From Spirosoma rhododendri (lineage in GTDB: Bacteria; Bacteroidota; Bacteroidia; Cytophagales; Spirosomataceae), in NCBI RefSeq assembly GCF_012849055.1, contig NZ_CP051677.1, positions 372,001 through 436,000 on the forward strand: a stretch of 64,000 nt of DNA, written 5' to 3'. Shown here piece by piece: positions 1 through 64,000 of this stretch (position 1 is the first letter of the stretch; each line of letters starts with the position of its first letter). Below the pieces are notes generated by a model. That model was not told where the DNA came from. It worked only from the letters and a program-made list of their open reading frames with translations, and did not search any database. Made by a program: the position numbers and the translations under genes.

Positions 1-186
1 AACGGCCCCAAGCTCAACTACGTACCGATGACGGGCAACGTGGTTTATCACACCAACATCCTGCAACCCGAATCATCGGAAGCGATCTACTTCGTTGCCC
101 CGTCGGAACCCGGCGACTACCAGTACATCTGTAGCTTCCCCGGCCACGCATCGCTCATGCGCGGCACGATCAAGGTAGTGAAGTAG
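1..186 (+). CDS. azurin-like blue copper protein, C-terminal part
   Basis: Only the last 61 codons are in the window; the 5' part lies to the left. The tail contains CSFPGHASLM, which is the Cys-x4-His-x3-Met copper-ligand loop of azurin/auracyanin-type cupredoxins, followed by the closing beta strand (RGTIKVV). Such proteins are periplasmic or membrane-anchored one-electron carriers with a type 1 copper site. The first His ligand and any signal peptide or fused domain cannot be seen, so it could be a stand-alone azurin-like protein or the end of a larger multidomain oxidoreductase. It is followed by a palindromic repeat pair rather than by a co-transcribed gene. Confidence 0.8.
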   Translation, partial: NGPKLNYVPMTGNVVYHTNILQPESSEAIYFVAPSEPGDYQYICSFPGHASLMRGTIKVVK

Positions 187-374
187 GGGTTTTACCTCAC
201 CCCCGGCCCCTCTCCTAAAACAGGAGAGGGGTGTCGTTAACGACAGGCACCGTTTCGTTGCTTCGAGTCTATGGTACAGATTTATCTGCGGACTAAAATA
301 GCATCCACTCGAATAGCGATTGGATGCACCCCTCTCCTGTTTTAGGAGAGGGGCTGGGGGTGAGGTAAACCCCT
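185..374. repeat. inverted pair of palindromic intergenic repeats (family A)
   Basis: Arms at 185-233 and 327-374 are reverse complements over about 48 bases with only a couple of differences. Each arm is itself palindromic: CCCCTCTCCT, a short loop, then AGGAGAGGGG. The layout, two palindromes in opposite orientation around a spacer of about 90 bases, is that of REP/BIME-type extragenic elements. It lies between the copper protein gene and the GH9 gene and may fold in RNA or stop transcription. No transposase is nearby. Confidence 0.7.
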
Positions 375-392
375 CAACACAATTTTTCTCCA

Positions 393-426
393 CGTCCGGC
401 ATTATCTACTTAGCTAATGCCGGACG
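393..426. promoter_or_regulatory. perfect 12-bp hairpin in the leader of the GH9 gene
   Basis: CGTCCGGCATTA at 393-404 and its exact reverse complement at 415-426 flank a 10-base loop. The right arm contains an in-frame ATG at 417 that would add nine residues to the GH9 protein. Because this ATG is buried in the stem, the downstream ATG at 444 is the better start. The hairpin could be a terminator or attenuator; no strong T run follows. Confidence 0.55.
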
Positions 427-443
427 TTTCCATTTCCTCTTTT

Positions 444-2219
444 ATGACCCGATACCTGCTCCTCTCTATTTCCCTACTCACCACACACATCATTTACGGC
501 CAGTCCGACAGCATCCGATTAAATCAGCTTGGCTATTACCCCAATGCCACTAAACAAATCGCTGTCCTGAGCGACTCGGCCAAGACATTCAAAATCATGA
601 CGGCCGACCGTAAGCAGGTCGTTTTCTCCGGTAAATTCAAGGACGGCCGAAAAGACTCGTTGTCGGGGAAGTCAGTGCAGATCGCGGATTTCTCGGCTTT
701 TACCCGCCCCGGTAAGTACGTGTTCGCGCTGAGCAAACAAACGCAGTCGGAGCCGTTCGCAATCAAAGCCAATGTGTACCGCCCGCTGGCGATTGGCAGT
801 TTGAAAGGCTTCTACTACCAGCGTGTTTCAACGCCCCTGCCTGCTGAGTTTGCGGGCGAATGGGCGCGGCCCGCCGGTCACCCCGACACGCAGGTGCAGA
901 TTCACCCCTCGGCCGCGTCCGACAAGCGACCCAAAGGAACCATCATTTCGTCGCCGGGCGGCTGGTACGACGCGGGCGACTACAACAAATACATCGTCAA
1001 TTCGGGCATTACCGTCGGGACGCTGCTGTCGGTGCTGGAAGATTTCCCGACGACCGCCAAAGCGCTGAAAACCGCCATTCCCGAAACCGACAACGCCCTG
1101 CCCGACCTGCTCGACGAAACGCTCTGGAACCTGCGCTGGATGCTGACCATGCAGGACCCCAACGACGGGGGCGTCTACCACAAGCTGACCAACGCCAAAT
1201 TCGACGGGATGATTATGCCCGACAAAGCCACCTCGACGCGCTACGTGGTGCAGAAAAGCGTGACGGCCGCACTTGATTTTACGGCCGTTATGGCGCAGGC
1301 CAGCCGGGTGCTGAAACCGTACGAAAAGCAACTGCCCGGCCTGGCTGATTCATGCTTGCAGGCGGCTAAGCTGGCCTGGCAGTGGGCTGAAGCCAATCCC
1401 AACACGCTCTACGATCAGGATGCCATGAACAAGCGGTTCAAACCCGACGTCGTGACCGGTGCCTACGGCGATAAAGATGCCAGCGACGAACGCATGTGGG
1501 CGGCTACCGAACTGTACGTGACGACCAAAGACGATGCCTATTACAAAGCCGTCAAACTGTTTCCCGACGATAAAACCCCGCTGCCATCGTGGGCGCAGGT
1601 TCGCACGCTGGCCTATTACGCGCTGGTGCGGAATGCGGCTTCGCTGACGCAACTGGGCAAGCGCGATCTGCCGATGGTGAAACGGCACCTGATGGAACTC
1701 GCCGACCGGATCAGCAACGGTACCGAGCGGCAACCGTACGGCACGGCAATGGGGCAGTCGGCCAGTGACTTCATCTGGGGTAGCAGCGCCGAAGCGGCCA
1801 ATCAGGGCATTGCGCTGCTGGTTGCCTACAAATACACCAGCGGCCCCAACAAAAAGCAGTACCTGCGCTCGGCCCTGAGCAACCTCGACTACCTGCTGGG
1901 TCGCAACGCCATTGGCTATTCGTTCGTAACGGGCTTCGGCACCAAAACACCGCTTCACCCCCACCACCGCCCATCCATCGCCGACGGTATCGACGCGCCC
2001 GTGCCGGGGCTGCTGTCGGGTGGTACCAACGCCAAAGCCGCGCAGCAGGACAAGTGCGCGGGCTACACCAGCACCGCCCCCGACGAAGTCTACCTCGACG
2101 CCGACTGTTCCTACGCGTCCAACGAAATCGCCATTAACTGGAACGCCCCACTCGTCTACCTGACGACGGCCCTCGAAGCCCTTCAGGAGGAACAAACGAC
2201 AAGTAGTCGGAAGAAGTAA
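444..2219 (+). CDS. secreted glycoside hydrolase family 9 (endoglucanase-type)
   Basis: The protein of about 591 residues starts with a clear signal peptide (MTRYLLLSISLL, cleavage near YGQ-SDS). An Ig-like CelD_N domain follows (about residues 23-105, opening SIRLNQLGYYP), then an (alpha/alpha)6 GH9 catalytic domain. Visible GH9 landmarks are DAGD (Asp176 and Asp179, base and nucleophile region), HHRPS in the substrate cleft, and NEIAINWNAP with Glu561 as the proton donor. The family cleaves beta-1,4-glucans such as cellulose and cello-oligosaccharides. No T9SS sorting domain is present, so it is probably periplasmic or released. I chose ATG 444 over the in-frame ATG 417 because it gives a normal signal peptide and 417 lies in a hairpin. 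It seems to be a single-gene unit ended by an inverted repeat. Confidence 0.9.
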   Translation: MTRYLLLSISLLTTHIIYGQSDSIRLNQLGYYPNATKQIAVLSDSAKTFKIMTADRKQVVFSGKFKDGRKDSLSGKSVQIADFSAFTRPGKYVFALSKQTQSEPFAIKANVYRPLAIGSLKGFYYQRVSTPLPAEFAGEWARPAGHPDTQVQIHPSAASDKRPKGTIISSPGGWYDAGDYNKYIVNSGITVGTLLSVLEDFPTTAKALKTAIPETDNALPDLLDETLWNLRWMLTMQDPNDGGVYHKLTNAKFDGMIMPDKATSTRYVVQKSVTAALDFTAVMAQASRVLKPYEKQLPGLADSCLQAAKLAWQWAEANPNTLYDQDAMNKRFKPDVVTGAYGDKDASDERMWAATELYVTTKDDAYYKAVKLFPDDKTPLPSWAQVRTLAYYALVRNAASLTQLGKRDLPMVKRHLMELADRISNGTERQPYGTAMGQSASDFIWGSSAEAANQGIALLVAYKYTSGPNKKQYLRSALSNLDYLLGRNAIGYSFVTGFGTKTPLHPHHRPSIADGIDAPVPGLLSGGTNAKAAQQDKCAGYTSTAPDEVYLDADCSYASNEIAINWNAPLVYLTTALEALQEEQTTSSRKK

Positions 2220-2220
2220 T

Positions 2221-2291
2221 TTGTCTCAAACAGCATCCTGCTGTTTGCTGTCACTAGCAATTGGCAAACAGCAGGATGCTGTTTGAGACAA
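2221..2291. repeat. perfect 28-bp inverted repeat (family B)
   Basis: Arms 2221-2248 and 2264-2291 are exact reverse complements separated by 15 bases. Each arm carries an inner small palindrome around CAGCATCCTGCTG. It starts one base after the GH9 stop codon, so it may act as a terminator, but it lacks a T run and looks like the other palindromic intergenic elements in this window. Confidence 0.75.
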
Positions 2292-2346
2292 GACAAATCA
2301 GCCGGGCGCATGGAACCAATACGCGTGATTGGCTTTTTACCGTATC

Positions 2347-3783
2347 ATGCGTATTAAATCCCTGGACTTGCTTCGGCAGGAAGCCGCGCAGAGTGGCGAG
2401 AACTCATTGAAACGGTCGTTAGGCGCGTTTAACCTTGTCGCCATCGGCATTGGCGTTATCATCGGCGCGGGCTTGTTTTCACTCACCGGCATCGCAGCCG
2501 CTAACCACGCCGGTCCTGCCGTTACGCTGTCGTTTGTCATAGCCGCTATCGGCTGCGCGTTCAGTGCCCTTTGCTACGCCGAATTTGCGGCAATGGTCCC
2601 CGTGTCGGGCAGCGCGTACACGTATGCGTATGCCACGCTGGGCGAACTGTTTGCCTGGATCATCGGCTGGGACCTCGTGCTCGAATACTCCGTTGGGGCG
2701 GCAACGGTGGCCATTAGCTGGTCGCAGTACCTCAACCGGTTTCTGAGCAATTACGGCCTGCACCTGCCACCTCAACTGATGCTGTCGCCCTTCGAGACGG
2801 CAACGGCGGCTAATGGCGACGTAGTATCGGGTTTCGTCAACCTGCCCGCCGTGCTGATCGTTGTAGCCATTACGGCCATTATCATCCGGGGTACGTCGGG
2901 CTCGGCCCTGTTCAACGCCATCGTGGTGGCCCTGAAAGTGCTGGTCGTGCTTGTATTCATTGCGTTGGGCTGGCAATACATTGATCCAGCGAATTACCAA
3001 CCCTACATTCCCGCCAACACCGGCACGTTTGGCGAATTCGGCTGGAGCGGGGTACTGCGTGGGGCGGGCGTCGTCTTTTTCGTCTTTATCGGCTTCGACA
3101 TTGTGGCGACAATGGCGCAGGAAGCCAAAAAGCCCCAACGCGATATGCCCATCGGTATTCTGGGGTCGCTGATCGTTTGTACAATCCTGTTCGTGCTGTT
3201 CGGCTACGTCATGACGGGCATGGCCAATTACACCGAGTTTAAAAACAGCGCGGCCCCGGTCGCCATCGCCATCGAGAAAACGCCCTACCGCTGGCTGGGG
3301 CAACTCATTATCGGCGCTATCCTGATCGGCTACACGTCGGTAATTCTGGTCGATTTGCTGGGGCAGTCACGCGTATTTTTCTCAATGAGCCGCGACGGTC
3401 TGCTGCCCGCTGCCTTCTCCGAGGTTCACCCGCGCTTCCGCACGCCCTGGAAGTCGAACCTGTTGCTGTGCGCGTTTATCGGCCTGTTTGCGGGCTTCGT
3501 CCCGATTAACGTCGTTGGGGAAATGACCAGTATCGGTACGCTGCTTGCCTTCGTGATGGTTTGTCTCGGCGTACTGATTCTGCGCCGAAAGCAGCCCGAC
3601 GCCCCCCGCTCGTTTCGCACACCCTGGGTGCCTGTCGTGCCAATCCTAGGCATTCTAACTTGCTTGGTGATGATGGTGTCGCTGCCCGGCGAAACCTGGC
3701 TGCGGCTTATCATCTGGCTGGCAATCGGTCTGGCTATTTACTACACCTACGGCCGGAAGAAAAGCAAGCTGGGTAACGTGTAG
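2347..3783 (+). CDS. APC-family amino acid permease
   Basis: This is an integral membrane protein of about 478 residues with roughly twelve hydrophobic segments. The first helix carries the APC-family substrate-binding signature (AIGIGVIIGAGLFSLTG, about residues 31-47). An acidic residue in AEFAAMVPVSGSAYTYAY and the later FFVFIGFD segment match the cationic amino acid transporter (CAT/YfnA-like) branch. The predicted role is proton-coupled uptake of amino acids across the inner membrane; the substrate cannot be read from sequence. I used ATG 2347; an in-frame TTG at 2329 would add six residues and has no ribosome binding site in its favour. It sits alone between two inverted-repeat elements. 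Confidence 0.88.
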   Translation: MRIKSLDLLRQEAAQSGENSLKRSLGAFNLVAIGIGVIIGAGLFSLTGIAAANHAGPAVTLSFVIAAIGCAFSALCYAEFAAMVPVSGSAYTYAYATLGELFAWIIGWDLVLEYSVGAATVAISWSQYLNRFLSNYGLHLPPQLMLSPFETATAANGDVVSGFVNLPAVLIVVAITAIIIRGTSGSALFNAIVVALKVLVVLVFIALGWQYIDPANYQPYIPANTGTFGEFGWSGVLRGAGVVFFVFIGFDIVATMAQEAKKPQRDMPIGILGSLIVCTILFVLFGYVMTGMANYTEFKNSAAPVAIAIEKTPYRWLGQLIIGAILIGYTSVILVDLLGQSRVFFSMSRDGLLPAAFSEVHPRFRTPWKSNLLLCAFIGLFAGFVPINVVGEMTSIGTLLAFVMVCLGVLILRRKQPDAPRSFRTPWVPVVPILGILTCLVMMVSLPGETWLRLIIWLAIGLAIYYTYGRKKSKLGNV

Positions 3784-3824
3784 CTGTCTTGAGTGGTTAC
3801 ATTGTCCCCGGCAGCTTCCAGCTG

Positions 3825-3928
3825 TGTAGCCTGGACCTCCAGGTCCGGGTGGGCGCGATAGCGACCAAGAAGCTGCCGCCTTACATTGTTGGCCTGACGG
3901 CCACCCGGACCTAGAGGTCCAGGCTACA
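3825..3928. repeat. inverted pair of palindromic repeats (family C)
   Basis: Arms at 3825-3852 and 3901-3928 are reverse complements over 28 bases with one mismatch. Each arm contains its own small palindrome, GGACCT..AGGTCC. Further partial matches (GGCAGCTT / AAGCTGCC) lie within and beside the arms. Same architecture as the elements at 185-374 and 50435-50531 but a different sequence. Confidence 0.7.
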
Positions 3929-3978
3929 CTTCCCAGCATTCCCTCAATTCATGTTAACACGCTGTTCCAATAACACTA

Positions 3979-4010
3979 TTTGTAATTAATCTAAATATGC
4001 AATAGGTTTG
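3979..4010 (+). promoter_or_regulatory. predicted Bacteroidota-type promoter of the siderophore receptor
   Basis: TTTG at 3979-3982 and TAGGTTTG at 4003-4010 are separated by 20 bases, matching the Bacteroidota pattern of a -33 TTTG and a -7 TAnnTTTG. Transcription would begin a few bases downstream, about 30 bases before the ATG at 4046. I do not see a clear Fur-type palindrome overlapping it. Confidence 0.6.
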
Positions 4011-4045
4011 TGCCGAAGTAACCATTCAAGCACAACCTGTTCATA

Positions 4046-6520
4046 ATGAAGCATTTTTTTACCGTCTGTCTTCTATTTTACGGCACAACCTTATTTGCAC
4101 AAAGGGGTGTCATCACCGGCACCATCTCCGACGAGTCGGGAAAAGCAATCGAGTCGGCACACGTTCAGATCGGTGGTACCGACAAAGGAACATCAACTTC
4201 AGCAACGGGCGATTTTCAGCTTAGCAATCTTCAGCCCGGTTCATATCAGCTTATCGTGACGGGTGTCGGCTATCAGACAATCAAACACAGCGTAACCGTT
4301 AGTGAGGGCAAAGAAGCGACGATTAAGCTGGTCCTGCGCGAGTCGATGCAGCAGTTACAAACGGTCGAGATTGTCGGTCGGAAAGAAACGACGTACAAAA
4401 ACGACGTGTCGTTCATTGCCAGCAAAACGGCCACGCCCCTGAAAGATATTCCGCAGTCTATCGCTTACGTAACGAAGGAGGTTATGCGCGATCAGGGTGT
4501 GTTCACGATGGGCGACGCGGTGAAAAATATGAGTGGCGTCAACCAGTTTACGTTCTACGACGACCTGACTATCCGGGGCTTTCGCATGAATGGTGGCAGC
4601 ACTACCCAACTCTTCAACGGGCTGCGGACGTTCTCGGGGTTCTGGAAACAGTCGCCGGTCAATTACCTGGAGCGGGTCGAAGTGGTGAAGGGGGCAGCGT
4701 CAGCACTGTACGGCAACTCGTCGCCGGGCGGAACGATCAACCGGGTAACGAAAAAGCCGTTGACCACCCCGCAGAAATCACTGATGTTTACCATGGGCAG
4801 CTTCAATACGACCCGTGTACTGGCCGATTTTACGGGGCCGATGAACGACGCCAAAACGCTGCTCTACCGCCTGAATATCGGCTACGTCGATGCCCAGTCG
4901 TTCCGCAATTTGCAGTTCGACAAAAACCTCGTCATTGCGCCGTCGGTATCGTTTCTGCCCACCGACCGCACCCGGATTAACGTCGATCTGGTCTACAACA
5001 AATCAAACAGCCGACTCGACCGGGGCCAGTCCGTCCGGGGCAACGACCTGTATTCGAGTTCGATAGCTACCGCGCTCAACGCCGTCAACGACTATCTAAA
5101 TCAGGATACATACCTGATTACGACCTCGCTTAACCACCAGTTTTCACCCCGCACATCGATCAATCTGGCGCATCTGCGGACGGGCTACACGGAAGACTTG
5201 CTCGAACACCGGAGCAGCAACGTCAACGCCGTTGATTCAGCAGGGGTCGCTATTGAGAATCTGGTGGGTCGACAGGTATTCGTGCGGCAAACGAAGTCGT
5301 TCATGGATAATCTGTCGGTGTTCCTGAACCACAACGCCACGCTGGGCAAGACCGAACACAAGCTGGTGGTTGGGTACGATTACATTCAGTCGACAACGCC
5401 GAAGGGGGCCGGGCAGCAAACGGCGAGCGGCTACTTGCTCAAAGCGGGCGGGTCAGCGGCTTACAACCCGAGACAGGCCAGTCTGTACCAGTTCTACACC
5501 TACACCAGCAACGGCGTCAGCCGCAGCATTCCACGACCCAACGTGCCGTCGTACGATCTGACCCTGCAAAACAACATTCTCGAAGACCCGACCAAGTACA
5601 CCTACGCATCCGTTACCAACAACGCGACGTCGGCAACGTTCTATTCGCTGCATGGTCTGTATGTACAGGAGCAACTGAAAATCAGCCGACTGCAACTGCT
5701 GCTCGGTCTGCGCTTCGACACGTACATCGACAAAAAAGGTTACACGACGACCGCCGAAACGCCCGTAACGCAGCACGCCCTGCTACCCCGCATCGGCGCG
5801 GTGTTCACGCTGACGCCCAACGTAAACGTGTACGGCACCTACACGAAAGGCTACAATCCGCAGGACCCCACTACGCAGAGCGACCCACTGTCGGGCGGCC
5901 CGTTCGACCCGATCCGTAGCAGCCTGCTGGAAGCCGGTTTGAAAACCGAGTGGCTCGATGGTCGACTGGTTGCCAACCTGGCCCTGTACGACATCACGCA
6001 GAGCAACACGCTATATTCGGCCAATGCCGCCAACAACCCAAACCTGATGATCGCCATCGGGCAGGAGCGGGCGCGGGGCGTTGAGTTCGACGTGACCGGC
6101 AACCTGCTACCCAACTGGAATCTGATTGCAACCTACAGCTACAACGACGCCAAAATCACGGACGCCGGTACGCGGTCGACCGATCAGGTACTGGTGAACC
6201 TGCAAAAGCCCAACGCGCCAAAGCATCAGGGTAGCCTGTGGACGAAATACGTTTTCACCGCGCCAGCATTGAAGGGACTGGGCATCGGGTTCGGTGGCAA
6301 CTTTGTCGATCAGCGGAATCTGTCGCTCAATAACACGCAGACGATCCCTGCCTATACCCTGCTCAACGCAGCCGCCTACTACCGCATCGACAAGTTTCAG
6401 CTTCAGCTCAACGTTAACAACCTGACCAACGCAACCTATTGGGTAGGCGGCTACGACTACCTGCGCCTGTTCCCCGGTGCCCCCCGCAACCTGATGACAA
6501 CCGTATCATATACCTTCTAA
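4046..6520 (+). CDS. TonB-dependent siderophore receptor
   Basis: An outer-membrane receptor of 824 residues. Order of parts: signal peptide (MKHFFTVCLLFYGTTLFAQ), a carboxypeptidase-regulatory-like beta-sandwich (about residues 20-110, GVITGTISDESGKAIESAHV), a plug domain (about 130-250, with PLKDIPQSIAYVTKEVM and DLTIRGFRMNGG, typical of ferric-siderophore receptors), then a 22-strand beta barrel ending in the aromatic terminus TVSYTF. The plug wording and length fit the FhuA/FcuA/FpvA-like siderophore class rather than SusC-type glycan receptors, and no SusD gene is nearby. It should import ferric siderophore into the periplasm using TonB energy. A PepSY membrane protein follows in the same direction, supporting an iron-uptake role. 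The ligand is unknown. Confidence 0.9.
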   Translation: MKHFFTVCLLFYGTTLFAQRGVITGTISDESGKAIESAHVQIGGTDKGTSTSATGDFQLSNLQPGSYQLIVTGVGYQTIKHSVTVSEGKEATIKLVLRESMQQLQTVEIVGRKETTYKNDVSFIASKTATPLKDIPQSIAYVTKEVMRDQGVFTMGDAVKNMSGVNQFTFYDDLTIRGFRMNGGSTTQLFNGLRTFSGFWKQSPVNYLERVEVVKGAASALYGNSSPGGTINRVTKKPLTTPQKSLMFTMGSFNTTRVLADFTGPMNDAKTLLYRLNIGYVDAQSFRNLQFDKNLVIAPSVSFLPTDRTRINVDLVYNKSNSRLDRGQSVRGNDLYSSSIATALNAVNDYLNQDTYLITTSLNHQFSPRTSINLAHLRTGYTEDLLEHRSSNVNAVDSAGVAIENLVGRQVFVRQTKSFMDNLSVFLNHNATLGKTEHKLVVGYDYIQSTTPKGAGQQTASGYLLKAGGSAAYNPRQASLYQFYTYTSNGVSRSIPRPNVPSYDLTLQNNILEDPTKYTYASVTNNATSATFYSLHGLYVQEQLKISRLQLLLGLRFDTYIDKKGYTTTAETPVTQHALLPRIGAVFTLTPNVNVYGTYTKGYNPQDPTTQSDPLSGGPFDPIRSSLLEAGLKTEWLDGRLVANLALYDITQSNTLYSANAANNPNLMIAIGQERARGVEFDVTGNLLPNWNLIATYSYNDAKITDAGTRSTDQVLVNLQKPNAPKHQGSLWTKYVFTAPALKGLGIGFGGNFVDQRNLSLNNTQTIPAYTLLNAAAYYRIDKFQLQLNVNNLTNATYWVGGYDYLRLFPGAPRNLMTTVSYTF

Positions 6521-6528
6521 TTGCTAGT

Positions 6529-6605
6529 TCAATGTTTAACGTCTAACGTTTAAGGTTATTAACCAGTTGACAGGCAACCTTAAACAGTAGACATTGAACC
6601 TTGAA
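6529..6605. repeat. degenerate inverted repeat of TTTAAGGTT type (family E, copy 1)
   Basis: Between two co-oriented genes, a left part rich in GTTTAACGTCTAACG units is mirrored by AACCTTAAACAGTAGACATT and CCTTGAACCCC. The right half closely resembles the right half of the element at 56250-56332. Related elements lie at 42953-43045 and 51700-51790. It may form a long imperfect hairpin in mRNA. Confidence 0.5.
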
Positions 6606-6614
6606 CCCCATACC

Positions 6615-7757
6615 ATGAAGCACCTCGCTATCAAACTGCACCTGTGGCTGGGGCTGGCGTCCGGGCTGGTCGTGTTTATCGTGGCCCTGACGGGGTCAAT
6701 GCTCGCGTTTCGGGACGAGCTCGAACCATTGACCAACGCCCGGTTTTTTACGGTGTCGTCACCGACGAACGGGCCGCGACGACCACTCGATCTGTTGGTA
6801 GCGACAGCGACGGCGCAGTTTCCGGGCAAGCCAGTTAGTAAGGTGATCGTGGAAGACCAGCCCGACCGGACGGTGATTGTTGAGCTGAAGCAAAGCAAAA
6901 AAGCAAAGGACGTGCTGGCCGTCGCGCTCGACCCGTACACCGGGCGGGTGGTGGCGACGCGGGTGGAAGAATCAGCCTTTTTCCCGACCGTATTGCGACT
7001 GCACCGGTACCTGTGTCTGGGTGAAACGGGCAAAGTCATCACCGGCATTTCGTGCAGCCTGTTCCTGGTTATCATGCTGACGGGGCTGGTGCTGTGGTGG
7101 CCGAACCGCAAAAACCGGGCGCAGCGGTTTCGGATTAAGTGGAACGCATCGTTCAAGCGGCTCAACTGGGATTTGCACGCGGTCGTGGGTTTTTACGTGC
7201 TGCCGTTCATCTTCCTGATCGCATCGACCGGGCTGATCTGGAGCTACAAATGGGTTAATAACCTGCTGTTTTTGGCCCTCGACGGTAAACCACAGACCAA
7301 ACGCGAAGCCCCAGCCAACGCATCTGCTCCGGGCGAAGCAGCTACCGGGCGACTAACGCAGGTGCTGGCCCAGACCGACAAGCAACTCCCCCACCCCGGC
7401 CGTATTACGCTGACATTTCCCGAAACCGACAGCCTGTCGCTGACCGTCGCGAAAGTCGACGAAACAGCCGCGGTCAGCAACATCGTCGATTTTCTGTATT
7501 TCGATTTGCGCACCGGCCTCCCCACCGGGCAGCGGCTCTACGACGAGGAAACGCGGGGCTTCAAAGCCCGGCGGCTCATTTTCCCGGTTCACACGGGTAG
7601 TATGTTCGGCTGGCCCACCAAACTCATCGCCCTGCTCGTGGCCCTGCTGACGGCGACCCTCCCCCTCTCCGGTGCTTACATGTGGTGGCAAAAGCGCAAC
7701 CGGAAAAGCAGGCCGAAGCCCATACGCATACGCCCGCAACAGATCGCGCCGGTGTAG
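6615..7757 (+). CDS. PepSY-associated TM helix protein
   Basis: A membrane protein of about 380 residues of the PepSY_TM family. Four hydrophobic segments are visible: residues about 8-31 (HLWLGLASGLVVFIVALTG), about 140-165 (GISCSLFLVIMLTGLVLWW), about 190-215 and about 335-358, with a large periplasmic PepSY-type loop between the first two. Conserved His residues in HLWLGL, LHRYLCLG and LHAVVGFY are usual for this family and may bind heme. Family members commonly sit next to TonB siderophore receptors and are thought to reduce ferric siderophores at the inner membrane. I used ATG 6615 instead of the in-frame TTG 6594. The gap to the receptor gene is under 100 bases, so joint transcription is likely. 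Confidence 0.82.
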   Translation: MKHLAIKLHLWLGLASGLVVFIVALTGSMLAFRDELEPLTNARFFTVSSPTNGPRRPLDLLVATATAQFPGKPVSKVIVEDQPDRTVIVELKQSKKAKDVLAVALDPYTGRVVATRVEESAFFPTVLRLHRYLCLGETGKVITGISCSLFLVIMLTGLVLWWPNRKNRAQRFRIKWNASFKRLNWDLHAVVGFYVLPFIFLIASTGLIWSYKWVNNLLFLALDGKPQTKREAPANASAPGEAATGRLTQVLAQTDKQLPHPGRITLTFPETDSLSLTVAKVDETAAVSNIVDFLYFDLRTGLPTGQRLYDEETRGFKARRLIFPVHTGSMFGWPTKLIALLVALLTATLPLSGAYMWWQKRNRKSRPKPIRIRPQQIAPV

Positions 7758-7783
7758 CCCAGCGACTTGACAGTGAAGAATCT

Positions 7784-7804
7784 TTCTAAATAGCTTGTTT
7801 AGAA
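7784..7804. promoter_or_regulatory. palindromic operator-like site upstream of the small gene and ferritin
   Basis: TTCTAAA, a 7-base spacer, then TTTAGAA: a perfect 7+7 inverted repeat. It lies about 60 bases upstream of the GTG at 7864, with a possible -7 element (TTACTTTG) between. Its size and AT-rich arms resemble sites of Fur or DtxR-type regulators, which would suit the ferritin neighbour. Binding is inferred only. Confidence 0.4.
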
Positions 7805-7863
7805 TCGATCTAATCGGTTACTTTGGGTCATAGTCAGCATTCACCCGTAATCAGTTCGTTATC

Positions 7864-8223
7864 GTGCCTGTCGTTGCTACGCCCTCTGCCCACTGGATTG
7901 AGATTTTCCGAACCGACAAGGGAAGCGTTTACCAATGCGACCGTACCAGCCGACTGATTCTCGAATTCTGGGACACGCATACGGCGTTTTCGGCGCGCGA
8001 TTTCGCTCAGTTCCGGCGCATGGTCGACACCGTCGATGTGCGGCAAATGGCCCTCAGCACCGATTCGGAGTACGACGTGGAGATTCTGACGCCCCCCCGT
8101 TCGGAGCGTTGCTACGTACTGACGCTGTGCGAAGTCGTTCATCTGCGCGAGTTGCTCAACGGTGCCCAGCTTATGCTGGAGCTGAACAGTATGCTCCGCG
8201 AATGCGGCTGCTCGCTGGCCTGA
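7864..8223 (+). CDS. small conserved-looking protein upstream of ferritin (possible DUF6686-like)
   Basis: A soluble protein of 119 residues with no signal peptide or membrane segment. The only plausible start in this frame is GTG 7864; an in-frame stop occurs at 7831. The N-terminal half (WIEIFRTDKGSVYQCDRTSR, then LILEFWDTHTAFSARDFAQF) recalls small Bacteroidota proteins of the DUF6686 type, which begin with a strand, a Cys and an aromatic-rich segment. This is from memory and not verified. Cysteines at the C-terminus (RECGCSLA) could bind metal. It is followed after 119 bases by ferritin, with a palindrome upstream of the pair, so a role in iron or redox homeostasis is possible but unproven. 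Confidence 0.65.
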   Translation: MPVVATPSAHWIEIFRTDKGSVYQCDRTSRLILEFWDTHTAFSARDFAQFRRMVDTVDVRQMALSTDSEYDVEILTPPRSERCYVLTLCEVVHLRELLNGAQLMLELNSMLRECGCSLA

Positions 8224-8244
8224 CAGCTACGACTGGACTAGTTC

Positions 8245-8252
8245 TATCTTTG
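8245..8252 (+). promoter_or_regulatory. predicted -7 promoter element of ferritin
   Basis: TATCTTTG matches the Bacteroidota TAnnTTTG element and lies about 90 bases upstream of the ferritin ATG, just after the stop of the preceding gene. It suggests ferritin has its own promoter even if some read-through occurs. The -33 half is not clear. Confidence 0.4.
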
Positions 8253-8342
8253 TTTACAATCAGTCAATTCCATCCATACGACTGCCGTATCGTGCTTTCT
8301 TTACAGGGCGAAACCGCAGTTACCCACTAAGCTAGAAAACAA

Positions 8343-8873
8343 ATGAAAGACCTGGTAAGACTCCGTTCGTCGGTTAAGGAGAGCGTCGAACTGGCCCTGA
8401 ATCAGCAGATTCAGATGGAAATGGTTTCATCCTCGAAATACCTCGCGATGGCAGGCTGGTGCGACCGCAACGGCTTCGATTACAGCGCGGGCTTTTTCTA
8501 CAAACAGTCGGACGAAGAGCGGAACCACGCCATGAAAATTTTCCACTACCTGAGCGATCAGGGCGGTACGGCGCATTCGCCCGAAGTACCGGCCGTCGAG
8601 CAGGAGTTCGACTCGCTGCGGGCCGTATTCGAGGGCGCGCTGGAGCAGGAAGTCGCTGTAACGGATTCGATCAACCGCATTATCATGGTTTGTCGCCGGG
8701 AAAATGATTTCGCTACCGACGAACTGATGAAGTGGTATGTGAAAGAGCAAATGGAAGAGGAATACATCGCCCGTCGCTGCCTCGACCTGTTCGACCAAAT
8801 TCCGGCCGACCAAATCTTCGAACTCGACAAGCAACTTGCCAGCGTTACGTACGACGGTAATCCGTTTGAGTAG
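8343..8873 (+). CDS. ferritin
   Basis: A cytoplasmic iron-storage protein of 176 residues, the usual length for bacterial FtnA-type ferritins. Ferroxidase-centre residues can be seen: Glu26 in QIQMEMVSS with Tyr33, the E-x-x-H pair Glu59/His62 in SDEERNHAM, a Glu in LEQEV, and a Gln-containing segment YVKEQMEEE. The protein should oxidise Fe(II) with O2 or peroxide and store the mineral inside a 24-subunit shell. It lacks the heme-binding Met pattern of bacterioferritin. The ATG at 8343 is the only sensible start. A strong terminator follows the stop codon. Together with the upstream siderophore receptor it makes this a coherent iron uptake and storage region. Confidence 0.95.
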   Translation: MKDLVRLRSSVKESVELALNQQIQMEMVSSSKYLAMAGWCDRNGFDYSAGFFYKQSDEERNHAMKIFHYLSDQGGTAHSPEVPAVEQEFDSLRAVFEGALEQEVAVTDSINRIIMVCRRENDFATDELMKWYVKEQMEEEYIARRCLDLFDQIPADQIFELDKQLASVTYDGNPFE

Positions 8874-8887
8874 CCAATCAGACTAAC

Positions 8888-8930
8888 AAAAAAGGGGCCG
8901 GTGAAACTGAGTTTTACCGGCCCCTTTTTT
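8888..8930 (+). terminator. Rho-independent terminator after ferritin
   Basis: GGGGCCGGTGAAACT pairs with AGTTTTACCGGCCCC (one G-T wobble) and is followed by a run of six T at 8925-8930. An A run on the left side makes it potentially bidirectional. Confidence 0.9.
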
Positions 8931-9920
8931 GTTACCATAAAAAAATAAAAAGACACATAAAATATCACCAATCAAACACCTTATTAAGTACAAATACTCA
9001 ACTATTTTGATAAAACTATTCCAATATTACGCATTTACAAGTATACATTTTTATTACCATTATATACTAATGTATCAAAAAATTGCCTGATTATTAATAA
9101 CTATAAAAAATTTTAAAAATTCATCACAACTTACTGATTTGCAATAATTTAACTATACAAGTATACTCGATTTATTAATCATTTTACTACCGACTTACCA
9201 CGAAAAAGGAATCGATTTTGTGATTTTCTCTATTCTTAGCGAGCGGCATAAAAATATAACTTTTCCGCTGTAGCAGCCAGTAATTATCGAACCCTGATAG
9301 TCTCAATGTATGCCTATAATAATGCAGGGGCTTTTTATTATTAATCGTAAAAAACAAACAATAAAATTTTTTCTACCCGACACTTATTGCCAATACTTTA
9401 TTTATCTATTCCCTATCAGGTATACATAAAACCTTGCACATAGCTTAGCGTATATATGATGATATCGATTTTACAGATCGATAAACATGTACTCTTCTTT
9501 TATCAAAACAGATCAACTTCTTATGACAACAAAAATTACTTAATCCGCGATCAGGCAAGTCAGTATTCAGGTGGACTAAGTTAACACCTACTGGTTTCCA
9601 GACTATTAGAAATCAGCCCACTGATTTATGCCCGGGTATGGCAATGACTGCCAGACACCCTCCCCGACTCATTGGCTATCCGAGTGACGCCCCCTTTACG
9701 TCGCCAATAAAGGCCCGGTGGGATAGCGAGTCGTTCATGCGTCGGCTTATCGAATGGAGCAGCCCCGGTTAGTCCGGTACGTTTTCAAAAAACGTCCGCG
9801 ATTAACCGCCGGATACAGCTATGCCCATTGCTTCGGGCAGTACCGCATATGACTGCGGCTCCAGGGTTCAGCACTACCAATTCTCTCTGTTTTGGCTAAT
9901 CTGTTTTTACCACACATGCT
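8931..9920. other. 990-bp gene-free region: AT-rich island, then structured leader
   Basis: No credible coding frame is present. From about 8935 to 9560 the DNA is very AT-rich compared with its surroundings (9061-9120 has 8 G/C among 60 bases). From about 9600 the composition returns to normal and small hairpins follow one another: CCTTTA/TAAAGG near 9690-9710, a long imperfect stem at 9765-9811, TGCCC/GGGCA at 9822-9839 and CCGCA/TGCGG at about 9843-9858, ending 60 bases before the ATG of the giant secreted protein. It looks like a long regulatory region or 5' leader. Confidence 0.6.
9765..9811 (+). promoter_or_regulatory. long imperfect hairpin in the leader of the giant secreted protein
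   Basis: CCGGTTA at the left pairs with TAACCG at the right, and the inner part GGTACGTTTT pairs with AAAAACGTCC around a two-base loop. It lies 110 bases before the start codon and is followed by two smaller hairpins. Its role is unknown; it does not match a riboswitch class I recognise. Confidence 0.45.
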
Positions 9921-12900
9921 ATGATTGAGTTCTTACTTCTGCTGGTAGGCCAGCTACGAAGCTACGTGCGTAGTCTTCTTTGGCCTACGGCTAGTTCAGT
10001 TTATCAGTCAACACAACTGCGGTTGTGGCATCAGCTTCTCTACGTATCGATAGCTACCAAAAACCGGCTCTATGCGATTGGCTTCGCGCTCTTGCTTTTC
10101 CTGCCGATGGGAGCCCACGCGCAGCTTATCAGCGTTACTACGCCGACGTCCATCTGCGCAGGGCAATCTACGACGCTGGATGTTGCGATTAAACTTCCGG
10201 TGGGAACATCGCTCAATGCGCTGGCAATCACGGCAACAGCCCCAGCCGGGCTGACCGCTACGGTTAACGCGCTGACAAGCAACACCAGTGCGACGATTAG
10301 TGTTGCCACATCACCTACCCTCACGACGGGCACCAAGTTATTGTCGGTAACGGCATCGCTCTTGGGCATACCTACGTTGACGGTCGATGTTCCTATTACT
10401 GTTACCGGATTACCCGTGGTATCGGCCATTACACAGCCGGTTGCTGCGTCCGTTGGCTCACTGCTGACATTGGGTAGTTGTCCGATTGGCAGTGCACTTA
10501 GCTATACGGTTACGAATAGCGGCACAGGCGCGGTCATTGCGACTGGCGGCACAGCTCCGCTATTACTCGACGCCAGCGTAGCTGGCCAATCTGTTCGTAT
10601 TGCCTGTAATGGTACCTGCGCCGGACAGCCAACTACTCTGGCTTTGCCTAACATCGCTGGCCTATCGCTCGCTGCGCCAACGGCTAGTATCTGCGTGGGT
10701 CAACCCCTCTCGCTGACGCTGCTGCCAACGGGCATCGACCTGACGCAAGCCGGCATCACCCTGACGGCCGCTACCCCATCGGGTGCCCTGACGGTCGGTG
10801 CCCTGGGACCCGACGGTGTGCTCACCGTCAGCGGGGGTAACCTCACCGTGGGCAACCCCACCTCGGTCACCGTTACTGCCCTGCTCAACAACGTTCCGCT
10901 GGCTAGCGCCACGGTCGGCGTGAATGTACTGGCTCAGCCAGCGGCACCCGCCCAGCCCGGCACCATCACCACGACGGTGGGCAGCGTGCTTTCGCTGACA
11001 GGCCTGTGCCCAACGGGTACTACCCTCACTACGGGGGCGCTCATCGGCAACGGCATCATCTCTGTGCCCACCCTCACCGCTGGTACACAGAGCCTGACGG
11101 TGCTGTGTTCGAATGGCACTTGTCTGGGCCTGCCGACCATCGTCAACGTGAACGTCGTCACGCCGATCATTTCAGCATCGGCAAGTGCAGCTATCTGCCT
11201 GGGTCAGCCCCTGTCGCTTACCGTATTACCGGCTAACTTCAATCTGGCTGATGGCATCGTTTCGATTGCTGTATCCGGACCGGTTGGTATATCGGCCAGC
11301 GCGATCGACAACAACGGTGTCATTACGATCACTGGCCTGCCAGCCGGTAACCAGAACCTGACCGTCACGGCCAGTGTTGCGGGCGCGCCGGTAGCGTCTG
11401 TCCAGGTTCCCGTAAGCGTCAATACCGTACAGCCGCCGACGGTTGTCACAACTACGGGTGGCACCTATCCAGCAGGGGTAAGCTCACTGTCGGTTACTCA
11501 GAACACGGGTAGCGTATTATTCACAGTAAGCTGCGCCAGTGGTACGTCGAGCTATACAGGCACGGGAGGAATTACCGGTTCCGGTGACTTCTCTGTCGCA
11601 ACTACAGCGACTGGCGTATACAACTACTCGGTTGTCTGTACCAACGCACCCTGCGTTAGTGCGGCTACGGTCGTCAGTGTATCTGTCGTCTCACCAGTCA
11701 ACCAGGCGCCAGTGCTGACAGGTACGCCCATCACCAGCCCGCAGACGGCAACGGTCGGTGCAGCCTTCTCGACGCCGACCGCCTACGCCTTCAACGATCC
11801 CGATGGTGGGCCACTGACTTACTCGGCTAGTCCGCTGCCTGCTGGCATCACCATCAACCCGCAGACGGGTGTGATCTCAGGCACGGCTTCGACGACGGTC
11901 GGTTCACCCTTCACCGTCACGGTGACAGCGACCGATCCGCAGTCAGCTAGTGTCAGTGCCAGCTTCGTGCTCAACGTGGTCAACCCCGTGGCGCCCAACC
12001 AGGCACCGGTGCTGACAGGTACGCCTATCACCAGCCCACAGACGGCTACGGTGGGTGCGGCCTTCTCGACGCCAACCGCCTACGCCTTCAACGATCCGGA
12101 TGGTGGGCCGCTGACCTACTCGGCTAGTCCGCTGCCAGCGGGGATCACCATCAACCCGCAGACGGGGGTGATCTCGGGCACGGCTTCGACAACGGTGGGT
12201 GCGCCTTTCACCGTCACGGTGACAGCGACCGATCCACAGTCAGCCAGTGTCAGTGCCAGCTTCGTCTTGAACGTAGTCAATCCGGTAGCGCCAAATCAGG
12301 CACCCGTGCTGACGGGTACGCCCATCACCAGCCCACAGACGGCCACGGTCGGTGCAGCCTTTACCACGCCGACGGCCTACGCCTTCAACGATCCCGACGG
12401 TGGGCCGCTGACCTACTCAGCTAGTCCGCTGCCTGCTGGTATCACTATCAACCCGCAGACGGGGGTGATCTCGGGCACGGCTTCGACAACGGTGGGTGCG
12501 CCTTTCACCGTCACGGTGACAGCGACCGATCCACAGTCAGCCAGTGTCAGTGCCAGCTTCGTCTTGAACGTAGTCAATCCGGTAGCGCCAAACCAGGCAC
12601 CCGTGCTGACGGGTACGCCCATCACCAGCCCACAGACGGCCACGGTGGGTGCGGCCTTCTCGACGCCAACCGCCTACGCCTTCAACGATCCGGATGGTGG
12701 ACCGCTGACCTACTCGGCTAGTCCGCTGCCTGCTGGTATCACCATCAACCCGCAAACGGGGGTGATCGCGGGCACGGCTTCGACAACGGCAGGCTCGCCA
12801 TTCACGGTTACCGTCACGGCAACCGATCCCCAGTCAGCCAGCGTGAGCACCAGCTTTGTGCTGAACGTAGTCAACCCTGCGGTTGTCAATCCGGGTGCTC

Positions 12901-15026
12901 CGTTTAGCATCACGAGCGTGACAACGAACAACTGTCAGGTGATATTTGCCGGGGAACGTCAGGTAACGTTTACGCCGAACTACGCTGGACTTAATGGGCA
13001 GACGGTTACCTTCCGGGTAGTCAACGAGACTATGCCAACCACCGCTGCCGGTCCTTACACGTTGCGGCTATACACCGACAACCCGACCATTCAGTTGCGG
13101 GCTACGCAGGCTGGAAGCTCGAACGAGGCTAGCTTCAGCTACAACTGGCTGGCAGCTTGTGGCAACACCACGCCAACCAATCAGGCACCGGTGCTGACGG
13201 GTACAGGTATCACCAGTCCGCAGACGGCAACGGTGGGTGTCGGTTTCACCACGCCAACGGCGCAAGCGTTTAACGATCCGGATGGTGGACCGCTGACCTA
13301 CTCAGCTAGTCCGCTGCCAGCGGGGATCACCATCAACCCACAGACGGGGGTGATCTCGGGTACGGCTTCGACAACGGTGGGCTCGCCATTCACCGTCACG
13401 GTGACGGCAACGGACCCCCAGTCAGCTAGTGTGAGCACCAGCTTTGTGCTCAACGTGGTCAACCCGGCGGCTGGTAACCAGGCTCCGGTGCTGACGGGTA
13501 CAGGTATCACCAGTCCGCAGACAGCTACGGTGGGCGCGAGCTTCTCGACGCCAACGGCCCAGGCCTTCCGCGATCCGGACGGCGGCACGCTGACCTACTC
13601 AGCTAGTCCGCTGCCAGCGGGGATCACTATCAACCCACAAACGGGTGTGATCTCGGGTACGGCTTCGACAACGGTTGGTGCGCCATTCACCGTCATCGTG
13701 ACAGCGACTGATCCGCAACAGGCTAGCGTGAGCACCAGCTTCGTGCTGAACGTGGTCAATCCGACGGCACCGACGACAGCCTGCGGCAGCACGAATCTGG
13801 ATGGCTCACCCCTACGGGCGATCATGCCAGGCTTCAACTGCACGCAGCTGAAATCCTCGGGTAACATCCAGTTTATCGCCACCGGTGGTAGCGCGACGGG
13901 TGGAGCCATCGAGTTTAAGGCGATCGGCGTTACCGACTGGACCACCAACTGCCAGCAGATCATCGACCGTGAGACTCGCACCGCCTGCGATGCCGCGCCG
14001 ATTGAGATTCAGGTTCGTCAGCTGGTCAATGGTAGCTACATCTACGGTACCTCGTATGTGTTCGACATCCGCAGAGAGTGTCCGATAGCCGGTTGCGGTG
14101 GCCTGCCAACGCCAAACCGTGCACCAGTTGTCAGCGCGGGTATCCCAAATCAGGTAGCAACGGTTGGTCAGGAATTCAAGTACGCTATCCCGGCCAACGC
14201 GTTTGTTGATCCTGACGGTGACGAGCTGCTGTATACGGCGAGCCGCTTGCCCGACAGTTTCACGTTCAGTAGTGGTTTCTTCGGGGCCTACCCAACCACG
14301 GCGGAAGTGATCTCGGTAACGGTAACGGCCTACGACAACAGTGGTGGCCAGGCATCGACCAGCTTCACGATCACGGTCAACCCGAATCCGTCGACGCAGC
14401 CACCAACGACGCCACAGCCACAAACCTGCGGCAGCACCAACCTGAACGGTTCCGCTCTACAGGCTACGGCACCGAACGTTAACTGCGAGCAGCTCAAAGC
14501 CTCGGGCAACATTCAGTTTACCGCCACCGGTGGTAATCCAAACGGTGGAGCTATCGAGTTCAGAGCCATCGGCGTTACCGACTGGACCACCAACTGCCAG
14601 CAGATCATCGACCGCGAAACCCGCACCGCCTGCGATGCCGCGCCGATTGAGATTCAGGTCCGGCAACTGGTCAACGGTAGCTACGTCTACGGTACCTCGT
14701 ATGTGTTCAACATTCGTCAGGTTTGCCCAATAGCTGGCTGCGGAGCCGCTCGGGTGTCTGCCGAAGCGAAAACGCCACTCGACGTTCGGGTACTGGGCAA
14801 CCCAACCCGCGACGAGTCGATATCGGTTGATATTCAGCATGCCGAGGGCCAGCGCCTGCACCTGATGATTACCGATACGCAGGGCTTCACGGTTAGCGAG
14901 CACACGGTTGAGAGTGCTGGCGCTGTTGAGCACCAGACGCTTAAGCTGGGAAGTCAGGCGGGTATTTATCTGCTGCGCGTTTCGACTCCGACTCAGCTGC
15001 AAACGGTGAAAGTGTTGAAGCAGTAA
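9921..15026 (+). CDS. giant secreted repeat protein with type A T9SS sorting domain
   Basis: A protein of 1701 residues. The N-terminus is unusually long: the hydrophobic core of the signal peptide (YAIGFALLLFLPMGAHAQ) ends at residue 67, and no later in-frame ATG precedes it. Residues about 68-590 hold Ig-like modules, several beginning with a ICxGQxxxLxxLP pattern. Next are six copies of a 99-residue cadherin/He_PIG-type module (each with FNDPDGGPLTYSASPLPAG or close variants), four in tandem and two after an inserted 86-residue module. A cadherin-like domain follows, flanked by two copies of a CGSTNL...PIAGCG module. The last 80 residues (DVRVLGNPTRDESISV ... LLRVSTPTQLQTVKVLKQ) are a typical type A T9SS C-terminal signal. 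It is expected to be exported by T9SS and held on the surface as an adhesin or matrix protein. No enzymatic domain was seen. Confidence 0.85.
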   Translation: MIEFLLLLVGQLRSYVRSLLWPTASSVYQSTQLRLWHQLLYVSIATKNRLYAIGFALLLFLPMGAHAQLISVTTPTSICAGQSTTLDVAIKLPVGTSLNALAITATAPAGLTATVNALTSNTSATISVATSPTLTTGTKLLSVTASLLGIPTLTVDVPITVTGLPVVSAITQPVAASVGSLLTLGSCPIGSALSYTVTNSGTGAVIATGGTAPLLLDASVAGQSVRIACNGTCAGQPTTLALPNIAGLSLAAPTASICVGQPLSLTLLPTGIDLTQAGITLTAATPSGALTVGALGPDGVLTVSGGNLTVGNPTSVTVTALLNNVPLASATVGVNVLAQPAAPAQPGTITTTVGSVLSLTGLCPTGTTLTTGALIGNGIISVPTLTAGTQSLTVLCSNGTCLGLPTIVNVNVVTPIISASASAAICLGQPLSLTVLPANFNLADGIVSIAVSGPVGISASAIDNNGVITITGLPAGNQNLTVTASVAGAPVASVQVPVSVNTVQPPTVVTTTGGTYPAGVSSLSVTQNTGSVLFTVSCASGTSSYTGTGGITGSGDFSVATTATGVYNYSVVCTNAPCVSAATVVSVSVVSPVNQAPVLTGTPITSPQTATVGAAFSTPTAYAFNDPDGGPLTYSASPLPAGITINPQTGVISGTASTTVGSPFTVTVTATDPQSASVSASFVLNVVNPVAPNQAPVLTGTPITSPQTATVGAAFSTPTAYAFNDPDGGPLTYSASPLPAGITINPQTGVISGTASTTVGAPFTVTVTATDPQSASVSASFVLNVVNPVAPNQAPVLTGTPITSPQTATVGAAFTTPTAYAFNDPDGGPLTYSASPLPAGITINPQTGVISGTASTTVGAPFTVTVTATDPQSASVSASFVLNVVNPVAPNQAPVLTGTPITSPQTATVGAAFSTPTAYAFNDPDGGPLTYSASPLPAGITINPQTGVIAGTASTTAGSPFTVTVTATDPQSASVSTSFVLNVVNPAVVNPGAPFSITSVTTNNCQVIFAGERQVTFTPNYAGLNGQTVTFRVVNETMPTTAAGPYTLRLYTDNPTIQLRATQAGSSNEASFSYNWLAACGNTTPTNQAPVLTGTGITSPQTATVGVGFTTPTAQAFNDPDGGPLTYSASPLPAGITINPQTGVISGTASTTVGSPFTVTVTATDPQSASVSTSFVLNVVNPAAGNQAPVLTGTGITSPQTATVGASFSTPTAQAFRDPDGGTLTYSASPLPAGITINPQTGVISGTASTTVGAPFTVIVTATDPQQASVSTSFVLNVVNPTAPTTACGSTNLDGSPLRAIMPGFNCTQLKSSGNIQFIATGGSATGGAIEFKAIGVTDWTTNCQQIIDRETRTACDAAPIEIQVRQLVNGSYIYGTSYVFDIRRECPIAGCGGLPTPNRAPVVSAGIPNQVATVGQEFKYAIPANAFVDPDGDELLYTASRLPDSFTFSSGFFGAYPTTAEVISVTVTAYDNSGGQASTSFTITVNPNPSTQPPTTPQPQTCGSTNLNGSALQATAPNVNCEQLKASGNIQFTATGGNPNGGAIEFRAIGVTDWTTNCQQIIDRETRTACDAAPIEIQVRQLVNGSYVYGTSYVFNIRQVCPIAGCGAARVSAEAKTPLDVRVLGNPTRDESISVDIQHAEGQRLHLMITDTQGFTVSEHTVESAGAVEHQTLKLGSQAGIYLLRVSTPTQLQTVKVLKQ
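11700..12887 (+). repeat. four tandem 297-bp coding repeats
   Basis: Units start at 11700, 11997, 12294 and 12591, an exact 297-base (99-codon) period. They are nearly identical at DNA level including many third-codon positions, implying recent amplification or gene conversion. Each unit encodes one cadherin-like module. Confidence 0.95.
12903..13160 (+). repeat. 86-residue module shared with the metzincin protease gene
   Basis: This segment interrupts the 297-bp array. Its product shares VNETMPTT, GPYTLRLYTDNP and YNWLAAC with three copies in the protease gene at 48739-48996, 49045-49296 and 49345-49602. Confidence 0.85.
13179..13772 (+). repeat. two further 297-bp coding repeats
   Basis: Units start at 13179 and 13476 with the same 297-base period as the array at 11700-12887. 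They differ from it in sharing the variant TGITSPQTATVG. Confidence 0.95.
13782..14099 (+). repeat. CGSTNL module, copy 1 of 2
   Basis: About 106 codons from CGSTNLDGSPL to PIAGCGG, repeated with high DNA identity at 14427-14744. Four or more conserved cysteines suggest disulfide-stabilised extracellular domains. Confidence 0.85.
14427..14744 (+). repeat. CGSTNL module, copy 2 of 2
   Basis: Second copy of the 106-codon module. The central part encoding AIGVTDWTTNCQQIIDRE is the same protein sequence in both copies, while the edges differ. Confidence 0.85.
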
Positions 15027-15041
15027 TGTAGTCTGCTTAGT

Positions 15042-15087
15042 AAACAGGGAAGGCCCGACTCACTACTGAGTCGGGCCTTCCCTGTTT
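15042..15087. terminator. bidirectional terminator, perfect 21-bp stem
   Basis: AAACAGGGAAGGCCCGACTC plus one more pair, a 4-base loop, and the exact reverse complement. It lies between two convergent genes, so it can end both. Confidence 0.85.
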
Positions 15088-15105
15088 ATATACTACCGGA
15101 ACCGC

Positions 15106-16967
15106 TTACTGGTACCCCCGCGCCTGCAACCCAAACAGTTCGGCGTAGCGGCCACCCTTTTCCAGCAGCTCATAATGGCTACCGATTTCGAGCAACGTGC
15201 CGCCCGACGACGGCCCGGCGCTTCCCAGCACCAGAATGCGGTCGGCCATCCGGACGGTGCTGAAGCGGTGCGAAATAATCACCGACGATCGCCCTTCCGT
15301 GAGCTGCGCGAATCGCTGAAACACTTCGTACTCAGCCCGGGCGTCGAGAGCCGCAGTGGGTTCGTCCAGAATAATCAGCTGGGCATCGCGCATGTAGGCC
15401 CGCCCCAGCGCGACTTTCTGCCACTCCCCACCCGACAGTTCAACGCCTTTACCAAACGAACGGCCCAGTTGCTGATCGTAGCCCCCGGCCAGCTTGGCAA
15501 TGACCGTGTCGGCCAGGCTTCGCTCCGCCGATGTTTCGATGCGCGGCTGATTGGTTCGCTCGTCGATATCCCCACCGCAATGTTGACCCCGGCCGACATT
15601 TTGAAGCGGGTGTAGTCCTGAAAGATAACGCCGATGTTGTGGCGCACCTCGTCCAGATCGTACTCACGCAGGTCGTAGCCATCGAGCAGAATCCGGCCTT
15701 CGCTGGGGTCGTAGAGCCGGGCCAGCAGCTTGACGAGCGTTGTTTTTCCCGCGCCGTTTTCGCCCACCAGTGCCAGCTTTTCGCCCGCATGCAGCGTAAA
15801 GCTCAGGTTACGCAGCGCCCACCGATCCGAGTTGGTGTACTTGAACCCGACGTTCTCGAAAACGAACCCGTCCCGAATCGGATTGGGAAACGGACGTGTC
15901 GTTTTGGGTGAATGAATCAGTGGTCTGATCGCCAGATAGTCGAACAGGTCCTGTAGGTAAATGGCTTCCTGGGTCAGACTACTGAACTGAAGCAGAATCC
16001 CTTCGAGCGACGACCGTACCTGCCGAAACGAACCGGCCAGAAACGTCAGGTCGCCCAGCGTAATCTGCCCGGTCACGGCCCGCAACACAATCCAGACGTA
16101 GGCCCCGTAGTAGCCCGCCGTACCGAGTCCGGTGAGCAACACTCCCCAACTGGCCCGGCGAAGTGCCAGCGCTTTGTTTTTCTGGAAAAATTCGTTCGAC
16201 AGCGACCGAAACCGGTCGATCAGGAAATTTGACAGGCCAAAAATCTTGACCTCTTTCGCCGTTTCATCGCTAGCCCCCACGTAGCGCAGGTAATCGAGTT
16301 CGCGCCGTTCGGGCGTCCAGGAGCGGGTGAGTGAATAGCTTCGCTGGTTGAAGTAGTTGTCGCCGATAAACGAAGGCGTCACGGCCAGCAGAATCAGCAG
16401 CAGCAGCCAGGGGTTGTACACCGCCAGACCAGCCGCCAGAAAACCAATCGAGATCAGCTCCTGCACCTGCCCGAATACGCCGGAGAGCAGCACCGTCCGG
16501 CCCGAGGTCTGCCGCCGGGCGCGTTCGAGCTTGTCGTAGAAAGTCGCGTCTTCAAACTGTTCCAGATCGAGCGTAGCCGCGTGCTCCATCAGCTGCACTG
16601 AGATACGGTTGGCGAGCAGATCGCCCAGCAGCCCGTCGAGCAGCGACACCGCCCGGCCAATCGCCATCGATAGAATTGCCAGCCCAAACTCAGCCCCGAC
16701 CAGCCACCAGAGCTGCGTCGTATCGTCGGGGCCGGATTGCCGACTCAGCAGTACTACCTGATCGATAATCAGCTTGCCGACGTACAGGGTCGTGGCGGGC
16801 ACGGCCGCCCTGACCAGTCTCAGTACTGCATTGCCTAAAAAAAGGCCCGGCGATGTTTGCCAGACCAGCCGAAAAAAGGCGGGTAGATTTCCCAGTGCCG
16901 CAAACCGCTCGCGCCAGCTAACGTCTTCTTTGTCAGTTGTATTTGTCGATTTATTTTGTCTTGCCAT
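15106..16967 (-). pseudogene. ABC exporter (permease-ATPase fusion) with a one-base frameshift
   Basis: Read from 16967, the first 465 or so codons give an N-terminal transmembrane exporter domain (six helices, about residues 35-340) and the start of an ABC ATPase with Walker A GENGAGKTT and the Q-loop VIFQDYTRF. After NIAVG the frame fails: the rest of the ATPase (signature LSGGEWQKVALGRA, Walker B LIILDEP, H-loop ISHRF, C-terminus GLQARGYQ) continues in another frame to the stop at 15106. Adding one C to the four-C run at 15570-15573 on the + strand restores a single continuous protein of about 620 residues. It is either a recent null mutation or a sequencing slip in a homopolymer. The intact form would be an MsbA/lipid- or peptide-exporter-like half transporter; the substrate is unknown. 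Confidence 0.85.
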
Positions 16968-16995
16968 ATACTAGAAAGACAAGCCCCAATCGGGA

Positions 16996-18126
16996 TTAGT
17001 TCGGGAGCAGAAAGGCCATGTAGTTATCGGGCGAAACGACGTTCATATCCGTTCCCGGATAGGCTTGCTGGAACGTAGCTGGGAAGCGTGCTTTGGCGCG
17101 CACATTCCACTTAAACTCAAATGCAGTTAGTTTGCCCTGCTCTTCTTCCAGCCAGTCAATTTCCTGTTGCTGTGTCGTTCGCCAGAAATAATAGTTAGGC
17201 TTTCGCCCTGCATTCAGATTCGCTTTTATCCGTTCGGAGATCATGAAATTTTCCCACAGCGCGCCCGTGTCAGCGCGCAGGTCCAACGGATTGAAATTTT
17301 TGATGATAGCGTTGCGAATGCCGTTGTCGTAGAAAAACACTTTCCGACTTTTTTTCAACTCATTGCGCAGATTACGGCTCAGCGCATGCACCTGAAACAC
17401 AACAAATACCTGCTCCAGTAAGCCGATGTATCGATCTACCGTTGCGGGGTCGGTTCCTACGGTTTGCCCCAGTTCGTAGTTAGACACTTCGCTTCCTACC
17501 CGCAATGCCAGCGCAAGCAATAGCTTTTGCAAGACCATTGGTTTGCGGATATCCTGTAGTTTCAGAATGTCTTTGTATAGGTAGCTGTCAGCCAGTTCAG
17601 CAAGTCGGCGATCGGAATCGGCAGGATTGAGCACGACGTCGGGGTAAAAACCGTAAATAAGGCGTCGTTCCAGCAACCGCCCTTCCTCCCGAACCGATGT
17701 TTCGGCGGCCAGTTCAGCAGTTGAAAACGGTAACAGCCGGTAGTCAAATTTTCGGCCTGTCAAGGATTCCTTGATCCCCCCGGACAGTTCGAGTGCCGAT
17801 GAGCCGGTGGCGATAACCTGCACATCGGGCAATTGGTCGACCAGCAGTTTTAGCGTCAGCCCGATACTGGGCACGCGCTGCGCTTCATCGATAACCACCA
17901 GTTTACTCGCTCCAACCAACGCCCGAAGCTGCGTACTACTCACATTATCGAGGTCAGCCCGATCGTCGGGTTCATCGCAGTTCAGCCAGAGAACTGCCTG
18001 TTGAGCCTGTCGGGCTATTTCCCGTAGTAGCGTCGTTTTGCCGACCTGTCGGGGTCCCGTCACTATAATTGCTTTTCCTTTGTATAATGCCAACTCGATA
18101 GCATTCATCATTAGCCGTCTAATCAT
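16996..18126 (-). CDS. AAA ATPase with DUF4143 domain
   Basis: A cytoplasmic protein of 376 residues. The N-terminal AAA_14 ATPase has Walker A GPRQVGKTTLL (about residues 23-33), Walker B LVVIDEAQRVPSIG and a sensor segment VIATGSSALEL. The C-terminal DUF4143 domain (about 190-360) ends with a nuclease-like or winged-helix-like fold containing FYDNGIRNAI and WLEEEQGKLTAFEFKW. This widespread family has no firmly known function; it occurs in variable copy number in Bacteroidota and is often linked to accessory DNA. The ATG at 18126 lies within a perfect 25-bp inverted repeat; Met6 or Met7 could be the true start, placing the repeat in the 5' leader. It is divergent from the AraC-type gene. 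Confidence 0.85.
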   Translation of the reverse strand: MIRRLMMNAIELALYKGKAIIVTGPRQVGKTTLLREIARQAQQAVLWLNCDEPDDRADLDNVSSTQLRALVGASKLVVIDEAQRVPSIGLTLKLLVDQLPDVQVIATGSSALELSGGIKESLTGRKFDYRLLPFSTAELAAETSVREEGRLLERRLIYGFYPDVVLNPADSDRRLAELADSYLYKDILKLQDIRKPMVLQKLLLALALRVGSEVSNYELGQTVGTDPATVDRYIGLLEQVFVVFQVHALSRNLRNELKKSRKVFFYDNGIRNAIIKNFNPLDLRADTGALWENFMISERIKANLNAGRKPNYYFWRTTQQQEIDWLEEEQGKLTAFEFKWNVRAKARFPATFQQAYPGTDMNVVSPDNYMAFLLPN

Positions 18127-18183
18127 AAATTATAGCTTATTTTTCAGACTATACTCGTAAAAATAAGCTATAATTTATGATTA
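18120..18183. repeat. perfect 25-bp inverted repeat at the start of the DUF4143 ATPase gene
   Basis: Arms 18120-18144 and 18159-18183 are exact reverse complements around a 14-base spacer. The arms are AT-rich (core ATTATAGCTTATTTTT). The left arm contains the start codon of the ATPase gene. It may be an autoregulatory operator, an RNA hairpin that hides the start, or the end of a mobile unit. No matching copy was seen at the 3' end of the gene. Confidence 0.9.
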
Positions 18184-18348
18184 GGCACTATTCCTAGCAC
18201 TCAGCCGATGCTAAGCTGACTGATTTTCGAACTCGGTTAGACTGCTGATCATACGCTTGCTGGTATTAGTATTCTGAGCTTCAGCGCTGGCATCAGGGGT
18301 TTCAACTACGTATATTCCCGCAATGCAACCTGTTCACTACCAGAGGCT

Positions 18349-19203
18349 ATGGTTTTCTCGTCTTTGTACACTCCGCACCCGTCCCTGCAATCCTTCATCC
18401 GGTACTACCATATTCTTCATGTCCGCCTAGATGCACGCACGGCAGGCAGCGCGCTGCCAGTCAAACCATACCCACCGGCGACGGAGCAGTGCTTGTATTT
18501 CTACCCCTACGACCAGCCGCACAGTGTCAAAGCAGGCCATACGTTGCCAGAAGGTGCCGCTCCGGCTATTATCGTGGGGCAACCGCTTACCCGGATGAAT
18601 ATCACCATCAACCCAAACTACCTGATGCTGAAAGTCAGCTTTCAGCCGGGCGGCTTGTTTCGGCTGCTGGGTGTGCCCATGCACCTGCTGGTCGACGGAC
18701 ACGCTGATCTGGAAGCAGTTACGGGCAACACCGTACGGGACCTACACGACCGATTGCCGGAAGCCGACAGCTACGCAGCCATGATCCGGCTCGTCGATAC
18801 GTTTCTTCGACAGAAAGCGGCTCAGTGCCGCCAGCCGGAATTACCGATCGACAGGGTGGCCCGGCAGATGCTCCAGCCGATGGGTCATCATCAGCTCGAT
18901 AAATTCGCCGATGACGCCTGTCTGAGTGTCCGCCAGTTTGAGCGTAAGTTTCGCGAACGACTGGGGATCAGCCCGAAACTGTTTCTCCGGATTACCCGCT
19001 TCCGCGAAGCCTACCGACTCCGGGAGCTGAACCCGACCCGCTCGTGGCTCAACATTGCCTACGACTGCCAGTACTACGACCCCAATCACCTGATCAAAGA
19101 CTTTCAGCAGTTTGCAGGTCCCAGTCCGACCCAGCTGTTCGACGACGAACTGGCCCATCGGGCGTTTTTCGCGCCATCGGCCCTGCGCCCCCACCTGCGC
19201 TGA
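18349..19203 (+). CDS. AraC-family transcriptional regulator
   Basis: A protein of 284 residues. The N-terminal 160 residues form a cupin-like sensing domain of the kind found in many Bacteroidota AraC proteins (VSFQPGGLFRLLGVP is a typical stretch). Two helix-turn-helix motifs are in the last 110 residues, the first around HHQLDKFADDACLSVRQFER and the second including LNIAYDCQYYDPNHLIKDFQ, followed by the family hallmark FAGPSPTQLF. It should bind DNA as a transcription factor; ligand and targets are unknown. The small membrane protein that begins 67 bases after its stop is the likely first target or partner. No signal peptide; start ATG 18349 fits the domain boundary. Confidence 0.88.
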   Translation: MVFSSLYTPHPSLQSFIRYYHILHVRLDARTAGSALPVKPYPPATEQCLYFYPYDQPHSVKAGHTLPEGAAPAIIVGQPLTRMNITINPNYLMLKVSFQPGGLFRLLGVPMHLLVDGHADLEAVTGNTVRDLHDRLPEADSYAAMIRLVDTFLRQKAAQCRQPELPIDRVARQMLQPMGHHQLDKFADDACLSVRQFERKFRERLGISPKLFLRITRFREAYRLRELNPTRSWLNIAYDCQYYDPNHLIKDFQQFAGPSPTQLFDDELAHRAFFAPSALRPHLR

Positions 19204-19270
19204 AGTCGTCGTTTTTTTACTATGCACTCCATACGTGCGTTGCTCAATTTTGCCCGACAATCGCACAACT

Positions 19271-19873
19271 ATGGAACAATCGGCTATGTATCTCCGCCGG
19301 GCGGCAATCGGCTATCTGCTGGCCGGGGCTGCCTTTCTCGTCTTTGGCTTCCCGTTCTGGTTTTTACACGCCGTCGATAGAATGCCCGCCGGTCGGTTCG
19401 TTCTGCCCTTCTTCTTTGTCCTCGACGACCCACTGGCAGCTTTCCGGGCGAGCTGGATGCAGGTGCTGACGAGCCTGGGTTTACTGGTTGGTGCCATCTC
19501 GTTCTGGCAGGCGGGCGAGCCAATCGGGTCTGGCCCGAAACGAACATTGCTTATCGTACCGATGGCGGGTGCCCTGTCGTATCTGCTGGCCGTATGGATT
19601 CTGCTTCCCTTTGCACCAATGGGTGCTTTTCTGAACGGGCTGGGCATGATTCTGGTCGGGTACGCGAGCCTGAAAGCCGCGATCTGGACGGACTGGAAAC
19701 GCTATGCACCACTCATCGCGGGCCTTTTCCCTTTTGTGTTCATGTTTCCGCTCCGATTCCTGACGGGTGCCCGGCCAGCCGCCGTCATCGGTTTATGGGG
19801 ATTTGCCTGGATACTACTGGGCGTCGCTTCGTGGTTACGATCGAAGGAGATAAAACCGGTTCAACTCACCTGA
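19271..19873 (+). CDS. hypothetical six-helix membrane protein
   Basis: An integral membrane protein of 200 residues with about six hydrophobic segments (first at residues 12-32, YLLAGAAFLVFGFPFWFLHA; last near VIGLWGFAWILLGVASWL). It has no recognised catalytic motif. The frame is open further upstream, but that portion overlaps the AraC gene and has no membrane-protein character, so ATG 19271 is preferred. It follows the AraC regulator closely in the same direction, which suggests the regulator controls it or that they respond to the same signal. I do not recognise the family. Confidence 0.7.
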   Translation: MEQSAMYLRRAAIGYLLAGAAFLVFGFPFWFLHAVDRMPAGRFVLPFFFVLDDPLAAFRASWMQVLTSLGLLVGAISFWQAGEPIGSGPKRTLLIVPMAGALSYLLAVWILLPFAPMGAFLNGLGMILVGYASLKAAIWTDWKRYAPLIAGLFPFVFMFPLRFLTGARPAAVIGLWGFAWILLGVASWLRSKEIKPVQLT

Positions 19874-19989
19874 CCCACAGCAGAATCGGCAATTAAGTGT
19901 CTGGTAATGTGCTATGTTTTCCGCAGAATCCGTACCTTTTGCAACCGTACTGATAGCACAATATCCTCACATCAAACCGACTCATTACC

Positions 19990-21348
19990 GTGAAAACCAT
20001 GTTGCTCTCGCTTGGCCTGTGCCTTGCCCTGACCGTAGCCCGGTCGGCCGTTCCCTGCACCGACGAACCAGCGGGTATCAAGTTTTTTACCGGCTCGTGG
20101 AAAGCCGTACTGGCTGAAGCCAAACGGCAGAATAAGCCCGTCTTTGTCGACATCTACACGACCTGGTGCGGCCCCTGCAAGCTGATGGCCAAAGAAGCCT
20201 TCCCTAATCCAAAAGTTGGTGAGAAGTTCAACACCAGCTTTGTCAGCTACCAGATCGACGCCGAAAAAGGCGAGGGTATCGAGGTGGCGAAAAAGTATGC
20301 CGTCGACGCCTACCCAACGGCCCTCTACGTGTCGGCAAGCGGTGATCTGATCCACCGGGCTGTCGGTTACGGCGGTATCAAAGGCATGATGGAAGAAGCG
20401 GAGAAAGCCGTATCGGCCAGTAAAGAGAGTGGCTCGATCAGCGAAATGGATAAGCAGTTTGCCGACGGGAAACGTGACACCGACTTTCTGGCGACTTATC
20501 TGCAAAAGCGGGCTAAAGTGGGGATGCCCAGCCCCGAAGCCCTCGACGCTTATCTGAAAGCCGTTCCTGAATCCGACTGGTCGTCAGACCGTAATACGGA
20601 AATCATCATGGGGAATCTTACCTCGGCCAACGCAAAAGGCTACAGTTTCCTGCTGAGTCGGCTACCCTCGATGCGAATGTCTCCGGCAGGCCGACCGCTG
20701 ATGATGAGCCTGCAAAAAGCCGTACAGGCCGATTTTCGTCAGGCAGCCCAGCAGAAAGACGAAACGCAGCTGGAGCAGACGATTAAGCACAATGCGGAAT
20801 TTATGAACGCGATGCGTCCGCAGTCAGAAGCAGCCCTAAAACAGATCGCCGACAGTCAGCGTATGCGCTTTTACCAGCAAACCGGCAACTACGATAAGTA
20901 CCGCCCGCTGGCCGTTGCGGAGGCTACCAAACTGATGGATATTCCGGCCGATTCGGTGAAAGCGCGTAACGAACTGGGGCTGAAACGATTCCAGTTGCAG
21001 ACCGCGATGATGCCCGATTCGGTTAAAAACAGCGCCGGTTTCAAAAAGTACGCCGAGAGTATGAAAGCCGCCGAAACCGAGCGCGTAGCGATGGGGCTCA
21101 ACAGCCTGGCGTGGGCGTATTATCAGTCGATGCCCGACAAAAAGGATCTGGCGCAGGCCCTGAGCTGGTCGGCGAAATCGCTCGAGTATAAGCGCATACC
21201 CATATATCTGGACACCTACGCGCATCTGCTGGGCAAGCTGGGCCGTAAAGACGAAGCCTTAAAAACGGAGCAGGAAGCACTCGACAAAGCCAAAGCGGCC
21301 GGTGAAGACGTGGCCGATTACGAAAAAGGCATCGCCGAAATGAAATAG
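19990..21348 (+). CDS. periplasmic thioredoxin-like protein with long helical C-domain (paralogue 1)
   Basis: A protein of about 452 residues starting at GTG 19990 (ATG 19999 is a possible alternative). It has a signal peptide, then a thioredoxin fold at about residues 30-145 with the redox motif WCGPCK (Cys60 and Cys63) and the cis-proline region AYPTAL. The remaining 300 residues are charged and helical, without a recognised domain, possibly TPR-like at the end (LGRKDEALKTEQEALDKAKA). Such proteins act as periplasmic disulfide reductases or in cytochrome and envelope protein maturation. The first 130 residues are almost identical at DNA level to the paralogue at 22069, while the C-domains diverge. 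A third relative lies at 44809. The upstream context with a GTG start is shared by the two nearby copies. Confidence 0.85.
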   Translation: MKTMLLSLGLCLALTVARSAVPCTDEPAGIKFFTGSWKAVLAEAKRQNKPVFVDIYTTWCGPCKLMAKEAFPNPKVGEKFNTSFVSYQIDAEKGEGIEVAKKYAVDAYPTALYVSASGDLIHRAVGYGGIKGMMEEAEKAVSASKESGSISEMDKQFADGKRDTDFLATYLQKRAKVGMPSPEALDAYLKAVPESDWSSDRNTEIIMGNLTSANAKGYSFLLSRLPSMRMSPAGRPLMMSLQKAVQADFRQAAQQKDETQLEQTIKHNAEFMNAMRPQSEAALKQIADSQRMRFYQQTGNYDKYRPLAVAEATKLMDIPADSVKARNELGLKRFQLQTAMMPDSVKNSAGFKKYAESMKAAETERVAMGLNSLAWAYYQSMPDKKDLAQALSWSAKSLEYKRIPIYLDTYAHLLGKLGRKDEALKTEQEALDKAKAAGEDVADYEKGIAEMK

Positions 21349-21472
21349 TGGTAGGCCAGCATAAACCTGAAGCACGAGTCATCTCGCGCTTTATCGTCAA
21401 AACACGCTACGGCTTACCTGCTACCCGATAATTCACAGTACACCAGTCTACTTTCCCATAAACGTTACTACT

Positions 21473-21760
21473 ATGTACGCACGTATTGTTCGCGCTTCAC
21501 TAACGGCCGAGACGGACGAGGAAGCTGTTACGTATTTTCAGGACACCATACTGCCTGCTCTCAAGCAACATGCCGGGTTTGCGTCCGGGTATTGCTTCTA
21601 CGCGCCGGCAGACCATCATGCGCTGATGGTGTCGGTTTGGGAGTCGGAAGAAGCCCGCCACAGTGCGGAAACCAGCGGTTTACTCGGCCAGGCGGTCAGT
21701 CACCTAGGCAACTACTTCAACGGCAAACCCACCGTGGACTATTATCAGGTAACGGTTTAG
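21473..21760 (+). CDS. small ABM-like (dimeric alpha-beta barrel) protein
   Basis: A cytoplasmic protein of 95 residues. The pattern MYARIVRASL, a helix with FQDTILPALKQHAGFASGYCF, then ALMVSVWESEEARHSAE fits the antibiotic-biosynthesis-monooxygenase-like dimeric ferredoxin fold. Members include heme-degrading and quinone-forming enzymes as well as many of unknown function. No catalytic residue can be assigned with confidence. It lies between the two thioredoxin-like paralogues and is followed by its own terminator. Confidence 0.7.
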   Translation: MYARIVRASLTAETDEEAVTYFQDTILPALKQHAGFASGYCFYAPADHHALMVSVWESEEARHSAETSGLLGQAVSHLGNYFNGKPTVDYYQVTV

Positions 21761-21806
21761 ACCGGCTCGCATAAACTAGCCGTTAAACCTAGATCGGTAC
21801 ATAATA

Positions 21807-21836
21807 AAACGCCCGCTGATGGATCAGCGGGCGTTT
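21807..21836 (+). terminator. terminator after the ABM-like gene
   Basis: AAACGCCCGCTGA, a TGGA loop and TCAGCGGGCGTTT: a perfect stem. The same hairpin is found at 23072-23106 after the second thioredoxin-like gene. Confidence 0.85.
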
Positions 21837-22068
21837 GTGTTTGACAGTGCCGGTATGTACAGCCAAACACGTATTCATTCGTCACGCTGGTTATTTTTTT
21901 CCCATCTCACACACCAATCACCACCATTTACACCGCTGTATACCCGGCCGAAAACCTTGATTACCAATCCATAAAGTTCACCGCCACATACAAACTATAT
22001 AGTTATATTTTGTCCTTTAATTACCATTAACACGATTCAAGCTCCTCACGTCAACCCGGCTCATTACT

Positions 22069-23004
22069 GTGAAAACATTTCTGCACTGGTTCAGCCTCTG
22101 CCTGACCGTCACGGCTACGTTTGCAGCCGCCCCCCGCACCGACGAACCGGCGGGTATTAAGTTCTTCACCGGCTCGTGGAAAGCCGTGCTGGCCGAAGCC
22201 AAACGGCAGAACAAGCCCGTCTTTGTCGACATCTACACGACCTGGTGCGGCCCCTGTAAGCTGATGGCCAAAGAAGCCTTTCCCAACCCGCAGGTGGGCG
22301 AAAAATTCAACAGTAGTTTCATTAATTACCAGCTCGATGCGGAAAAAGGTGAGGGTATCGAGGTGGCGAAGAAATACGCCGTCGACGCCTACCCAACGGC
22401 CCTCTATGTGTCGGCAAGCGGTGATCTGATCTACCGGGCTGTCGGCTACGAAGGTATCAGAGTCATGATGGAAGAAGCCGACAGGGCGTTGACGGGTAAG
22501 CGGGATACGTACACGCTGACTATGATGGAGCAGGACTATGCTGCGGGCAAACGTGACACCGCTTTCCTGGCCGCTTACCTGAAAAAGCGTGCGTCAGAAC
22601 AGAAGCCAGACAACGACGCGCTGATGGTGTATCTTAAAGCGATTCCGAAAACCGACTGGACATCAAATGCAGCGCTGAATATCATTGCCGGTAATGTGGA
22701 GCGCTATAGCGAACCGTTGATGGCGGTACTCTTCCCGAAAATGCTTCAGCTGGTAACCGCTACTGATGGCGAAACGGTATCGCTGCACAGCACAATCGGC
22801 CGTGGTGTACGTGCCATGAACGAGGACCATTTCAAACAGGCGATCAGTAAAAAAGACGAAACAATACTGGCTGAGGTGATTAAGGTAAACGAAGCTTATC
22901 TGGAAGCCATGCGTGGTAAGCCAATACCACCAGATCGGGCGGAGCAAATTGCCAACGGCTACCGAAATCACTTCCGCCAGCAAACGACAGGCAGTGATAA
23001 GTGA
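22069..23004 (+). CDS. periplasmic thioredoxin-like protein, shorter paralogue 2
   Basis: A protein of about 311 residues starting at GTG 22069. It has a signal peptide (MKTFLHWFSLCLTVTATFAA) and a thioredoxin fold with WCGPCK, nearly the same as in the gene at 19990 in both protein and DNA sequence over roughly 130 codons. The helical region after that is related but divergent, and the last 140 residues of the longer copy are missing. It looks like a duplicate that has been shortened or has evolved separately downstream of the thioredoxin fold. It should be a periplasmic disulfide oxidoreductase; its partner is unknown. Terminator of identical sequence to the one at 21807 follows it. Confidence 0.82.
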   Translation: MKTFLHWFSLCLTVTATFAAAPRTDEPAGIKFFTGSWKAVLAEAKRQNKPVFVDIYTTWCGPCKLMAKEAFPNPQVGEKFNSSFINYQLDAEKGEGIEVAKKYAVDAYPTALYVSASGDLIYRAVGYEGIRVMMEEADRALTGKRDTYTLTMMEQDYAAGKRDTAFLAAYLKKRASEQKPDNDALMVYLKAIPKTDWTSNAALNIIAGNVERYSEPLMAVLFPKMLQLVTATDGETVSLHSTIGRGVRAMNEDHFKQAISKKDETILAEVIKVNEAYLEAMRGKPIPPDRAEQIANGYRNHFRQQTTGSDK

Positions 23005-23071
23005 AATGACCACGCCGAAAAGGCTTCGGCACCGCCCGGTCTCAATCAGCATACGAAACAAGTATCGAAGC

Positions 23072-23106
23072 AAAAACGCCCGCTGATGGATCAGCGGGCG
23101 TTTTTT
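23072..23106. terminator. terminator after the second thioredoxin-like gene
   Basis: Same hairpin as at 21807-21836, here with a longer A run on the left and a six-T run on the right. It separates two convergent genes and may serve both. Confidence 0.88.
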
Positions 23107-23111
23107 GTGGA

Positions 23112-25502
23112 CTATTGCGTAGGCGTGTCGACGTTGAACATGTTGGTTCGTTCCTCGCGCTTCCGCATACCAAAATTGTAGCGAACCGTCAGCCCAAACC
23201 GGCGCGTATCGTTTCGGCGCAGCCCGTTGGCCTGAACGCTGCCCTGTTGCAGCGCAAACTGATAGTAGTTGGTAAACAGCAGGTCGTTGGCCGTGAGCGT
23301 CACCAGCAGTTTATCCTGCATGAATTTTCGGTTCACGCTCAGGTTCAGCGCGCCGAAATTACTGAGTTCATAGAACTGAAGCTGCCCCCTGGTGCGGAAA
23401 AAAGCGTTCAGCGTCGCCGTCGATCGTTTATCGATTTTGTAGGAGTGAAACGTGAAAAACGACCAGCTGCCCCGCTGAAAACGCAGCGGCTGGTTTTCGT
23501 AGGTACCCATGTAGTCGTTGTAATTGTACTGCGCACTCGCCAGAAAAAAGTAACGACCCACCGGCGGAATGACGCCCAGCACCCGGAAATACGTTTCGCG
23601 ATTGGTGCCCAGATTGTCGTAGGTGCGGTAGGCAATGCTTCGGTTGGCCGGGTCCTGATAGACGACACTAGTAAAAATATCGGTGGTGTAGTTGCGGCCG
23701 ATGGCAAACAGGGGCCGGTCTTCCACGCTGATGTTGGCTTCAAAATTTTCGGTAAACTGGGGCCGCAGGCTGGGGTTCCCGGCCTGATACAGATACTGAT
23801 CGACGTACTGGGCGAAGGGGTTCAGGTATTCGTAGGCGGGCCGGGTAATCGACCGGCGGTAGACGAGGTAACTGCGCAGTTCGTAGCCCGCAATCTCCAC
23901 CAGTTTCCGGCTCAGGAACACGTACGGAAACAGATCGGTCCGCCGAATTTTAAAGGTGGTATCGGCCGGTACGTACTGCCGCCCGTCCATGTTGGTATTC
24001 TCCAGCCGGACGCCCCCTTTGAGCAGAAAGGCACCGAACGGTTTCGACACCTGCACGTAAGCCGCGTTGATGTTTTCGTGGTAGTCGTACTGGTTGGTGC
24101 GGGCGCGGCTGGGCAGGCGCGTTTGCCCCACGACGTTGAAATAAGCCGCGTCGCTGGTGAACAGTTGCACGGTTGTTTTGGCCCCCGTTTCGAGCGTCAG
24201 GTCGGGGGTTAGTTTATACTTCAAATCCACCTGCGCGGCTATAAGGTGCCGCTGATTGGTAAACGAACCATCGCCAACCGTCGTCTGCCCTTCGGGCTGG
24301 ATGTAGCGCGTCGAAAAGTCCTGCACCCCACGCGTACCGATGAAACCATACGATACATCGGTGGTCAGTTCCGAACCGACCGTGTCCAGTTTAAGGCTCG
24401 TCGTAAACCCCTGATTGAACGACAGAATCCGGTTCCGGTTATCGACCGTGTTGAGGTTGTCGGCGATCAGCCGCCCCGTACTGACCCGGCTGATCTGGTT
24501 GGCATTGGTCGCTTCGGCATTGGCTTGATTCCACGAAAACCGCCCGTCGAAGTTGATGTCCCACCGGCGGGAGGGGGCAAAACCCAGCCCGTAGCCCACA
24601 TACAGCACCTGACCGGGTGTAGTCGTGTAGGCGTCCTGCCGCAGCACCGAGTCGGGCGAGAAACGCCGGTTGGTCTGAATCTGCTCGTAGCTGTTGCGGT
24701 TGGTAAAATTGAGGTTCAGGTAAGCCGTACGCCCGTTGCGCATGCTGTTGATATTGACCCCGGCAAACTGATTCCCGAACCGCCCCTGGTTGACGCCCGC
24801 ATTGACCGAGCCAGTCAGCCCGATGTTAACGCCTTTTTTGAGCACGATATTAACGATACCTCCGCTCCCGCTGGCATCGTACCGGGCGGAAGGCGTTCGC
24901 AGAATTTCAATCCGGCTGATGCTGTTCGGGGGCAGGCTTTTCAGGATCGACGCCATATCTGACGCGCTCAGTTTCTGCTCCCGCCCGTTGATGTAGATCG
25001 TTGCGGGGTTTGTGCTGCTGAGGTACACGTTGCCGTCGGGATCGAGAAATACGCCCGGCGTTTTTTCCATAATCTCGTAGGCGCTCGTGCTGGTGGCGGC
25101 AATCGGCTCCGGGTCCACGATCGTTTTGTCGTCTTCCTGTTTTACGAGCGGTCTGGCCGCCGTTACCGATACCCCCTGAAGCATAATATTTTCAGGATCC
25201 ATTCTGAACGTCAGCGCTTTCGGTCCCGCCTGCACAACCTTCTGTAGCGGTATAAAGCCGACTGACGTGGCTCGTAGCCAGTATGTTTTTCCTGTAGTTG
25301 CCTGAAAGGTGGCCAGCCCCAGCGTGTCGGTGAGTTCGTATAAGTGGCGCGTCGTGTCGGCCGGATCAGTCAGGCGGAGCGTTGCGCCGATAACGGGCTG
25401 CGCCTGCTTATCCTGCAACCGAATACGAAGCGACTGTGCCGATGAACGTAACGTGATAGTACATAAGCTCGTAAGTAGTAGAAGTGTAGTACGCAAAAAC
25501 AT
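23112..25502 (-). CDS. outer-membrane beta-barrel receptor (TonB-dependent receptor-like)
   Basis: A protein of about 796 residues. Signal peptide (MFLRTTLLLLTSLCTITLRSSAQ), a carboxypeptidase-regulatory-like domain (about 24-110), a plug-like domain (about 120-220; YINGREQKLSASDMASILKS and ARYDASGSGGIVNIVLKKG are hallmarks of the OMP_b-brl_3 group), then a large beta barrel ending FGLTVRYNFGMRKREERTNM. This class resembles TonB-dependent receptors but its ligands are mostly unknown. It is divergent from the RidA-like gene, with a palindrome between them. Two more Met codons upstream of 25502 are in frame, but starting at 25502 gives the better signal peptide. No SusD partner is nearby, so polysaccharide import by a Sus system is unlikely. 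Confidence 0.85.
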   Translation of the reverse strand: MFLRTTLLLLTSLCTITLRSSAQSLRIRLQDKQAQPVIGATLRLTDPADTTRHLYELTDTLGLATFQATTGKTYWLRATSVGFIPLQKVVQAGPKALTFRMDPENIMLQGVSVTAARPLVKQEDDKTIVDPEPIAATSTSAYEIMEKTPGVFLDPDGNVYLSSTNPATIYINGREQKLSASDMASILKSLPPNSISRIEILRTPSARYDASGSGGIVNIVLKKGVNIGLTGSVNAGVNQGRFGNQFAGVNINSMRNGRTAYLNLNFTNRNSYEQIQTNRRFSPDSVLRQDAYTTTPGQVLYVGYGLGFAPSRRWDINFDGRFSWNQANAEATNANQISRVSTGRLIADNLNTVDNRNRILSFNQGFTTSLKLDTVGSELTTDVSYGFIGTRGVQDFSTRYIQPEGQTTVGDGSFTNQRHLIAAQVDLKYKLTPDLTLETGAKTTVQLFTSDAAYFNVVGQTRLPSRARTNQYDYHENINAAYVQVSKPFGAFLLKGGVRLENTNMDGRQYVPADTTFKIRRTDLFPYVFLSRKLVEIAGYELRSYLVYRRSITRPAYEYLNPFAQYVDQYLYQAGNPSLRPQFTENFEANISVEDRPLFAIGRNYTTDIFTSVVYQDPANRSIAYRTYDNLGTNRETYFRVLGVIPPVGRYFFLASAQYNYNDYMGTYENQPLRFQRGSWSFFTFHSYKIDKRSTATLNAFFRTRGQLQFYELSNFGALNLSVNRKFMQDKLLVTLTANDLLFTNYYQFALQQGSVQANGLRRNDTRRFGLTVRYNFGMRKREERTNMFNVDTPTQ

Positions 25503-25563
25503 GAAGTTATGGTTCGTAAAAGAAGGTGACAAATTAACTGGTGGGACTGCAATATGGCGAAGA

Positions 25564-25587
25564 ACAATATACTAGTGTACATATTGT
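25564..25587. promoter_or_regulatory. operator-like palindrome between divergent genes
   Basis: ACAATAT and ATATTGT flank ten bases (ACTAGTGTAC). It is about 60 bases from the receptor start and 70 bases from the RidA-like start, the place for a shared regulator site. No regulator gene is adjacent. Confidence 0.4.
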
Positions 25588-25658
25588 ATACGAACGGTGA
25601 CGCATTTGGATAGCTAGTTGCCCATCAGTAGTATTAGGGTAAAAAGACCATTACGACC

Positions 25659-26135
25659 ATGAAAAACAAGTTTCTTTCTCTGCTGCTGCTGGCCACCACC
25701 ATCACCCTGCTGGCCGGTAAATCGACAACCACCGCCGACCGTACGGCCGGTATGGCCGACTTTCCGCAAGCGACAAAAACACCACCCGACTACCCATTTT
25801 CCCGCGCCATGCGGGCCGGTGACTTCGTATATATCTCCGGGCAGATCGGCGCAACGCCCGATGGCAAGCTGGCCGGTGACTTCGACGCGCAAGCCAGGCA
25901 AACGATGGATAACATCGTGGCTGCGCTGAAGGAGCAGAATCTGACAACGGCTGACATTGTGAAGTGTACGGTGATGATCGACGATATGGCGCAGTGGCCC
26001 GCCTTCAACGTCATCTACCGCACCTATTTCCCAACGGGTAAATTCCCGGCCCGCAGCGCCTTTGGTGCCGACGGGCTGGCAATGGGGGCAGCCCTCGAAG
26101 TCGACTGTATTGCCTACGCACCGCTGAAGAAGTAA
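25659..26135 (+). CDS. secreted RidA/YjgF-family protein
   Basis: A protein of 158 residues. The first 25 or so residues (MKNKFLSLLLLATTITLLAG) look like a signal peptide, unlike cytoplasmic RidA. The remaining 130 residues match the Rid fold, with YISGQIGATPDGKL near the start and the conserved Arg in FPARSAFG followed by GAALEVDCIA. RidA deaminates reactive enamine/imine intermediates; for the exported subgroup the substrate is unknown. It is transcribed away from the beta-barrel receptor and is followed by the iron-permease-like gene. Confidence 0.85.
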   Translation: MKNKFLSLLLLATTITLLAGKSTTTADRTAGMADFPQATKTPPDYPFSRAMRAGDFVYISGQIGATPDGKLAGDFDAQARQTMDNIVAALKEQNLTTADIVKCTVMIDDMAQWPAFNVIYRTYFPTGKFPARSAFGADGLAMGAALEVDCIAYAPLKK

Positions 26136-26230
26136 GTGTTCGGTTTACCGGCTTACCTTAACCCATAATTAATAGGCGAAAGCCGGGTCGGTTCGTTCTA
26201 CATGCACATACTCATCCCCTACCGACGATC

Positions 26231-26722
26231 ATGAATCAAACCGCTTTTTCCCGCTTTTTTGAATCGTTTGCCCAGCGCGCGACGAAGGCAACGGGTTCAT
26301 CAACCGCGTTTCTGCTGGCCCTCGCTACCGTACTCATCTGGATCGTGACGGGGCCGATTTTTCACTACTCCGACACCTGGCAACTGGTCATCAATACTGG
26401 CACGACCATCGTGACCTTCCTGATGGTGTTTCTGATTCAGAAATCGCAGAACAAAGATTCAATGGCGATGCAGATCAAGCTCAACGAACTGATCGCGGTC
26501 AACCGGAAAGCCAGCAACCGGCTGCTGAATCTGGAAGATCTCAGTGAAGATGAGCTTCGGGCACTCCATAACTTTTTCGGTCGGCTGGCCGACAAAGCCC
26601 AGCAGGAAAACAACCTCGCGGAGTCGCATTCCGTCGAAGAAGCGGAGGAAATACACGTGGAGAAGCTGGAGGAAAAACACCGGCGCAGGCAGGATAAAAA
26701 AACGGCCCGAACGTCGGCCTGA
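26231..26722 (+). CDS. low-affinity iron permease family protein
   Basis: A membrane protein of 163 residues. Two hydrophobic helices are visible, about residues 24-43 and 52-68. The segment WIVTGPIFHYSDTWQLVINT followed by TFLMVFLIQKSQNKD is the signature of the Iron_permease (low-affinity Fe) family. Then come LDELI-like NELIAVNRKASNRLLNLEDLS and a charged, coiled-coil-prone tail. The family is named after a fungal low-affinity iron transporter but bacterial members are so short that direct transport is doubtful. The gene ends two bases before the convergent response-regulator gene. Confidence 0.82.
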   Translation: MNQTAFSRFFESFAQRATKATGSSTAFLLALATVLIWIVTGPIFHYSDTWQLVINTGTTIVTFLMVFLIQKSQNKDSMAMQIKLNELIAVNRKASNRLLNLEDLSEDELRALHNFFGRLADKAQQENNLAESHSVEEAEEIHVEKLEEKHRRRQDKKTARTSA

Positions 26723-26724
26723 GA

Positions 26725-27360
26725 TCAATTGATAAGCTGTTCGCGCAGGGCTTTGGCAACGGCTTCGGTGCCGCACTGTACGTGGAGTTTCTGGTAGATA
26801 TTTTTCAAATGCCGCCGGACGGTTTCGACCGAAATACTGCACCGATGCCCGATCATGCGGTAGGTGTACCCCTGCGTAAGCAACTGCAAAATCTCTTTCT
26901 CCCGATCGGTGATGCCGTAGGGCTGCTGTTTGGGCGGGGCTACCTGCGAAAACGTTTTCAGCACCCGCCGGGCAATACCGGGCGACATCGGTCCACCGCC
27001 TTCCATCACGTCGGTCAGCGCATTGAGCAGGTGGGTAGCGGTGTGTTTTTTCAGCAGATAGCCGTCGGCCCCGTTGCTCAGGCAGGCAAACAGCCGGTCG
27101 TCGTCTTCAAAGACGGTGTGCATCAGCACCTTGATTCGTACGTCGGTTTCTTTCAGCAACCGGACGCACTCGATGCCGTCTCGCCCCGGCATGTCGATAT
27201 CCATCAGCACCACGTCGGGGCGGTCGCGCTTCAGCTGCTCCACTACCTGCTGCCCGTTGGCGTAGGCTCCTACGACCAGCAGATCGTCGGTGCTGCCGAT
27301 CATTGTCTGGAGCAGTGACCGGAGTTCGTCGTTGTCTTCGTAGATGGAAACCGCTGTCAT
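26725..27360 (-). CDS. LuxR/NarL-type response regulator
   Basis: A protein of 211 residues. The receiver domain (residues 3-120) has acidic residues in IYEDND, the phospho-acceptor Asp54 in VLMDIDMPG and the conserved Lys in YLLKKHTA. The C-terminal LuxR helix-turn-helix (about 150-205) reads ITDREKEILQLLTQGYT ... SISVETVRRHLKNIYQKL. It is downstream of the propeller kinase in the same direction and should be its partner. In the gap upstream of its ATG, on the same strand, lies a half-copy of a motif found before the operon at 30614 and the gene at 43147 (27421-27441), consistent with autoregulation. A longer upstream frame overlaps this site and is less likely. Confidence 0.9.
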   Translation of the reverse strand: MTAVSIYEDNDELRSLLQTMIGSTDDLLVVGAYANGQQVVEQLKRDRPDVVLMDIDMPGRDGIECVRLLKETDVRIKVLMHTVFEDDDRLFACLSNGADGYLLKKHTATHLLNALTDVMEGGGPMSPGIARRVLKTFSQVAPPKQQPYGITDREKEILQLLTQGYTYRMIGHRCSISVETVRRHLKNIYQKLHVQCGTEAVAKALREQLIN

Positions 27361-27420
27361 GGTCGAAAGAGGCCGGGGTGAACGGGTGGCCGAACAAAGT
27401 ACCGGCATCGGTACGGGTTT

Positions 27421-27441
27421 GTCAATAACCCTTTCGGGTCA
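27421..27441 (-). promoter_or_regulatory. partial copy of the shared motif, upstream of the response regulator
   Basis: On the minus strand it reads GACCCGAAAGGGTTATTGAC, sharing AAAGGGTTATTG with the site at 30535-30559. It lies about 60-80 bases upstream of the response-regulator start and oriented toward it. It overlaps the end of the kinase gene. Confidence 0.5.
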
Positions 27442-30400
27442 GGCCGAAACCGGGAACGTCAGCCGGAGCGATGTGCCCTGCCCCGGCGCGGAACTGATCT
27501 GTAGCGTACCGCCAAGCTGCCGCGCGCGGGTCTGCATGTTGCGCAGGCCATTGCGGTCGGTATCGGCGTTGGTATCGAAACCCCGGCCGTTGTCCCAGAC
27601 CGTCAGATGCAGCTGCGGGTGCGCGTAGCTGATAAGCAGCCGGGCCTGCGTAGCCTGCGCGTGTTTGACCATGTTGTTGACGGCTTCTTTGGCGATCAGG
27701 TAAAAATCCTGCCGCTTCTCCATCGACAGGCTGAGCCGGTCGAGCCCGTCGGGGATGGCGATTTCGTACTGAATTCCCGACGCTTCAAACAGTTCGGCCG
27801 CGTAGCGATTGATGCGGGCGATCAGGCTGCCCAGCCCGTCGTTGGTTGGGTTGATACTCCACACGATGTCGTCCAGCGCACTGCTTACCTGCCGTGCTTC
27901 GCTCACAATGCGTTCGACCATCGGCTCCGACGGGTGGTTTTTGGGCAGACCACGCTGAATCATTGTCCCCAGAATATCGATACCGCTGATGGACGAACCG
28001 ATTTCGTCGTGCAGGTCGGCCGAGATCCGGTTACGGATGCGCTGCACCCGCAGAATCTGATTGATCCGGTAGCGGTACAGCCCGTACAGCCCCCCGGCAA
28101 ACAGCAGCCCGATCAGTAACCGGAACCACCACGTCTGGTAGTAGGCCGGCAGCACATCGATAGCCAGTTGCGTGACCTGCCGCGACCACTGCCCGGCTGC
28201 ATTGGCGGCTTTCAGGCTCAGCACGTAGCGGCCCGGCGCGAGGTTGGTGTAATAGGCGCGGTGGTGCGTACCGCTGTAATTCCAGCCGGTGTCGAACCCG
28301 TCCAGCCGGTAGGCATACTGACTGGTTGGCATGCGGTCGTAGGTCATGACGCTGAAGCCGACGCTGAACGCATTATCGGCGGGGCTAAGCCGGATGGGTT
28401 TTGCCGCATCGAACGACCGCTCCCGCTCCTGGATACGCAACGAGTTGACAACGACCGGCGGCAGTGATTCCCGGTGCAGCAGCCGGTCGGTGACGATGTA
28501 GTCGAACCCGTTTTGCTGCCCCACAAACAGTTCGCGCCCCCGGTGAATGTAGAGGGCGGCTGTTACGTTGGTACGGCTCAGCCCATCGCCAACCGTGAAC
28601 CGCCTGATCTGCCGGGTGCGGGGGTCGTAAACCTGCAAGCCATCGCACGTACCGATCCAGATACGGCCCGCGCCATCTTCCGCCAGCCGCCGGGTTTCGC
28701 GGTCGTAGAGGCCGTTGCGTGACGTCAGTACGGTGAGCAGCGTGCCGTCGGGCGCACTCTCCGTGACGCTCCCCCAACGCGCTGCCCATACGTGCCCACT
28801 CCGGGCCACGAGCAGCGCGTTGGTCGCCGGATCGTCGAACTGTCGGCGGCTGTGGTGGTCGGCAGGTACGAACCGGTGGCCGGGTTCGGTCACGCAGTAC
28901 GGCCCCCGATACGTAGCCAGCCAGATTTGCCCCGCTTTATCCGCTTTGATATCAGTCAGGAAATTATTGTTGGCGTACATGGCCCGAATCTCGGCCTCCG
29001 GCCAGTAGTGCAGGGGTTGCCCGGTCTGGATGGCCAGCACCCGCAGCCCTTCGTCGTTGTTGCCCACCCACAGCCGCTGCTGCCGGTCGATCAGGCCGTG
29101 ATCCACGAAGGGCACCGAGAACAGCCGCCCCGCCCGCTGTGCCGCCGGTTCGGGTACGAACCGACCGGCGGATGGGTCGTAAACCAGCACACCATCGCCC
29201 CGGTAACTCCAGTTGCGCAGGCCAATCCAGAGCCGCCCGTCGCCGGTTTGCTGCACCCACATCGTTTCGGCCTGCGACTCAGGATACCGCACCAGCGTAA
29301 ACTGGTTAGTCGGCCGGTGCCAGCGAATCAGGCCCGTGTGCGATAACCCCAGCCAGAACGTTTGCCCGGTGGTATCGCGCTGATCGGGGCAGATGACGTT
29401 GACCAGCACGGGCTGCCGAACCAGCGCGGGGGGCAGGGTAACGGGCTCAACGCGGCTATCCTGCGGGTTGTATTTGAGCACGCCATCCGACGTACCGACC
29501 CACAGCATACCGCTGCCGGGGTCGCGAAACAGCGCGTAAACGGCGAATGGATCGGGCCAGGTGACGGGCACCGCTACGAACCGCTGCTGTTCGGGCCGGA
29601 ACGCCAGCAGACCGCTTTCGTCACCCACCCACAGCAGCCGACGCCCGGTTTCATCCTGCCCTTCCGCCACGCAGTTGATACCGGCCGGTCGACCGGTTTG
29701 TGTAAAAAACGTAAACTGACTGGTGTGGGGGTCGAACCGGAGCAGGCCGTGGTCATACGAACCAATCCAGAGAATCCCCTGCGCATCGACACAGCCCCGA
29801 CTCAGGTAAACAGACAGCCGCCGGGCCGGATCGGCACAGTCGGGGCCAAGTACGCAGACGAACCGGTTGGCCCGGCGGTCGAACCGGAACAGGCCGTTAT
29901 CACTCCCGACGACCCAGAGTGTACGCTGGCTGTCTTCCAGAAAATCCTGCACCTTGATACCCCGGTAGGTAGTATGCCGCAACGGATAATGCCGGACTAC
30001 GCCCGTTCGCAGGTCGATCCGGCCAATGCCGCTGGTATCGCCAAACCAGCCTTCGTTGGCCGTACTGCGGTAGAAGCGACCCGTGGCAGTGGGGGTATTC
30101 GGTACGGGCGTCAGGTGCAGCGCGTTGGGTTCGATCCGGCAGATACCCCGTCGGTCGCTGGCCAGCCACATCCGGTTGGCCGAATCAGCCGCCAGCCCCG
30201 TAACGAGGTAGGTTTCGGGTAGCAGGAAGGGGCGAAACGTCGACCCGTCGTAGCGGACCGGACACCGGCGCGTGCCGAACCAGATGAATCCCTGCCGGTC
30301 TTTGGTGATGCTATAGACGGCCCCGCCGGGCAGTCCGTCGGCTTCGGTCAGCTGGTCGAACCACACGTTGGGTGCCTGCGCCCGGAGCCGCCCAACGGAA

Positions 30401-30450
30401 CCGATGTGCAGCACCAGTACCACGACAAGTATAGATAGCCGTTTTCCCAT
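27439..30450 (-). CDS. two-component propeller sensor histidine kinase (HisKA_3)
   Basis: A protein of 1003 residues. Signal peptide (MGKRLSILVVVLVLHIGSVGRLRAQ), then about 12-14 periplasmic Reg_prop repeats (motifs such as GFIWFGTRR, LWIGSYDHGLLRFDP, RIWIGTCDGLQVYDP) that should form two beta-propellers, then a Y_Y_Y domain (about 655-740), one transmembrane helix (WWFRLLIGLLFAGGLYGLY, about 775-793), and a HisKA_3/HATPase_c kinase. Phospho-acceptor His814 lies in ADLHDEIGS; N-box Asn925 in KEAVNNMVKHA; G-boxes DNGRGF and GLRNMQTRARQLGG. It is not a hybrid with its own receiver; the separate response regulator follows. Relatives sense polysaccharide fragments or other envelope signals. It is divergent from a five-gene surface operon, so it probably controls that operon. 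Confidence 0.9.
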   Translation of the reverse strand: MGKRLSILVVVLVLHIGSVGRLRAQAPNVWFDQLTEADGLPGGAVYSITKDRQGFIWFGTRRCPVRYDGSTFRPFLLPETYLVTGLAADSANRMWLASDRRGICRIEPNALHLTPVPNTPTATGRFYRSTANEGWFGDTSGIGRIDLRTGVVRHYPLRHTTYRGIKVQDFLEDSQRTLWVVGSDNGLFRFDRRANRFVCVLGPDCADPARRLSVYLSRGCVDAQGILWIGSYDHGLLRFDPHTSQFTFFTQTGRPAGINCVAEGQDETGRRLLWVGDESGLLAFRPEQQRFVAVPVTWPDPFAVYALFRDPGSGMLWVGTSDGVLKYNPQDSRVEPVTLPPALVRQPVLVNVICPDQRDTTGQTFWLGLSHTGLIRWHRPTNQFTLVRYPESQAETMWVQQTGDGRLWIGLRNWSYRGDGVLVYDPSAGRFVPEPAAQRAGRLFSVPFVDHGLIDRQQRLWVGNNDEGLRVLAIQTGQPLHYWPEAEIRAMYANNNFLTDIKADKAGQIWLATYRGPYCVTEPGHRFVPADHHSRRQFDDPATNALLVARSGHVWAARWGSVTESAPDGTLLTVLTSRNGLYDRETRRLAEDGAGRIWIGTCDGLQVYDPRTRQIRRFTVGDGLSRTNVTAALYIHRGRELFVGQQNGFDYIVTDRLLHRESLPPVVVNSLRIQERERSFDAAKPIRLSPADNAFSVGFSVMTYDRMPTSQYAYRLDGFDTGWNYSGTHHRAYYTNLAPGRYVLSLKAANAAGQWSRQVTQLAIDVLPAYYQTWWFRLLIGLLFAGGLYGLYRYRINQILRVQRIRNRISADLHDEIGSSISGIDILGTMIQRGLPKNHPSEPMVERIVSEARQVSSALDDIVWSINPTNDGLGSLIARINRYAAELFEASGIQYEIAIPDGLDRLSLSMEKRQDFYLIAKEAVNNMVKHAQATQARLLISYAHPQLHLTVWDNGRGFDTNADTDRNGLRNMQTRARQLGGTLQISSAPGQGTSLRLTFPVSA

Positions 30451-30534
30451 ACCCTCGCCCTGATTTAGGTGTAACGCTGTCGGTCAGCAAGTTAGATTCT
30501 TTTACACAAATCCGGGTATGCGTTTACCACTTCC

Positions 30535-30559
30535 TCAATGGGTGTAAAGGGTTATTGCC
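30535..30559 (+). promoter_or_regulatory. shared regulatory motif upstream of the surface operon
   Basis: Reads TCAATGGGTGTAA then AGGGTTATTGCC. It matches 22 of 25 positions at 43049-43073. It lies 55 bases before the ATG of the PKD lipoprotein gene. Additional GGTGTAA and TTACAC half-sites occur at 30468-30474 and 30502-30507 in the same divergent region. It could be a response-regulator site or an alternative-sigma promoter element. Confidence 0.6.
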
Positions 30560-30613
30560 CTCCGTATGGCTACGCGGGAATTTTACAGCCGTAAACTTTC
30601 CTCATCCAATGCC

Positions 30614-31735
30614 ATGAACGTTACCAATCAGGCTTCCCTCCACACGGGTTACATCCTACTTATCGGGCTCTTTATGCTGGTCGGCTGTAAGACCAAAACC
30701 CCGGCTCCGCTCACTCCCAAAGCCAGCTTCCGGGTTGCCAGCCCCAACTGCACCGCCCCCTGCGACCCGGGCATTACCAACCTGTCGCAGTACGCCGTCA
30801 GCTACCGCTGGGACTTCGGCGACGGCGGCACATCGACGCAGGAAACACCCCAGCACACCTACACCAAAGGCGGCAGCTACGCCATCAAACTGACTGTTAC
30901 GGGCGAAGAAAATCAGCAGGCCGACACGACGATTACGGTGTCGCTCCAGAGCCCGACGCCGGTAGCGGCCTTTACCGTGCAGAACAACAACTGCACAGCC
31001 GCCTGCGAAATCGGCTTCACCAACCAGTCGACCTACGGCAACACCTACGCCTGGGACTTTGGCGACGGCGGTACGGCTACCGATGCGAACCCAAAACATA
31101 CCTACACGAAGGGTGGCACGTATACCGTCAAACTCACGGCAAACGGCGATCAGGGTAAGAGTGGCTCAGCCACCCAGACCGTTACGATCAAAACCCCGCC
31201 ACCAGTCGCCAACTTCCTGATTCAGAACGATAACTGCATCGTACCCTGTACCGTCGTACTGCAAAACCAGTCGACCAATGCGACGAGTTATTCGTGGCGC
31301 ATTCTGACGAGCTACCCCAATGCGACGGCCCTCTACCGGACTGCCACGGACGTTAGTCCCAGTCAGCCGTATGACGCCGTATCTCCGTTTGTCAACGGTG
31401 GTCGGCTGGGGTATATGGCTGAGCTAACAGCGACGGGGCCGGGCGGCACGGCGACCGTGAAGAAGGCCATTACCATTCGTCCACCCGTTCCCACGTCCAT
31501 CTTCACGTACCAGACAGTAAACCGGGCCGATGGTACTTACATCCAGCTCATCAATCAGTCGCGCGATGCTACATCCTACAAATGGTACTACGGCTCAGGG
31601 CAGACATCGACGCTGGAAACCCCGCCCGCTTATAAATACATTGGAGCACAGGGGGTTACACTTGACGTCTTCAACGAGACGTCAACCAGTCGGCGTCAGA
31701 CTGTGATTGAATTACCTCGACCTATCCTGAAATGA
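30614..31735 (+). CDS. PKD-repeat lipoprotein, first gene of the surface operon
   Basis: A protein of about 373 residues. The lipoprotein signal peptide ends at LVGC (LIGLFMLVGCKTK), so it should be anchored to a membrane, probably the outer one. Four PKD-type Ig domains follow, each beginning F-x-V/I/Y-Q-x-x-N and a Cys pair; the first two keep the classical YRWDFGDGG / YAWDFGDGG ... HTYTKGG, the last two are degenerate. PKD domains mediate protein or glycan contacts. A longer frame starts at ATG 30566, but ATG 30614 places the lipobox correctly. The stop overlaps the next start by four bases (ATGA), a sign of translational coupling. No catalytic domain. Confidence 0.82.
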   Translation: MNVTNQASLHTGYILLIGLFMLVGCKTKTPAPLTPKASFRVASPNCTAPCDPGITNLSQYAVSYRWDFGDGGTSTQETPQHTYTKGGSYAIKLTVTGEENQQADTTITVSLQSPTPVAAFTVQNNNCTAACEIGFTNQSTYGNTYAWDFGDGGTATDANPKHTYTKGGTYTVKLTANGDQGKSGSATQTVTIKTPPPVANFLIQNDNCIVPCTVVLQNQSTNATSYSWRILTSYPNATALYRTATDVSPSQPYDAVSPFVNGGRLGYMAELTATGPGGTATVKKAITIRPPVPTSIFTYQTVNRADGTYIQLINQSRDATSYKWYYGSGQTSTLETPPAYKYIGAQGVTLDVFNETSTSRRQTVIELPRPILK

Positions 31736-33441
31736 TGCGGCCCGTTCGTCAACTCTACCCGATGAGCCGCATCGGATGTGTGCTGTTTGGGCTGCTGCTG
31801 AGTGCGGTTGCGGGTTACGCGCAGGACCTCGGCAGCCTGGGTAAGCAGAAGCCGTTCGCCATTTCGGGGGCGCTCAACGTCACCGTCGACGGGTACAACA
31901 ACGTGCAGGGCCGCGAACGGCTCGACCCGCTGGCCTGGACAATCAGTGGGTCGCCGACGCTCTCGATCTACGGCATCAGCCTGCCGATCTACGTGCTCAT
32001 CAACAACCAGTCGCGGTCGCTGACGGGGCCGTATCAGCAGTTCGGCATGAGTCCGACTTACAAATGGATTCGGGTTCACGCGGGCTACCGGAACCTGTCG
32101 TTTTCGCCCTACACGCTGGCGGGGCGGCTGTTTCTGGGCGGGGGTATCGAGCTGACGCCGGGCAAATTACGGCTGGCGGCCATGTACGGGCAATTCGAGA
32201 AAGCGCAGCCCGCCGACTCGCTCCGGTTCGTACTAGCCGACGTGCCCCCGCCAGCACCCCGCTTTCAGCGAACAGGCTACGCCGTGAAAGTCGGGTACGG
32301 CACGGCCAACAGCTTTATCGACCTGATTTATTTCCGGGCGAAAGACAACGTCGGTTCGATCCGGTTTCCGGCCAATACGCGCATCGCCCCCGACGAAAAC
32401 GCGGTCGTGGGGCTGTCGTCGCAACTGACGTTTCTGAAGCATTTCACCTGGAGCGCCAACCTCGGCATCAGTGCGTACACCCGCGACATCCGACGGTCGG
32501 AAAATACCGATGTACTCGATCAGGCACCGTGGCTGCGCACGTTCATCGTGCCCCGCACCGGTACGCAGGTCGGCTACGCGGGCGAGAGCAGCCTCAGCTA
32601 TTCATCGACCCTGCTGACGATGCAGCTACAAGTGCGGCAGATTTCAGCGGAGTACCAGTCGATGGGTGCCTACTTTTTCAACAACGACCTGCGTGAAATC
32701 ACCGTCAGCCCGTCGTTGGTGCTGCTGGACGGTAAGGTGCAGGTTAGTGGGAGTTACGGCTACCAGCAGGACAATGTCAGCAACCTGCGCCCGACGACCA
32801 CGACGAGGCAGATCGGGTCGGCCAACGTCACGGTGCAGCCCAATCAGGTGTTCAGTATGCTGATGAGCTATTCGAACTACGGCACCTCGCAGCGAGGCAC
32901 CGAACGCATCATCGACACGCTTAAAATTCAACAGGTCAACCAGAGTGTAATTATCGCTCCGCGCTTGTTTTTCAACGGCGAAGCGGTGCAGCACACGCTG
33001 TCGGCCTTTGTCAGTTACCAGAACGCCAACGATGTCAACACCGTCTCGCAGGTCCGCACGGATTTCAACAACATCCTGGCGAATCTGAACTACGCGTATA
33101 CCCGCCCGAAAGAACGGCTGTCGCTGACGCCGGGGCTGTCGGCCATCCGCAACTTCGTGCCGGGCTACAACACGCAGTCGTTCGGCGCAACGGTGATTGC
33201 CAGTAAGGGCTTCGACAAGGGCAAACTCAACACGTCGCTAAGCGGCAACTATTACCAGAATTTTTATGAGGGCGCGGCCAACGGTTATACCCTCCGCACC
33301 CGGCTGAGTGGCCGTTACCGCCCCGCCGGTACGCACGAGTTCAGCCTGAGCGTCGCCAGCACCATCAACCAGGACAAGGTCGTACAGAGCCGCAACTTCA
33401 CCGAACTCTTCGGGCAGGTCGGCTACGGTCTATCGTTTTAA
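31732..33441 (+). CDS. outer-membrane beta-barrel protein of the surface operon
   Basis: A protein of 569 residues. Signal peptide (MSRIGCVLFGLLLSAVAGYAQ from the inner Met11; the ATG at 31732 overlaps the preceding stop), then alternating beta-strand patterns throughout and an aromatic C-terminus (QVGYGLSF), as in outer-membrane barrels. It contains many Tyr/Arg-rich strands and no plug or TonB box, so it is more like a porin or export channel than a TonB receptor. I do not recognise a named family. Its fixed position between the PKD lipoprotein and the 2054-residue protein suggests it anchors or exports one of them. Confidence 0.75.
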   Translation: MMRPVRQLYPMSRIGCVLFGLLLSAVAGYAQDLGSLGKQKPFAISGALNVTVDGYNNVQGRERLDPLAWTISGSPTLSIYGISLPIYVLINNQSRSLTGPYQQFGMSPTYKWIRVHAGYRNLSFSPYTLAGRLFLGGGIELTPGKLRLAAMYGQFEKAQPADSLRFVLADVPPPAPRFQRTGYAVKVGYGTANSFIDLIYFRAKDNVGSIRFPANTRIAPDENAVVGLSSQLTFLKHFTWSANLGISAYTRDIRRSENTDVLDQAPWLRTFIVPRTGTQVGYAGESSLSYSSTLLTMQLQVRQISAEYQSMGAYFFNNDLREITVSPSLVLLDGKVQVSGSYGYQQDNVSNLRPTTTTRQIGSANVTVQPNQVFSMLMSYSNYGTSQRGTERIIDTLKIQQVNQSVIIAPRLFFNGEAVQHTLSAFVSYQNANDVNTVSQVRTDFNNILANLNYAYTRPKERLSLTPGLSAIRNFVPGYNTQSFGATVIASKGFDKGKLNTSLSGNYYQNFYEGAANGYTLRTRLSGRYRPAGTHEFSLSVASTINQDKVVQSRNFTELFGQVGYGLSF

Positions 33442-33453
33442 CCCATCCTCACC

Positions 33454-36400
33454 ATGAAGCCGTTACTACTCTTTTGCGCCCTGCTGATCCTGCGCCCGCT
33501 ATACGCGCAGGTCACGGTGCAGACACTGATACCGCCCCCCTACAGCCCCTACCTGTACGACTATCAGGAACAGTTTGCCGACCGTAACGCCATCGTACTG
33601 ACCAACACCTCGCGGCAGGCCGTAACGCTGATGCTGCGGGGTGAACTGACCGGCCGAACCAACGGCGTCCGGGTCTATACCTCGCCTAACTACCGGCCAG
33701 CTCGCCCCATCGAACTCCAGCCGGGGCAGTCGCAACGCTTTACGCTGGCCGAAGGCAATCAGGATTATCTGGACCGCAAAAACCTCGAAGTCGCCGGGGT
33801 CGACAATGCGACGCAGACGCAGATTCTGACGACGGGTCTGCTGCCGCCGGGTAGTTACGACCTCTGCCTGCTGGCGTACCGCTACGATAACGGCCAACCC
33901 GTCGGGACGCCGTACCGGGGCTGCACCGTGCTGAACATCACGTACCTCGAACCGCCCCGGCTCGTTCAGCCAACCTGCGGGCGCGACCTGCTCATCCGGC
34001 CCAACGAACCCAATCAGACGCTGTTTAGCTGGACCCCGCCCGTCGGCAATATCGGCGGAGCGCGGCTGACGTACGACTTTTACCTGGTGAAGGTGCCGCC
34101 CGGCCAGAACCCCAACGACGCTATCAACAACGCCATCGACCGGCGCGTGGGCAACCCCTTTATCGAGCGCGACCTGACGACGACCTCGTTCAACTACGGC
34201 GTGGCCGAACCACCCCTGACCGAAGGCGACTACGCGTGGCGGGTCATCGCCCGCGACCCCGACGGACGCACGGTTTTTCAGAATCAGGGCCGCAGCAACT
34301 ACTGCACGTTCACGACCCGCAACGCAGCCGCCCCGCCCGTAGCGCCCGCAGCAGCGGTACTCGCCCAGCAGCCCGCCAAACCCAAACTACCCACCGGGCC
34401 GATGCGTACGATGATGGCCGTCGCGCCGGGCGTCAGCCCCTGCGTCGACGTGACAGCCCCCGCCGACAACGCACCCGTGGCGGGCAATTACCAGAATCAG
34501 ACCGTCAAAATCGGCAAATTCGACCTGACCATCGACGATATCGCGGCCGACGGTGGCGGCTATACCGGTAAAGGGCGCATCCGCTGGAACGGCGTACCGG
34601 TACGGGTGTCGTTCACCACGATTCAGATCAACGCTGCCAAACAGGTAATTGCAGGCTACGCCAACGGCATCGACGACGCTTTTCGTGAACCGGGTGTCGA
34701 TCTGGCATCGGGTAACCTGAGCGATTTGAGTAACCTGACTGGTCCGGCCGTCAAGACCTACGTCGACCATCTGAAAAACAACCTCTACGATCAGGGTAAA
34801 GCCGCCGTGGCGGTGCCACTGCCGCTGGGTTACGATGCGGGTAGCGGGCTGATCGGTATCAACTACATGCGATTTACGCCCACCGGTGCCGATATGGGGC
34901 TGGTATTCAACATGGAGATGCCCGAGGCCAATTCGTACCTCGCGCTGGCGGGCGTCGGCATCTGCATGGACCCCGACCGGCTTATCCCAAACAACGCACT
35001 GCTTTACCTGCTGAAAGACTTTACCGTACCGTTTACCCCGCTGACGTTCAAAACGGGCAACCTCGCCCCCGCCAACCCGACCGGCACCTTCGCCGAACTG
35101 ACCGCTGCCGAGGGGCTGAAACGCATTCACGGCGAACTGGCGCTGAACCTCGGCAGTAGTATGCTACAACTGGACGATGGCAACGGCAACGTAGTACCCG
35201 GCGACGTGACGGCGACGCTCACCACCGACTTTACAAAATGGGCCGACTGGGTAGCCGACGTTAAACTGCCGCCCGCCTTTACGCTGGCTCCGCTGGCGGG
35301 TTTTACGCTTAAAGGAGTCAGCGTGCAGTACGACCACTCCGACCTGCGCAACTCGCCCACCTTTGCGCCACCCACCGAATACACCGGCGAACGTGGCCCG
35401 ACGTTTCAGGGGTTGTACCTCAACGAATTGCAGGTGTTGCTTCCCAAATCCTTCGCCGGGCAAAACGGCAACCGTACGGGATTTGCGGCTAAAAACTGCC
35501 TGTTTGCCAGTGGTGAATTTACGGGGCGACTAGCGCCGACAACCAATCCGCTGCTCGACTACAACGTGGGTTCGATGGGCAACTGGGGCTTCTCGATCGA
35601 CGACTTCGAGATTCTGTTCGTGCAGAACCGCTTCGAGCGGGGTGGCATGAACGGCAAAATCCAGTTTCCGATCAGCACCGATTATTTTACGTATACGACA
35701 ACCCTGCGCGACAACCTGAAAAACCTTCAGTTCGTGGTGCAGCCGAAACCGGGCGGCTACACAATTCCACTCTGGGCCGCCGACATGAGCCTGGAGGAAA
35801 CCTCACATATCCTGGTGGGTCTGCAAAACAGCAACCCGGTGATGGACATGAGGTTAAACGGCAAAATTCAGATCAACACCGCGAAAGTATCTACCGCAGT
35901 AGCTCTGGCGCTGCCCAAACTGTTCTTCGAGAATTTCACCGTCTCGAATCAGAACAGTCCGGGCGCGGCCAGTGGCGGGGGCGTTTACGTCAATCCGGGT
36001 AGCTGGAAACTGGTCGGCGGTATTTTCAGGGATACGCCCTCAGACGCCCCCGTGCCGGGTGCGCGCAGCGGTGGCCCGTTTGCCCCCGACGCGCCCGAAC
36101 CGGGCTGGGTACCCGGCAACGACGGCGGGCTGGCGGGCTTCCCCATCGAGATTGCTCCACCCAAAGCCGTGGCCAATGCCAACGGGATGGGCGTCGAACT
36201 GGGGGCGTATGTGTCGCTGGGCGAGGCATCGGCCAACATCATGCAGGCTAATGGCTTCGTGCAGATTCTGGGGAAGATTACGCTGGACCCGGTTAAAAAG
36301 CGGCCCACGCCGTCGTTTGGCGGGATCCACCCGACCCGCTTCGGCATCAAAGGCAGCTTCGGCGGAGGTGAAGTCAGTGCGGCTATCGATTTGTATTATG

Positions 36401-39400
36401 ACGATGCTACTTACGGCAACGGCTTCCGGGGCGTAGGACAGGTAAAGATTCCAGCATTGGCAACGGTCGAAGCGACGGTGCAGTTTGGCAAGGTCAGCGG
36501 ATTCTACTACGCCTACGCCGATGCCAGCGTTGATCTGGACGCGGGCGGCATTCCGGTCGCCCCACCGACCCCGCTGCTACTGAGCGGATTCAAAGGCGGC
36601 TTTTACTACAACATGACCCCGGCCAACTGGGTCACCCCGACGGCGATTGCGAACAAAACAGCACCGCAGAAACCCACACCCGGCTACACCAATTCGGGCG
36701 TGAGTTACCGGCCCCAGCGGGGTGGCTGGGGCATCAAGGCTGGCGTTTATCTGGCCCTCGCCGACAAGCACCTGCTAACCTCGCTGGTTGAAGTGGAAGC
36801 CAGTTTCAACGGCACGGCTTTAAGTAAGTTCAGCCTACGCGGCAAGGCCAACGTGCTCGACACCGACGGCAACCTGAACACCCCCGATAATGCGATGGTG
36901 CGAGCCGATGCCATATTCGAGCATGACGTGGCCCAGAAAAGCTACGTATTCGGGACCGACGTCAGCGGAAAATTCCTGACTACCACCTTCACCATTCCGA
37001 TTCGGGCCCATTTCGACCCACGTCATTGGCACGTCAAGGTAGGGTTCCCGGAAAACCCCCGGATGAGTGCTACCCTGATCGACTTCGACAAAGGGCCGGT
37101 AAAAGCGTATCTGGGAGCCAGTGCCTACGTCGCCTTTGGTAACGACCTGTCGGGTATCCCTCCCTTGCCTGAGGATGTAGCGAAGTTCCTGGTAACGGGT
37201 GAAAACCCCACGACCGCCGACGCTGTACAGCAACAGCGGCAGAGTGAGTTTGATGCCGTTAATTCATCGGGGACCGGGAATCCGCTCGGTGGCAAGTTTC
37301 AGGTTCTGCTGGGAGCCGAGCTGAAGGGGAGTCTGCGCGTCAACGTGCTGGTGCTGGCCGTTCACGCCGACGCTATAGTAGGTTTCGACGCGGCTATATC
37401 CATGGATCAGACATGCGGAGGCAGTGGCACCCCGCCCCCAGGGCTGAACGGCTGGTACGGCACGGCACAGTTATACGCCTATCTGAACGGCGGCATCGAC
37501 ATCCACGTCGACCTGTTTGGCATTGCCGACGGCGATTTTCAACTGTGTGAGCTGACGGCTGGGGCACTCTTCCAGGGCGGTGTTCCTAACCCAACCTGGG
37601 GCGATGGGCGGGTCAGGGCCAGAGGCTCGGTACTGGGCGGACTGGTCAGTTTCGACGCCAGTGCCCACGTGGCGTTCGGTGAAAAATGCCAGCCCGTTTA
37701 TACCGGCGAGCCATTGTCGCTAACAATCATTCAGGAACTGCGCCCGACGGCCGGGGCGACGAACGTCGCGACCGATCAGACGCTGTCGGCGGTGTTCAAC
37801 GTCAGCATGAATCAGGAATACACCGTTCACCTGCCCGATAAATCGACCCGCACGTACCGGTTTAGACTAGGTGCGTACAGCCTCACCTACAAAGACGCGG
37901 GTGGGCGGACGCAGCCCTTCACCGGGCTGGCGTCACCAGTCTGGGCCAACAACAATCAATTACTGCTGCTGAAGATGAACAGCGGGCAACTCCCCAGCCG
38001 ACGACCACACACGTTTTCGGTAACGGCCACCATCGAGCAGCAGCAACCCAACGGCTCGTTCGTCTACCTGTTCAACGGAGCGAATCAGCGCGTCGAAACG
38101 AAAACTGTCTCGTTTACCACCGGCGACCAGCCCGACGAAATCCGGTTCGAAAATATTGCCTATCAGTATCCACTCAGCGGCCAGTTGTATTGCCTGAAAC
38201 GGCAGGTACCGCAGGGGCTTGTGGCGGGCCCGTTGCCCAACGAAGCCCTGACTAAACCCGGCTACCGCTACGAAGCGGTGTTTGTGCCGAAAGAGCCGGG
38301 GGCGTCGCTGCGGGTACCATTCACCTACCAGACGGGCAATGCCGATCATCCGAGTCAGGTCGTATTCGCCCTGCCGCTGGGTTTACAGAACGAAAAAACG
38401 TATCGGCTCGAACTCCACCGCATCAGCCCCATTTCAACCATGTTACTATCGGGCAATCGCTCCAGCTCGGCGGGCGTGCAGGAAGGAATCCGGCAGGCGG
38501 TGTCGAATTCGAGCGGTATTCAGGGCCGGGCCGTTATCCGGCAGAATACCCTGGTCGGGCAGGTCGGCGGCAGTAACATCAGTTTCGATAAAACCCTGTA
38601 TAGCACGGCCTTCCGCACAAGTCGTTACAATACGTTCGCCGAGAAACTGGCCGCGCTACAGTTTGCACCGACCAGCTACATCGGCAGTACCAGTTTCGCC
38701 AACTACTTTACGTTTGACCTGATACCGGCCGGAAAAGTCGAGAATTTCGAGGATACCGAATTGTTTGGCTACAACTCGGCGCTGCGTTTCGTCCCCCCCA
38801 TGATCGACCCCAGCCCGCTGTCGCCGGCCGATGAAAGCTACCCACACGAAAGCTGGGTGTACCGAAACGTGTACCAGCCCCTGCAAGTACTGACCCGCTA
38901 CAGTGTCCGGCCGCAGTTCACGCTGTTTTCCGAGATGAACTCCCGCAACTGGCTGCTCGATTACCCGATGGCGGCCATGCGGTCGAAGCGGGGAGCCTAC
39001 GTGCTGTCGTTCGGTCAGCGACCGATTACATCCGTACTGGGCCGGGAGCCCGTGCTGGTTGCCACTGGCAAAGGGGCCGTAGCGGCCGCGCCGATCACGC
39101 CAACTGGTGAACGGCTCATCAGACCCACGACGGCAGTGCTGAACCTGTTTGTCCTGAATCCGGAACCGACGCGGGGCTACAAATTCTACGTGCAGCGCGA
39201 CCGCATCAGCTACTTCGACTGGCAGGCCGTCGAGCAGTTTGGTACCGCCCTGTACCGGGCCCTCCAGCAGGAACTGAAGTTGGAGGACCAGTTGCGCCAG
39301 GCAATGCCAAAGGGGACGGGGTATAGACTGAGCTTCAAAAAATTCCTGAAAAACATCGACGTCTGGACCAGCAGCCCGACACTCGTGCTGTCGGCGGTGT

Positions 39401-39618
39401 ACGGACGCATGAACGACCTACCCAACGATTTGATCAACCGCTACCCGGTACCGACGGGACCTTCGTTCGGAACGGGCCGCGATTTTGTGCCACGGGCGAA
39501 CGGCTCGCGGGGTGCCGTACGGCTGATGTACACGCCTTATCCCACGGCCGCCCGCTGGGAAGGCCGGAAAGAATTCGTGTTCAAAACGCCCACCTCATCT
39601 GCTATTTATCTCAAATAA
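33454..39618 (+). CDS. 2054-residue giant envelope protein, core of the surface operon
   Basis: Signal peptide MKPLLLFCALLILRPLYA. Residues about 19-175 (opening TLIPPPYSPYLYDYQEQF, later SYDLCLLAYRY) recall the TANFOR-type N-domain of large Bacteroidota surface proteins; this is from memory. A fibronectin-III-like domain follows (about 185-290, LFSWTPPVGN ... YAWRVIARD). Residues about 330-1400 are beta-rich with repeated Gly/Asn-Ala patterns and no recognised domain. Near residue 1410-1560 a Big_5-type Ig domain is seen (RPTAGATNVATDQTLSAVF). The C-terminus shows no T9SS sorting signal, so it may stay in the periplasm or be bound by partners rather than by T9SS. Gaps to both neighbours are 7-12 bases, so it is strictly co-transcribed. 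Function unknown. Confidence 0.8.
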   Translation: MKPLLLFCALLILRPLYAQVTVQTLIPPPYSPYLYDYQEQFADRNAIVLTNTSRQAVTLMLRGELTGRTNGVRVYTSPNYRPARPIELQPGQSQRFTLAEGNQDYLDRKNLEVAGVDNATQTQILTTGLLPPGSYDLCLLAYRYDNGQPVGTPYRGCTVLNITYLEPPRLVQPTCGRDLLIRPNEPNQTLFSWTPPVGNIGGARLTYDFYLVKVPPGQNPNDAINNAIDRRVGNPFIERDLTTTSFNYGVAEPPLTEGDYAWRVIARDPDGRTVFQNQGRSNYCTFTTRNAAAPPVAPAAAVLAQQPAKPKLPTGPMRTMMAVAPGVSPCVDVTAPADNAPVAGNYQNQTVKIGKFDLTIDDIAADGGGYTGKGRIRWNGVPVRVSFTTIQINAAKQVIAGYANGIDDAFREPGVDLASGNLSDLSNLTGPAVKTYVDHLKNNLYDQGKAAVAVPLPLGYDAGSGLIGINYMRFTPTGADMGLVFNMEMPEANSYLALAGVGICMDPDRLIPNNALLYLLKDFTVPFTPLTFKTGNLAPANPTGTFAELTAAEGLKRIHGELALNLGSSMLQLDDGNGNVVPGDVTATLTTDFTKWADWVADVKLPPAFTLAPLAGFTLKGVSVQYDHSDLRNSPTFAPPTEYTGERGPTFQGLYLNELQVLLPKSFAGQNGNRTGFAAKNCLFASGEFTGRLAPTTNPLLDYNVGSMGNWGFSIDDFEILFVQNRFERGGMNGKIQFPISTDYFTYTTTLRDNLKNLQFVVQPKPGGYTIPLWAADMSLEETSHILVGLQNSNPVMDMRLNGKIQINTAKVSTAVALALPKLFFENFTVSNQNSPGAASGGGVYVNPGSWKLVGGIFRDTPSDAPVPGARSGGPFAPDAPEPGWVPGNDGGLAGFPIEIAPPKAVANANGMGVELGAYVSLGEASANIMQANGFVQILGKITLDPVKKRPTPSFGGIHPTRFGIKGSFGGGEVSAAIDLYYDDATYGNGFRGVGQVKIPALATVEATVQFGKVSGFYYAYADASVDLDAGGIPVAPPTPLLLSGFKGGFYYNMTPANWVTPTAIANKTAPQKPTPGYTNSGVSYRPQRGGWGIKAGVYLALADKHLLTSLVEVEASFNGTALSKFSLRGKANVLDTDGNLNTPDNAMVRADAIFEHDVAQKSYVFGTDVSGKFLTTTFTIPIRAHFDPRHWHVKVGFPENPRMSATLIDFDKGPVKAYLGASAYVAFGNDLSGIPPLPEDVAKFLVTGENPTTADAVQQQRQSEFDAVNSSGTGNPLGGKFQVLLGAELKGSLRVNVLVLAVHADAIVGFDAAISMDQTCGGSGTPPPGLNGWYGTAQLYAYLNGGIDIHVDLFGIADGDFQLCELTAGALFQGGVPNPTWGDGRVRARGSVLGGLVSFDASAHVAFGEKCQPVYTGEPLSLTIIQELRPTAGATNVATDQTLSAVFNVSMNQEYTVHLPDKSTRTYRFRLGAYSLTYKDAGGRTQPFTGLASPVWANNNQLLLLKMNSGQLPSRRPHTFSVTATIEQQQPNGSFVYLFNGANQRVETKTVSFTTGDQPDEIRFENIAYQYPLSGQLYCLKRQVPQGLVAGPLPNEALTKPGYRYEAVFVPKEPGASLRVPFTYQTGNADHPSQVVFALPLGLQNEKTYRLELHRISPISTMLLSGNRSSSAGVQEGIRQAVSNSSGIQGRAVIRQNTLVGQVGGSNISFDKTLYSTAFRTSRYNTFAEKLAALQFAPTSYIGSTSFANYFTFDLIPAGKVENFEDTELFGYNSALRFVPPMIDPSPLSPADESYPHESWVYRNVYQPLQVLTRYSVRPQFTLFSEMNSRNWLLDYPMAAMRSKRGAYVLSFGQRPITSVLGREPVLVATGKGAVAAAPITPTGERLIRPTTAVLNLFVLNPEPTRGYKFYVQRDRISYFDWQAVEQFGTALYRALQQELKLEDQLRQAMPKGTGYRLSFKKFLKNIDVWTSSPTLVLSAVYGRMNDLPNDLINRYPVPTGPSFGTGRDFVPRANGSRGAVRLMYTPYPTAARWEGRKEFVFKTPTSSAIYLK

Positions 39619-39625
39619 CCCGACC

Positions 39626-41836
39626 ATGAACGTTGTCAAGATCGTTTTTCGGCTTAGCCTGCTAATCGCCCTACTGGCTTCAGTAAATCTATACGCCCAG
39701 CGAAACCGCACCCCGCCTGCCCCCGCTCCGGCACCATCCACGACTACCCCTGCCGATACGGGGCAGGCACCGGCCCGGCTCGTGCTGCTGGCCCGCAACT
39801 ACGGCGACTCGGTAGTGCTGCGGTGGTCGCCTAACCGGGCGGGGCACTTTCTGGCCGGTAGCCAGACGGGCTACTGGGTCGAACGAGTGGAATTGAGCAA
39901 GCGATTCCCCGACGGAAAAATCACGCTGCTCAGCACCAGCCCCGTCCGCCCTTGGACACTCGACGAAGCCCGGCAGCGCATCAAAGCCGGCGACCGGTTT
40001 CCGGCTATCGGCCTGCAAATGCTATATGGAAAAGGGTACACCAAAACGTTTTCGCCCGATGCCGCATCGATCATCAACCTCAGCGAAGAGCAGAACAACC
40101 GCTTTGCCGTGGCCCTGATGGCCGCCGACTATTCGCCCCGTGCCGCCGATGCGCTGGGCCTGCGCTGGGTCGACCGGCAACCCCGGCAGGCCGACGCGGT
40201 GTACGTCTACCGCATCTACCCGGCGCGGTCGTCGGCCATTACGGGCAACCTGACCGATACAGTGGCCGTACTGGTCGACCCCAACAGTCGGTTTCGGGCT
40301 GTTGCGCCCCTGCTCGAAGCCATTCAGTCCGGCGACAGTGCCATTTCGCTGACCTGGCACCGGCACAGTACACAGGGCGCGTTCTCTGGCTTCTACGTCG
40401 AGCGGAGCACCGACGGCAAAACGTTCAAACGCCTGACCGCGCAGCCCTACATCCAGTCGCAACCCGACGCCGACATACAGCAGCGCGACACCGTCCGCTT
40501 CCAGACCGACAGCCTGGGCCGATCGCTGATCTCGTACAGCGATTCGGTGGTCAACTACCGCCGGTTTTACTACCGCGTTATCGGCATCGACGCCTTTGGC
40601 GACCTAAGTCCGGCGTCGGAAGTTGTGACGGGGATGGCCCGCGACCTGACTCCACCCCTACCGCCCGCCAACCTCCGCACGCAGGTCATCGATAATAAGC
40701 AGATTCGGGTGCAGTGGAACCGCGCCCGGCTTACCACGCCCGACATGGCCGGGTACGTAATCGGGCGGGGTTCAGCGGTCAACGGGCCGTTCGAGTCGAT
40801 TTCACCCACGGTACTGTCAGCTAGCACGCTGGAGTTTCTCGACACAAAGCCCGACACGTACAGCAATTTCTACACGGTCGGTGCAGTCGATACGGCGGGG
40901 AACATTGCGTATGCCCCCGCCGTCGTCGGTATCATCGCCGACCTGCTGCCGCCCGACAAACCCACCGGACTAAGCGCGCAGACCGACACCAGCGGCATCG
41001 TTCAGCTGACGTGGCCGCTGGGGCAGGACGACGACATCGTGGCGTATAAGGTGTACCGGTCCTACGAGCAGCAAAACGATTTCTACCGGCAGCTTACCCC
41101 GCTGGGTATCGCCGACACGACCTTCGCCGACACACTGCCCCACCCGATGCTGAACAAGCAGGTGTTCTACAAAATCGTCGCCATCGACCGCACGGGTAAC
41201 CACTCGCTGTTTTCAGCCGCGCTCCCCGTTGCCGTGCCCGACCGGATGCCACCGACCGCGCCCGTTATCCGGTCGGTGGTGGTCGATGCGGGGGGCGTTA
41301 CGCTGATGGTGCTGCCCAGTTCGAGCGTCGACGTGGTCGGGCATCGGCTCTACCGGCGCGACGGCGACGCACCCTGGACGCTGCTCCGCCAACTACCCGG
41401 CCGCGCCGACGGACTACTGACCCTGCGCGACACGAGCTTCCGGGCGCAGCCGGGCTTTGCCGGTAAAACTTACACCTACGCCCTGACGGCCATTGACGAC
41501 GCGAAGCTGGAGTCAGAGCGATCGTTTGCGGTGCCGGTGCAGCCCGGTGCGGGGGTAGCCCAGCCGGTGCGGAACATACAGGGCCGCTACGACGCCAATC
41601 GCCAGGCGGTGGTGCTGAACTGGGAGTTTCCGACCCTTGCCGAACCGTATCATTTCGTGGTGTACCGGTCGCTCAACGGCGAAGGGCTGAGCATGTACCG
41701 GGCCGTCGACGGGCAGCAGCGCAGCTTTCAGGACAACGCCACGGCTTCGACCGGCCGCTACCAGTACGCCGTTCGGGTGCAGTACCATCAGCGCAGCGGC
41801 TCGGCACTTAGCCAGCCCGTAAACATTTCACGTTAA
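39626..41836 (+). CDS. multi-fibronectin-III secreted protein
   Basis: A protein of 736 residues with signal peptide (FRLSLLIALLASVNLYAQ), a Pro/Thr-rich linker (TPPAPAPAPSTTTPADTG) and about five fibronectin type III-like domains. Landmarks are SVVLRWSPNRAGHF, ISLTWHRHSTQGAFSGFYVE, IRVQWNRARLTTPDMAGYVI, VQLTWPLGQDDDIVAYKVYR and VVLNWEFPTLAEPYHFVVYR, spaced about 90-150 residues apart. No T9SS signal or catalytic motif is visible. It starts seven bases after the 2054-residue protein and probably forms an extracytoplasmic scaffold with it. Confidence 0.85.
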   Translation: MNVVKIVFRLSLLIALLASVNLYAQRNRTPPAPAPAPSTTTPADTGQAPARLVLLARNYGDSVVLRWSPNRAGHFLAGSQTGYWVERVELSKRFPDGKITLLSTSPVRPWTLDEARQRIKAGDRFPAIGLQMLYGKGYTKTFSPDAASIINLSEEQNNRFAVALMAADYSPRAADALGLRWVDRQPRQADAVYVYRIYPARSSAITGNLTDTVAVLVDPNSRFRAVAPLLEAIQSGDSAISLTWHRHSTQGAFSGFYVERSTDGKTFKRLTAQPYIQSQPDADIQQRDTVRFQTDSLGRSLISYSDSVVNYRRFYYRVIGIDAFGDLSPASEVVTGMARDLTPPLPPANLRTQVIDNKQIRVQWNRARLTTPDMAGYVIGRGSAVNGPFESISPTVLSASTLEFLDTKPDTYSNFYTVGAVDTAGNIAYAPAVVGIIADLLPPDKPTGLSAQTDTSGIVQLTWPLGQDDDIVAYKVYRSYEQQNDFYRQLTPLGIADTTFADTLPHPMLNKQVFYKIVAIDRTGNHSLFSAALPVAVPDRMPPTAPVIRSVVVDAGGVTLMVLPSSSVDVVGHRLYRRDGDAPWTLLRQLPGRADGLLTLRDTSFRAQPGFAGKTYTYALTAIDDAKLESERSFAVPVQPGAGVAQPVRNIQGRYDANRQAVVLNWEFPTLAEPYHFVVYRSLNGEGLSMYRAVDGQQRSFQDNATASTGRYQYAVRVQYHQRSGSALSQPVNISR

Positions 41837-41849
41837 GTAAGTTACAAGC

Positions 41850-42950
41850 ATGAAGCCACACATTTTCGCCTATCTTCCCCCTGCACTGCTGCTGACCGGC
41901 CTGCTGTTCCGCTGTCAGCCAGCCACAACCGACTCACCCATGAACACCCCCGCCAGCAAGCCCGGCTTCTACGTCGACGGCCGCTTTCTCCACGACCCCT
42001 GCGGTACCAAGATCACGCTGCGGGGCATCAACAAAATGAACGTCTGGACCGACCGGGCCGGGGCTTCGTTTGCCGAAATCGCCAAAACCGGGGCCAACTG
42101 CGTTCGCATTGTCTGGCTAGCCACCGACGAAGATACCAAGCAGCCCACCAAAGCTGCTGATCTCGACAACCTGATTACGAAATGCGTGGCCCAGCAGATG
42201 ATTCCGATAGTCGAAGTGCACGACGCAACCGGCGACTGGAGCAAACTCGGCGCAATGGTCGACTACTGGAAACGGCCCGACATCGTAGCTGTTATCAAAA
42301 AACACGAACGGTACCTGCTCGTCAATATCGCCAACGAATGCGGTGACGATCAGGTAAAGGACGATGAATTCATTGCGGGCTATAGTCAGGCGGTGCAGCA
42401 GCTTCGGCAGGCGGGCATCCACACCCCGCTGGTGATCGACGGCACCGATTTCGGCAAGAATCTCGAACAACTGGTCAAGGTTGGTCCACCAGTGATACAG
42501 GCTGATCCCGACCGGAACCTGCTGTTTTCCGTGCATACCTACTGGCCCGCTACCGATGGTGCTACACCAGCGTTCATCAGGCAGCAGTTTCAGTCGGCCG
42601 TCGACGCGGGGTTACCGTTTATCGTGGGTGAATTTGCGGCTTACGGGGCTTACGCGGGTATAAACCCACAAACTGGCAAACCGGAAAGTAGCTGCGGGCC
42701 GAAGGGGCGAATCAACTACCAGACCATTGTGTCGGAAGCGCAGCGGCTCGACATCGGGTGGCTGATATGGGAGTGGGGGCCGGGAAACGACGTTGACGAT
42801 CATCTCTGTGAAATCATGGACCTGACCACCAACAGCACCTTTGCGACGCTGAAAGGCTGGGGCAAAGAAGTCGTGCTGGCCGGTGACAACAGCATCCAGA
42901 AAACGGCTGTTCGTTCGCCCTTCCTGCTCAACGGCATGACGTGTAAATAG
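41850..42950 (+). CDS. GH5-like (cellulase/mannanase fold) lipoprotein, last gene of the operon
   Basis: A protein of 366 residues. The N-terminus ends in LLTGLLFRCQP, a slightly non-canonical lipobox, so it is probably a lipoprotein. The catalytic (beta/alpha)8 domain has RGINKMNVWTDRAG at the entry, VNIANECGDD with Glu163 as likely acid/base, HTYWPATDG, and FIVGEFAAYG with Glu261 as likely nucleophile, in the clan A arrangement of GH5. The sequence resembles endo-beta-mannanases of GH5 more than cellulases, but the specificity is inferred. It begins 13 bases after the Fn3 gene, tying a polysaccharide hydrolase to the surface operon. Confidence 0.85.
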   Translation: MKPHIFAYLPPALLLTGLLFRCQPATTDSPMNTPASKPGFYVDGRFLHDPCGTKITLRGINKMNVWTDRAGASFAEIAKTGANCVRIVWLATDEDTKQPTKAADLDNLITKCVAQQMIPIVEVHDATGDWSKLGAMVDYWKRPDIVAVIKKHERYLLVNIANECGDDQVKDDEFIAGYSQAVQQLRQAGIHTPLVIDGTDFGKNLEQLVKVGPPVIQADPDRNLLFSVHTYWPATDGATPAFIRQQFQSAVDAGLPFIVGEFAAYGAYAGINPQTGKPESSCGPKGRINYQTIVSEAQRLDIGWLIWEWGPGNDVDDHLCEIMDLTTNSTFATLKGWGKEVVLAGDNSIQKTAVRSPFLLNGMTCK

Positions 42951-42952
42951 AC

Positions 42953-43045
42953 CGACGGTTTACAGTTCACGGTATCCGGTATCCGGTTGTCAACAGCTCG
43001 TAAAACCGAAAACTGTAAACTGTAAACCAGCTACCGTAAACCGTT
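42953..43045. repeat. degenerate inverted repeat (family E, copy 2)
   Basis: GGTTTACAGTT on the left mirrors AACTGTAAACC on the right, with further CGGTTTAC/GTAAACCG outer matches. It lies just after the GH5-like gene and just before the shared motif at 43049. Confidence 0.55.
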
Positions 43046-43048
43046 GGC

Positions 43049-43073
43049 TCAGTGGGTGTAATGGGTTATGGAC
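43049..43073 (+). promoter_or_regulatory. second copy of the shared regulatory motif
   Basis: Reads TCAGTGGGTGTAA then TGGGTTATGGAC. Differs from the 30535-30559 site at only a few positions and keeps TGGGTGTAA and GGGTTAT. It is about 75 bases upstream of ATG 43147, in the same orientation relative to the gene. Confidence 0.6.
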
Positions 43074-43146
43074 AGGGACAACGCGATTGCGGAGATTTGA
43101 CCAGTCAAGTCAATGTGATCGCTTCACCCTTATCCACATACTACCC

Positions 43147-43650
43147 ATGCTTATCAACACAGTACGCCGTACACTGCTCCTGCTGACCTTCGTCGTTGGG
43201 CTTTACAGCTGCAAGAAAAACGATACCCAACCCGACGGCGGTTCATCGACCGGTAGCGTCAAGGTAACGCAGAACGGAACGGTAATCACCCAGTTTTCCG
43301 TCGATGAGGTAACGGTCGTGGGCGGTGGCGGCTACTCAATCGTCATCGCCAGTACCGATACCCGGCACTCCATCGTGCTGAGCATAGAGGGGCAATCGGC
43401 GGGTACGTACCCGTTCATCAAACCCCACGAAACGCTGACCAGCGGCCGGGCCAATTTCCTCTACCAGAGTTATGACCTGCCGCCCACCTACGCGGGTACC
43501 GATGGCGTATTGATTCCCAATGCCGGTCAGGTTCAACTAACAACGGCCACGTCGACGCGGTGCGCGGGTTCATTTTCGGGGGCGGGTCAGAACGATAAAG
43601 ACGGTAAAACCTACGCCATCGAAGGCACATTCGACGCCCCCGTTCGCTGA
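43147..43650 (+). CDS. hypothetical lipoprotein under the shared motif
   Basis: A protein of 167 residues with a lipoprotein signal peptide (LLLLTFVVGLYSCKKND, Cys after LYS). The mature part is beta-rich with Gly/Ser/Thr stretches and no family I recognise; the segment TSTRCAGSFSGAGQNDKDGK recalls small Bacteroidota lipoproteins of unknown role. I used ATG 43147 because it makes the lipobox correct; the frame is open 60 bases further. The upstream motif at 43049 links it to the two-component regulon, so it may be an accessory surface component of the same system. Confidence 0.7.
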   Translation: MLINTVRRTLLLLTFVVGLYSCKKNDTQPDGGSSTGSVKVTQNGTVITQFSVDEVTVVGGGGYSIVIASTDTRHSIVLSIEGQSAGTYPFIKPHETLTSGRANFLYQSYDLPPTYAGTDGVLIPNAGQVQLTTATSTRCAGSFSGAGQNDKDGKTYAIEGTFDAPVR

Positions 43651-43682
43651 CCAGACACGACAAGCCGCTTGGCTGCACATCA

Positions 43683-43770
43683 TCTTTCTGTCCACACCAT
43701 TCAATCTTTCTATCCACACCATTCAATCTTTCTATCCACATCATTCAATCTTTCTATCCACATCATTCAA
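43683..43770 (+). repeat. 22-bp tandem repeat, four copies, abutting a start codon
   Basis: Unit TCTTTCTATCCACACCAT plus TCAA, four copies with few substitutions, then a partial unit. The array ends nine bases before the ATG at 43779, so a change in copy number would change the distance between promoter and start codon. Confidence 0.9.
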
Positions 43771-43778
43771 TCTTATCC

Positions 43779-44759
43779 ATGTTTCACTCCTTTTTCCAGC
43801 TACTCCGACGGCTGTATTACGGCTTCTGGCTGCTCGTCGTCATCGTTGGGCTGGGTTTCGCTACGGTTTTCGCATGGCATCTTTACGAGCAGGAACAGTT
43901 CCAAACCCAGCTTCAGGAGGAAGGAAAACTGGTTACGGTGCGGCTTCAGCGTACCGACCGCGACAGCCGCGTGATCTGGGATAAGCTGAACAACGTCGTT
44001 TATGCGGGCTTCACGTACCGCAACCGGCCCTACGAAGTACGCTACCTGAACAGCACCCGCTGGCTTTCGCCCGGCGATACCCTCTCGCTGCTGTACCTTG
44101 CGCCCACCGATACCTTCGGGCAACGTCAGTCGGTGCTGCGGTCCGTACCGCTACGGGGGGCATCCCGGCTGATCGGCTGGACCTCCGCCCGCGATGTCAG
44201 TCCGGAATGGCTGGCGCTGGGAGCCTTCGGCCTGATGGCCATGATACTGTTTGTCGTTGTCATGGGACTTATCCTGCGGCTGACCAGCTTTACCGGTGCA
44301 CAGACACTGGCTCAGATCGTGCTGACGTTGTTTCTGGGGGCGATGGCGCTGTATCTCAGCTACGACACCTGGCAGTATTACCAGTACGACGAACGGGTAA
44401 GCGATCATGGGCAACCCATGACCGTCCGGGTTACGGGAGTCGACCGGCACCGCGTCCGTGGGTCGACGCACAAGCGCAGTTTCTGGAAACGATACGAGTA
44501 CGACGCTACAGTTGCGTTTCGCGGCCAATCCCGGCGCATCGCTATCGACGCCGACGATTACGACCGGCTGGCCGCGGGTGATACCCGGCTGGATGTTCGC
44601 TACGACCCCACCGTCGACGATTTTATCGCCGTCAACTATTCGCCGGACAGCAGTAAGCTGATCGCAGCACTGGTACTGTGGGTGATGTTTGCCGCGTTCC
44701 TCAGAACAACGTTCACATCAGCATCGACCACCCAACAGCCCGTGCCCCCAACGCAGTAG
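43779..44759 (+). CDS. DUF3592-like membrane protein
   Basis: A protein of 326 residues. Four hydrophobic helices are visible (about residues 15-33, 143-163, 175-193 and 290-305). Two soluble segments of about 100 residues, each starting with a variant of VTVRL or MTVRVTGV and including a FxYRNRPYEVRYLN or VAFRGQSRR motif and VRYDPTVDDFIAVNY, look like duplicated DUF3592 modules. The family has no known function. A 22-bp tandem repeat lies directly upstream. The following thioredoxin-like gene is 49 bases away in the same direction. Confidence 0.7.
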   Translation: MFHSFFQLLRRLYYGFWLLVVIVGLGFATVFAWHLYEQEQFQTQLQEEGKLVTVRLQRTDRDSRVIWDKLNNVVYAGFTYRNRPYEVRYLNSTRWLSPGDTLSLLYLAPTDTFGQRQSVLRSVPLRGASRLIGWTSARDVSPEWLALGAFGLMAMILFVVVMGLILRLTSFTGAQTLAQIVLTLFLGAMALYLSYDTWQYYQYDERVSDHGQPMTVRVTGVDRHRVRGSTHKRSFWKRYEYDATVAFRGQSRRIAIDADDYDRLAAGDTRLDVRYDPTVDDFIAVNYSPDSSKLIAALVLWVMFAAFLRTTFTSASTTQQPVPPTQ

Positions 44760-44808
44760 ACGACCCGCCGGGTAGGGATACCGTACGCCATTTGCCTACT
44801 TTTACGGG

Positions 44809-45297
44809 ATGAACCGTTTTGTACTCGTTTGTTTGTTGTTGCTGTCGCGGCCGGGAGTGCAGGCCAGTCAGTCGGGTGGCATTCAGTTTTTTACGGGCTC
44901 CTGGCAGCAGGCACTGGCCGAAGCCCGGCGGCAGCACAAACCTATTTTCCTCGACATCTACGCTCACTGGTGCCCGCCCTGCCAGCGGATGGCCCGCGAA
45001 GCGCTGCCCAGTCCGGTCGTTGGGGCGGCTTACAACGACCGGTTCATCAACTACCAGCTCGATGCTGAAGTCGGGGAAGGGCTATCGCTGGCCCGGCAAT
45101 ACGGCATTGCCAGCTACCCAACCGCCCTGTTTCTGACCCCCGACGGCCAGCTAATTCACCGGGGTGTGGGGTACGCCGGTGTCAACGGTATGGTACAGCA
45201 GGCAAATCTGGTGCTGCGCATGCCCGCCATGCGTCGGGCGCTCCGCAAACGCCCGGCCGTCACTTCTTTAGCTGATACGCTGCGTACCTCACCCTGA
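44809..45297 (+). CDS. periplasmic thioredoxin-like protein (paralogue 3)
   Basis: A protein of 162 residues with signal peptide (MNRFVLVCLLLLSRPGVQA). It keeps the family's opening IQFFTGSWQQALAEARRQHKP and a thioredoxin fold with WCPPCQ in place of WCGPCK, and the cis-proline segment SYPTAL. It lacks the long helical C-domain of the copies at 19990 and 22069. The CPPC motif is common in cytochrome-maturation thioredoxins, but a specific role cannot be assigned. Confidence 0.82.
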   Translation: MNRFVLVCLLLLSRPGVQASQSGGIQFFTGSWQQALAEARRQHKPIFLDIYAHWCPPCQRMAREALPSPVVGAAYNDRFINYQLDAEVGEGLSLARQYGIASYPTALFLTPDGQLIHRGVGYAGVNGMVQQANLVLRMPAMRRALRKRPAVTSLADTLRTSP

Positions 45298-45334
45298 TAC
45301 TCTACCCACAGCGTGAAATCGCTAACTTGCCCGC

Positions 45335-45823
45335 ATGATTCGATTTATTCTGAAAAACAGCCTTCCCTGCCTGTTCGCGGGGGTACTGATAATGGGTTGC
45401 GGCTCGGCCAGCAATCAACCCTGCGACCCGACACCGGTTGCGGTATCGGCCCTGCCGGAAGAAATTACGACCCTCAGGCAGTTTATCACCAGCAAAGGCA
45501 TCAAGGCTACGGCCGACGAGCGCGGCTTTTACTACACCATTCAGTCGCCCGGTACCGGTGCCAAACCAACCATCTGTTCGGAGGTTACGGTCAATTACGT
45601 CGGTAAGCTGACCAACAATGAAACGTTCGACAGCGGCAACGATGTAAGCTTCGGACTGAATCAACTGGTGCTGGGGTGGCAGGAAGGCATTCCGCTCATC
45701 GCACCCGGTGGCCGGATTACGCTGTATCTACCGCCCAGTCTGGCTTACGGTTCGCAGGAGCAGCCGGGTATTCCGGCCAACTCGATACTGGTATTCGACA
45801 TCGATCTGAAAGCGGTCAAGTAA
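45335..45823 (+). CDS. FKBP-type peptidyl-prolyl isomerase lipoprotein
   Basis: A protein of 162 residues. Lipoprotein signal peptide with the lipobox in LIMGCGSAS, then an FKBP domain (about 60-162) with VTVNYVGKLTNNETFDS, LVLGWQEGIPLIAPGG and LAYGSQEQPGIPANSILVFDIDL. It should catalyse proline cis-trans isomerisation at the periplasmic face of the outer membrane, helping exported proteins fold. It follows the thioredoxin-like gene by 37 bases, so the two envelope folding factors may be co-transcribed. Confidence 0.92.
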   Translation: MIRFILKNSLPCLFAGVLIMGCGSASNQPCDPTPVAVSALPEEITTLRQFITSKGIKATADERGFYYTIQSPGTGAKPTICSEVTVNYVGKLTNNETFDSGNDVSFGLNQLVLGWQEGIPLIAPGGRITLYLPPSLAYGSQEQPGIPANSILVFDIDLKAVK

Positions 45824-45873
45824 CCGACAGCTTCTCCCCTACTCACGCTTCCTGACGTACAATGCTTTGTGCT

Positions 45874-45922
45874 GGTCAGGGCCGTCACCATCATACTGGT
45901 TGGCGGCCCTGACCTTTTTTTT
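45874..45922 (+). terminator. Rho-independent terminator after the FKBP gene
   Basis: GGTCAGGGCCG and CGGCCCTGACC form an 11-bp stem, followed by eight T. Confidence 0.9.
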
Positions 45923-46326
45923 GGTATCGACTTACAGCGATAAACGGCACCATACGCAGCCAGTGCAGTTGTCTCCTGATACACAGCTACCATCTACTAA
46001 ATATGATTGCTTATAGCATACTATCATATGTAGTTTTACTGAGTAAAATTACCAGACACCACCCATGAACTTCCTGCCCGTCGCCCCTCCTGCTCTGTAT
46101 CAAAGCATGCTTCTTTCCTCGGCAACGCCCATCAACGCGACGTTCGGCAGCTAACCGCTATTGGCACCCTTCCCGATCAGTCCGCCCCCTGCCGACTGAT
46201 CGCCGTGATAAGCTGACGCCATCCCGCAGTCGACTGGCGGATTCCCCATTTTGCTCAACGCCCCTTTAATCTGCCCAACCGGCAGACCCAATAATTATCT
46301 CTTTATAACCACTATTCTTACTTTGC
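45923..46326. other. gene-free leader region of the metzincin gene
   Basis: About 400 bases without a credible frame. An AT-rich part (45990-46050) is followed by a GC-normal part and ends in a possible promoter-like CTTACTTTGC immediately before the ATG 46327. The position of that element raises the possibility that translation starts at Met6 (46342). Layout is like the leader of the giant protein at 9921 but I saw no strong shared sequence. Confidence 0.4.
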
Positions 46327-49300
46327 ATGCAACGTGCGTTTATGTGTAGAGCCGTCCTACTACTGGCGGCACTCTGTTCCAGCGTAGCCACCAGCTGGGG
46401 GCAAAACCCGTTTTTTGAGCCGCTTTCGTCGGCACAGGCACGCGTAGCGACACCGGTCATTTTGGGATTAAAAGCCTACGTTCCCTACCAGCTTAAAACT
46501 ACTGACCTGCGTAGTTATCTGGCCAAAGCACCGCTCGAATTCCAGCGCGGGGGCAACCCGCTCCCCGTGACCATCCCGCTGCCCGACGGTACGACCGAAA
46601 CGTTTGCCCTGCTCGAATCGCCAATTCTGGCACCGGCGGTGGCGTCTAAGCACCCGGAAATCAAGACGTATACGGGTAAAGGGACCCGTCACCCAACCTA
46701 CACGATCCGGCTTAGCTTTACCAGCAGCGGTTTCGACGCCATTATTCTCGGCGTCAGCAATGATGCCGTCTATTACACCAAAGTATCGACCGATCCGGCC
46801 AGTCAGGTATACGTGACGTACTTCGCCCGCGACGCGAAGAAAGCCGAATCCGCTCAGCCCTTCGGACCCGTTGGTACGGGCAAATGCGGCACGGTGTCGC
46901 CAGCGATCGATACCAGGACCGGAAACAACGGTGCCCGGGTGGGGGCTGACAACAACACCGGCGCGACCCTGCGTACGTTCCGGCTTGCCCTGGCCGCGAC
47001 GAAGGAGTTTACCAACAAGCGGGGTGGTGGCGACGTTACAGCCGCCTACAACGCGCTGGTTGGCTACGTAAACCGGATGAACGCCGTGTACCGCGTTGAA
47101 CTGAGTGTTGCGTTTACGCTCGTCAGCGACCAGTCGACCATTTTTACGGCGGCTAATGACGGTGGCTATAACAATGGCGACCTGGCGTCGATGCTGGGTA
47201 AAAACCAGTCGGTGCTCGACGCGGCCGTGGGCGATAGCAAGTACGACATCGGCCACGTACTGGGGAACTCGGGCGGCTCGGGTGAAGGGTTGGCCGTCGC
47301 TCCGTCGGCCTGTGTTTCCGGCCAGAAAGCAATGGGTGCCAGTAGCTTCGGCGACGGTTCGTTTGCTCCCATCTTCGACGATCAGACGTTTAGCCACGAA
47401 GTAGGCCACCAGTTCAGCATGAGCCACACCTTCAACAGCAGCATCCCCGTCTGTACAACCCGCGAAGCTAAAACGTCGGTGGAGCCCGGTGCCGGTACGA
47501 CGATCATGAGCTACGGCTATACCTGTTCGGGTGCGGCCGGTAACGACGACTACGAAACGCCCACCTACCAGCCCATTCTGAACTTCCACACGGCCAGCTA
47601 CGCCCAGGCAGCCAAGTACATCGGCACGCTGACCTGCTTCACATCGACCGTGCTCGACAACGCCGTTCCGGCAATTACAAAGTTCCCGGCCAACGTAACG
47701 ATTCCGAAATCGACCCCGTTTACCCTGTCGGGCGAAGCCACCGACGCCAACACGGCCGACGTACTGAGCTATTCGTGGGAAGGGACCGACATTGGGCAGG
47801 TTACGCCCGATGGCACGACCCTGGCCAACACCGCACAGCCGCCGTTCTTCCGCAGCTACGCACCCGCCAGCACCGGCACCCGTATCTTCCCCCGCCTGTC
47901 GGCCATTCTGAACGGCAGCAACTACGCCAAAGGCGACAAACTACCGTCGGTCGGAGTGGCCACTAACCTCCGCATGACGGTTCGTGACAACGTCGGGGGC
48001 CTGACCTACCAGATGGTCACGGTAACGGTCGATGGTAATTCGGGGCCATTCCTGGAAACAACCAACCTGTCCGGTTCATACGCTGGCGGTTCGTCGCAAA
48101 CCATCACGTGGAGCGTCAACAATACCGACGTAGCCCCGATCAACTGCGCGACGGTCGATATTCTGCTCTCAACCGACGGTGGACAAACCTTTCCAACAAC
48201 GCTGCTGAGCGCCACCCCCAACGACGGTAACGAACCGATAACGCTGCCTTCCGTACTGACCGAAAAAGCCCGGATCAAGATCGTCAGCAGCAACGGCGTA
48301 TTCTTCGACATTTCAAACGCCAACTTTACCATTACGGCCCCGGCTCCCCCCATCGTGAAAATCACCGCGCCTGACCCGGTTGCATCGGAAGGGCCAAGAA
48401 GCGGTGGACGTAAAGCGGCCGTCGGTGCCCGTGCGGGGGCCGTTGATCCGGGCATGCTCAAATTCGAGCGCAGTAATTCGGTCGGTACGCTGGTCGTCAA
48501 CTACAAAATCGGTGGTACGGCTACGCCCGGCGAAGACTTCGCCACCCTGCCTACGTCGGTCACGTTCACCAATGGCCAGTCGGTCGTGATGGAAGAACTC
48601 GACCCCCTCGACAACAACGAAGATGGCGAAGGCGATGAAACAGCCGTGTTCTCGCTGATCGATGAGGCCGATTACGACCTCGACCCATCGGAGGAGGCCG
48701 CTACGATTGTCATTAAGGAAAACAACAGTAACACGACCTTCTCGATTGTTGGCGTTACCAAGCCGTCCTGTACAACGCTGTCGGCCACGCAGCGGCAGCT
48801 GACGTTCAGCCCGCGCTACGAAGGGCTGACCGGCAAGACCGTTACGTTCCGGGTAGTCAATGAACTGCCAGCCACCACCGCATCTGGCCCCTTCACGCTG
48901 AAACTGTATACCGACAATCCGGCCATCACGCTGAAAGCCGTACAGCAGGGCACCGACAACGAAGCCAGCTACGTCTATGACTGGCTCGCAACCTGCACCA
49001 GCAGTACTGCTGTTACACCGACAACGCCCCAGCCCACGATTCCCCTGTCGATCACGGGCGCTACACTGGTTAGCTGTCAGGCCACATCAGCCACGCAGCG
49101 GCAGCTTCAGTTTAGCCCGCAGTATGGCGGTGGAACGGCGGAACCGATTCATTTTTCGGTCGTCAACGAGATGATGCCGACAACCGCCACCGGCCCATAC
49201 ACGCTGAACCTGTACACCGACAACCCGGCTATCACGCTACGGGCTGTGCAGGGTGCCAACACCGCCAGCTATGTCTACAACTGGCTGGCTGCCTGCACCA

Positions 49301-49905
49301 CAACTACGCAACCAACGTCACCGACCACGTCGCCAACAGCGTCGTTTACCATTACCAGTGTCGTTATGAACAACTGCCAGACCACGTCGGCCACCAAGCG
49401 CGACATCAGCATCACGCCCCAGTATAGCGGCACGACGGGGCAACCCATCACGTTCCACGTCGTCAACGAAACGACCCCGACGACCAGCGCAGGCCCGTAT
49501 ATGCTGAGTCTGTACACCGACAACCCGGTGATTACGCTCAAAGCCATGCAACAGGGCACCGACACGGAAGTCAGCTTTGCGTACAACTGGCTGGCAAACT
49601 GCCAGACACCCACGCCCAGCCGCATCGGTACGGGCGAACCGGGCGCGAACCTGCAACTTCAGGTGCTGGGCAATCCGGCCCGAAATGGTCGGTTGAGCGT
49701 ACAGGTGCTGGGTGCCGCCGGGCAGTCGCTGAACCTGAATCTGCTCGACGCGCAGGGTCAGCAGGTCGATACGCACCGGGTTGAGCAGGCTGGTTCGCAG
49801 GAGCAACACACCTTCGAAATCAGCCGCTACCCGACCGGCGTACTGTTGCTCCGCGCCATCACGCCCACGCAGTCGCAGACGCTCCGCATCGTCAAGGCGG
49901 AGTAA
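46327..49905 (+). CDS. secreted metzincin metalloprotease with type A T9SS sorting domain
   Basis: A protein of 1192 residues. Signal peptide (CRAVLLLAALCSSVATSWGQ), a propeptide (about 27-200), and a reprolysin-like catalytic domain (about 215-440) with zinc motif HEVGHQFSMSH (His357, His361, His367; catalytic Glu358) and Met-turn IMSYG (Met394). Then Ig-like and Calx-beta domains (about 445-800); the Calx-beta carries an Arg/Lys/Gly-rich insertion (about 689-708). Three 84-86-residue modules shared with the giant protein at 9921 follow, and the last 80 residues (LQVLGNPARNGRLSV ... LRAITPTQSQTLRIVKAE) are a type A T9SS signal. The enzyme should be a surface or released zinc protease. A terminator follows. 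Confidence 0.9.
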   Translation: MQRAFMCRAVLLLAALCSSVATSWGQNPFFEPLSSAQARVATPVILGLKAYVPYQLKTTDLRSYLAKAPLEFQRGGNPLPVTIPLPDGTTETFALLESPILAPAVASKHPEIKTYTGKGTRHPTYTIRLSFTSSGFDAIILGVSNDAVYYTKVSTDPASQVYVTYFARDAKKAESAQPFGPVGTGKCGTVSPAIDTRTGNNGARVGADNNTGATLRTFRLALAATKEFTNKRGGGDVTAAYNALVGYVNRMNAVYRVELSVAFTLVSDQSTIFTAANDGGYNNGDLASMLGKNQSVLDAAVGDSKYDIGHVLGNSGGSGEGLAVAPSACVSGQKAMGASSFGDGSFAPIFDDQTFSHEVGHQFSMSHTFNSSIPVCTTREAKTSVEPGAGTTIMSYGYTCSGAAGNDDYETPTYQPILNFHTASYAQAAKYIGTLTCFTSTVLDNAVPAITKFPANVTIPKSTPFTLSGEATDANTADVLSYSWEGTDIGQVTPDGTTLANTAQPPFFRSYAPASTGTRIFPRLSAILNGSNYAKGDKLPSVGVATNLRMTVRDNVGGLTYQMVTVTVDGNSGPFLETTNLSGSYAGGSSQTITWSVNNTDVAPINCATVDILLSTDGGQTFPTTLLSATPNDGNEPITLPSVLTEKARIKIVSSNGVFFDISNANFTITAPAPPIVKITAPDPVASEGPRSGGRKAAVGARAGAVDPGMLKFERSNSVGTLVVNYKIGGTATPGEDFATLPTSVTFTNGQSVVMEELDPLDNNEDGEGDETAVFSLIDEADYDLDPSEEAATIVIKENNSNTTFSIVGVTKPSCTTLSATQRQLTFSPRYEGLTGKTVTFRVVNELPATTASGPFTLKLYTDNPAITLKAVQQGTDNEASYVYDWLATCTSSTAVTPTTPQPTIPLSITGATLVSCQATSATQRQLQFSPQYGGGTAEPIHFSVVNEMMPTTATGPYTLNLYTDNPAITLRAVQGANTASYVYNWLAACTTTTQPTSPTTSPTASFTITSVVMNNCQTTSATKRDISITPQYSGTTGQPITFHVVNETTPTTSAGPYMLSLYTDNPVITLKAMQQGTDTEVSFAYNWLANCQTPTPSRIGTGEPGANLQLQVLGNPARNGRLSVQVLGAAGQSLNLNLLDAQGQQVDTHRVEQAGSQEQHTFEISRYPTGVLLLRAITPTQSQTLRIVKAE
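48739..49602 (+). repeat. three tandem copies of the YTLxLYTDNP module
   Basis: Copies at 48739-48996, 49045-49296 and 49345-49602, with about 50-base linkers. The products share VNE, TGPYTL or GPFTL, LYTDNPAI and YDWLATC or YNWLAAC. The giant protein gene has one copy at 12903-13160. Confidence 0.88.
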
Positions 49906-49918
49906 CGACGCGTTGTCC

Positions 49919-49975
49919 AAAAGCAGTTGGGCCCCGAAATACGCTAGTCTCGTATTTCGGGGCCCAACTGCTTTT
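49919..49975 (+). terminator. strong terminator after the metzincin gene
   Basis: A perfect 25-bp stem (arms 49919-49943 and 49951-49975) with a 7-base loop. It starts with AAAAGCAG and ends CTGCTTTT. Confidence 0.88.
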
Positions 49976-50032
49976 GGCAGTAATTTATCTTCGGACTTTT
50001 ATTTACAGTTTACTGACGAAATTGCGGTTGTT

Positions 50033-50413
50033 ATGACTGACGAAACACTCACCCAAGTATTACCCGAACACAAGGGGCTGGCGTTTATTATCACCAAATC
50101 ATACAAGAAGGATATGTCGGCGGAGGCTCTTTACGAAGCAACGCGTGGTGTCTGGAAAGACGTACCCGAACATGACGCTTCCTTTCTATATGCCTTCGCT
50201 ACCTGCAAGGGTATTGTAAAAGAGGTCTACGAGATCGAGCAGTGGGAAAAGGCAGGAACTAAGCCGTACACGATGGTGTCACACGCCGACACAAATCTGA
50301 CGAACCGGTGGGAGTTCGTTGGCCACGTTGCCCCCGAATCGGTGCGTAGTTTATATATCGGAAAGAAAATAGTGAGGAGTTATGGCTCTCCGTTCAAGAA
50401 AGTCGGCGGCTAA
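50033..50413 (+). CDS. hypothetical small cytoplasmic protein
   Basis: A protein of 126 residues with no signal peptide. The C-terminal half (YEIEQWEKAG ... RWEFVGHVAPESVRSLYIGKKI) recalls an uncharacterised small domain with a W-E-F-x-G-x-x-A-P-x-x-x-R pattern seen in assorted bacterial proteins, which I cannot name with confidence. ATG 50033 is chosen because the longer upstream frame overlaps the metzincin gene and crosses its terminator. No clear partner; the next element is a palindromic repeat pair. Confidence 0.65.
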   Translation: MTDETLTQVLPEHKGLAFIITKSYKKDMSAEALYEATRGVWKDVPEHDASFLYAFATCKGIVKEVYEIEQWEKAGTKPYTMVSHADTNLTNRWEFVGHVAPESVRSLYIGKKIVRSYGSPFKKVGG

Positions 50414-50434
50414 TTGACTTAGCCTGGCCTTAAC

Positions 50435-50531
50435 GCTTTTCTGTCATCCCGACGACAGGAGGGATCTTTGGTAATAGGCAATTTCCTCGCTTCTAACGAA
50501 GATCCCTCCTGTCGTCGGGATGACAAAAAGC
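50435..50531. repeat. inverted pair of palindromic repeats (family D)
   Basis: Arms 50435-50468 and 50499-50531 are near-exact reverse complements (one indel) over 33 bases around a 30-base spacer. The core is GTCATCCCGACGACAGGAGG and each arm holds an inner ATCCC/GGGAT palindrome. Similar sequences are common as intergenic repeats in Bacteroidota genomes, from memory. It separates two convergent genes. Confidence 0.75.
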
Positions 50532-50548
50532 GTTTCATAAGGCAGCCC

Positions 50549-51664
50549 CTAAAAGCCAACCTTTTTGAATTCCTGCCGTTCGCCGGACACGGTTTGGTCG
50601 TCGATGTTGAAGATGTCGGCGAGGGTCATAGGTTCCGGCGTCCGGTAGTCCATGCCCAGTTGCGTGAGCAGCGCGTTGGCTTTGTCGGGGCTTAGCTTGC
50701 CGAATGCGTAGTCGACCATCAGGCGTCCCTTCCGCATCAGGGCCTTGTCGAGCAGGTGTTTGCTGGCGTTGAACGTGGCAATAACCTGAATGTGCATACA
50801 ATCGGCCAGCAGTCCGTCGGTCAGGTTCAGAATGTTCGACACGCTGTTGGTATCACCCCCGGCTTCGCGCGATTGCAGAATCCGCTCGGCATCCTCGATA
50901 ATCAGCACCGAGTCTTTGTTTTCGAGCAGAAACGGAATGATTTCGGGCGAGGTCAGGTAGTTGGTCATGTAGGGCGGCAGGATGAGCATGTCCTTCTTGA
51001 CCAGCGAACTCAGGTGCTTTATGTACGTGGTTTTGCCGGTGCCCGGTTCGCCGTGCAGCAGAATCAGTCCTTTGCTTTTGGGTTGCCCCAGCAACGTGAC
51101 CAGCCGCTCGTGAACGGGCAGAAAATCGTCGTTGTAGTGTAAATCCAGGTTGATATCGGGCGGATTTATCTCGACCCGTTCGGTGTGCAATCCCCCCAGT
51201 CCGCTCTGAATCAGGTAGATATTCGTCTGATTATCTTCGTGAGCGTATTTGTACTCGTTCAGCCCGTCGAGCAGCGTTTTTACCGACGGTTCAGTGTGGT
51301 ACAAGCCGTAGAGCCGAAAAAACCGGTCGCCCACAAACTCGGCTTTCAGCAGTATCCCGTCGTCGTGCTGGTATACCCGCTCAACCGACTGCCAGCCTTC
51401 GTCGGTTACGCGTATCGACTGGTTAATGAGCTGAAAACCCCGACTCGCGAACAACTCCCGCGCCGACGGTTTGAAATCTTCGCTGAAATGCAGGTAGTTG
51501 GGATACGACCCGAACGTCTGTACAAAATGCGGGGCCAGCGGAAACTCCCGGTCGAGGTCGCTGGGAATGTATAAATTTTGAATGATTGGCGAATTCGGCA
51601 TATAATGGTCAGCCCCCAGACGGCGAAGCCGGTTAGTCATCGCCCGCTCCTTGTGCGGCATCAA
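50549..51664 (-). CDS. AAA-family ATPase
   Basis: A cytoplasmic protein of 371 residues. The first 190 residues are unassigned. The AAA core (about 195-320) has Walker A GEPGTGKTTYI, Walker B SVLIIEDAE, a sensor-1 segment VIATFNASKH and an arginine-finger segment RKGRLMVDYAF, close to the Bcs1/FtsH-like AAA branch. No protease or nuclease domain is fused. It lies downstream of the T9SS surface locus with a 135-base gap holding a degenerate inverted repeat, so a link with that locus is possible but not shown. Role unknown: protein remodelling is usual for the family. Confidence 0.82.
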   Translation of the reverse strand: MMPHKERAMTNRLRRLGADHYMPNSPIIQNLYIPSDLDREFPLAPHFVQTFGSYPNYLHFSEDFKPSARELFASRGFQLINQSIRVTDEGWQSVERVYQHDDGILLKAEFVGDRFFRLYGLYHTEPSVKTLLDGLNEYKYAHEDNQTNIYLIQSGLGGLHTERVEINPPDINLDLHYNDDFLPVHERLVTLLGQPKSKGLILLHGEPGTGKTTYIKHLSSLVKKDMLILPPYMTNYLTSPEIIPFLLENKDSVLIIEDAERILQSREAGGDTNSVSNILNLTDGLLADCMHIQVIATFNASKHLLDKALMRKGRLMVDYAFGKLSPDKANALLTQLGMDYRTPEPMTLADIFNIDDQTVSGERQEFKKVGF

Positions 51665-51699
51665 TCAGGTCGGTTTCGGTTCAGTATCCCGAAGGTAAC

Positions 51700-51790
51700 A
51701 CTTGACGGTTTACGGTCTAGGGTTTACGGTTTAAAGTTGTCGGCCATCGGCAGCGCCGGTCGATCCAACCTTAACCAGTAACCCTTGATC
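51700..51790. repeat. degenerate inverted repeat (family E, copy 3)
   Basis: GGTTTACGGTCTAGGGTTTA on the left is mirrored, less exactly, by AACCTTAACCAGTAACCCTT on the right. It lies in the gap between the AAA ATPase and PorP/SprF genes. Confidence 0.45.
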
Positions 51791-51799
51791 GGCAAACGC

Positions 51800-52699
51800 T
51801 CAGTACGAAAAGCGAAGGGAGCCGGGGGAAAAGCGAAGCATGATTTCATGGACGCTGTTTTCATTGTACTGCATGGCGTTGGGGCTCTCGGGCGTCCGGG
51901 AGTAGAACAGATAACCGAGCCGGATAGCCGGGGAAATCTGGTACTCGGCCAGCAACTGTAGGTAATTGGTCGATATGATGCCGGGGCTGTTCTGCCGGTA
52001 CGACACCCCCAGACCCAGTTGCTCGGCAAACCAGAGCCGTGCGTTGAGGTCGACACCCAGCGGACGGTCCGCTATCTTGGAAAGCAGTACCGAGGGTATC
52101 AGAACGGCGGTTTCGCTGAGGGGGAAGCGATAGCCCGCCTGGATCATCAACGGCCGAACGGCGGGGTAGAGTGTCAGCCCCGCCACGCTGGGTTCGCGCG
52201 AGATCAGTTCGGGCAGTGAGATGCCGGCAAAAAAGCGATCGGCCTGGTAGTAAACGCCCAGCCCCAGACTGCCTATCGGGCGGTTGATGTTGGCGGCACT
52301 GGCCTGATCGTAAATGGGCAGCACGTTGACCCCGCCCGATAAACCAACCGACAAATGCGACAGGGCGGGCAGGTTGAATCGGTACGCTACGCTGCCCAGT
52401 ACACCCGTGGCGGCAAACAGGCCCATGCGATCGTTGAAGGCCTGAAAGCCCAGCCCCACGCGCCCGTTGCTGACGGCCCCATCCATCGACACCGCCTGCG
52501 ACACCGGGGCGTTACGAATGCCAAACCATTTCCGGCGCAGAAAGGCCGACAGTTGAAAGCTTTCCCGGCTACCGGCGTAGGCGGGATTGATGCTCAGGTT
52601 ATTAACCAGATACTGCGAATACAGCATTTCCCGTTGCGCCCGCACCGGTCCTGCCAGCCCGCACACAACACCAATCACAACCAGCCAGCAATTCCGCAT
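51800..52699 (-). CDS. PorP/SprF-family outer-membrane protein (copy 1)
   Basis: A protein of about 299 residues with signal peptide (CWLVVIGVVCGLAGPVRAQ) and the family opening YSQYLVNNLSINPAYAGSR, followed by a 14-strand-type barrel (repeats of GLGFQ, VGLSGGVN, IGSLGLGVYY) and the ending EIMLRFSPG. PorP/SprF proteins serve as outer-membrane partners of T9SS C-terminal domains, especially type B cargo such as SprB. The frame extends 68 codons upstream but only this start yields a signal peptide. It lies 122 bases after the PorE-like gene, in the same direction, as part of the surface locus read from the right edge. Confidence 0.9.
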   Translation of the reverse strand: MRNCWLVVIGVVCGLAGPVRAQREMLYSQYLVNNLSINPAYAGSRESFQLSAFLRRKWFGIRNAPVSQAVSMDGAVSNGRVGLGFQAFNDRMGLFAATGVLGSVAYRFNLPALSHLSVGLSGGVNVLPIYDQASAANINRPIGSLGLGVYYQADRFFAGISLPELISREPSVAGLTLYPAVRPLMIQAGYRFPLSETAVLIPSVLLSKIADRPLGVDLNARLWFAEQLGLGVSYRQNSPGIISTNYLQLLAEYQISPAIRLGYLFYSRTPESPNAMQYNENSVHEIMLRFSPGSLRFSY

Positions 52700-52821
52700 C
52701 CTATTCACACGCTTGTACCAATCAACGTTTAGCTCCGTGACCCGTCGACGGCTTATCTCCAGTCCGGCAGATGCGGAGAGAGACAGCCCCTGTAGCCAGT
52801 CGCGAAGGTAAGCGATTCGCG

Positions 52822-55164
52822 TTAGTTCAGTTCGAGAATCTTGATTTCCGTCCGGCGGTTTTGCTGATGCTCTTCCTCGGGGCAGTCGACCCCGTCGGCG
52901 CACTTATTCACCAGGTCGGTTTCGCCGTATCCTTTGGCTACCATGCGTTTGGCGGCAATCCCTTTCGTGCGGAGGTAACGGACGACCCCTTTGGCCCGCT
53001 TGTCCGACAGACTCAGGTTATAATCGGCCTTGGCCCGGCTGTCGGTGTGCGAGCGCAGCTCGATACGCATGGCCGGGTACCGGTTCATCAGGTCGACCAG
53101 TTTGTTGAGTTCGATGGCTGCGTCGGGCCGGATCGTGGCTTTGTTGAGGTCGTAGTAAATGTTGTCGATCCGGACGATATCGCCTTTGCGGAACATCAGG
53201 AGATCGGTGTTGCCGGTACCCTCCTTCGTAATCAGGCTCCCCGCCGTACCCATGCCTTCCTTGCGCGCTTCCAGCCGGTACGCGCAGCCCGGTATGGCCA
53301 CAAAACCGTATGTACCGTCCGCTGCCGACACCACTTCCTGCCGCGATTTGTCGCACTGATTGATGAGGACGACCGTAGCCCCGCCAATGGGTTTGCGGTC
53401 GTTTTGCGTCAGTACGTGCCCATTGATGGCGAGTTCGGTGGTCGACATGGCAATTGGCTTCATCAGCGAAATATCGAGCCGCAGGGGTTGGTTGTCAGAC
53501 AGGTTACGACCCGAGAAGCCGATGTGATTTTCCAGGTAGCCCGCGTGGTTTGTGATAAACTGCACATCGCTGGTATTGTCGAGGCAGAAGCGTAACATAC
53601 CTTTCTCGTCGGTTTTCAACTGCTTTCCCGTCAGGGTGTCGCTACCCGTCACGCGGACGTTTACCTCCGGCAGCGGCATCCGCGACTGCGCATCATACAC
53701 GATTACGGTCAGCTCACGGCAGGGGTGAGCCGTTCCCTGCCGGGTGAACCGGTAGATATCGTCGTCGGAACCGCCGTTTTTGCGGTTGCTGCTGAAGTAG
53801 CCGCTGTTGCGTTCGCCGTCGGTCGTGATCCCAAAATCATCGGCCGCCGAGTTGATCGGCTCGCCCAGATTCCAGAGCTTACGCACCTTCATGCCGTCGG
53901 GTGAGAGCTGCGCCGAAAACAGATCGAGCTTACCCAACCCCTCGTGCCCATCCGACGACAGGTACAGCGTACCGCGCTCATCGACAAACGGAAACAGTTC
54001 GTTGCCTTTGGAATTAACCTCACTACCCAGATTGACCGGCTCCGACCAGGCTCCGTTTTTCCAGAGCGACACGTAGATATCGCTACCCCCGAAACCACCC
54101 GGCCGGTCAGACGCAAAATACAGCCGCTGATCGTCGGCCGACAGGCAGGGATGGCCCGTCGAAAATTCGTCGCTGTTGAATGGTAGTTCGACAGCCTGAC
54201 TCCAGGTTCCGTTGGTTTGCCTGGCCGTATAGAGTTTGAGTTTATTGACGCCGTCGGCGCTGCGCCGGGCCTGCCCGCCATTAAAATTGTTGCGGGTGAA
54301 AATAATGCAGCTACCATCTTTGGTAAACGTAGCCGGGCCTTCGTGGTAACGCGTATTGAGCGACTTACCGAACCGCTCCGACTCACTGACCAGTACGTCG
54401 CTGTAGCCCAAACCAGCCGCTACGTTGTTGCCGCCGTAGAAACCAACCGTGCGGGAGTCGTTGGCGGTCAGCGACGTGTACGAATCCCGGCCCAGTGAGC
54501 GTTTGAACAGGGTGCTGGCAGTCCGCGAGCCGCCAAGTTTAGCCGACCGGCCGAGTTCGATCGTGGGCTGGTAGTACAGATCCAGAAAGCGTTTGCTACC
54601 AAACAGCCCGCGTAACCCCGCCGATTTGCCGGTCGTTACGTAGACTAATCCATCGCCGTAGCGAACAGGGCTGAATTCGGGGTTACGGCTGTTGAGTTTA
54701 AGAAATTCGAGCGTGTAGGTTCCCTCGTTACGGGCAGCCGCATCGTCGTAGAGCTCGGCAAAGGTCGGGCCACCCGTGTGCGCGTGCTGACTGTCTTCGT
54801 AGTGGTTGTAGGCCGTCTGCGCGGCATCGTATTTACCGTTGCTGGCCAGCGCCTGCGCGTAATACAGGTAGTGCTGCGACAGGTCGGCGGGCAGTTGGCC
54901 GTTTACCAACAGGTTATTATAAACCCGTTCGGCGTTTTTCATATCGTTCAACTGCCGGTAGCTGTAGGCCAGCTGCACTAGGGCCGACCGCCGTTGCGCG
55001 TCGGTCATGCTACTTACCTTGCCGAGGGCTTCTTCGTAGAGTTCGGCCGCTTTGGTAAACGATAACCGGTCGAAGTATCTGTCGGCCTGCGCGATCAGCG
55101 GCTGTACCTGCCCAGCGGCCATTCGGGCACCGAGCAGCAGGCATATCAACAAAAAACGATTCAT
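52822..55164 (-). CDS. PorE-like OmpA-family protein (TPR, propeller, CRD, OmpA)
   Basis: A protein of 780 residues. Signal peptide (MNRFLLICLLLGARMAAGQ); a TPR region (about 20-150); a PD40/WD40-like propeller (about 270-500) with repeats such as LYFASDRPGGFGGSDIY and LYLSSDGHEGLGKLDLF; two carboxypeptidase-regulatory-type domains (about 515-640); and a C-terminal OmpA peptidoglycan-binding domain (about 660-780, IELRSHTDSRAKADYNLSLSDKRAKGV ... QNRRTEIKI). This order is that of T9SS component PorE, which anchors the secretion machine to peptidoglycan, but no lipobox is seen here, unlike PorE of Porphyromonas. It may be a locus-specific variant. Neighbours on both sides are PorP/SprF genes. 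Confidence 0.87.
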   Translation of the reverse strand: MNRFLLICLLLGARMAAGQVQPLIAQADRYFDRLSFTKAAELYEEALGKVSSMTDAQRRSALVQLAYSYRQLNDMKNAERVYNNLLVNGQLPADLSQHYLYYAQALASNGKYDAAQTAYNHYEDSQHAHTGGPTFAELYDDAAARNEGTYTLEFLKLNSRNPEFSPVRYGDGLVYVTTGKSAGLRGLFGSKRFLDLYYQPTIELGRSAKLGGSRTASTLFKRSLGRDSYTSLTANDSRTVGFYGGNNVAAGLGYSDVLVSESERFGKSLNTRYHEGPATFTKDGSCIIFTRNNFNGGQARRSADGVNKLKLYTARQTNGTWSQAVELPFNSDEFSTGHPCLSADDQRLYFASDRPGGFGGSDIYVSLWKNGAWSEPVNLGSEVNSKGNELFPFVDERGTLYLSSDGHEGLGKLDLFSAQLSPDGMKVRKLWNLGEPINSAADDFGITTDGERNSGYFSSNRKNGGSDDDIYRFTRQGTAHPCRELTVIVYDAQSRMPLPEVNVRVTGSDTLTGKQLKTDEKGMLRFCLDNTSDVQFITNHAGYLENHIGFSGRNLSDNQPLRLDISLMKPIAMSTTELAINGHVLTQNDRKPIGGATVVLINQCDKSRQEVVSAADGTYGFVAIPGCAYRLEARKEGMGTAGSLITKEGTGNTDLLMFRKGDIVRIDNIYYDLNKATIRPDAAIELNKLVDLMNRYPAMRIELRSHTDSRAKADYNLSLSDKRAKGVVRYLRTKGIAAKRMVAKGYGETDLVNKCADGVDCPEEEHQQNRRTEIKILELN

Positions 55165-55260
55165 AGGTAGGTGGTCGTCAGTGGGGCAAAAAAAAAGTAC
55201 GCATGGCACAGATTATGAGCCAGCGTACTGTCGAAATAAGCAAATAGTGCGCCGAATTTC

Positions 55261-56241
55261 TTAGAAATAGCGGGGGGTCAGTATCCGATTTTTACCAAAG
55301 CCGAATTCATAGCGCAGCATAATTTCGTGGGAGTTTGGAGCCACATCGCCCAACCGGTTTGTTGTGCGGTCGTAAGCGTAGCCGAAGCGTAGCTGATCGG
55401 TCACCTGTACTTCGAGCATACCCACAATGGCGTCGGTGCCGTACTGTGTCCAGTCGGTAAACTGATTCCGGCGCACCGACGCGCCAATGGCGATACGGTC
55501 GGCAAACCAGATGTTGACGTTACCATCGAAACCGAGTGGAGCGCCCTCAGCGTACTTGACCAGCGTCGACGGCTTGATCTTGATCTGCGGGCTAACGCCG
55601 ATGACGAAACCGGCGGTCAGATACGCGTGCCGACGCTGCCGGGCCTGCAAGCCCAGCGCGGGCGATGAGTACTCACTCAGCTTGTTTTTAATCAGCCGTG
55701 GTACCGACAGGCCGATATAGCCCCGGTCGTTGCTCAGGTACAGACCCGTGCCGAAGTTGGGAAGCACCTTCGAGATGTCGCTGGCAAAGGCCGGGTCGCT
55801 GGCACCCGTACCGTCGGGCGTCAGTTTCACCTGCGTCAGACTGGCGCGGTAACTCGACGCGCCCCCCTGCAAGCCCAGCGCCAGCGTCGACTTCTGCCCG
55901 ACCTTGATGCGGAAGGCATACGACACAAAGCCCCCGGCTTCTTCCATCACGCCGTAGCGGTCGCCGTACAGCTGGAGCCCGATACCGACGCGTTCGCGGT
56001 TGATGGGCATATCCATCGTAAACGTCGCCGTCTGCGGAGCCCCTTCCACCCCCGTCCACTGGTTGCGGTACAGAGCCGACATGCTCAGTACGTCGCGACT
56101 ACCGGCGTAGGCCGGGTTCAGGGCCAGCATATTGAACATATACTGCGAGAACATTTTGTCCTGCTGGGCCTGCGCCGTGCGCTCCCCGATGCCCAGCATC
56201 AGCACCAGCGCAGCCAGCCATTTTTTCGTAGACATATGCAT
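55261..56241 (-). CDS. PorP/SprF-family outer-membrane protein (copy 2)
   Basis: A protein of about 326 residues. Signal peptide (KKWLAALVLMLGIGERTAQAQ), then the family opening MFSQYMFNMLALNPAYAGSR, barrel strands (VGIGLQLYGDRYG, TLALGLQGGASSY, IGLSVPRLIKNKL) and the ending SHEIMLRYEFGFGKNRIL. It follows the giant type B CTD gene by about 90 bases, the same order as SprB-SprF, so it is likely the dedicated outer-membrane partner of that giant protein. Start choice among ATG 56241 and 56235 is uncertain by two residues; neither has a ribosome binding site. Confidence 0.92.
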   Translation of the reverse strand: MHMSTKKWLAALVLMLGIGERTAQAQQDKMFSQYMFNMLALNPAYAGSRDVLSMSALYRNQWTGVEGAPQTATFTMDMPINRERVGIGLQLYGDRYGVMEEAGGFVSYAFRIKVGQKSTLALGLQGGASSYRASLTQVKLTPDGTGASDPAFASDISKVLPNFGTGLYLSNDRGYIGLSVPRLIKNKLSEYSSPALGLQARQRRHAYLTAGFVIGVSPQIKIKPSTLVKYAEGAPLGFDGNVNIWFADRIAIGASVRRNQFTDWTQYGTDAIVGMLEVQVTDQLRFGYAYDRTTNRLGDVAPNSHEIMLRYEFGFGKNRILTPRYF

Positions 56242-56249
56242 TGTTATCG

Positions 56250-56332
56250 GTTTAAGGGTCAAGGTCTAAGGGTCAATGTTTGGCTTTTCCCGGAGGAATG
56301 TTAAACAGTAAACCTTAGACCTTGAACCCGCT
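56250..56332. repeat. degenerate inverted repeat (family E, copy 4)
   Basis: GGGTCAAGGTCTAAGG mirrors CCTTAGACCTTGAACCC, and the right part AAACAGTAAACC resembles AAACAGTAGACATTG at 6583-6594. It fills the gap between the giant CTD gene and the PorP/SprF gene. Confidence 0.6.
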
Positions 56333-56334
56333 TT

Positions 56335-59300
56335 TTAGCGGTAAATCGTCATGTATCGTACAAACCTACGACTGTCGCTGGTCCGTACAATGTAATAGTA
56401 AGTGCCATCTGGCAGCCCTTTGTCACCATCGAGCAGGATACCCGTGTTCGACGTGCCGTCCCAGTCATTCTGGTAGTCGTCCTTCTTGTAGACCATGTGG
56501 CCCCAGCGGTTGTACACTTCCAGACTAACCGTCAGGCCCGTAGCCCCCCGGATGACGAACAGATCGTTGACGCCATCACCGTTCGGCGAGAAGCCTTCCG
56601 GTATGAAGAACGAGGTGTTGGTCGGCGGCAGCGTCAACGGTGTTGGCTGACTCTCGTTCGAATCGCCCGGACTGTTGTTATCGTTCAGATCGGTCAGCAG
56701 ACCATCCGTCGAGCGGTCAGATACCACCCCACTCAGCGCCGTTGCCGTACCGTAGGCCGAGTTCTGGAACGTTGCCGTTGTCGAGCCGGTCGATGCGACG
56801 TTGATCACAAACCGGATCGTATCGATCTTACCCACCGCCATCGTACTGGTGCTGTCGCCCAGGACGAGGTAAGGCGATGCCTGCCCGTCGAAGTTTGGAT
56901 TCAGCTTCAGCGCGCTGCCCGTCGAGGTAGTAAACGGTCCGCGTACGATTCGGTATGAGGCCCCGGTCTGCGCATTGAACACATTCGACAGCGTATCGGT
57001 GATTGCCACGTTGCGCAGCAATTCATTACCGAAGTTCCTGACGACGAGCGTGTAGGTCACGTTGTAGCTACCATCGGCCTGTCGCAGCGTGTCGGTGATC
57101 GCCAGTGCCAGTCCAATGTGCGGGTTGCCAACATACGGCCCGAGCACCACCGGCGTCGGGTTGCTGTCGTTGCGCGGATCGAGATCGTTGTTCGGATCGT
57201 CGTTCGTACCAGCCGTCGACGTGTCGGTGACCGCGACATTGTCTGTCGTCAGCGCACTACCGAAGGCGCGGTTGTAGAACCGTGTCGAATCGGTATTGCG
57301 AACATCGACCCGTACCGTGAAGCTGACACTGCGGCTGGTGCCGGCTGGCAGCGTGCTGAGCGAATCAACCAGCAGGCTGGTGTTTCGGCCCCGGCCCGTG
57401 TAGCTGGTGTTGCCCGTCAGTCCGGCATCGGCCGTGAGCGATACCTGGTTGCTGACGATCAGCACACCACTGCCGAAGGTTTGCGACAGATCGTCGACTA
57501 CCGCCACCCGCTTCAGTTCCGTCGTACCCCGGTTAACAAGCTTGATCGTGTAAGGCACGTCGTAGACACCCGGCTGTACTTCGACCGGTTTACCAACGGC
57601 TTTCGCTATACCCAGCAAACCACCCGTCTGGTCGAAGCGAACCGGCGTCGGCGTGGTGCCCAGCGGATTCGGATCGTAGCCGTTGTTCGACACGTCGCGT
57701 ACCCGTACCGAGTCAGCCGTGCTGCCCGCACCGGTGATGCTGGTGTAGTACAGCCCGTTGTTACCGTTCGGCCGGACGTTGATAACGAAGGTGAGCGTGT
57801 CCTGTTCACCGGCTGCCAGCGTACTCGTGCCGTAGAGCAGATTCAGGTTCGACGTACCGTTGTACTGTCCGTTTGGCACCAGGTTGCTACCGTTCCGTAC
57901 GGTTGGCGACCCAACGATCGACGCTGTCGTCGGCGATGGGAAGGCTTTCGCCAGCGTATCGGTCAGGCTGACGCCGTAGAGCGTCTGGTTGCCGAAGTTT
58001 TTCAGCGTTGCCCGGTATTTCACCTCGTAGCTACCGTCCTGCTTATCAACCACGCTGACCACCGCCAGGGCAACGCCCAGAGCGGGCTGCTGTTGCCGGG
58101 TCGTGTCGATGCGGAACACCGTGAAGCTGGTGTTGTTGAGCGGGTTCCGATCGCTGTCCGGGTCCGGATTGCTACCGTCCGTCGACAGTTCCAGCGCGTT
58201 CATTCCAGTGGCCCTACCACTCGCAATGTTGCGGTAGGTCGTGGTTGTATCACCCTTCCGGCGCAGCACCGTTACGTCGAGGATAAAGGTCTGCGACCGA
58301 CCCGGCGCGATGTAGCTGCTTGAATCGAAGATGGCCGAGGTGTTACCACCACCCGTGTACGACGGCTTGTAGACCAGTGTAAAGGCCGGATCGACGGTTT
58401 CAAACTTCACCGCTTTCACCGTTGCCGATCCGAAGGCGTAGGCCAGGTCGTCGGTGATCTGCACGTTTCGCAGCGTATCGCCCCCGAAGTTGGTGGCCAC
58501 AAAGCGATAGCGAACGTTCAGCGTTGTGTCGCCCACCAGTGTCGGTGTACCGACCACGGCTTTCGCCAGACCCAGTACACTCGTATTGCTAACCGGAGTC
58601 GAGCTGACACTATCGCGGACGGTAACGCTCGAACTGTTGTTGGTCAGGTTCGGATCGCGCTCATCCAGGTACGTAATGTCGGCCCGGTTGACGATGGCAC
58701 CCTTCGCAATGACCGATACCGGGATCACGATGTCGCGCGAAGCGCCACCGATCAGGCTATCGATCCGCGCCGTCACGACACCGTTGCTCAGCGAGTAGCT
58801 GGTGGCCGTAGTCGACTGCGGCTGTACCGTTGTCGGCAGCACGTCGCGTACGTCGATGCGGTGGGCCGTCCGGCGGCTGGTGTTCGTAACGCGCAGGGTG
58901 TACGTAATCGCGTCGCCTACCTTCGCTACGGTTTTATTCGCCGTTTTCACGATGGCAAGGTCAACCGAGGCCGTGTCGCCCTGGCAGCTGACGATGCTCA
59001 CAACGATCGGCGCACCCGCGCTGACGCAGCCCGTGCTGTTGCGCTGGAAGACGTAGTACGTACCAGCACCGACCGAGTCGGGCCGCAGCACACGTGCCGA
59101 AGTCACAGCGGCACCTGTCCGGTATTCGTAGCTGCTACCCGCCGGGGCCGTTGTACTCAGCGCCTTGCTCAGGTTGACTACTACTGCCGGGCAGCTATTA
59201 CGCAGGTTGCTGGTCACGAGCGTCGCGATCGGCTCCGATACGCGCACCTTGGTGGGTTCAGATACCGGCGAGCTACAGCCGTTCGCGTCGTAGACCTGTA

Positions 59301-62300
59301 CGGTGTAATCACCACTGGCTTTCACGACGATGCTTCTGGTCACGGCGCGGTTGCTCCACATATAACCCGACACACCATCAGGGGCCGTCAGCGTAACCGA
59401 GTCACCCGCGCAGAAGGCCAATGGGCCGCTGGCCTGGATGGTCGGAATCGTTTTGCTACCCTCGATCGTCAAGATCATGTTGTCGGTGGCTACCGGACAG
59501 GCTGCGTTGTTGGCACTGGCCGAGAGCGTCAGCGTCACCTTGCCAGCCAGTACGTCTTGAGTGCTGGCGGTATAGATGGCGTTAGCTGCGAATGGATTGT
59601 CGAACGTACCGCTGCCGCTCGATCTCCAGTACAACTTGCTGGCGGCTCCACCGACGCTGCCTTGCAGGCGGTAGGACTTTGCTCCGCAGACGACGGCATC
59701 AGGTCCGGCGTTGGCAGTGACTGGGTTCGTGGTATCGCAGGCTGTTTGCGACGTACAGGTGGTAATCTGTACGTGGATGGTCGCCGGGTCGCTGTAGCAG
59801 CCGCCGGTGGTTTTCTCCACAACATAGTACGTTCCCGTACCAACCGCCGAACTGGTACCGACCAGCGTACTGCTGCTCAGCGTCGGGCTGGTGTAGTATT
59901 CGTACACACCGCCACTGGTCGATGCGGCACTGGTTACGGCGGTGCTCAGGTCGACGGTGTTGGACGGACACGTATTGGTCTTGTCGGCAACCAGCGGTTT
60001 CGTCACTTTCGGCAGTACCGTAATGGTCTGTACCGCCGATGCCGGGCTCTGGCAACTACCCGAGGTCGTGCAGCTGGCCGAGTAGGTCGTGCTGCTGGTC
60101 GGCGTTACGACGATGCTCGCGCCTGTCGTTCCGTTCGACCACCGTACCGTCGAGCCGGCCGCGCATCCCTGCGCCGTCAGCACCACCGATGCGCCATTGC
60201 AGACGGTCGGGTTCGATGTGCCATTGGCCGCGATGGTCGGCGCAGCGGGCGTACCCACCGTGATCGTCGTAAAGGCCGACCAGCCACTTTCGCAGTTACC
60301 TACCACGCACTTCACGCGGTACGAGGTGTTGGTCGTTGGCGACGCCGTCAGGATGCTGCCCGTCGTTTTACCATCCGACCAGACCAGTGTACCACCTGCG
60401 CAGCCCGTGGCCGTCAGCGATACGGCTTCACCCAGGCATATCGTGGTTTTGTTACCCACGATCGACGGGATACCCTGCGGGCTACCCACGACTACGTTGA
60501 TCGGCTGCGACGGACTGCTGGTGCAGCCATTGAGCGAGCAGCTAGCCGTCAGCGAGAAGCTGCTGGTCGGTGTCCGGGTAATGGAAGCCCCCACCGTGTT
60601 GTCCGACCAGGTGATCGTGCCACCATCGCAACCCTGAGCCGTCAGCGTAATCGGCGAACCAGCGCAGGTCATCAGCGAGGTCGATGCAATCAGCTTCGGC
60701 GCTGGCGTGTACGTTACGCTCGTGCTGGCTCCCGTCAGGTCAACGTCGGCACAGACACTGCGGTCGGCGATTAGCTTGCTCACGTCGGTAATCGAAGTCA
60801 GACCCATCTTGATCAGACTTATATCCAGGTAATTCTTCGACGAAGGTCGTCCGTCGTACACCAGTGTATGGATAGTGTAGTCAGCCGACTGGGCCGTGAC
60901 GGTGAACGTCGCTGCGGGGCTGATCTGCGAAACGACTTTGGTTGAACCAGTCGTCAGGAGATACACAGCCGTATAATCGTCGGGGCGAACCAGGCCACCA
61001 TTCACCGTCGCTCTTACGACGGCACCGTTATCGTCGGCGCAGACACTGGCGGCTCTCGCCACCAGCGTACCGGCGCGGGCCGCGCAGTCGGTGCGGTTGA
61101 TGGTGATGCCCGACGAAGCCGCGCTGATGCACTCGCCAATTTTACACTGGGCATAGTACGTCTGGCTACCCTCCGGCTTGATTACGATCGACGAGCCGGT
61201 GTTCGATCCGTCGACGCCTTTGGCCGACCAGATTACGTCGCCCGAGCAACCCGTGGCTGTCAGCGTAACCGTACCACCGGCAACAACCGTTGTCGACGAA
61301 GCCGAGATGGTTGGCGGGGTTGGCTGGCTGACCGTTATCAGGAAGCCCATCGAGTTGTCGCTGCGGCAGCTTGCGTTCTGGCAATAAACCGAGTAGCTGG
61401 TATTGACGGTTGGCGACACGACGATGCTGGCCGTGTTGGCTCCCGTACTCCAGACCGGCGTACCGCTGCAACCACCCACCGTCAGTGTGGCCGAACCACC
61501 CGGACAGATCGTCGATGCATTGGCAATAATGGTTGGTGCTGCGGTCGTCGTGGTGTTGATCGTTACCGTGTTCGAGCGACCGCTGGCGCAGTTGGCACCG
61601 ACGCGGCAAACCGCGTAGTACTGCGTGCTGGCGGCCACCGCCGTTACCGATACAGTAGCGCCCGTCTGCCCATCCGACCAGACAACGGTTCCGGTGCAGC
61701 CGGACGCCGTCAGCGTAACAACGCCACCGCTACAGGTTGCCGTGGTCGACGCAGCAATGGTCGGCGGGGTACCGGCCGTGTTGACCGTTACGCGCACTTT
61801 GTTCGATGCGGCACTTTCACAGCTACCAATTCGGCAGGTTGCGTAGTATTCTTTCGTTTCGGTCGGCAGGATGCTGATGCTGGCCCCGACCGCGTCGGTA
61901 CCTACCCAGCGAACCGTACCGTTGCAGCCTTCAGCCGTCAGCGTCAGGCGTTCGCCACTGCAAAGCGTCGTTTTGTCGACCTTCACGATAGGCGTTGCTG
62001 GCGATACGACCGTGATCTGCTTAGCCACCGATGTTGCGCTCAGGCAATCGCGGACTTTACACTGCGCCGTGTAGCTGATGGTAGACGTCGGTGTTACGGT
62101 GATGCTGGCTCCGGTTTGTCCGTTGCTCCAAAGTACCGTACCCTCGCAGCCATTGGCCGTCAGCGTCACCCGGCCACCCGAACAGGTCGAGTCGGAACTG
62201 GCCACCAGCGTTGGTACGGCCGGGGTTGCAATGCGGATCACGACTGCGTCTGAGACGGGACTTACACAGGCGCCATTCTTACAGAACACCGTGTACGTAT

Positions 62301-64000
62301 TGTTGCCGCTGGTTGGTGTAACCACGATCTGACCCGTGGTGGCGGTTGTGCTGCTCCAGGTCGGGGTACCGCTGCATCCATTGACGGTCAGCGTTACCTG
62401 CTCACCCGGACAGGCCACCGTTGTGCTGGCAACAATCGTCGGTTTGGCCGGTGTATTCGTTACGTCGATGACGATTGATGCGGCTGCGCTTACGCACGAT
62501 CCCATCCGGCACTGCACCGTGTAGGTTGTGCGGCTCGACGGACTAACCACGATCGACGCGCCCGTTTCCGAACCGGTCGACCACTGGTAGGTACCGTTTG
62601 TACAGCCCGACGCCGTCAGGGTTGCCTGCCCACCGGGGCAGACGCTGGTGGTACTGGTCACGAGCGTTGGCGTCTGCGGATCGCGTACATTGATAGTGAG
62701 CGCATTCGACGCACTGCTCACGCAGTTGGCTCCCTGTACGCAGCTGGCCGAGTAGACCGTCGTCATCGCAGGAATTACCGAAACCGTTGCGCCTGTCTGG
62801 CCATCTGACCAGCGGATGGTACCACCCGAGCAGCCGGTTGCTGTCAGAGTAGCCGGGCTACCTTTACAAATTTCGCTGATACTGCTGGCGATAGTCGGTG
62901 CCTGGGCCGTACAGCCGTTCACCTGAATATCGACGCGCGACGTATCGTTGCTGCCAAGCGCCAGATCGTTGTCGGGGCTTTGTAGCGAAGCCGTGTTCCG
63001 GATCGTACCCGTTCCGGTAATCATGGCCTGAATGGTCAGGCTGCGCTGCGCACCGGCGGTCAGCGTACCGACCGTCCAGACACCCGAACCGGCGTTGTAG
63101 TCGGCGGCCGGGCTGGCACTGACGAACGACAGGCTGGCGGGCAGTTTGTCGCTAACCGTTACGCTGCGAGCGTCGGTCTTACCACCGTTGCTAACCGTAA
63201 TGGCGTACGAAACCGTTTGTCCCAGCGTGTAGGAACCGGGGGTCGTGATTTGTTTCACAACGGCCAGATCCGTTTTGCAGGCGTTGATCGTCAGCACCAC
63301 CGACGATGTACCGGCAACGCACACACCCGCACCGTCGGGGTCATTCGTAGTGGCCGTAATCACGACCGACGTATTAGCTACGTTCGTTGCTGATGGCGTA
63401 AACGTCGTGGTTAGGCTGGTCGGGTTGCTGAACGTACCCCCGCCAGTTGCCGACCAGGTGATACCCGTTGCCGAACCACTGAGTTTGGCGATGAGCGTTA
63501 CCGGGCTGGCACCGCAGCTCGTTTGCGACGGACCGGCGTCGACACCAGCTATGCTCTGGCAACCGCAATCGACAACCACCGCCGACAGCGTAGCCGGGGT
63601 ACTGCTGTAGCAGCCCGATGCCGATTTAGCAAATACATAGTACGTACCGGCATTGACAGCCGTCAGGTTAGTTACCTGTGTACTGGCCGAGCGGGTCGTG
63701 CTGGTGTACCACTCGTAGGTCAGGCTGGCGTCGCGGTTGCTGATCGTGGTCGATGTCAGGTCAGCCGTTTTTGCCGGGCATGTATTCTGCACCGTGTTCC
63801 GGGCCAGCGTTGGTGTAGCCACCGTCGTTACAGTAACCGTAGCCGACTGCTGCGGACTAACGCAGCCATCCGCCGTGCGGGCCGACACGTAGTAAACGGT
63901 CGTCTGCGCTGGCGAGACAGTCACGGACGTACCACTGCTGACCGTAGCAAACGGCTGGCTGCTGGTTGATGACGTGTACCAGTTGATGCTGGCGCCGGTT
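56335..64000 (-). CDS. giant surface protein with type B T9SS C-terminal domain (5' end outside window)
   Basis: The frame is open to the right edge, so more than 2554 residues are known and the N-terminus is missing. Reading from the edge inward: Ig-like modules of about 83 residues, about a dozen, each with a C-x-G-x-x-x-x-L-T-x-x-G-C core; DUF11-type conserved repeat domains (one early, near 63150-63270, and five in the last third, opening with LGLAKAV, LGVALAV, LGIAKAV, IGLALAI); and a terminal CHU_C type B sorting domain (FFIPEGFSPNGDGVNDLFVI ... GTYYYIVRTSDSRRFVRYMTIYR). This is the SprB-like adhesin class exported by T9SS and moved or held on the surface with PorP/SprF. It heads the minus-strand locus with two PorP/SprF genes and a PorE-like gene. 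No enzymatic domain seen. Confidence 0.9.
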   Translation of the reverse strand, partial: TGASINWYTSSTSSQPFATVSSGTSVTVSPAQTTVYYVSARTADGCVSPQQSATVTVTTVATPTLARNTVQNTCPAKTADLTSTTISNRDASLTYEWYTSTTRSASTQVTNLTAVNAGTYYVFAKSASGCYSSTPATLSAVVVDCGCQSIAGVDAGPSQTSCGASPVTLIAKLSGSATGITWSATGGGTFSNPTSLTTTFTPSATNVANTSVVITATTNDPDGAGVCVAGTSSVVLTINACKTDLAVVKQITTPGSYTLGQTVSYAITVSNGGKTDARSVTVSDKLPASLSFVSASPAADYNAGSGVWTVGTLTAGAQRSLTIQAMITGTGTIRNTASLQSPDNDLALGSNDTSRVDIQVNGCTAQAPTIASSISEICKGSPATLTATGCSGGTIRWSDGQTGATVSVIPAMTTVYSASCVQGANCVSSASNALTINVRDPQTPTLVTSTTSVCPGGQATLTASGCTNGTYQWSTGSETGASIVVSPSSRTTYTVQCRMGSCVSAAASIVIDVTNTPAKPTIVASTTVACPGEQVTLTVNGCSGTPTWSSTTATTGQIVVTPTSGNNTYTVFCKNGACVSPVSDAVVIRIATPAVPTLVASSDSTCSGGRVTLTANGCEGTVLWSNGQTGASITVTPTSTISYTAQCKVRDCLSATSVAKQITVVSPATPIVKVDKTTLCSGERLTLTAEGCNGTVRWVGTDAVGASISILPTETKEYYATCRIGSCESAASNKVRVTVNTAGTPPTIAASTTATCSGGVVTLTASGCTGTVVWSDGQTGATVSVTAVAASTQYYAVCRVGANCASGRSNTVTINTTTTAAPTIIANASTICPGGSATLTVGGCSGTPVWSTGANTASIVVSPTVNTSYSVYCQNASCRSDNSMGFLITVSQPTPPTISASSTTVVAGGTVTLTATGCSGDVIWSAKGVDGSNTGSSIVIKPEGSQTYYAQCKIGECISAASSGITINRTDCAARAGTLVARAASVCADDNGAVVRATVNGGLVRPDDYTAVYLLTTGSTKVVSQISPAATFTVTAQSADYTIHTLVYDGRPSSKNYLDISLIKMGLTSITDVSKLIADRSVCADVDLTGASTSVTYTPAPKLIASTSLMTCAGSPITLTAQGCDGGTITWSDNTVGASITRTPTSSFSLTASCSLNGCTSSPSQPINVVVGSPQGIPSIVGNKTTICLGEAVSLTATGCAGGTLVWSDGKTTGSILTASPTTNTSYRVKCVVGNCESGWSAFTTITVGTPAAPTIAANGTSNPTVCNGASVVLTAQGCAAGSTVRWSNGTTGASIVVTPTSSTTYSASCTTSGSCQSPASAVQTITVLPKVTKPLVADKTNTCPSNTVDLSTAVTSAASTSGGVYEYYTSPTLSSSTLVGTSSAVGTGTYYVVEKTTGGCYSDPATIHVQITTCTSQTACDTTNPVTANAGPDAVVCGAKSYRLQGSVGGAASKLYWRSSGSGTFDNPFAANAIYTASTQDVLAGKVTLTLSASANNAACPVATDNMILTIEGSKTIPTIQASGPLAFCAGDSVTLTAPDGVSGYMWSNRAVTRSIVVKASGDYTVQVYDANGCSSPVSEPTKVRVSEPIATLVTSNLRNSCPAVVVNLSKALSTTAPAGSSYEYRTGAAVTSARVLRPDSVGAGTYYVFQRNSTGCVSAGAPIVVSIVSCQGDTASVDLAIVKTANKTVAKVGDAITYTLRVTNTSRRTAHRIDVRDVLPTTVQPQSTTATSYSLSNGVVTARIDSLIGGASRDIVIPVSVIAKGAIVNRADITYLDERDPNLTNNSSSVTVRDSVSSTPVSNTSVLGLAKAVVGTPTLVGDTTLNVRYRFVATNFGGDTLRNVQITDDLAYAFGSATVKAVKFETVDPAFTLVYKPSYTGGGNTSAIFDSSSYIAPGRSQTFILDVTVLRRKGDTTTTYRNIASGRATGMNALELSTDGSNPDPDSDRNPLNNTSFTVFRIDTTRQQQPALGVALAVVSVVDKQDGSYEVKYRATLKNFGNQTLYGVSLTDTLAKAFPSPTTASIVGSPTVRNGSNLVPNGQYNGTSNLNLLYGTSTLAAGEQDTLTFVINVRPNGNNGLYYTSITGAGSTADSVRVRDVSNNGYDPNPLGTTPTPVRFDQTGGLLGIAKAVGKPVEVQPGVYDVPYTIKLVNRGTTELKRVAVVDDLSQTFGSGVLIVSNQVSLTADAGLTGNTSYTGRGRNTSLLVDSLSTLPAGTSRSVSFTVRVDVRNTDSTRFYNRAFGSALTTDNVAVTDTSTAGTNDDPNNDLDPRNDSNPTPVVLGPYVGNPHIGLALAITDTLRQADGSYNVTYTLVVRNFGNELLRNVAITDTLSNVFNAQTGASYRIVRGPFTTSTGSALKLNPNFDGQASPYLVLGDSTSTMAVGKIDTIRFVINVASTGSTTATFQNSAYGTATALSGVVSDRSTDGLLTDLNDNNSPGDSNESQPTPLTLPPTNTSFFIPEGFSPNGDGVNDLFVIRGATGLTVSLEVYNRWGHMVYKKDDYQNDWDGTSNTGILLDGDKGLPDGTYYYIVRTSDSRRFVRYMTIYR

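Follow-up and report, generated by a model that had tools for sequence, protein, structure and literature searches.

A candidate two-component operator ahead of a five-gene operon, a lipoprotein gene and its own regulator gene in Spirosoma rhododendri

In a 64,000-nucleotide stretch of Spirosoma rhododendri DNA (the window), a sensor histidine kinase and a NarL/LuxR-type response regulator (RR) very probably act, judging from the sequence, as an activator at TGGGTGWAAWGGGTTAT, controlling a five-gene operon, a lipoprotein gene at 43147 and the RR gene itself, which are the clear predicted members of the regulon in this genome. The case was built on computed properties of the DNA, namely the motif, its near-uniqueness, its fixed promoter geometry, its co-inheritance with the kinase and RR, and its link to the RR recognition helix. 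The genes and sites concerned are as follows.

26725..27360, minus strand: RR, Response_reg + GerE (LuxR-type; Pfam PF00072 2.1e-24, PF00196 1.2e-13)
27425..27441, minus strand: variant operator in the RR's own promoter, TGACCCGAAAGGGTTAT; -7 box TTTG at 27395-27398
27439..30450, minus strand: sensor histidine kinase, Reg_prop propeller + Y_Y_Y + HisKA_3 + HATPase_c (Pfam)
30524..30538, plus strand: conserved box upstream of operator 1, TTACCACTTCCTCAA (alignment of 14 promoters)
30539..30555, plus strand: operator 1, TGGGTGTAAAGGGTTAT; -7 box GAATTTTA, TTTA at 30582-30585
30614..31735, plus strand: PKD lipoprotein, first of the five-gene operon (Pfam PF18911 1.4e-35; lipobox by eye)
31732..33441, plus strand: 569-aa outer-membrane beta-barrel (AlphaFold model mean pLDDT 80.4, nearly all strands)
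33454..39618, plus strand: 2054-aa protein with weak N-terminal TANFOR similarity (TIGR02542 23.7 bits, cut-off 67)
39626..41836, plus strand: FN3-domain protein with signal peptide (PF00041 8.4e-07; N-terminus)
41850..42950, plus strand: GH5 (cellulase-family) lipoprotein, the operon's last gene (PF00150 1.9e-19; lipobox)
43038..43052, plus strand: conserved box upstream of operator 2, AAACCGTTGGCTCAG (alignment of 14 promoters)
43053..43069, plus strand: operator 2, TGGGTGTAATGGGTTAT; -7 box TTTG at 43096-43099
43147..43650, plus strand: 167-aa lipoprotein, weakly like Riean_0653 / DUF6252 (NF052634 28.5 bits, cut-off 57; PF19765 19.4 bits, cut-off 27.2)

The RR consists of a receiver domain fused to a GerE helix-turn-helix, the Pfam criterion for the NarL/LuxR type, and its start was set at ATG 27360 because the longer ORF start, 27408, falls upstream of the inferred transcription start. 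The adjoining gene encodes the histidine kinase, with HATPase_c at 8.6e-11 and HisKA_3 at 23.3 bits, just below the cut-off of 24. In having a receiver plus GerE protein beside a HisKA_3-type kinase, and an operator in an activator-like place, the system resembles NarL/FixJ (LuxR-type) systems such as NarL and UhpA-UhpB. However, the pair reaches no NCBIfam equivalog cut-off, and its operator differs in being a GGGT direct repeat (period 9 bp) that stands ahead of a Bacteroidota -7 box. Among the propeller (Reg_prop) sensors of Bacteroidota are the hybrid two-component systems of polysaccharide loci. The window kinase is like these sensors in its propeller and Y_Y_Y domains, and a glycoside hydrolase gene is among the targets, but the system is non-hybrid, its receiver and DNA-binding domain lying on a separate LuxR-type protein rather than one of AraC type.

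A first-pass annotation of this DNA had placed two related 25-bp sites at 30535-30559 (TCAATGGGTGTAAAGGGTTATTGCC) and 43049-43073 (TCAGTGGGTGTAATGGGTTATGGAC), and both are indeed found there. They agree at 21/25 positions (mismatches at positions 4, 14, 22 and 24) rather than the 22 it had counted, and end about 55 and about 74 bases upstream of the starts at 30614 and 43147. Its partial copy before the RR gene was recovered at 27425-27441 on the minus strand and, as it had also said, all three sites point toward the gene they precede. The extra GGTGTAA/TTACAC half-sites it had reported at the kinase did not survive: GGGTGTAA with at most one mismatch gave 41 matches in the window against 48.9 expected, that is, no enrichment, and an alignment of the kinase-side intergenic regions from five relatives shows no conservation of these letters.

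The motif is close to unique. TGGGTGTAAWGGGTTAT has exactly two exact matches in the 6.05-Mb genome, both within the window; the 17-mer with up to three mismatches gave two matches in the window versus 0.19 expected (2 of 100 shuffles also gave two), and across the genome two exact matches, none with one or two mismatches and 13 with three, the reversed-pattern control giving 11 matches in total. The geometry around it is fixed. All three window sites end exactly 26 bp ahead of a Bacteroidota -7 box, and TTT[GA] stands exactly 26 bp past GGGTTAT in 20/20 promoters, against a TTT background of 47/1840. The genome scan that the first-pass annotation had proposed thus returned a non-random spread, with AAWGGGTTAT-N26-TTTR matching exactly at three places, the promoters of the RR gene, the five-gene operon and the lipoprotein gene. 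Counted against the regulon reading, the same pattern with up to one mismatch gave five matches versus six for the reversed control. Published passages give TTTG as the Bacteroidota primary-sigma -7 element, and the constant 26 bp to this box is a better fit to a site for an activator than to the -35/-10 pair of an ECF factor.

Comparison across the family tied the site to the two-component system. Close kinase orthologs occur in 6/222 family genomes and strong promoters of this type in the same 6/222, counts in which orthologs are non-independent and the promoter profile was derived from the same sites that it retrieves. An unbiased motif scan with up to one mismatch gave, by our count, 55 matches versus 30 in the reversed control, so single matches in that scan are often chance. 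As for conservation before orthologous operons, which had also been put forward as a check, the motif is kept before orthologous and non-orthologous operons alike in relatives holding the same two-component pair, and in G018, where the RR and kinase genes are not linked, the RR site is retained. Exact motif matches in G114, G130 (two) and G213 were discarded since none has TTTR at +26 and their settings differ, the G213 match falling inside a 968-aa ORF and those of G114 and G130 in repeated sequence next to a 157-aa ORF. Near matches in G003, G004 and G005, which fall within ORFs or on an ORF's wrong strand, were likewise set aside. Loci of Flectobacillus, retrieved through their barrel protein, carry a site before the OMP-TANFOR-like operon with 1, 3 and 4 mismatches. 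Profile R1 had no match in L115, L116, L124, L151 or L123, so the Flectobacillus sites are visible only by pattern and by eye. Among other Bacteroidota barrel loci, L151 has an RR-type match with three mismatches and L123 none within four.

The site also follows the recognition helix. Among RRs collected by protein similarity alone, a site precedes the gene of 24/24 readable RRs with an ETVRRH helix versus 2/34 without. Counted against this link are the RRs of G197 and G201 (helix SLDTVKKHL, without ETVRRH), which pass the site test with two mismatches; G074, a near clade member with helix STDTVRRHL and no site; and G146, whose RR adjoins T6SS genes and whose sole nearby match points the wrong way. 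The near-unique motif, its co-inheritance with the kinase and its tracking of the helix support the earlier suggestion of a two-component regulon.

Taken together, these results suggest a scheme in which the Reg_prop-type kinase (27439-30450) would pair with the NarL/LuxR-type RR (26725-27360), and the RR, presumably phosphorylated, would bind TGGGTGWAAWGGGTTAT, whose two GGGT half-sites repeat in the same direction at a 9-bp distance, in most cases preceded by a ACCGNTTNNCTCAR box. The operator would lie at about -51 to -35, immediately ahead of the primary-sigma -7 box, a place from which the bound RR would act as a class-II-type activator. The RR would thereby activate the lipoprotein at 43147 along with the PKD-OMP-giant protein-FN3-GH5 operon, and would act on its own gene via the variant site. 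Physical binding, activation over repression, phosphorylation dependence and the signal are what we infer here.

Other explanations were weighed against this scheme. That the RR owns the sites but represses, or switches with phosphorylation, is unlikely: activation cannot be proved from position alone, and the variant site in the RR's own promoter may be repressed, but the site ends ahead of the -7 box, the typical place for activators, and there is no conserved TTTG in the -33 region. We consider it improbable that a different transcription factor, co-inherited with the two-component system, binds the site; the correlation with the RR is compatible with such a linked factor, but the G018 RR keeps its site though unlinked from the kinase, the presence of the site goes with the recognition helix of the RR itself in several genera, and gene tables, in which a minority of the genes carried an identification, revealed no third regulator common to the loci.

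The first-pass annotation had offered an ECF-sigma-type element as its alternative, and a conserved element at a constant distance upstream of the start site does look like a sigma-factor promoter. A -35 element of an ECF factor encoded elsewhere is nevertheless very improbable, since ECF -35/-10 spacing is shorter than 26 bp, which places the downstream primary-sigma -7 TTTG too far off for such a pair in every promoter counted, and since the site tracks the RR helix and kinase presence; on this geometry and helix link we rejected it. Finally, the two window sites lie just 12.5 kb apart, as a chance match or a recent functionless local duplication might, but we give this almost no credence given the few matches expected in the window and the recurrence of element and spacing in other species; moreover, the letters 3' of the core are like those of the relatives' GH5 sites in site 1 and like those of their second-operon sites in site 2.

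Regarding the targets themselves, no Pfam family matched the 569-aa barrel, and a fold search against the PDB gave only generic barrels, with TM to the query no higher than 0.48 among the matches listed. Of 10 N-termini scanned, 8 matched TANFOR at 18-37 bits, none above the cut-off, and 2 gave no match. Jana et al. 2020 (PMC7073777) report PKD and Fn3 genes in TANFOR neighbourhoods. The 2054-aa protein is like the polymorphic toxins treated there in its length, weak N-terminal TANFOR similarity and PKD and Fn3 neighbours, but differs in a score far under the cut-off and in that toxin and immunity families were looked for and none matched. Its C-terminus is not common to 12 aligned homologs, and its downstream neighbour is the FN3 protein.

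In four relatives (G016, G018, G034 and G191), linked promoters head the GH5 lipoprotein gene and a T6SSiii cluster, the GH5 lipoprotein, whose orthologs there are 68-73% identical and preceded by the same operator, being the companion target in the window and in these relatives. The genes after their operator encode TssC (PF17541), TssD (PF17642), TssE-, TssF-, TssG- and TssK-like, ClpV- and VgrG-like proteins, a Tss gene set like that of the Bacteroidota T6SSiii (PMC10781749). By contrast, T6SSiii is not targeted in the window genome, whose own TssC (C1:4621448, 55% identical) is without an exact site, and the OMP-TANFOR-like-FN3 system stands behind the operator in the window, G025 and Flectobacillus. 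Tentatively, one switch with a near-frozen operator may have been rewired within the family between T6SSiii and OMP-TANFOR-like-FN3, the propeller sensing something external, such as a glycan or an adjacent cell, and the OMP-giant-protein operon being the functional equivalent of the T6SS. An obligatory partnership with the T6SS was rejected: eight genus members (G001, G003, G008, G011, G015, G017, G021 and G022) have close T6SS clusters (TssC 79-89% identical) but neither this kinase nor strong sites. For P8 (43779-44759), just downstream in the window, 31-35% matches adjoin the T6SS clusters of G003, G022 and G017, an association that gained no further support.

No prior account of this regulon, or of T6SSiii under two-component control in Spirosoma-like bacteria, appeared among the literature matches listed. 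To our knowledge, operators have rarely been established for response regulators of Bacteroidota, and here the sequence by itself suffices to read off regulator, recognition helix, operator and a clear regulon of three promoters. The same operator ahead of the T6SS in relatives would offer a testable entry to Bacteroidota T6SSiii control, as well as to the control of little-studied OMP-TANFOR-like operons, and a clean candidate case of a regulon rewired with its operator constant.

The two-component genes and the genes behind the candidate operators are arranged in the window as follows:

26725-27360, minus strand: response regulator (Response_reg-GerE)
27425-27441, minus strand: variant operator of the regulator's own gene
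27439-30450, minus strand: sensor kinase of 1003 aa (Reg_prop/Y_Y_Y/HATPase)
30535-30559: 25-bp site holding operator 1 (30539-30555)
30614-42950, plus strand: five tightly packed genes for, in this order, a PKD lipoprotein, a 569-aa OMP barrel, a giant 2054-aa protein, an FN3 protein and a GH5 lipoprotein
43049-43073: 25-bp site holding operator 2 (43053-43069)
43147-43650, plus strand: 167-aa lipoprotein, after the GH5 lipoprotein

Both 25-bp sites that the first-pass annotation had read as a shared regulatory motif are present, with identity at 21/25 positions rather than the 22/25 it gave. They share the 17-mer TGGGTGTAAWGGGTTAT, for which the window holds two matches at up to 3 mismatches (0.19 expected). 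When the whole genome (6,049,537 bases) was scanned, as that annotation had proposed, we found two exact matches, none with 1-2 mismatches and 13 with 3, and the reversed-pattern control gave 11 matches.

Scanning 222 genomes of the family (Spirosomataceae) at up to one mismatch yielded, by our own counts, 55 matches in 42 genomes vs 30 for the reversed control, so that many single matches are due to chance. Fourteen of the 55 fall in six genomes (G000, G025, G016, G018, G034 and G191), and the site, originally claimed for this locus, stands before genes beside orthologous kinases (62-64% identity) outside the window too. The regulators adjoining these kinases, where linked, are 74-80% identical; that of G018 is unlinked (71%). 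Four of these genomes (G016, G018, G034 and G191) have one site in the gap separating the kinase from a divergent GH5 lipoprotein, which shares 68-73% identity with its counterpart in the window, and a second site at the head of a Bacteroidota T6SS cluster. In this cluster TssC (PF17541, 740 bits), TssD (PF17642, four proteins), TssE (PF04965) and a ClpV-type ATPase are firm assignments; TssF and VgrG gave weaker matches, as did TssG and TssK, which fall far under the NCBIfam cut-offs, and TssB, with no family match, is named by its place. The remaining T6SS clusters were assigned by blastp to the family-annotated genes. Three extra sites in G018 stand before a lipocalin-like lipoprotein, a lipocalin-like protein divergent from the G018 regulator, and a short ORF with an unsure start.

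A 66-position profile built from the 14 sites reached E < 1e-10 in 6/222 genomes, returning the 14 input sites, and E <= 0.01 in 12/222, the next best match (6.6e-5) being partial. Kinase matches at E <= 1e-150 were found in 9/222 genomes, six at 63% identity or more and three at 35-38%, and the six with the close kinase are the six with profile matches below 1e-10. Since the profile was made from the sites it finds, the fair evidence is the scan at up to one mismatch, run without reference to the kinase; the orthologs counted here are not independent of each other.

The promoters also share their geometry: TTT[GA] follows GGGTTAT at exactly 26 bp in 20/20 cases (14 target, 6 regulator), against a TTT background of 47/1840 positions. 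With the -7 numbering given in PMC6847099, our arithmetic puts the operator roughly between -51 and -35. The pattern AAWGGGTTAT-N26-TTTR matches the window's genome exactly at three places, before the regulator, the five-gene operon and the lipoprotein; two further places match with one mismatch, and the reversed control gave 6 matches at up to one mismatch.

In the bases that follow the core, operator 1 is similar to the sites of the GH5 class (TTATTG, in some followed by TTTTAC) and operator 2 to those of the second-operon class (TTATGGAC, ATTTGA). The latter site comes directly after GH5 in the window, G016, G018 and G034; in G191 it lies 18 kb from GH5, past T6SS genes, and in G025 it is outside the readable stretch because the contig ends inside the giant gene. 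The simplest reading of these sequences would be that the promoter pair is ancestral and that its downstream genes were exchanged: PKD-OMP-giant-FN3 would have been inserted between site 1 and GH5, and the lipoprotein would now occupy the place of the relatives' T6SS operon behind site 2.

We then compared operator and recognition helix among regulators gathered by protein similarity alone (E <= 1e-58; 59 places in 55/222 genomes), searching upstream of each for the core AAAGGGTTAT (up to 2 mismatches) with TTTR at +26, in 30 places with loci first and in the other 29 afterwards; the upstream region of G146 is lost at a contig end. The site was found in 24/24 readable regulators with ETVRRH in the helix and in 2/34 without it; shuffled upstream regions passed in at most 3/200 each. 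The two exceptions, G197 and G201, have 2 mismatches each and the helix SLDTVKKHL, and G198, with the same helix, has 3 mismatches to the core. No site was found at this threshold upstream of the regulator of G074, a close clade member (STDTVRRHL). On a tree of the first 30 regulators, with G146 counted as site-less, the site label needs three changes (shuffled labels: mean 7.2, 0/500 as low). At three loci with SLDTVKKHL regulators (L331, L338, L343), the regulator gene is itself preceded by a shifted element (AAAxGGGTACTT, TTTG at +26), and this may be a sister specificity.

Target-side sites with TTTG at +26 are also present in five more distant genomes (G076, G077, G079, G157, G153), and all of these except G079 have a second operator copy 94-97 bp upstream. 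At L303, L306, L310 and L313, loci of more distant genera, the target promoters have two operators with this spacing, about nine helical turns. In the stretches fetched from G162, G134, G140 and G146 there was no convincing target-side site. Three Flectobacillus loci fetched via the barrel protein (L115, L116, L124) carry TGTGTGTAAAGGGTTAT or TGTGTAAAAAGGGTTA[TC] before an OMP-TANFOR-like operon, with 1, 3 and 4 mismatches vs 0, 0.05 and 0.75 expected from mononucleotide shuffles, L124 thus being weak taken alone. These sites lack TTTR at +26; in L115 and L116, inspection by eye shows a weaker copy, GGGCAT followed by TTTG at +26, ~96 bp downstream.

Barrel-TANFOR-like-FN3 operons occur elsewhere, the TANFOR match of the giant protein being weak. 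Within the genus, a regulator of at least 42% identity lies upstream of such an operon at 15/32 loci by our count, and most of these regulators belong to the SMGTVRTHI type and lack the site. Another operon of this kind is present in the window's own genome (barrel at C1:4510665; an SMGTVRTHI-type regulator is nearby at C1:4521303), as is a T6SS (TssC at C1:4621448, 55% identity); in the whole-genome scan neither stands behind an exact site. The operon recurs across Bacteroidota (L046-L065 and further loci), the barrel preceding the giant gene at 16/20 annotated loci of 38 fetched, often near LuxR-type regulators of another helix type, without this operator.

Given the operator's observed sequence, place and conservation, we infer a signal-dependent activation in which the sensor kinase would phosphorylate the regulator, which would bind the two GGGT repeats and recruit primary-sigma polymerase. 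The variant site before the regulator's own gene, which reads TGACGCAAAAGGGTTAT in G191 and TGACCYRAAAGGGTTAT in the other five close genomes, suggests autoregulation at a different affinity. Read by eye, the G018 copy of this variant operator (L155:8310-8350) forms a perfect 12-bp inverted repeat with TCAG at its centre. NarL/LuxR-type two-component regulation, the -7 box, T6SSiii and TANFOR proteins are all known kinds, for which we drew on PMC7073777, PMC10781749, PMC7366714 and PMC6847099; a literature search for this regulon returned no earlier description among the matches listed.

Directly upstream of operator 2 lies an imperfect palindrome (42951-43048, RNA fold z -3.5), parts of which match 27 other genome places; it is a REP-like intergenic repeat and may be a terminator separating GH5 from operator 2. 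Between the 167-aa lipoprotein and the following gene is a tandem array (43682-43774; 22-bp unit, 4.2 copies), and 46327-49905 encodes a 1192-aa reprolysin-type metallopeptidase with Por_Secre_tail below threshold, a possible type IX secretion substrate.
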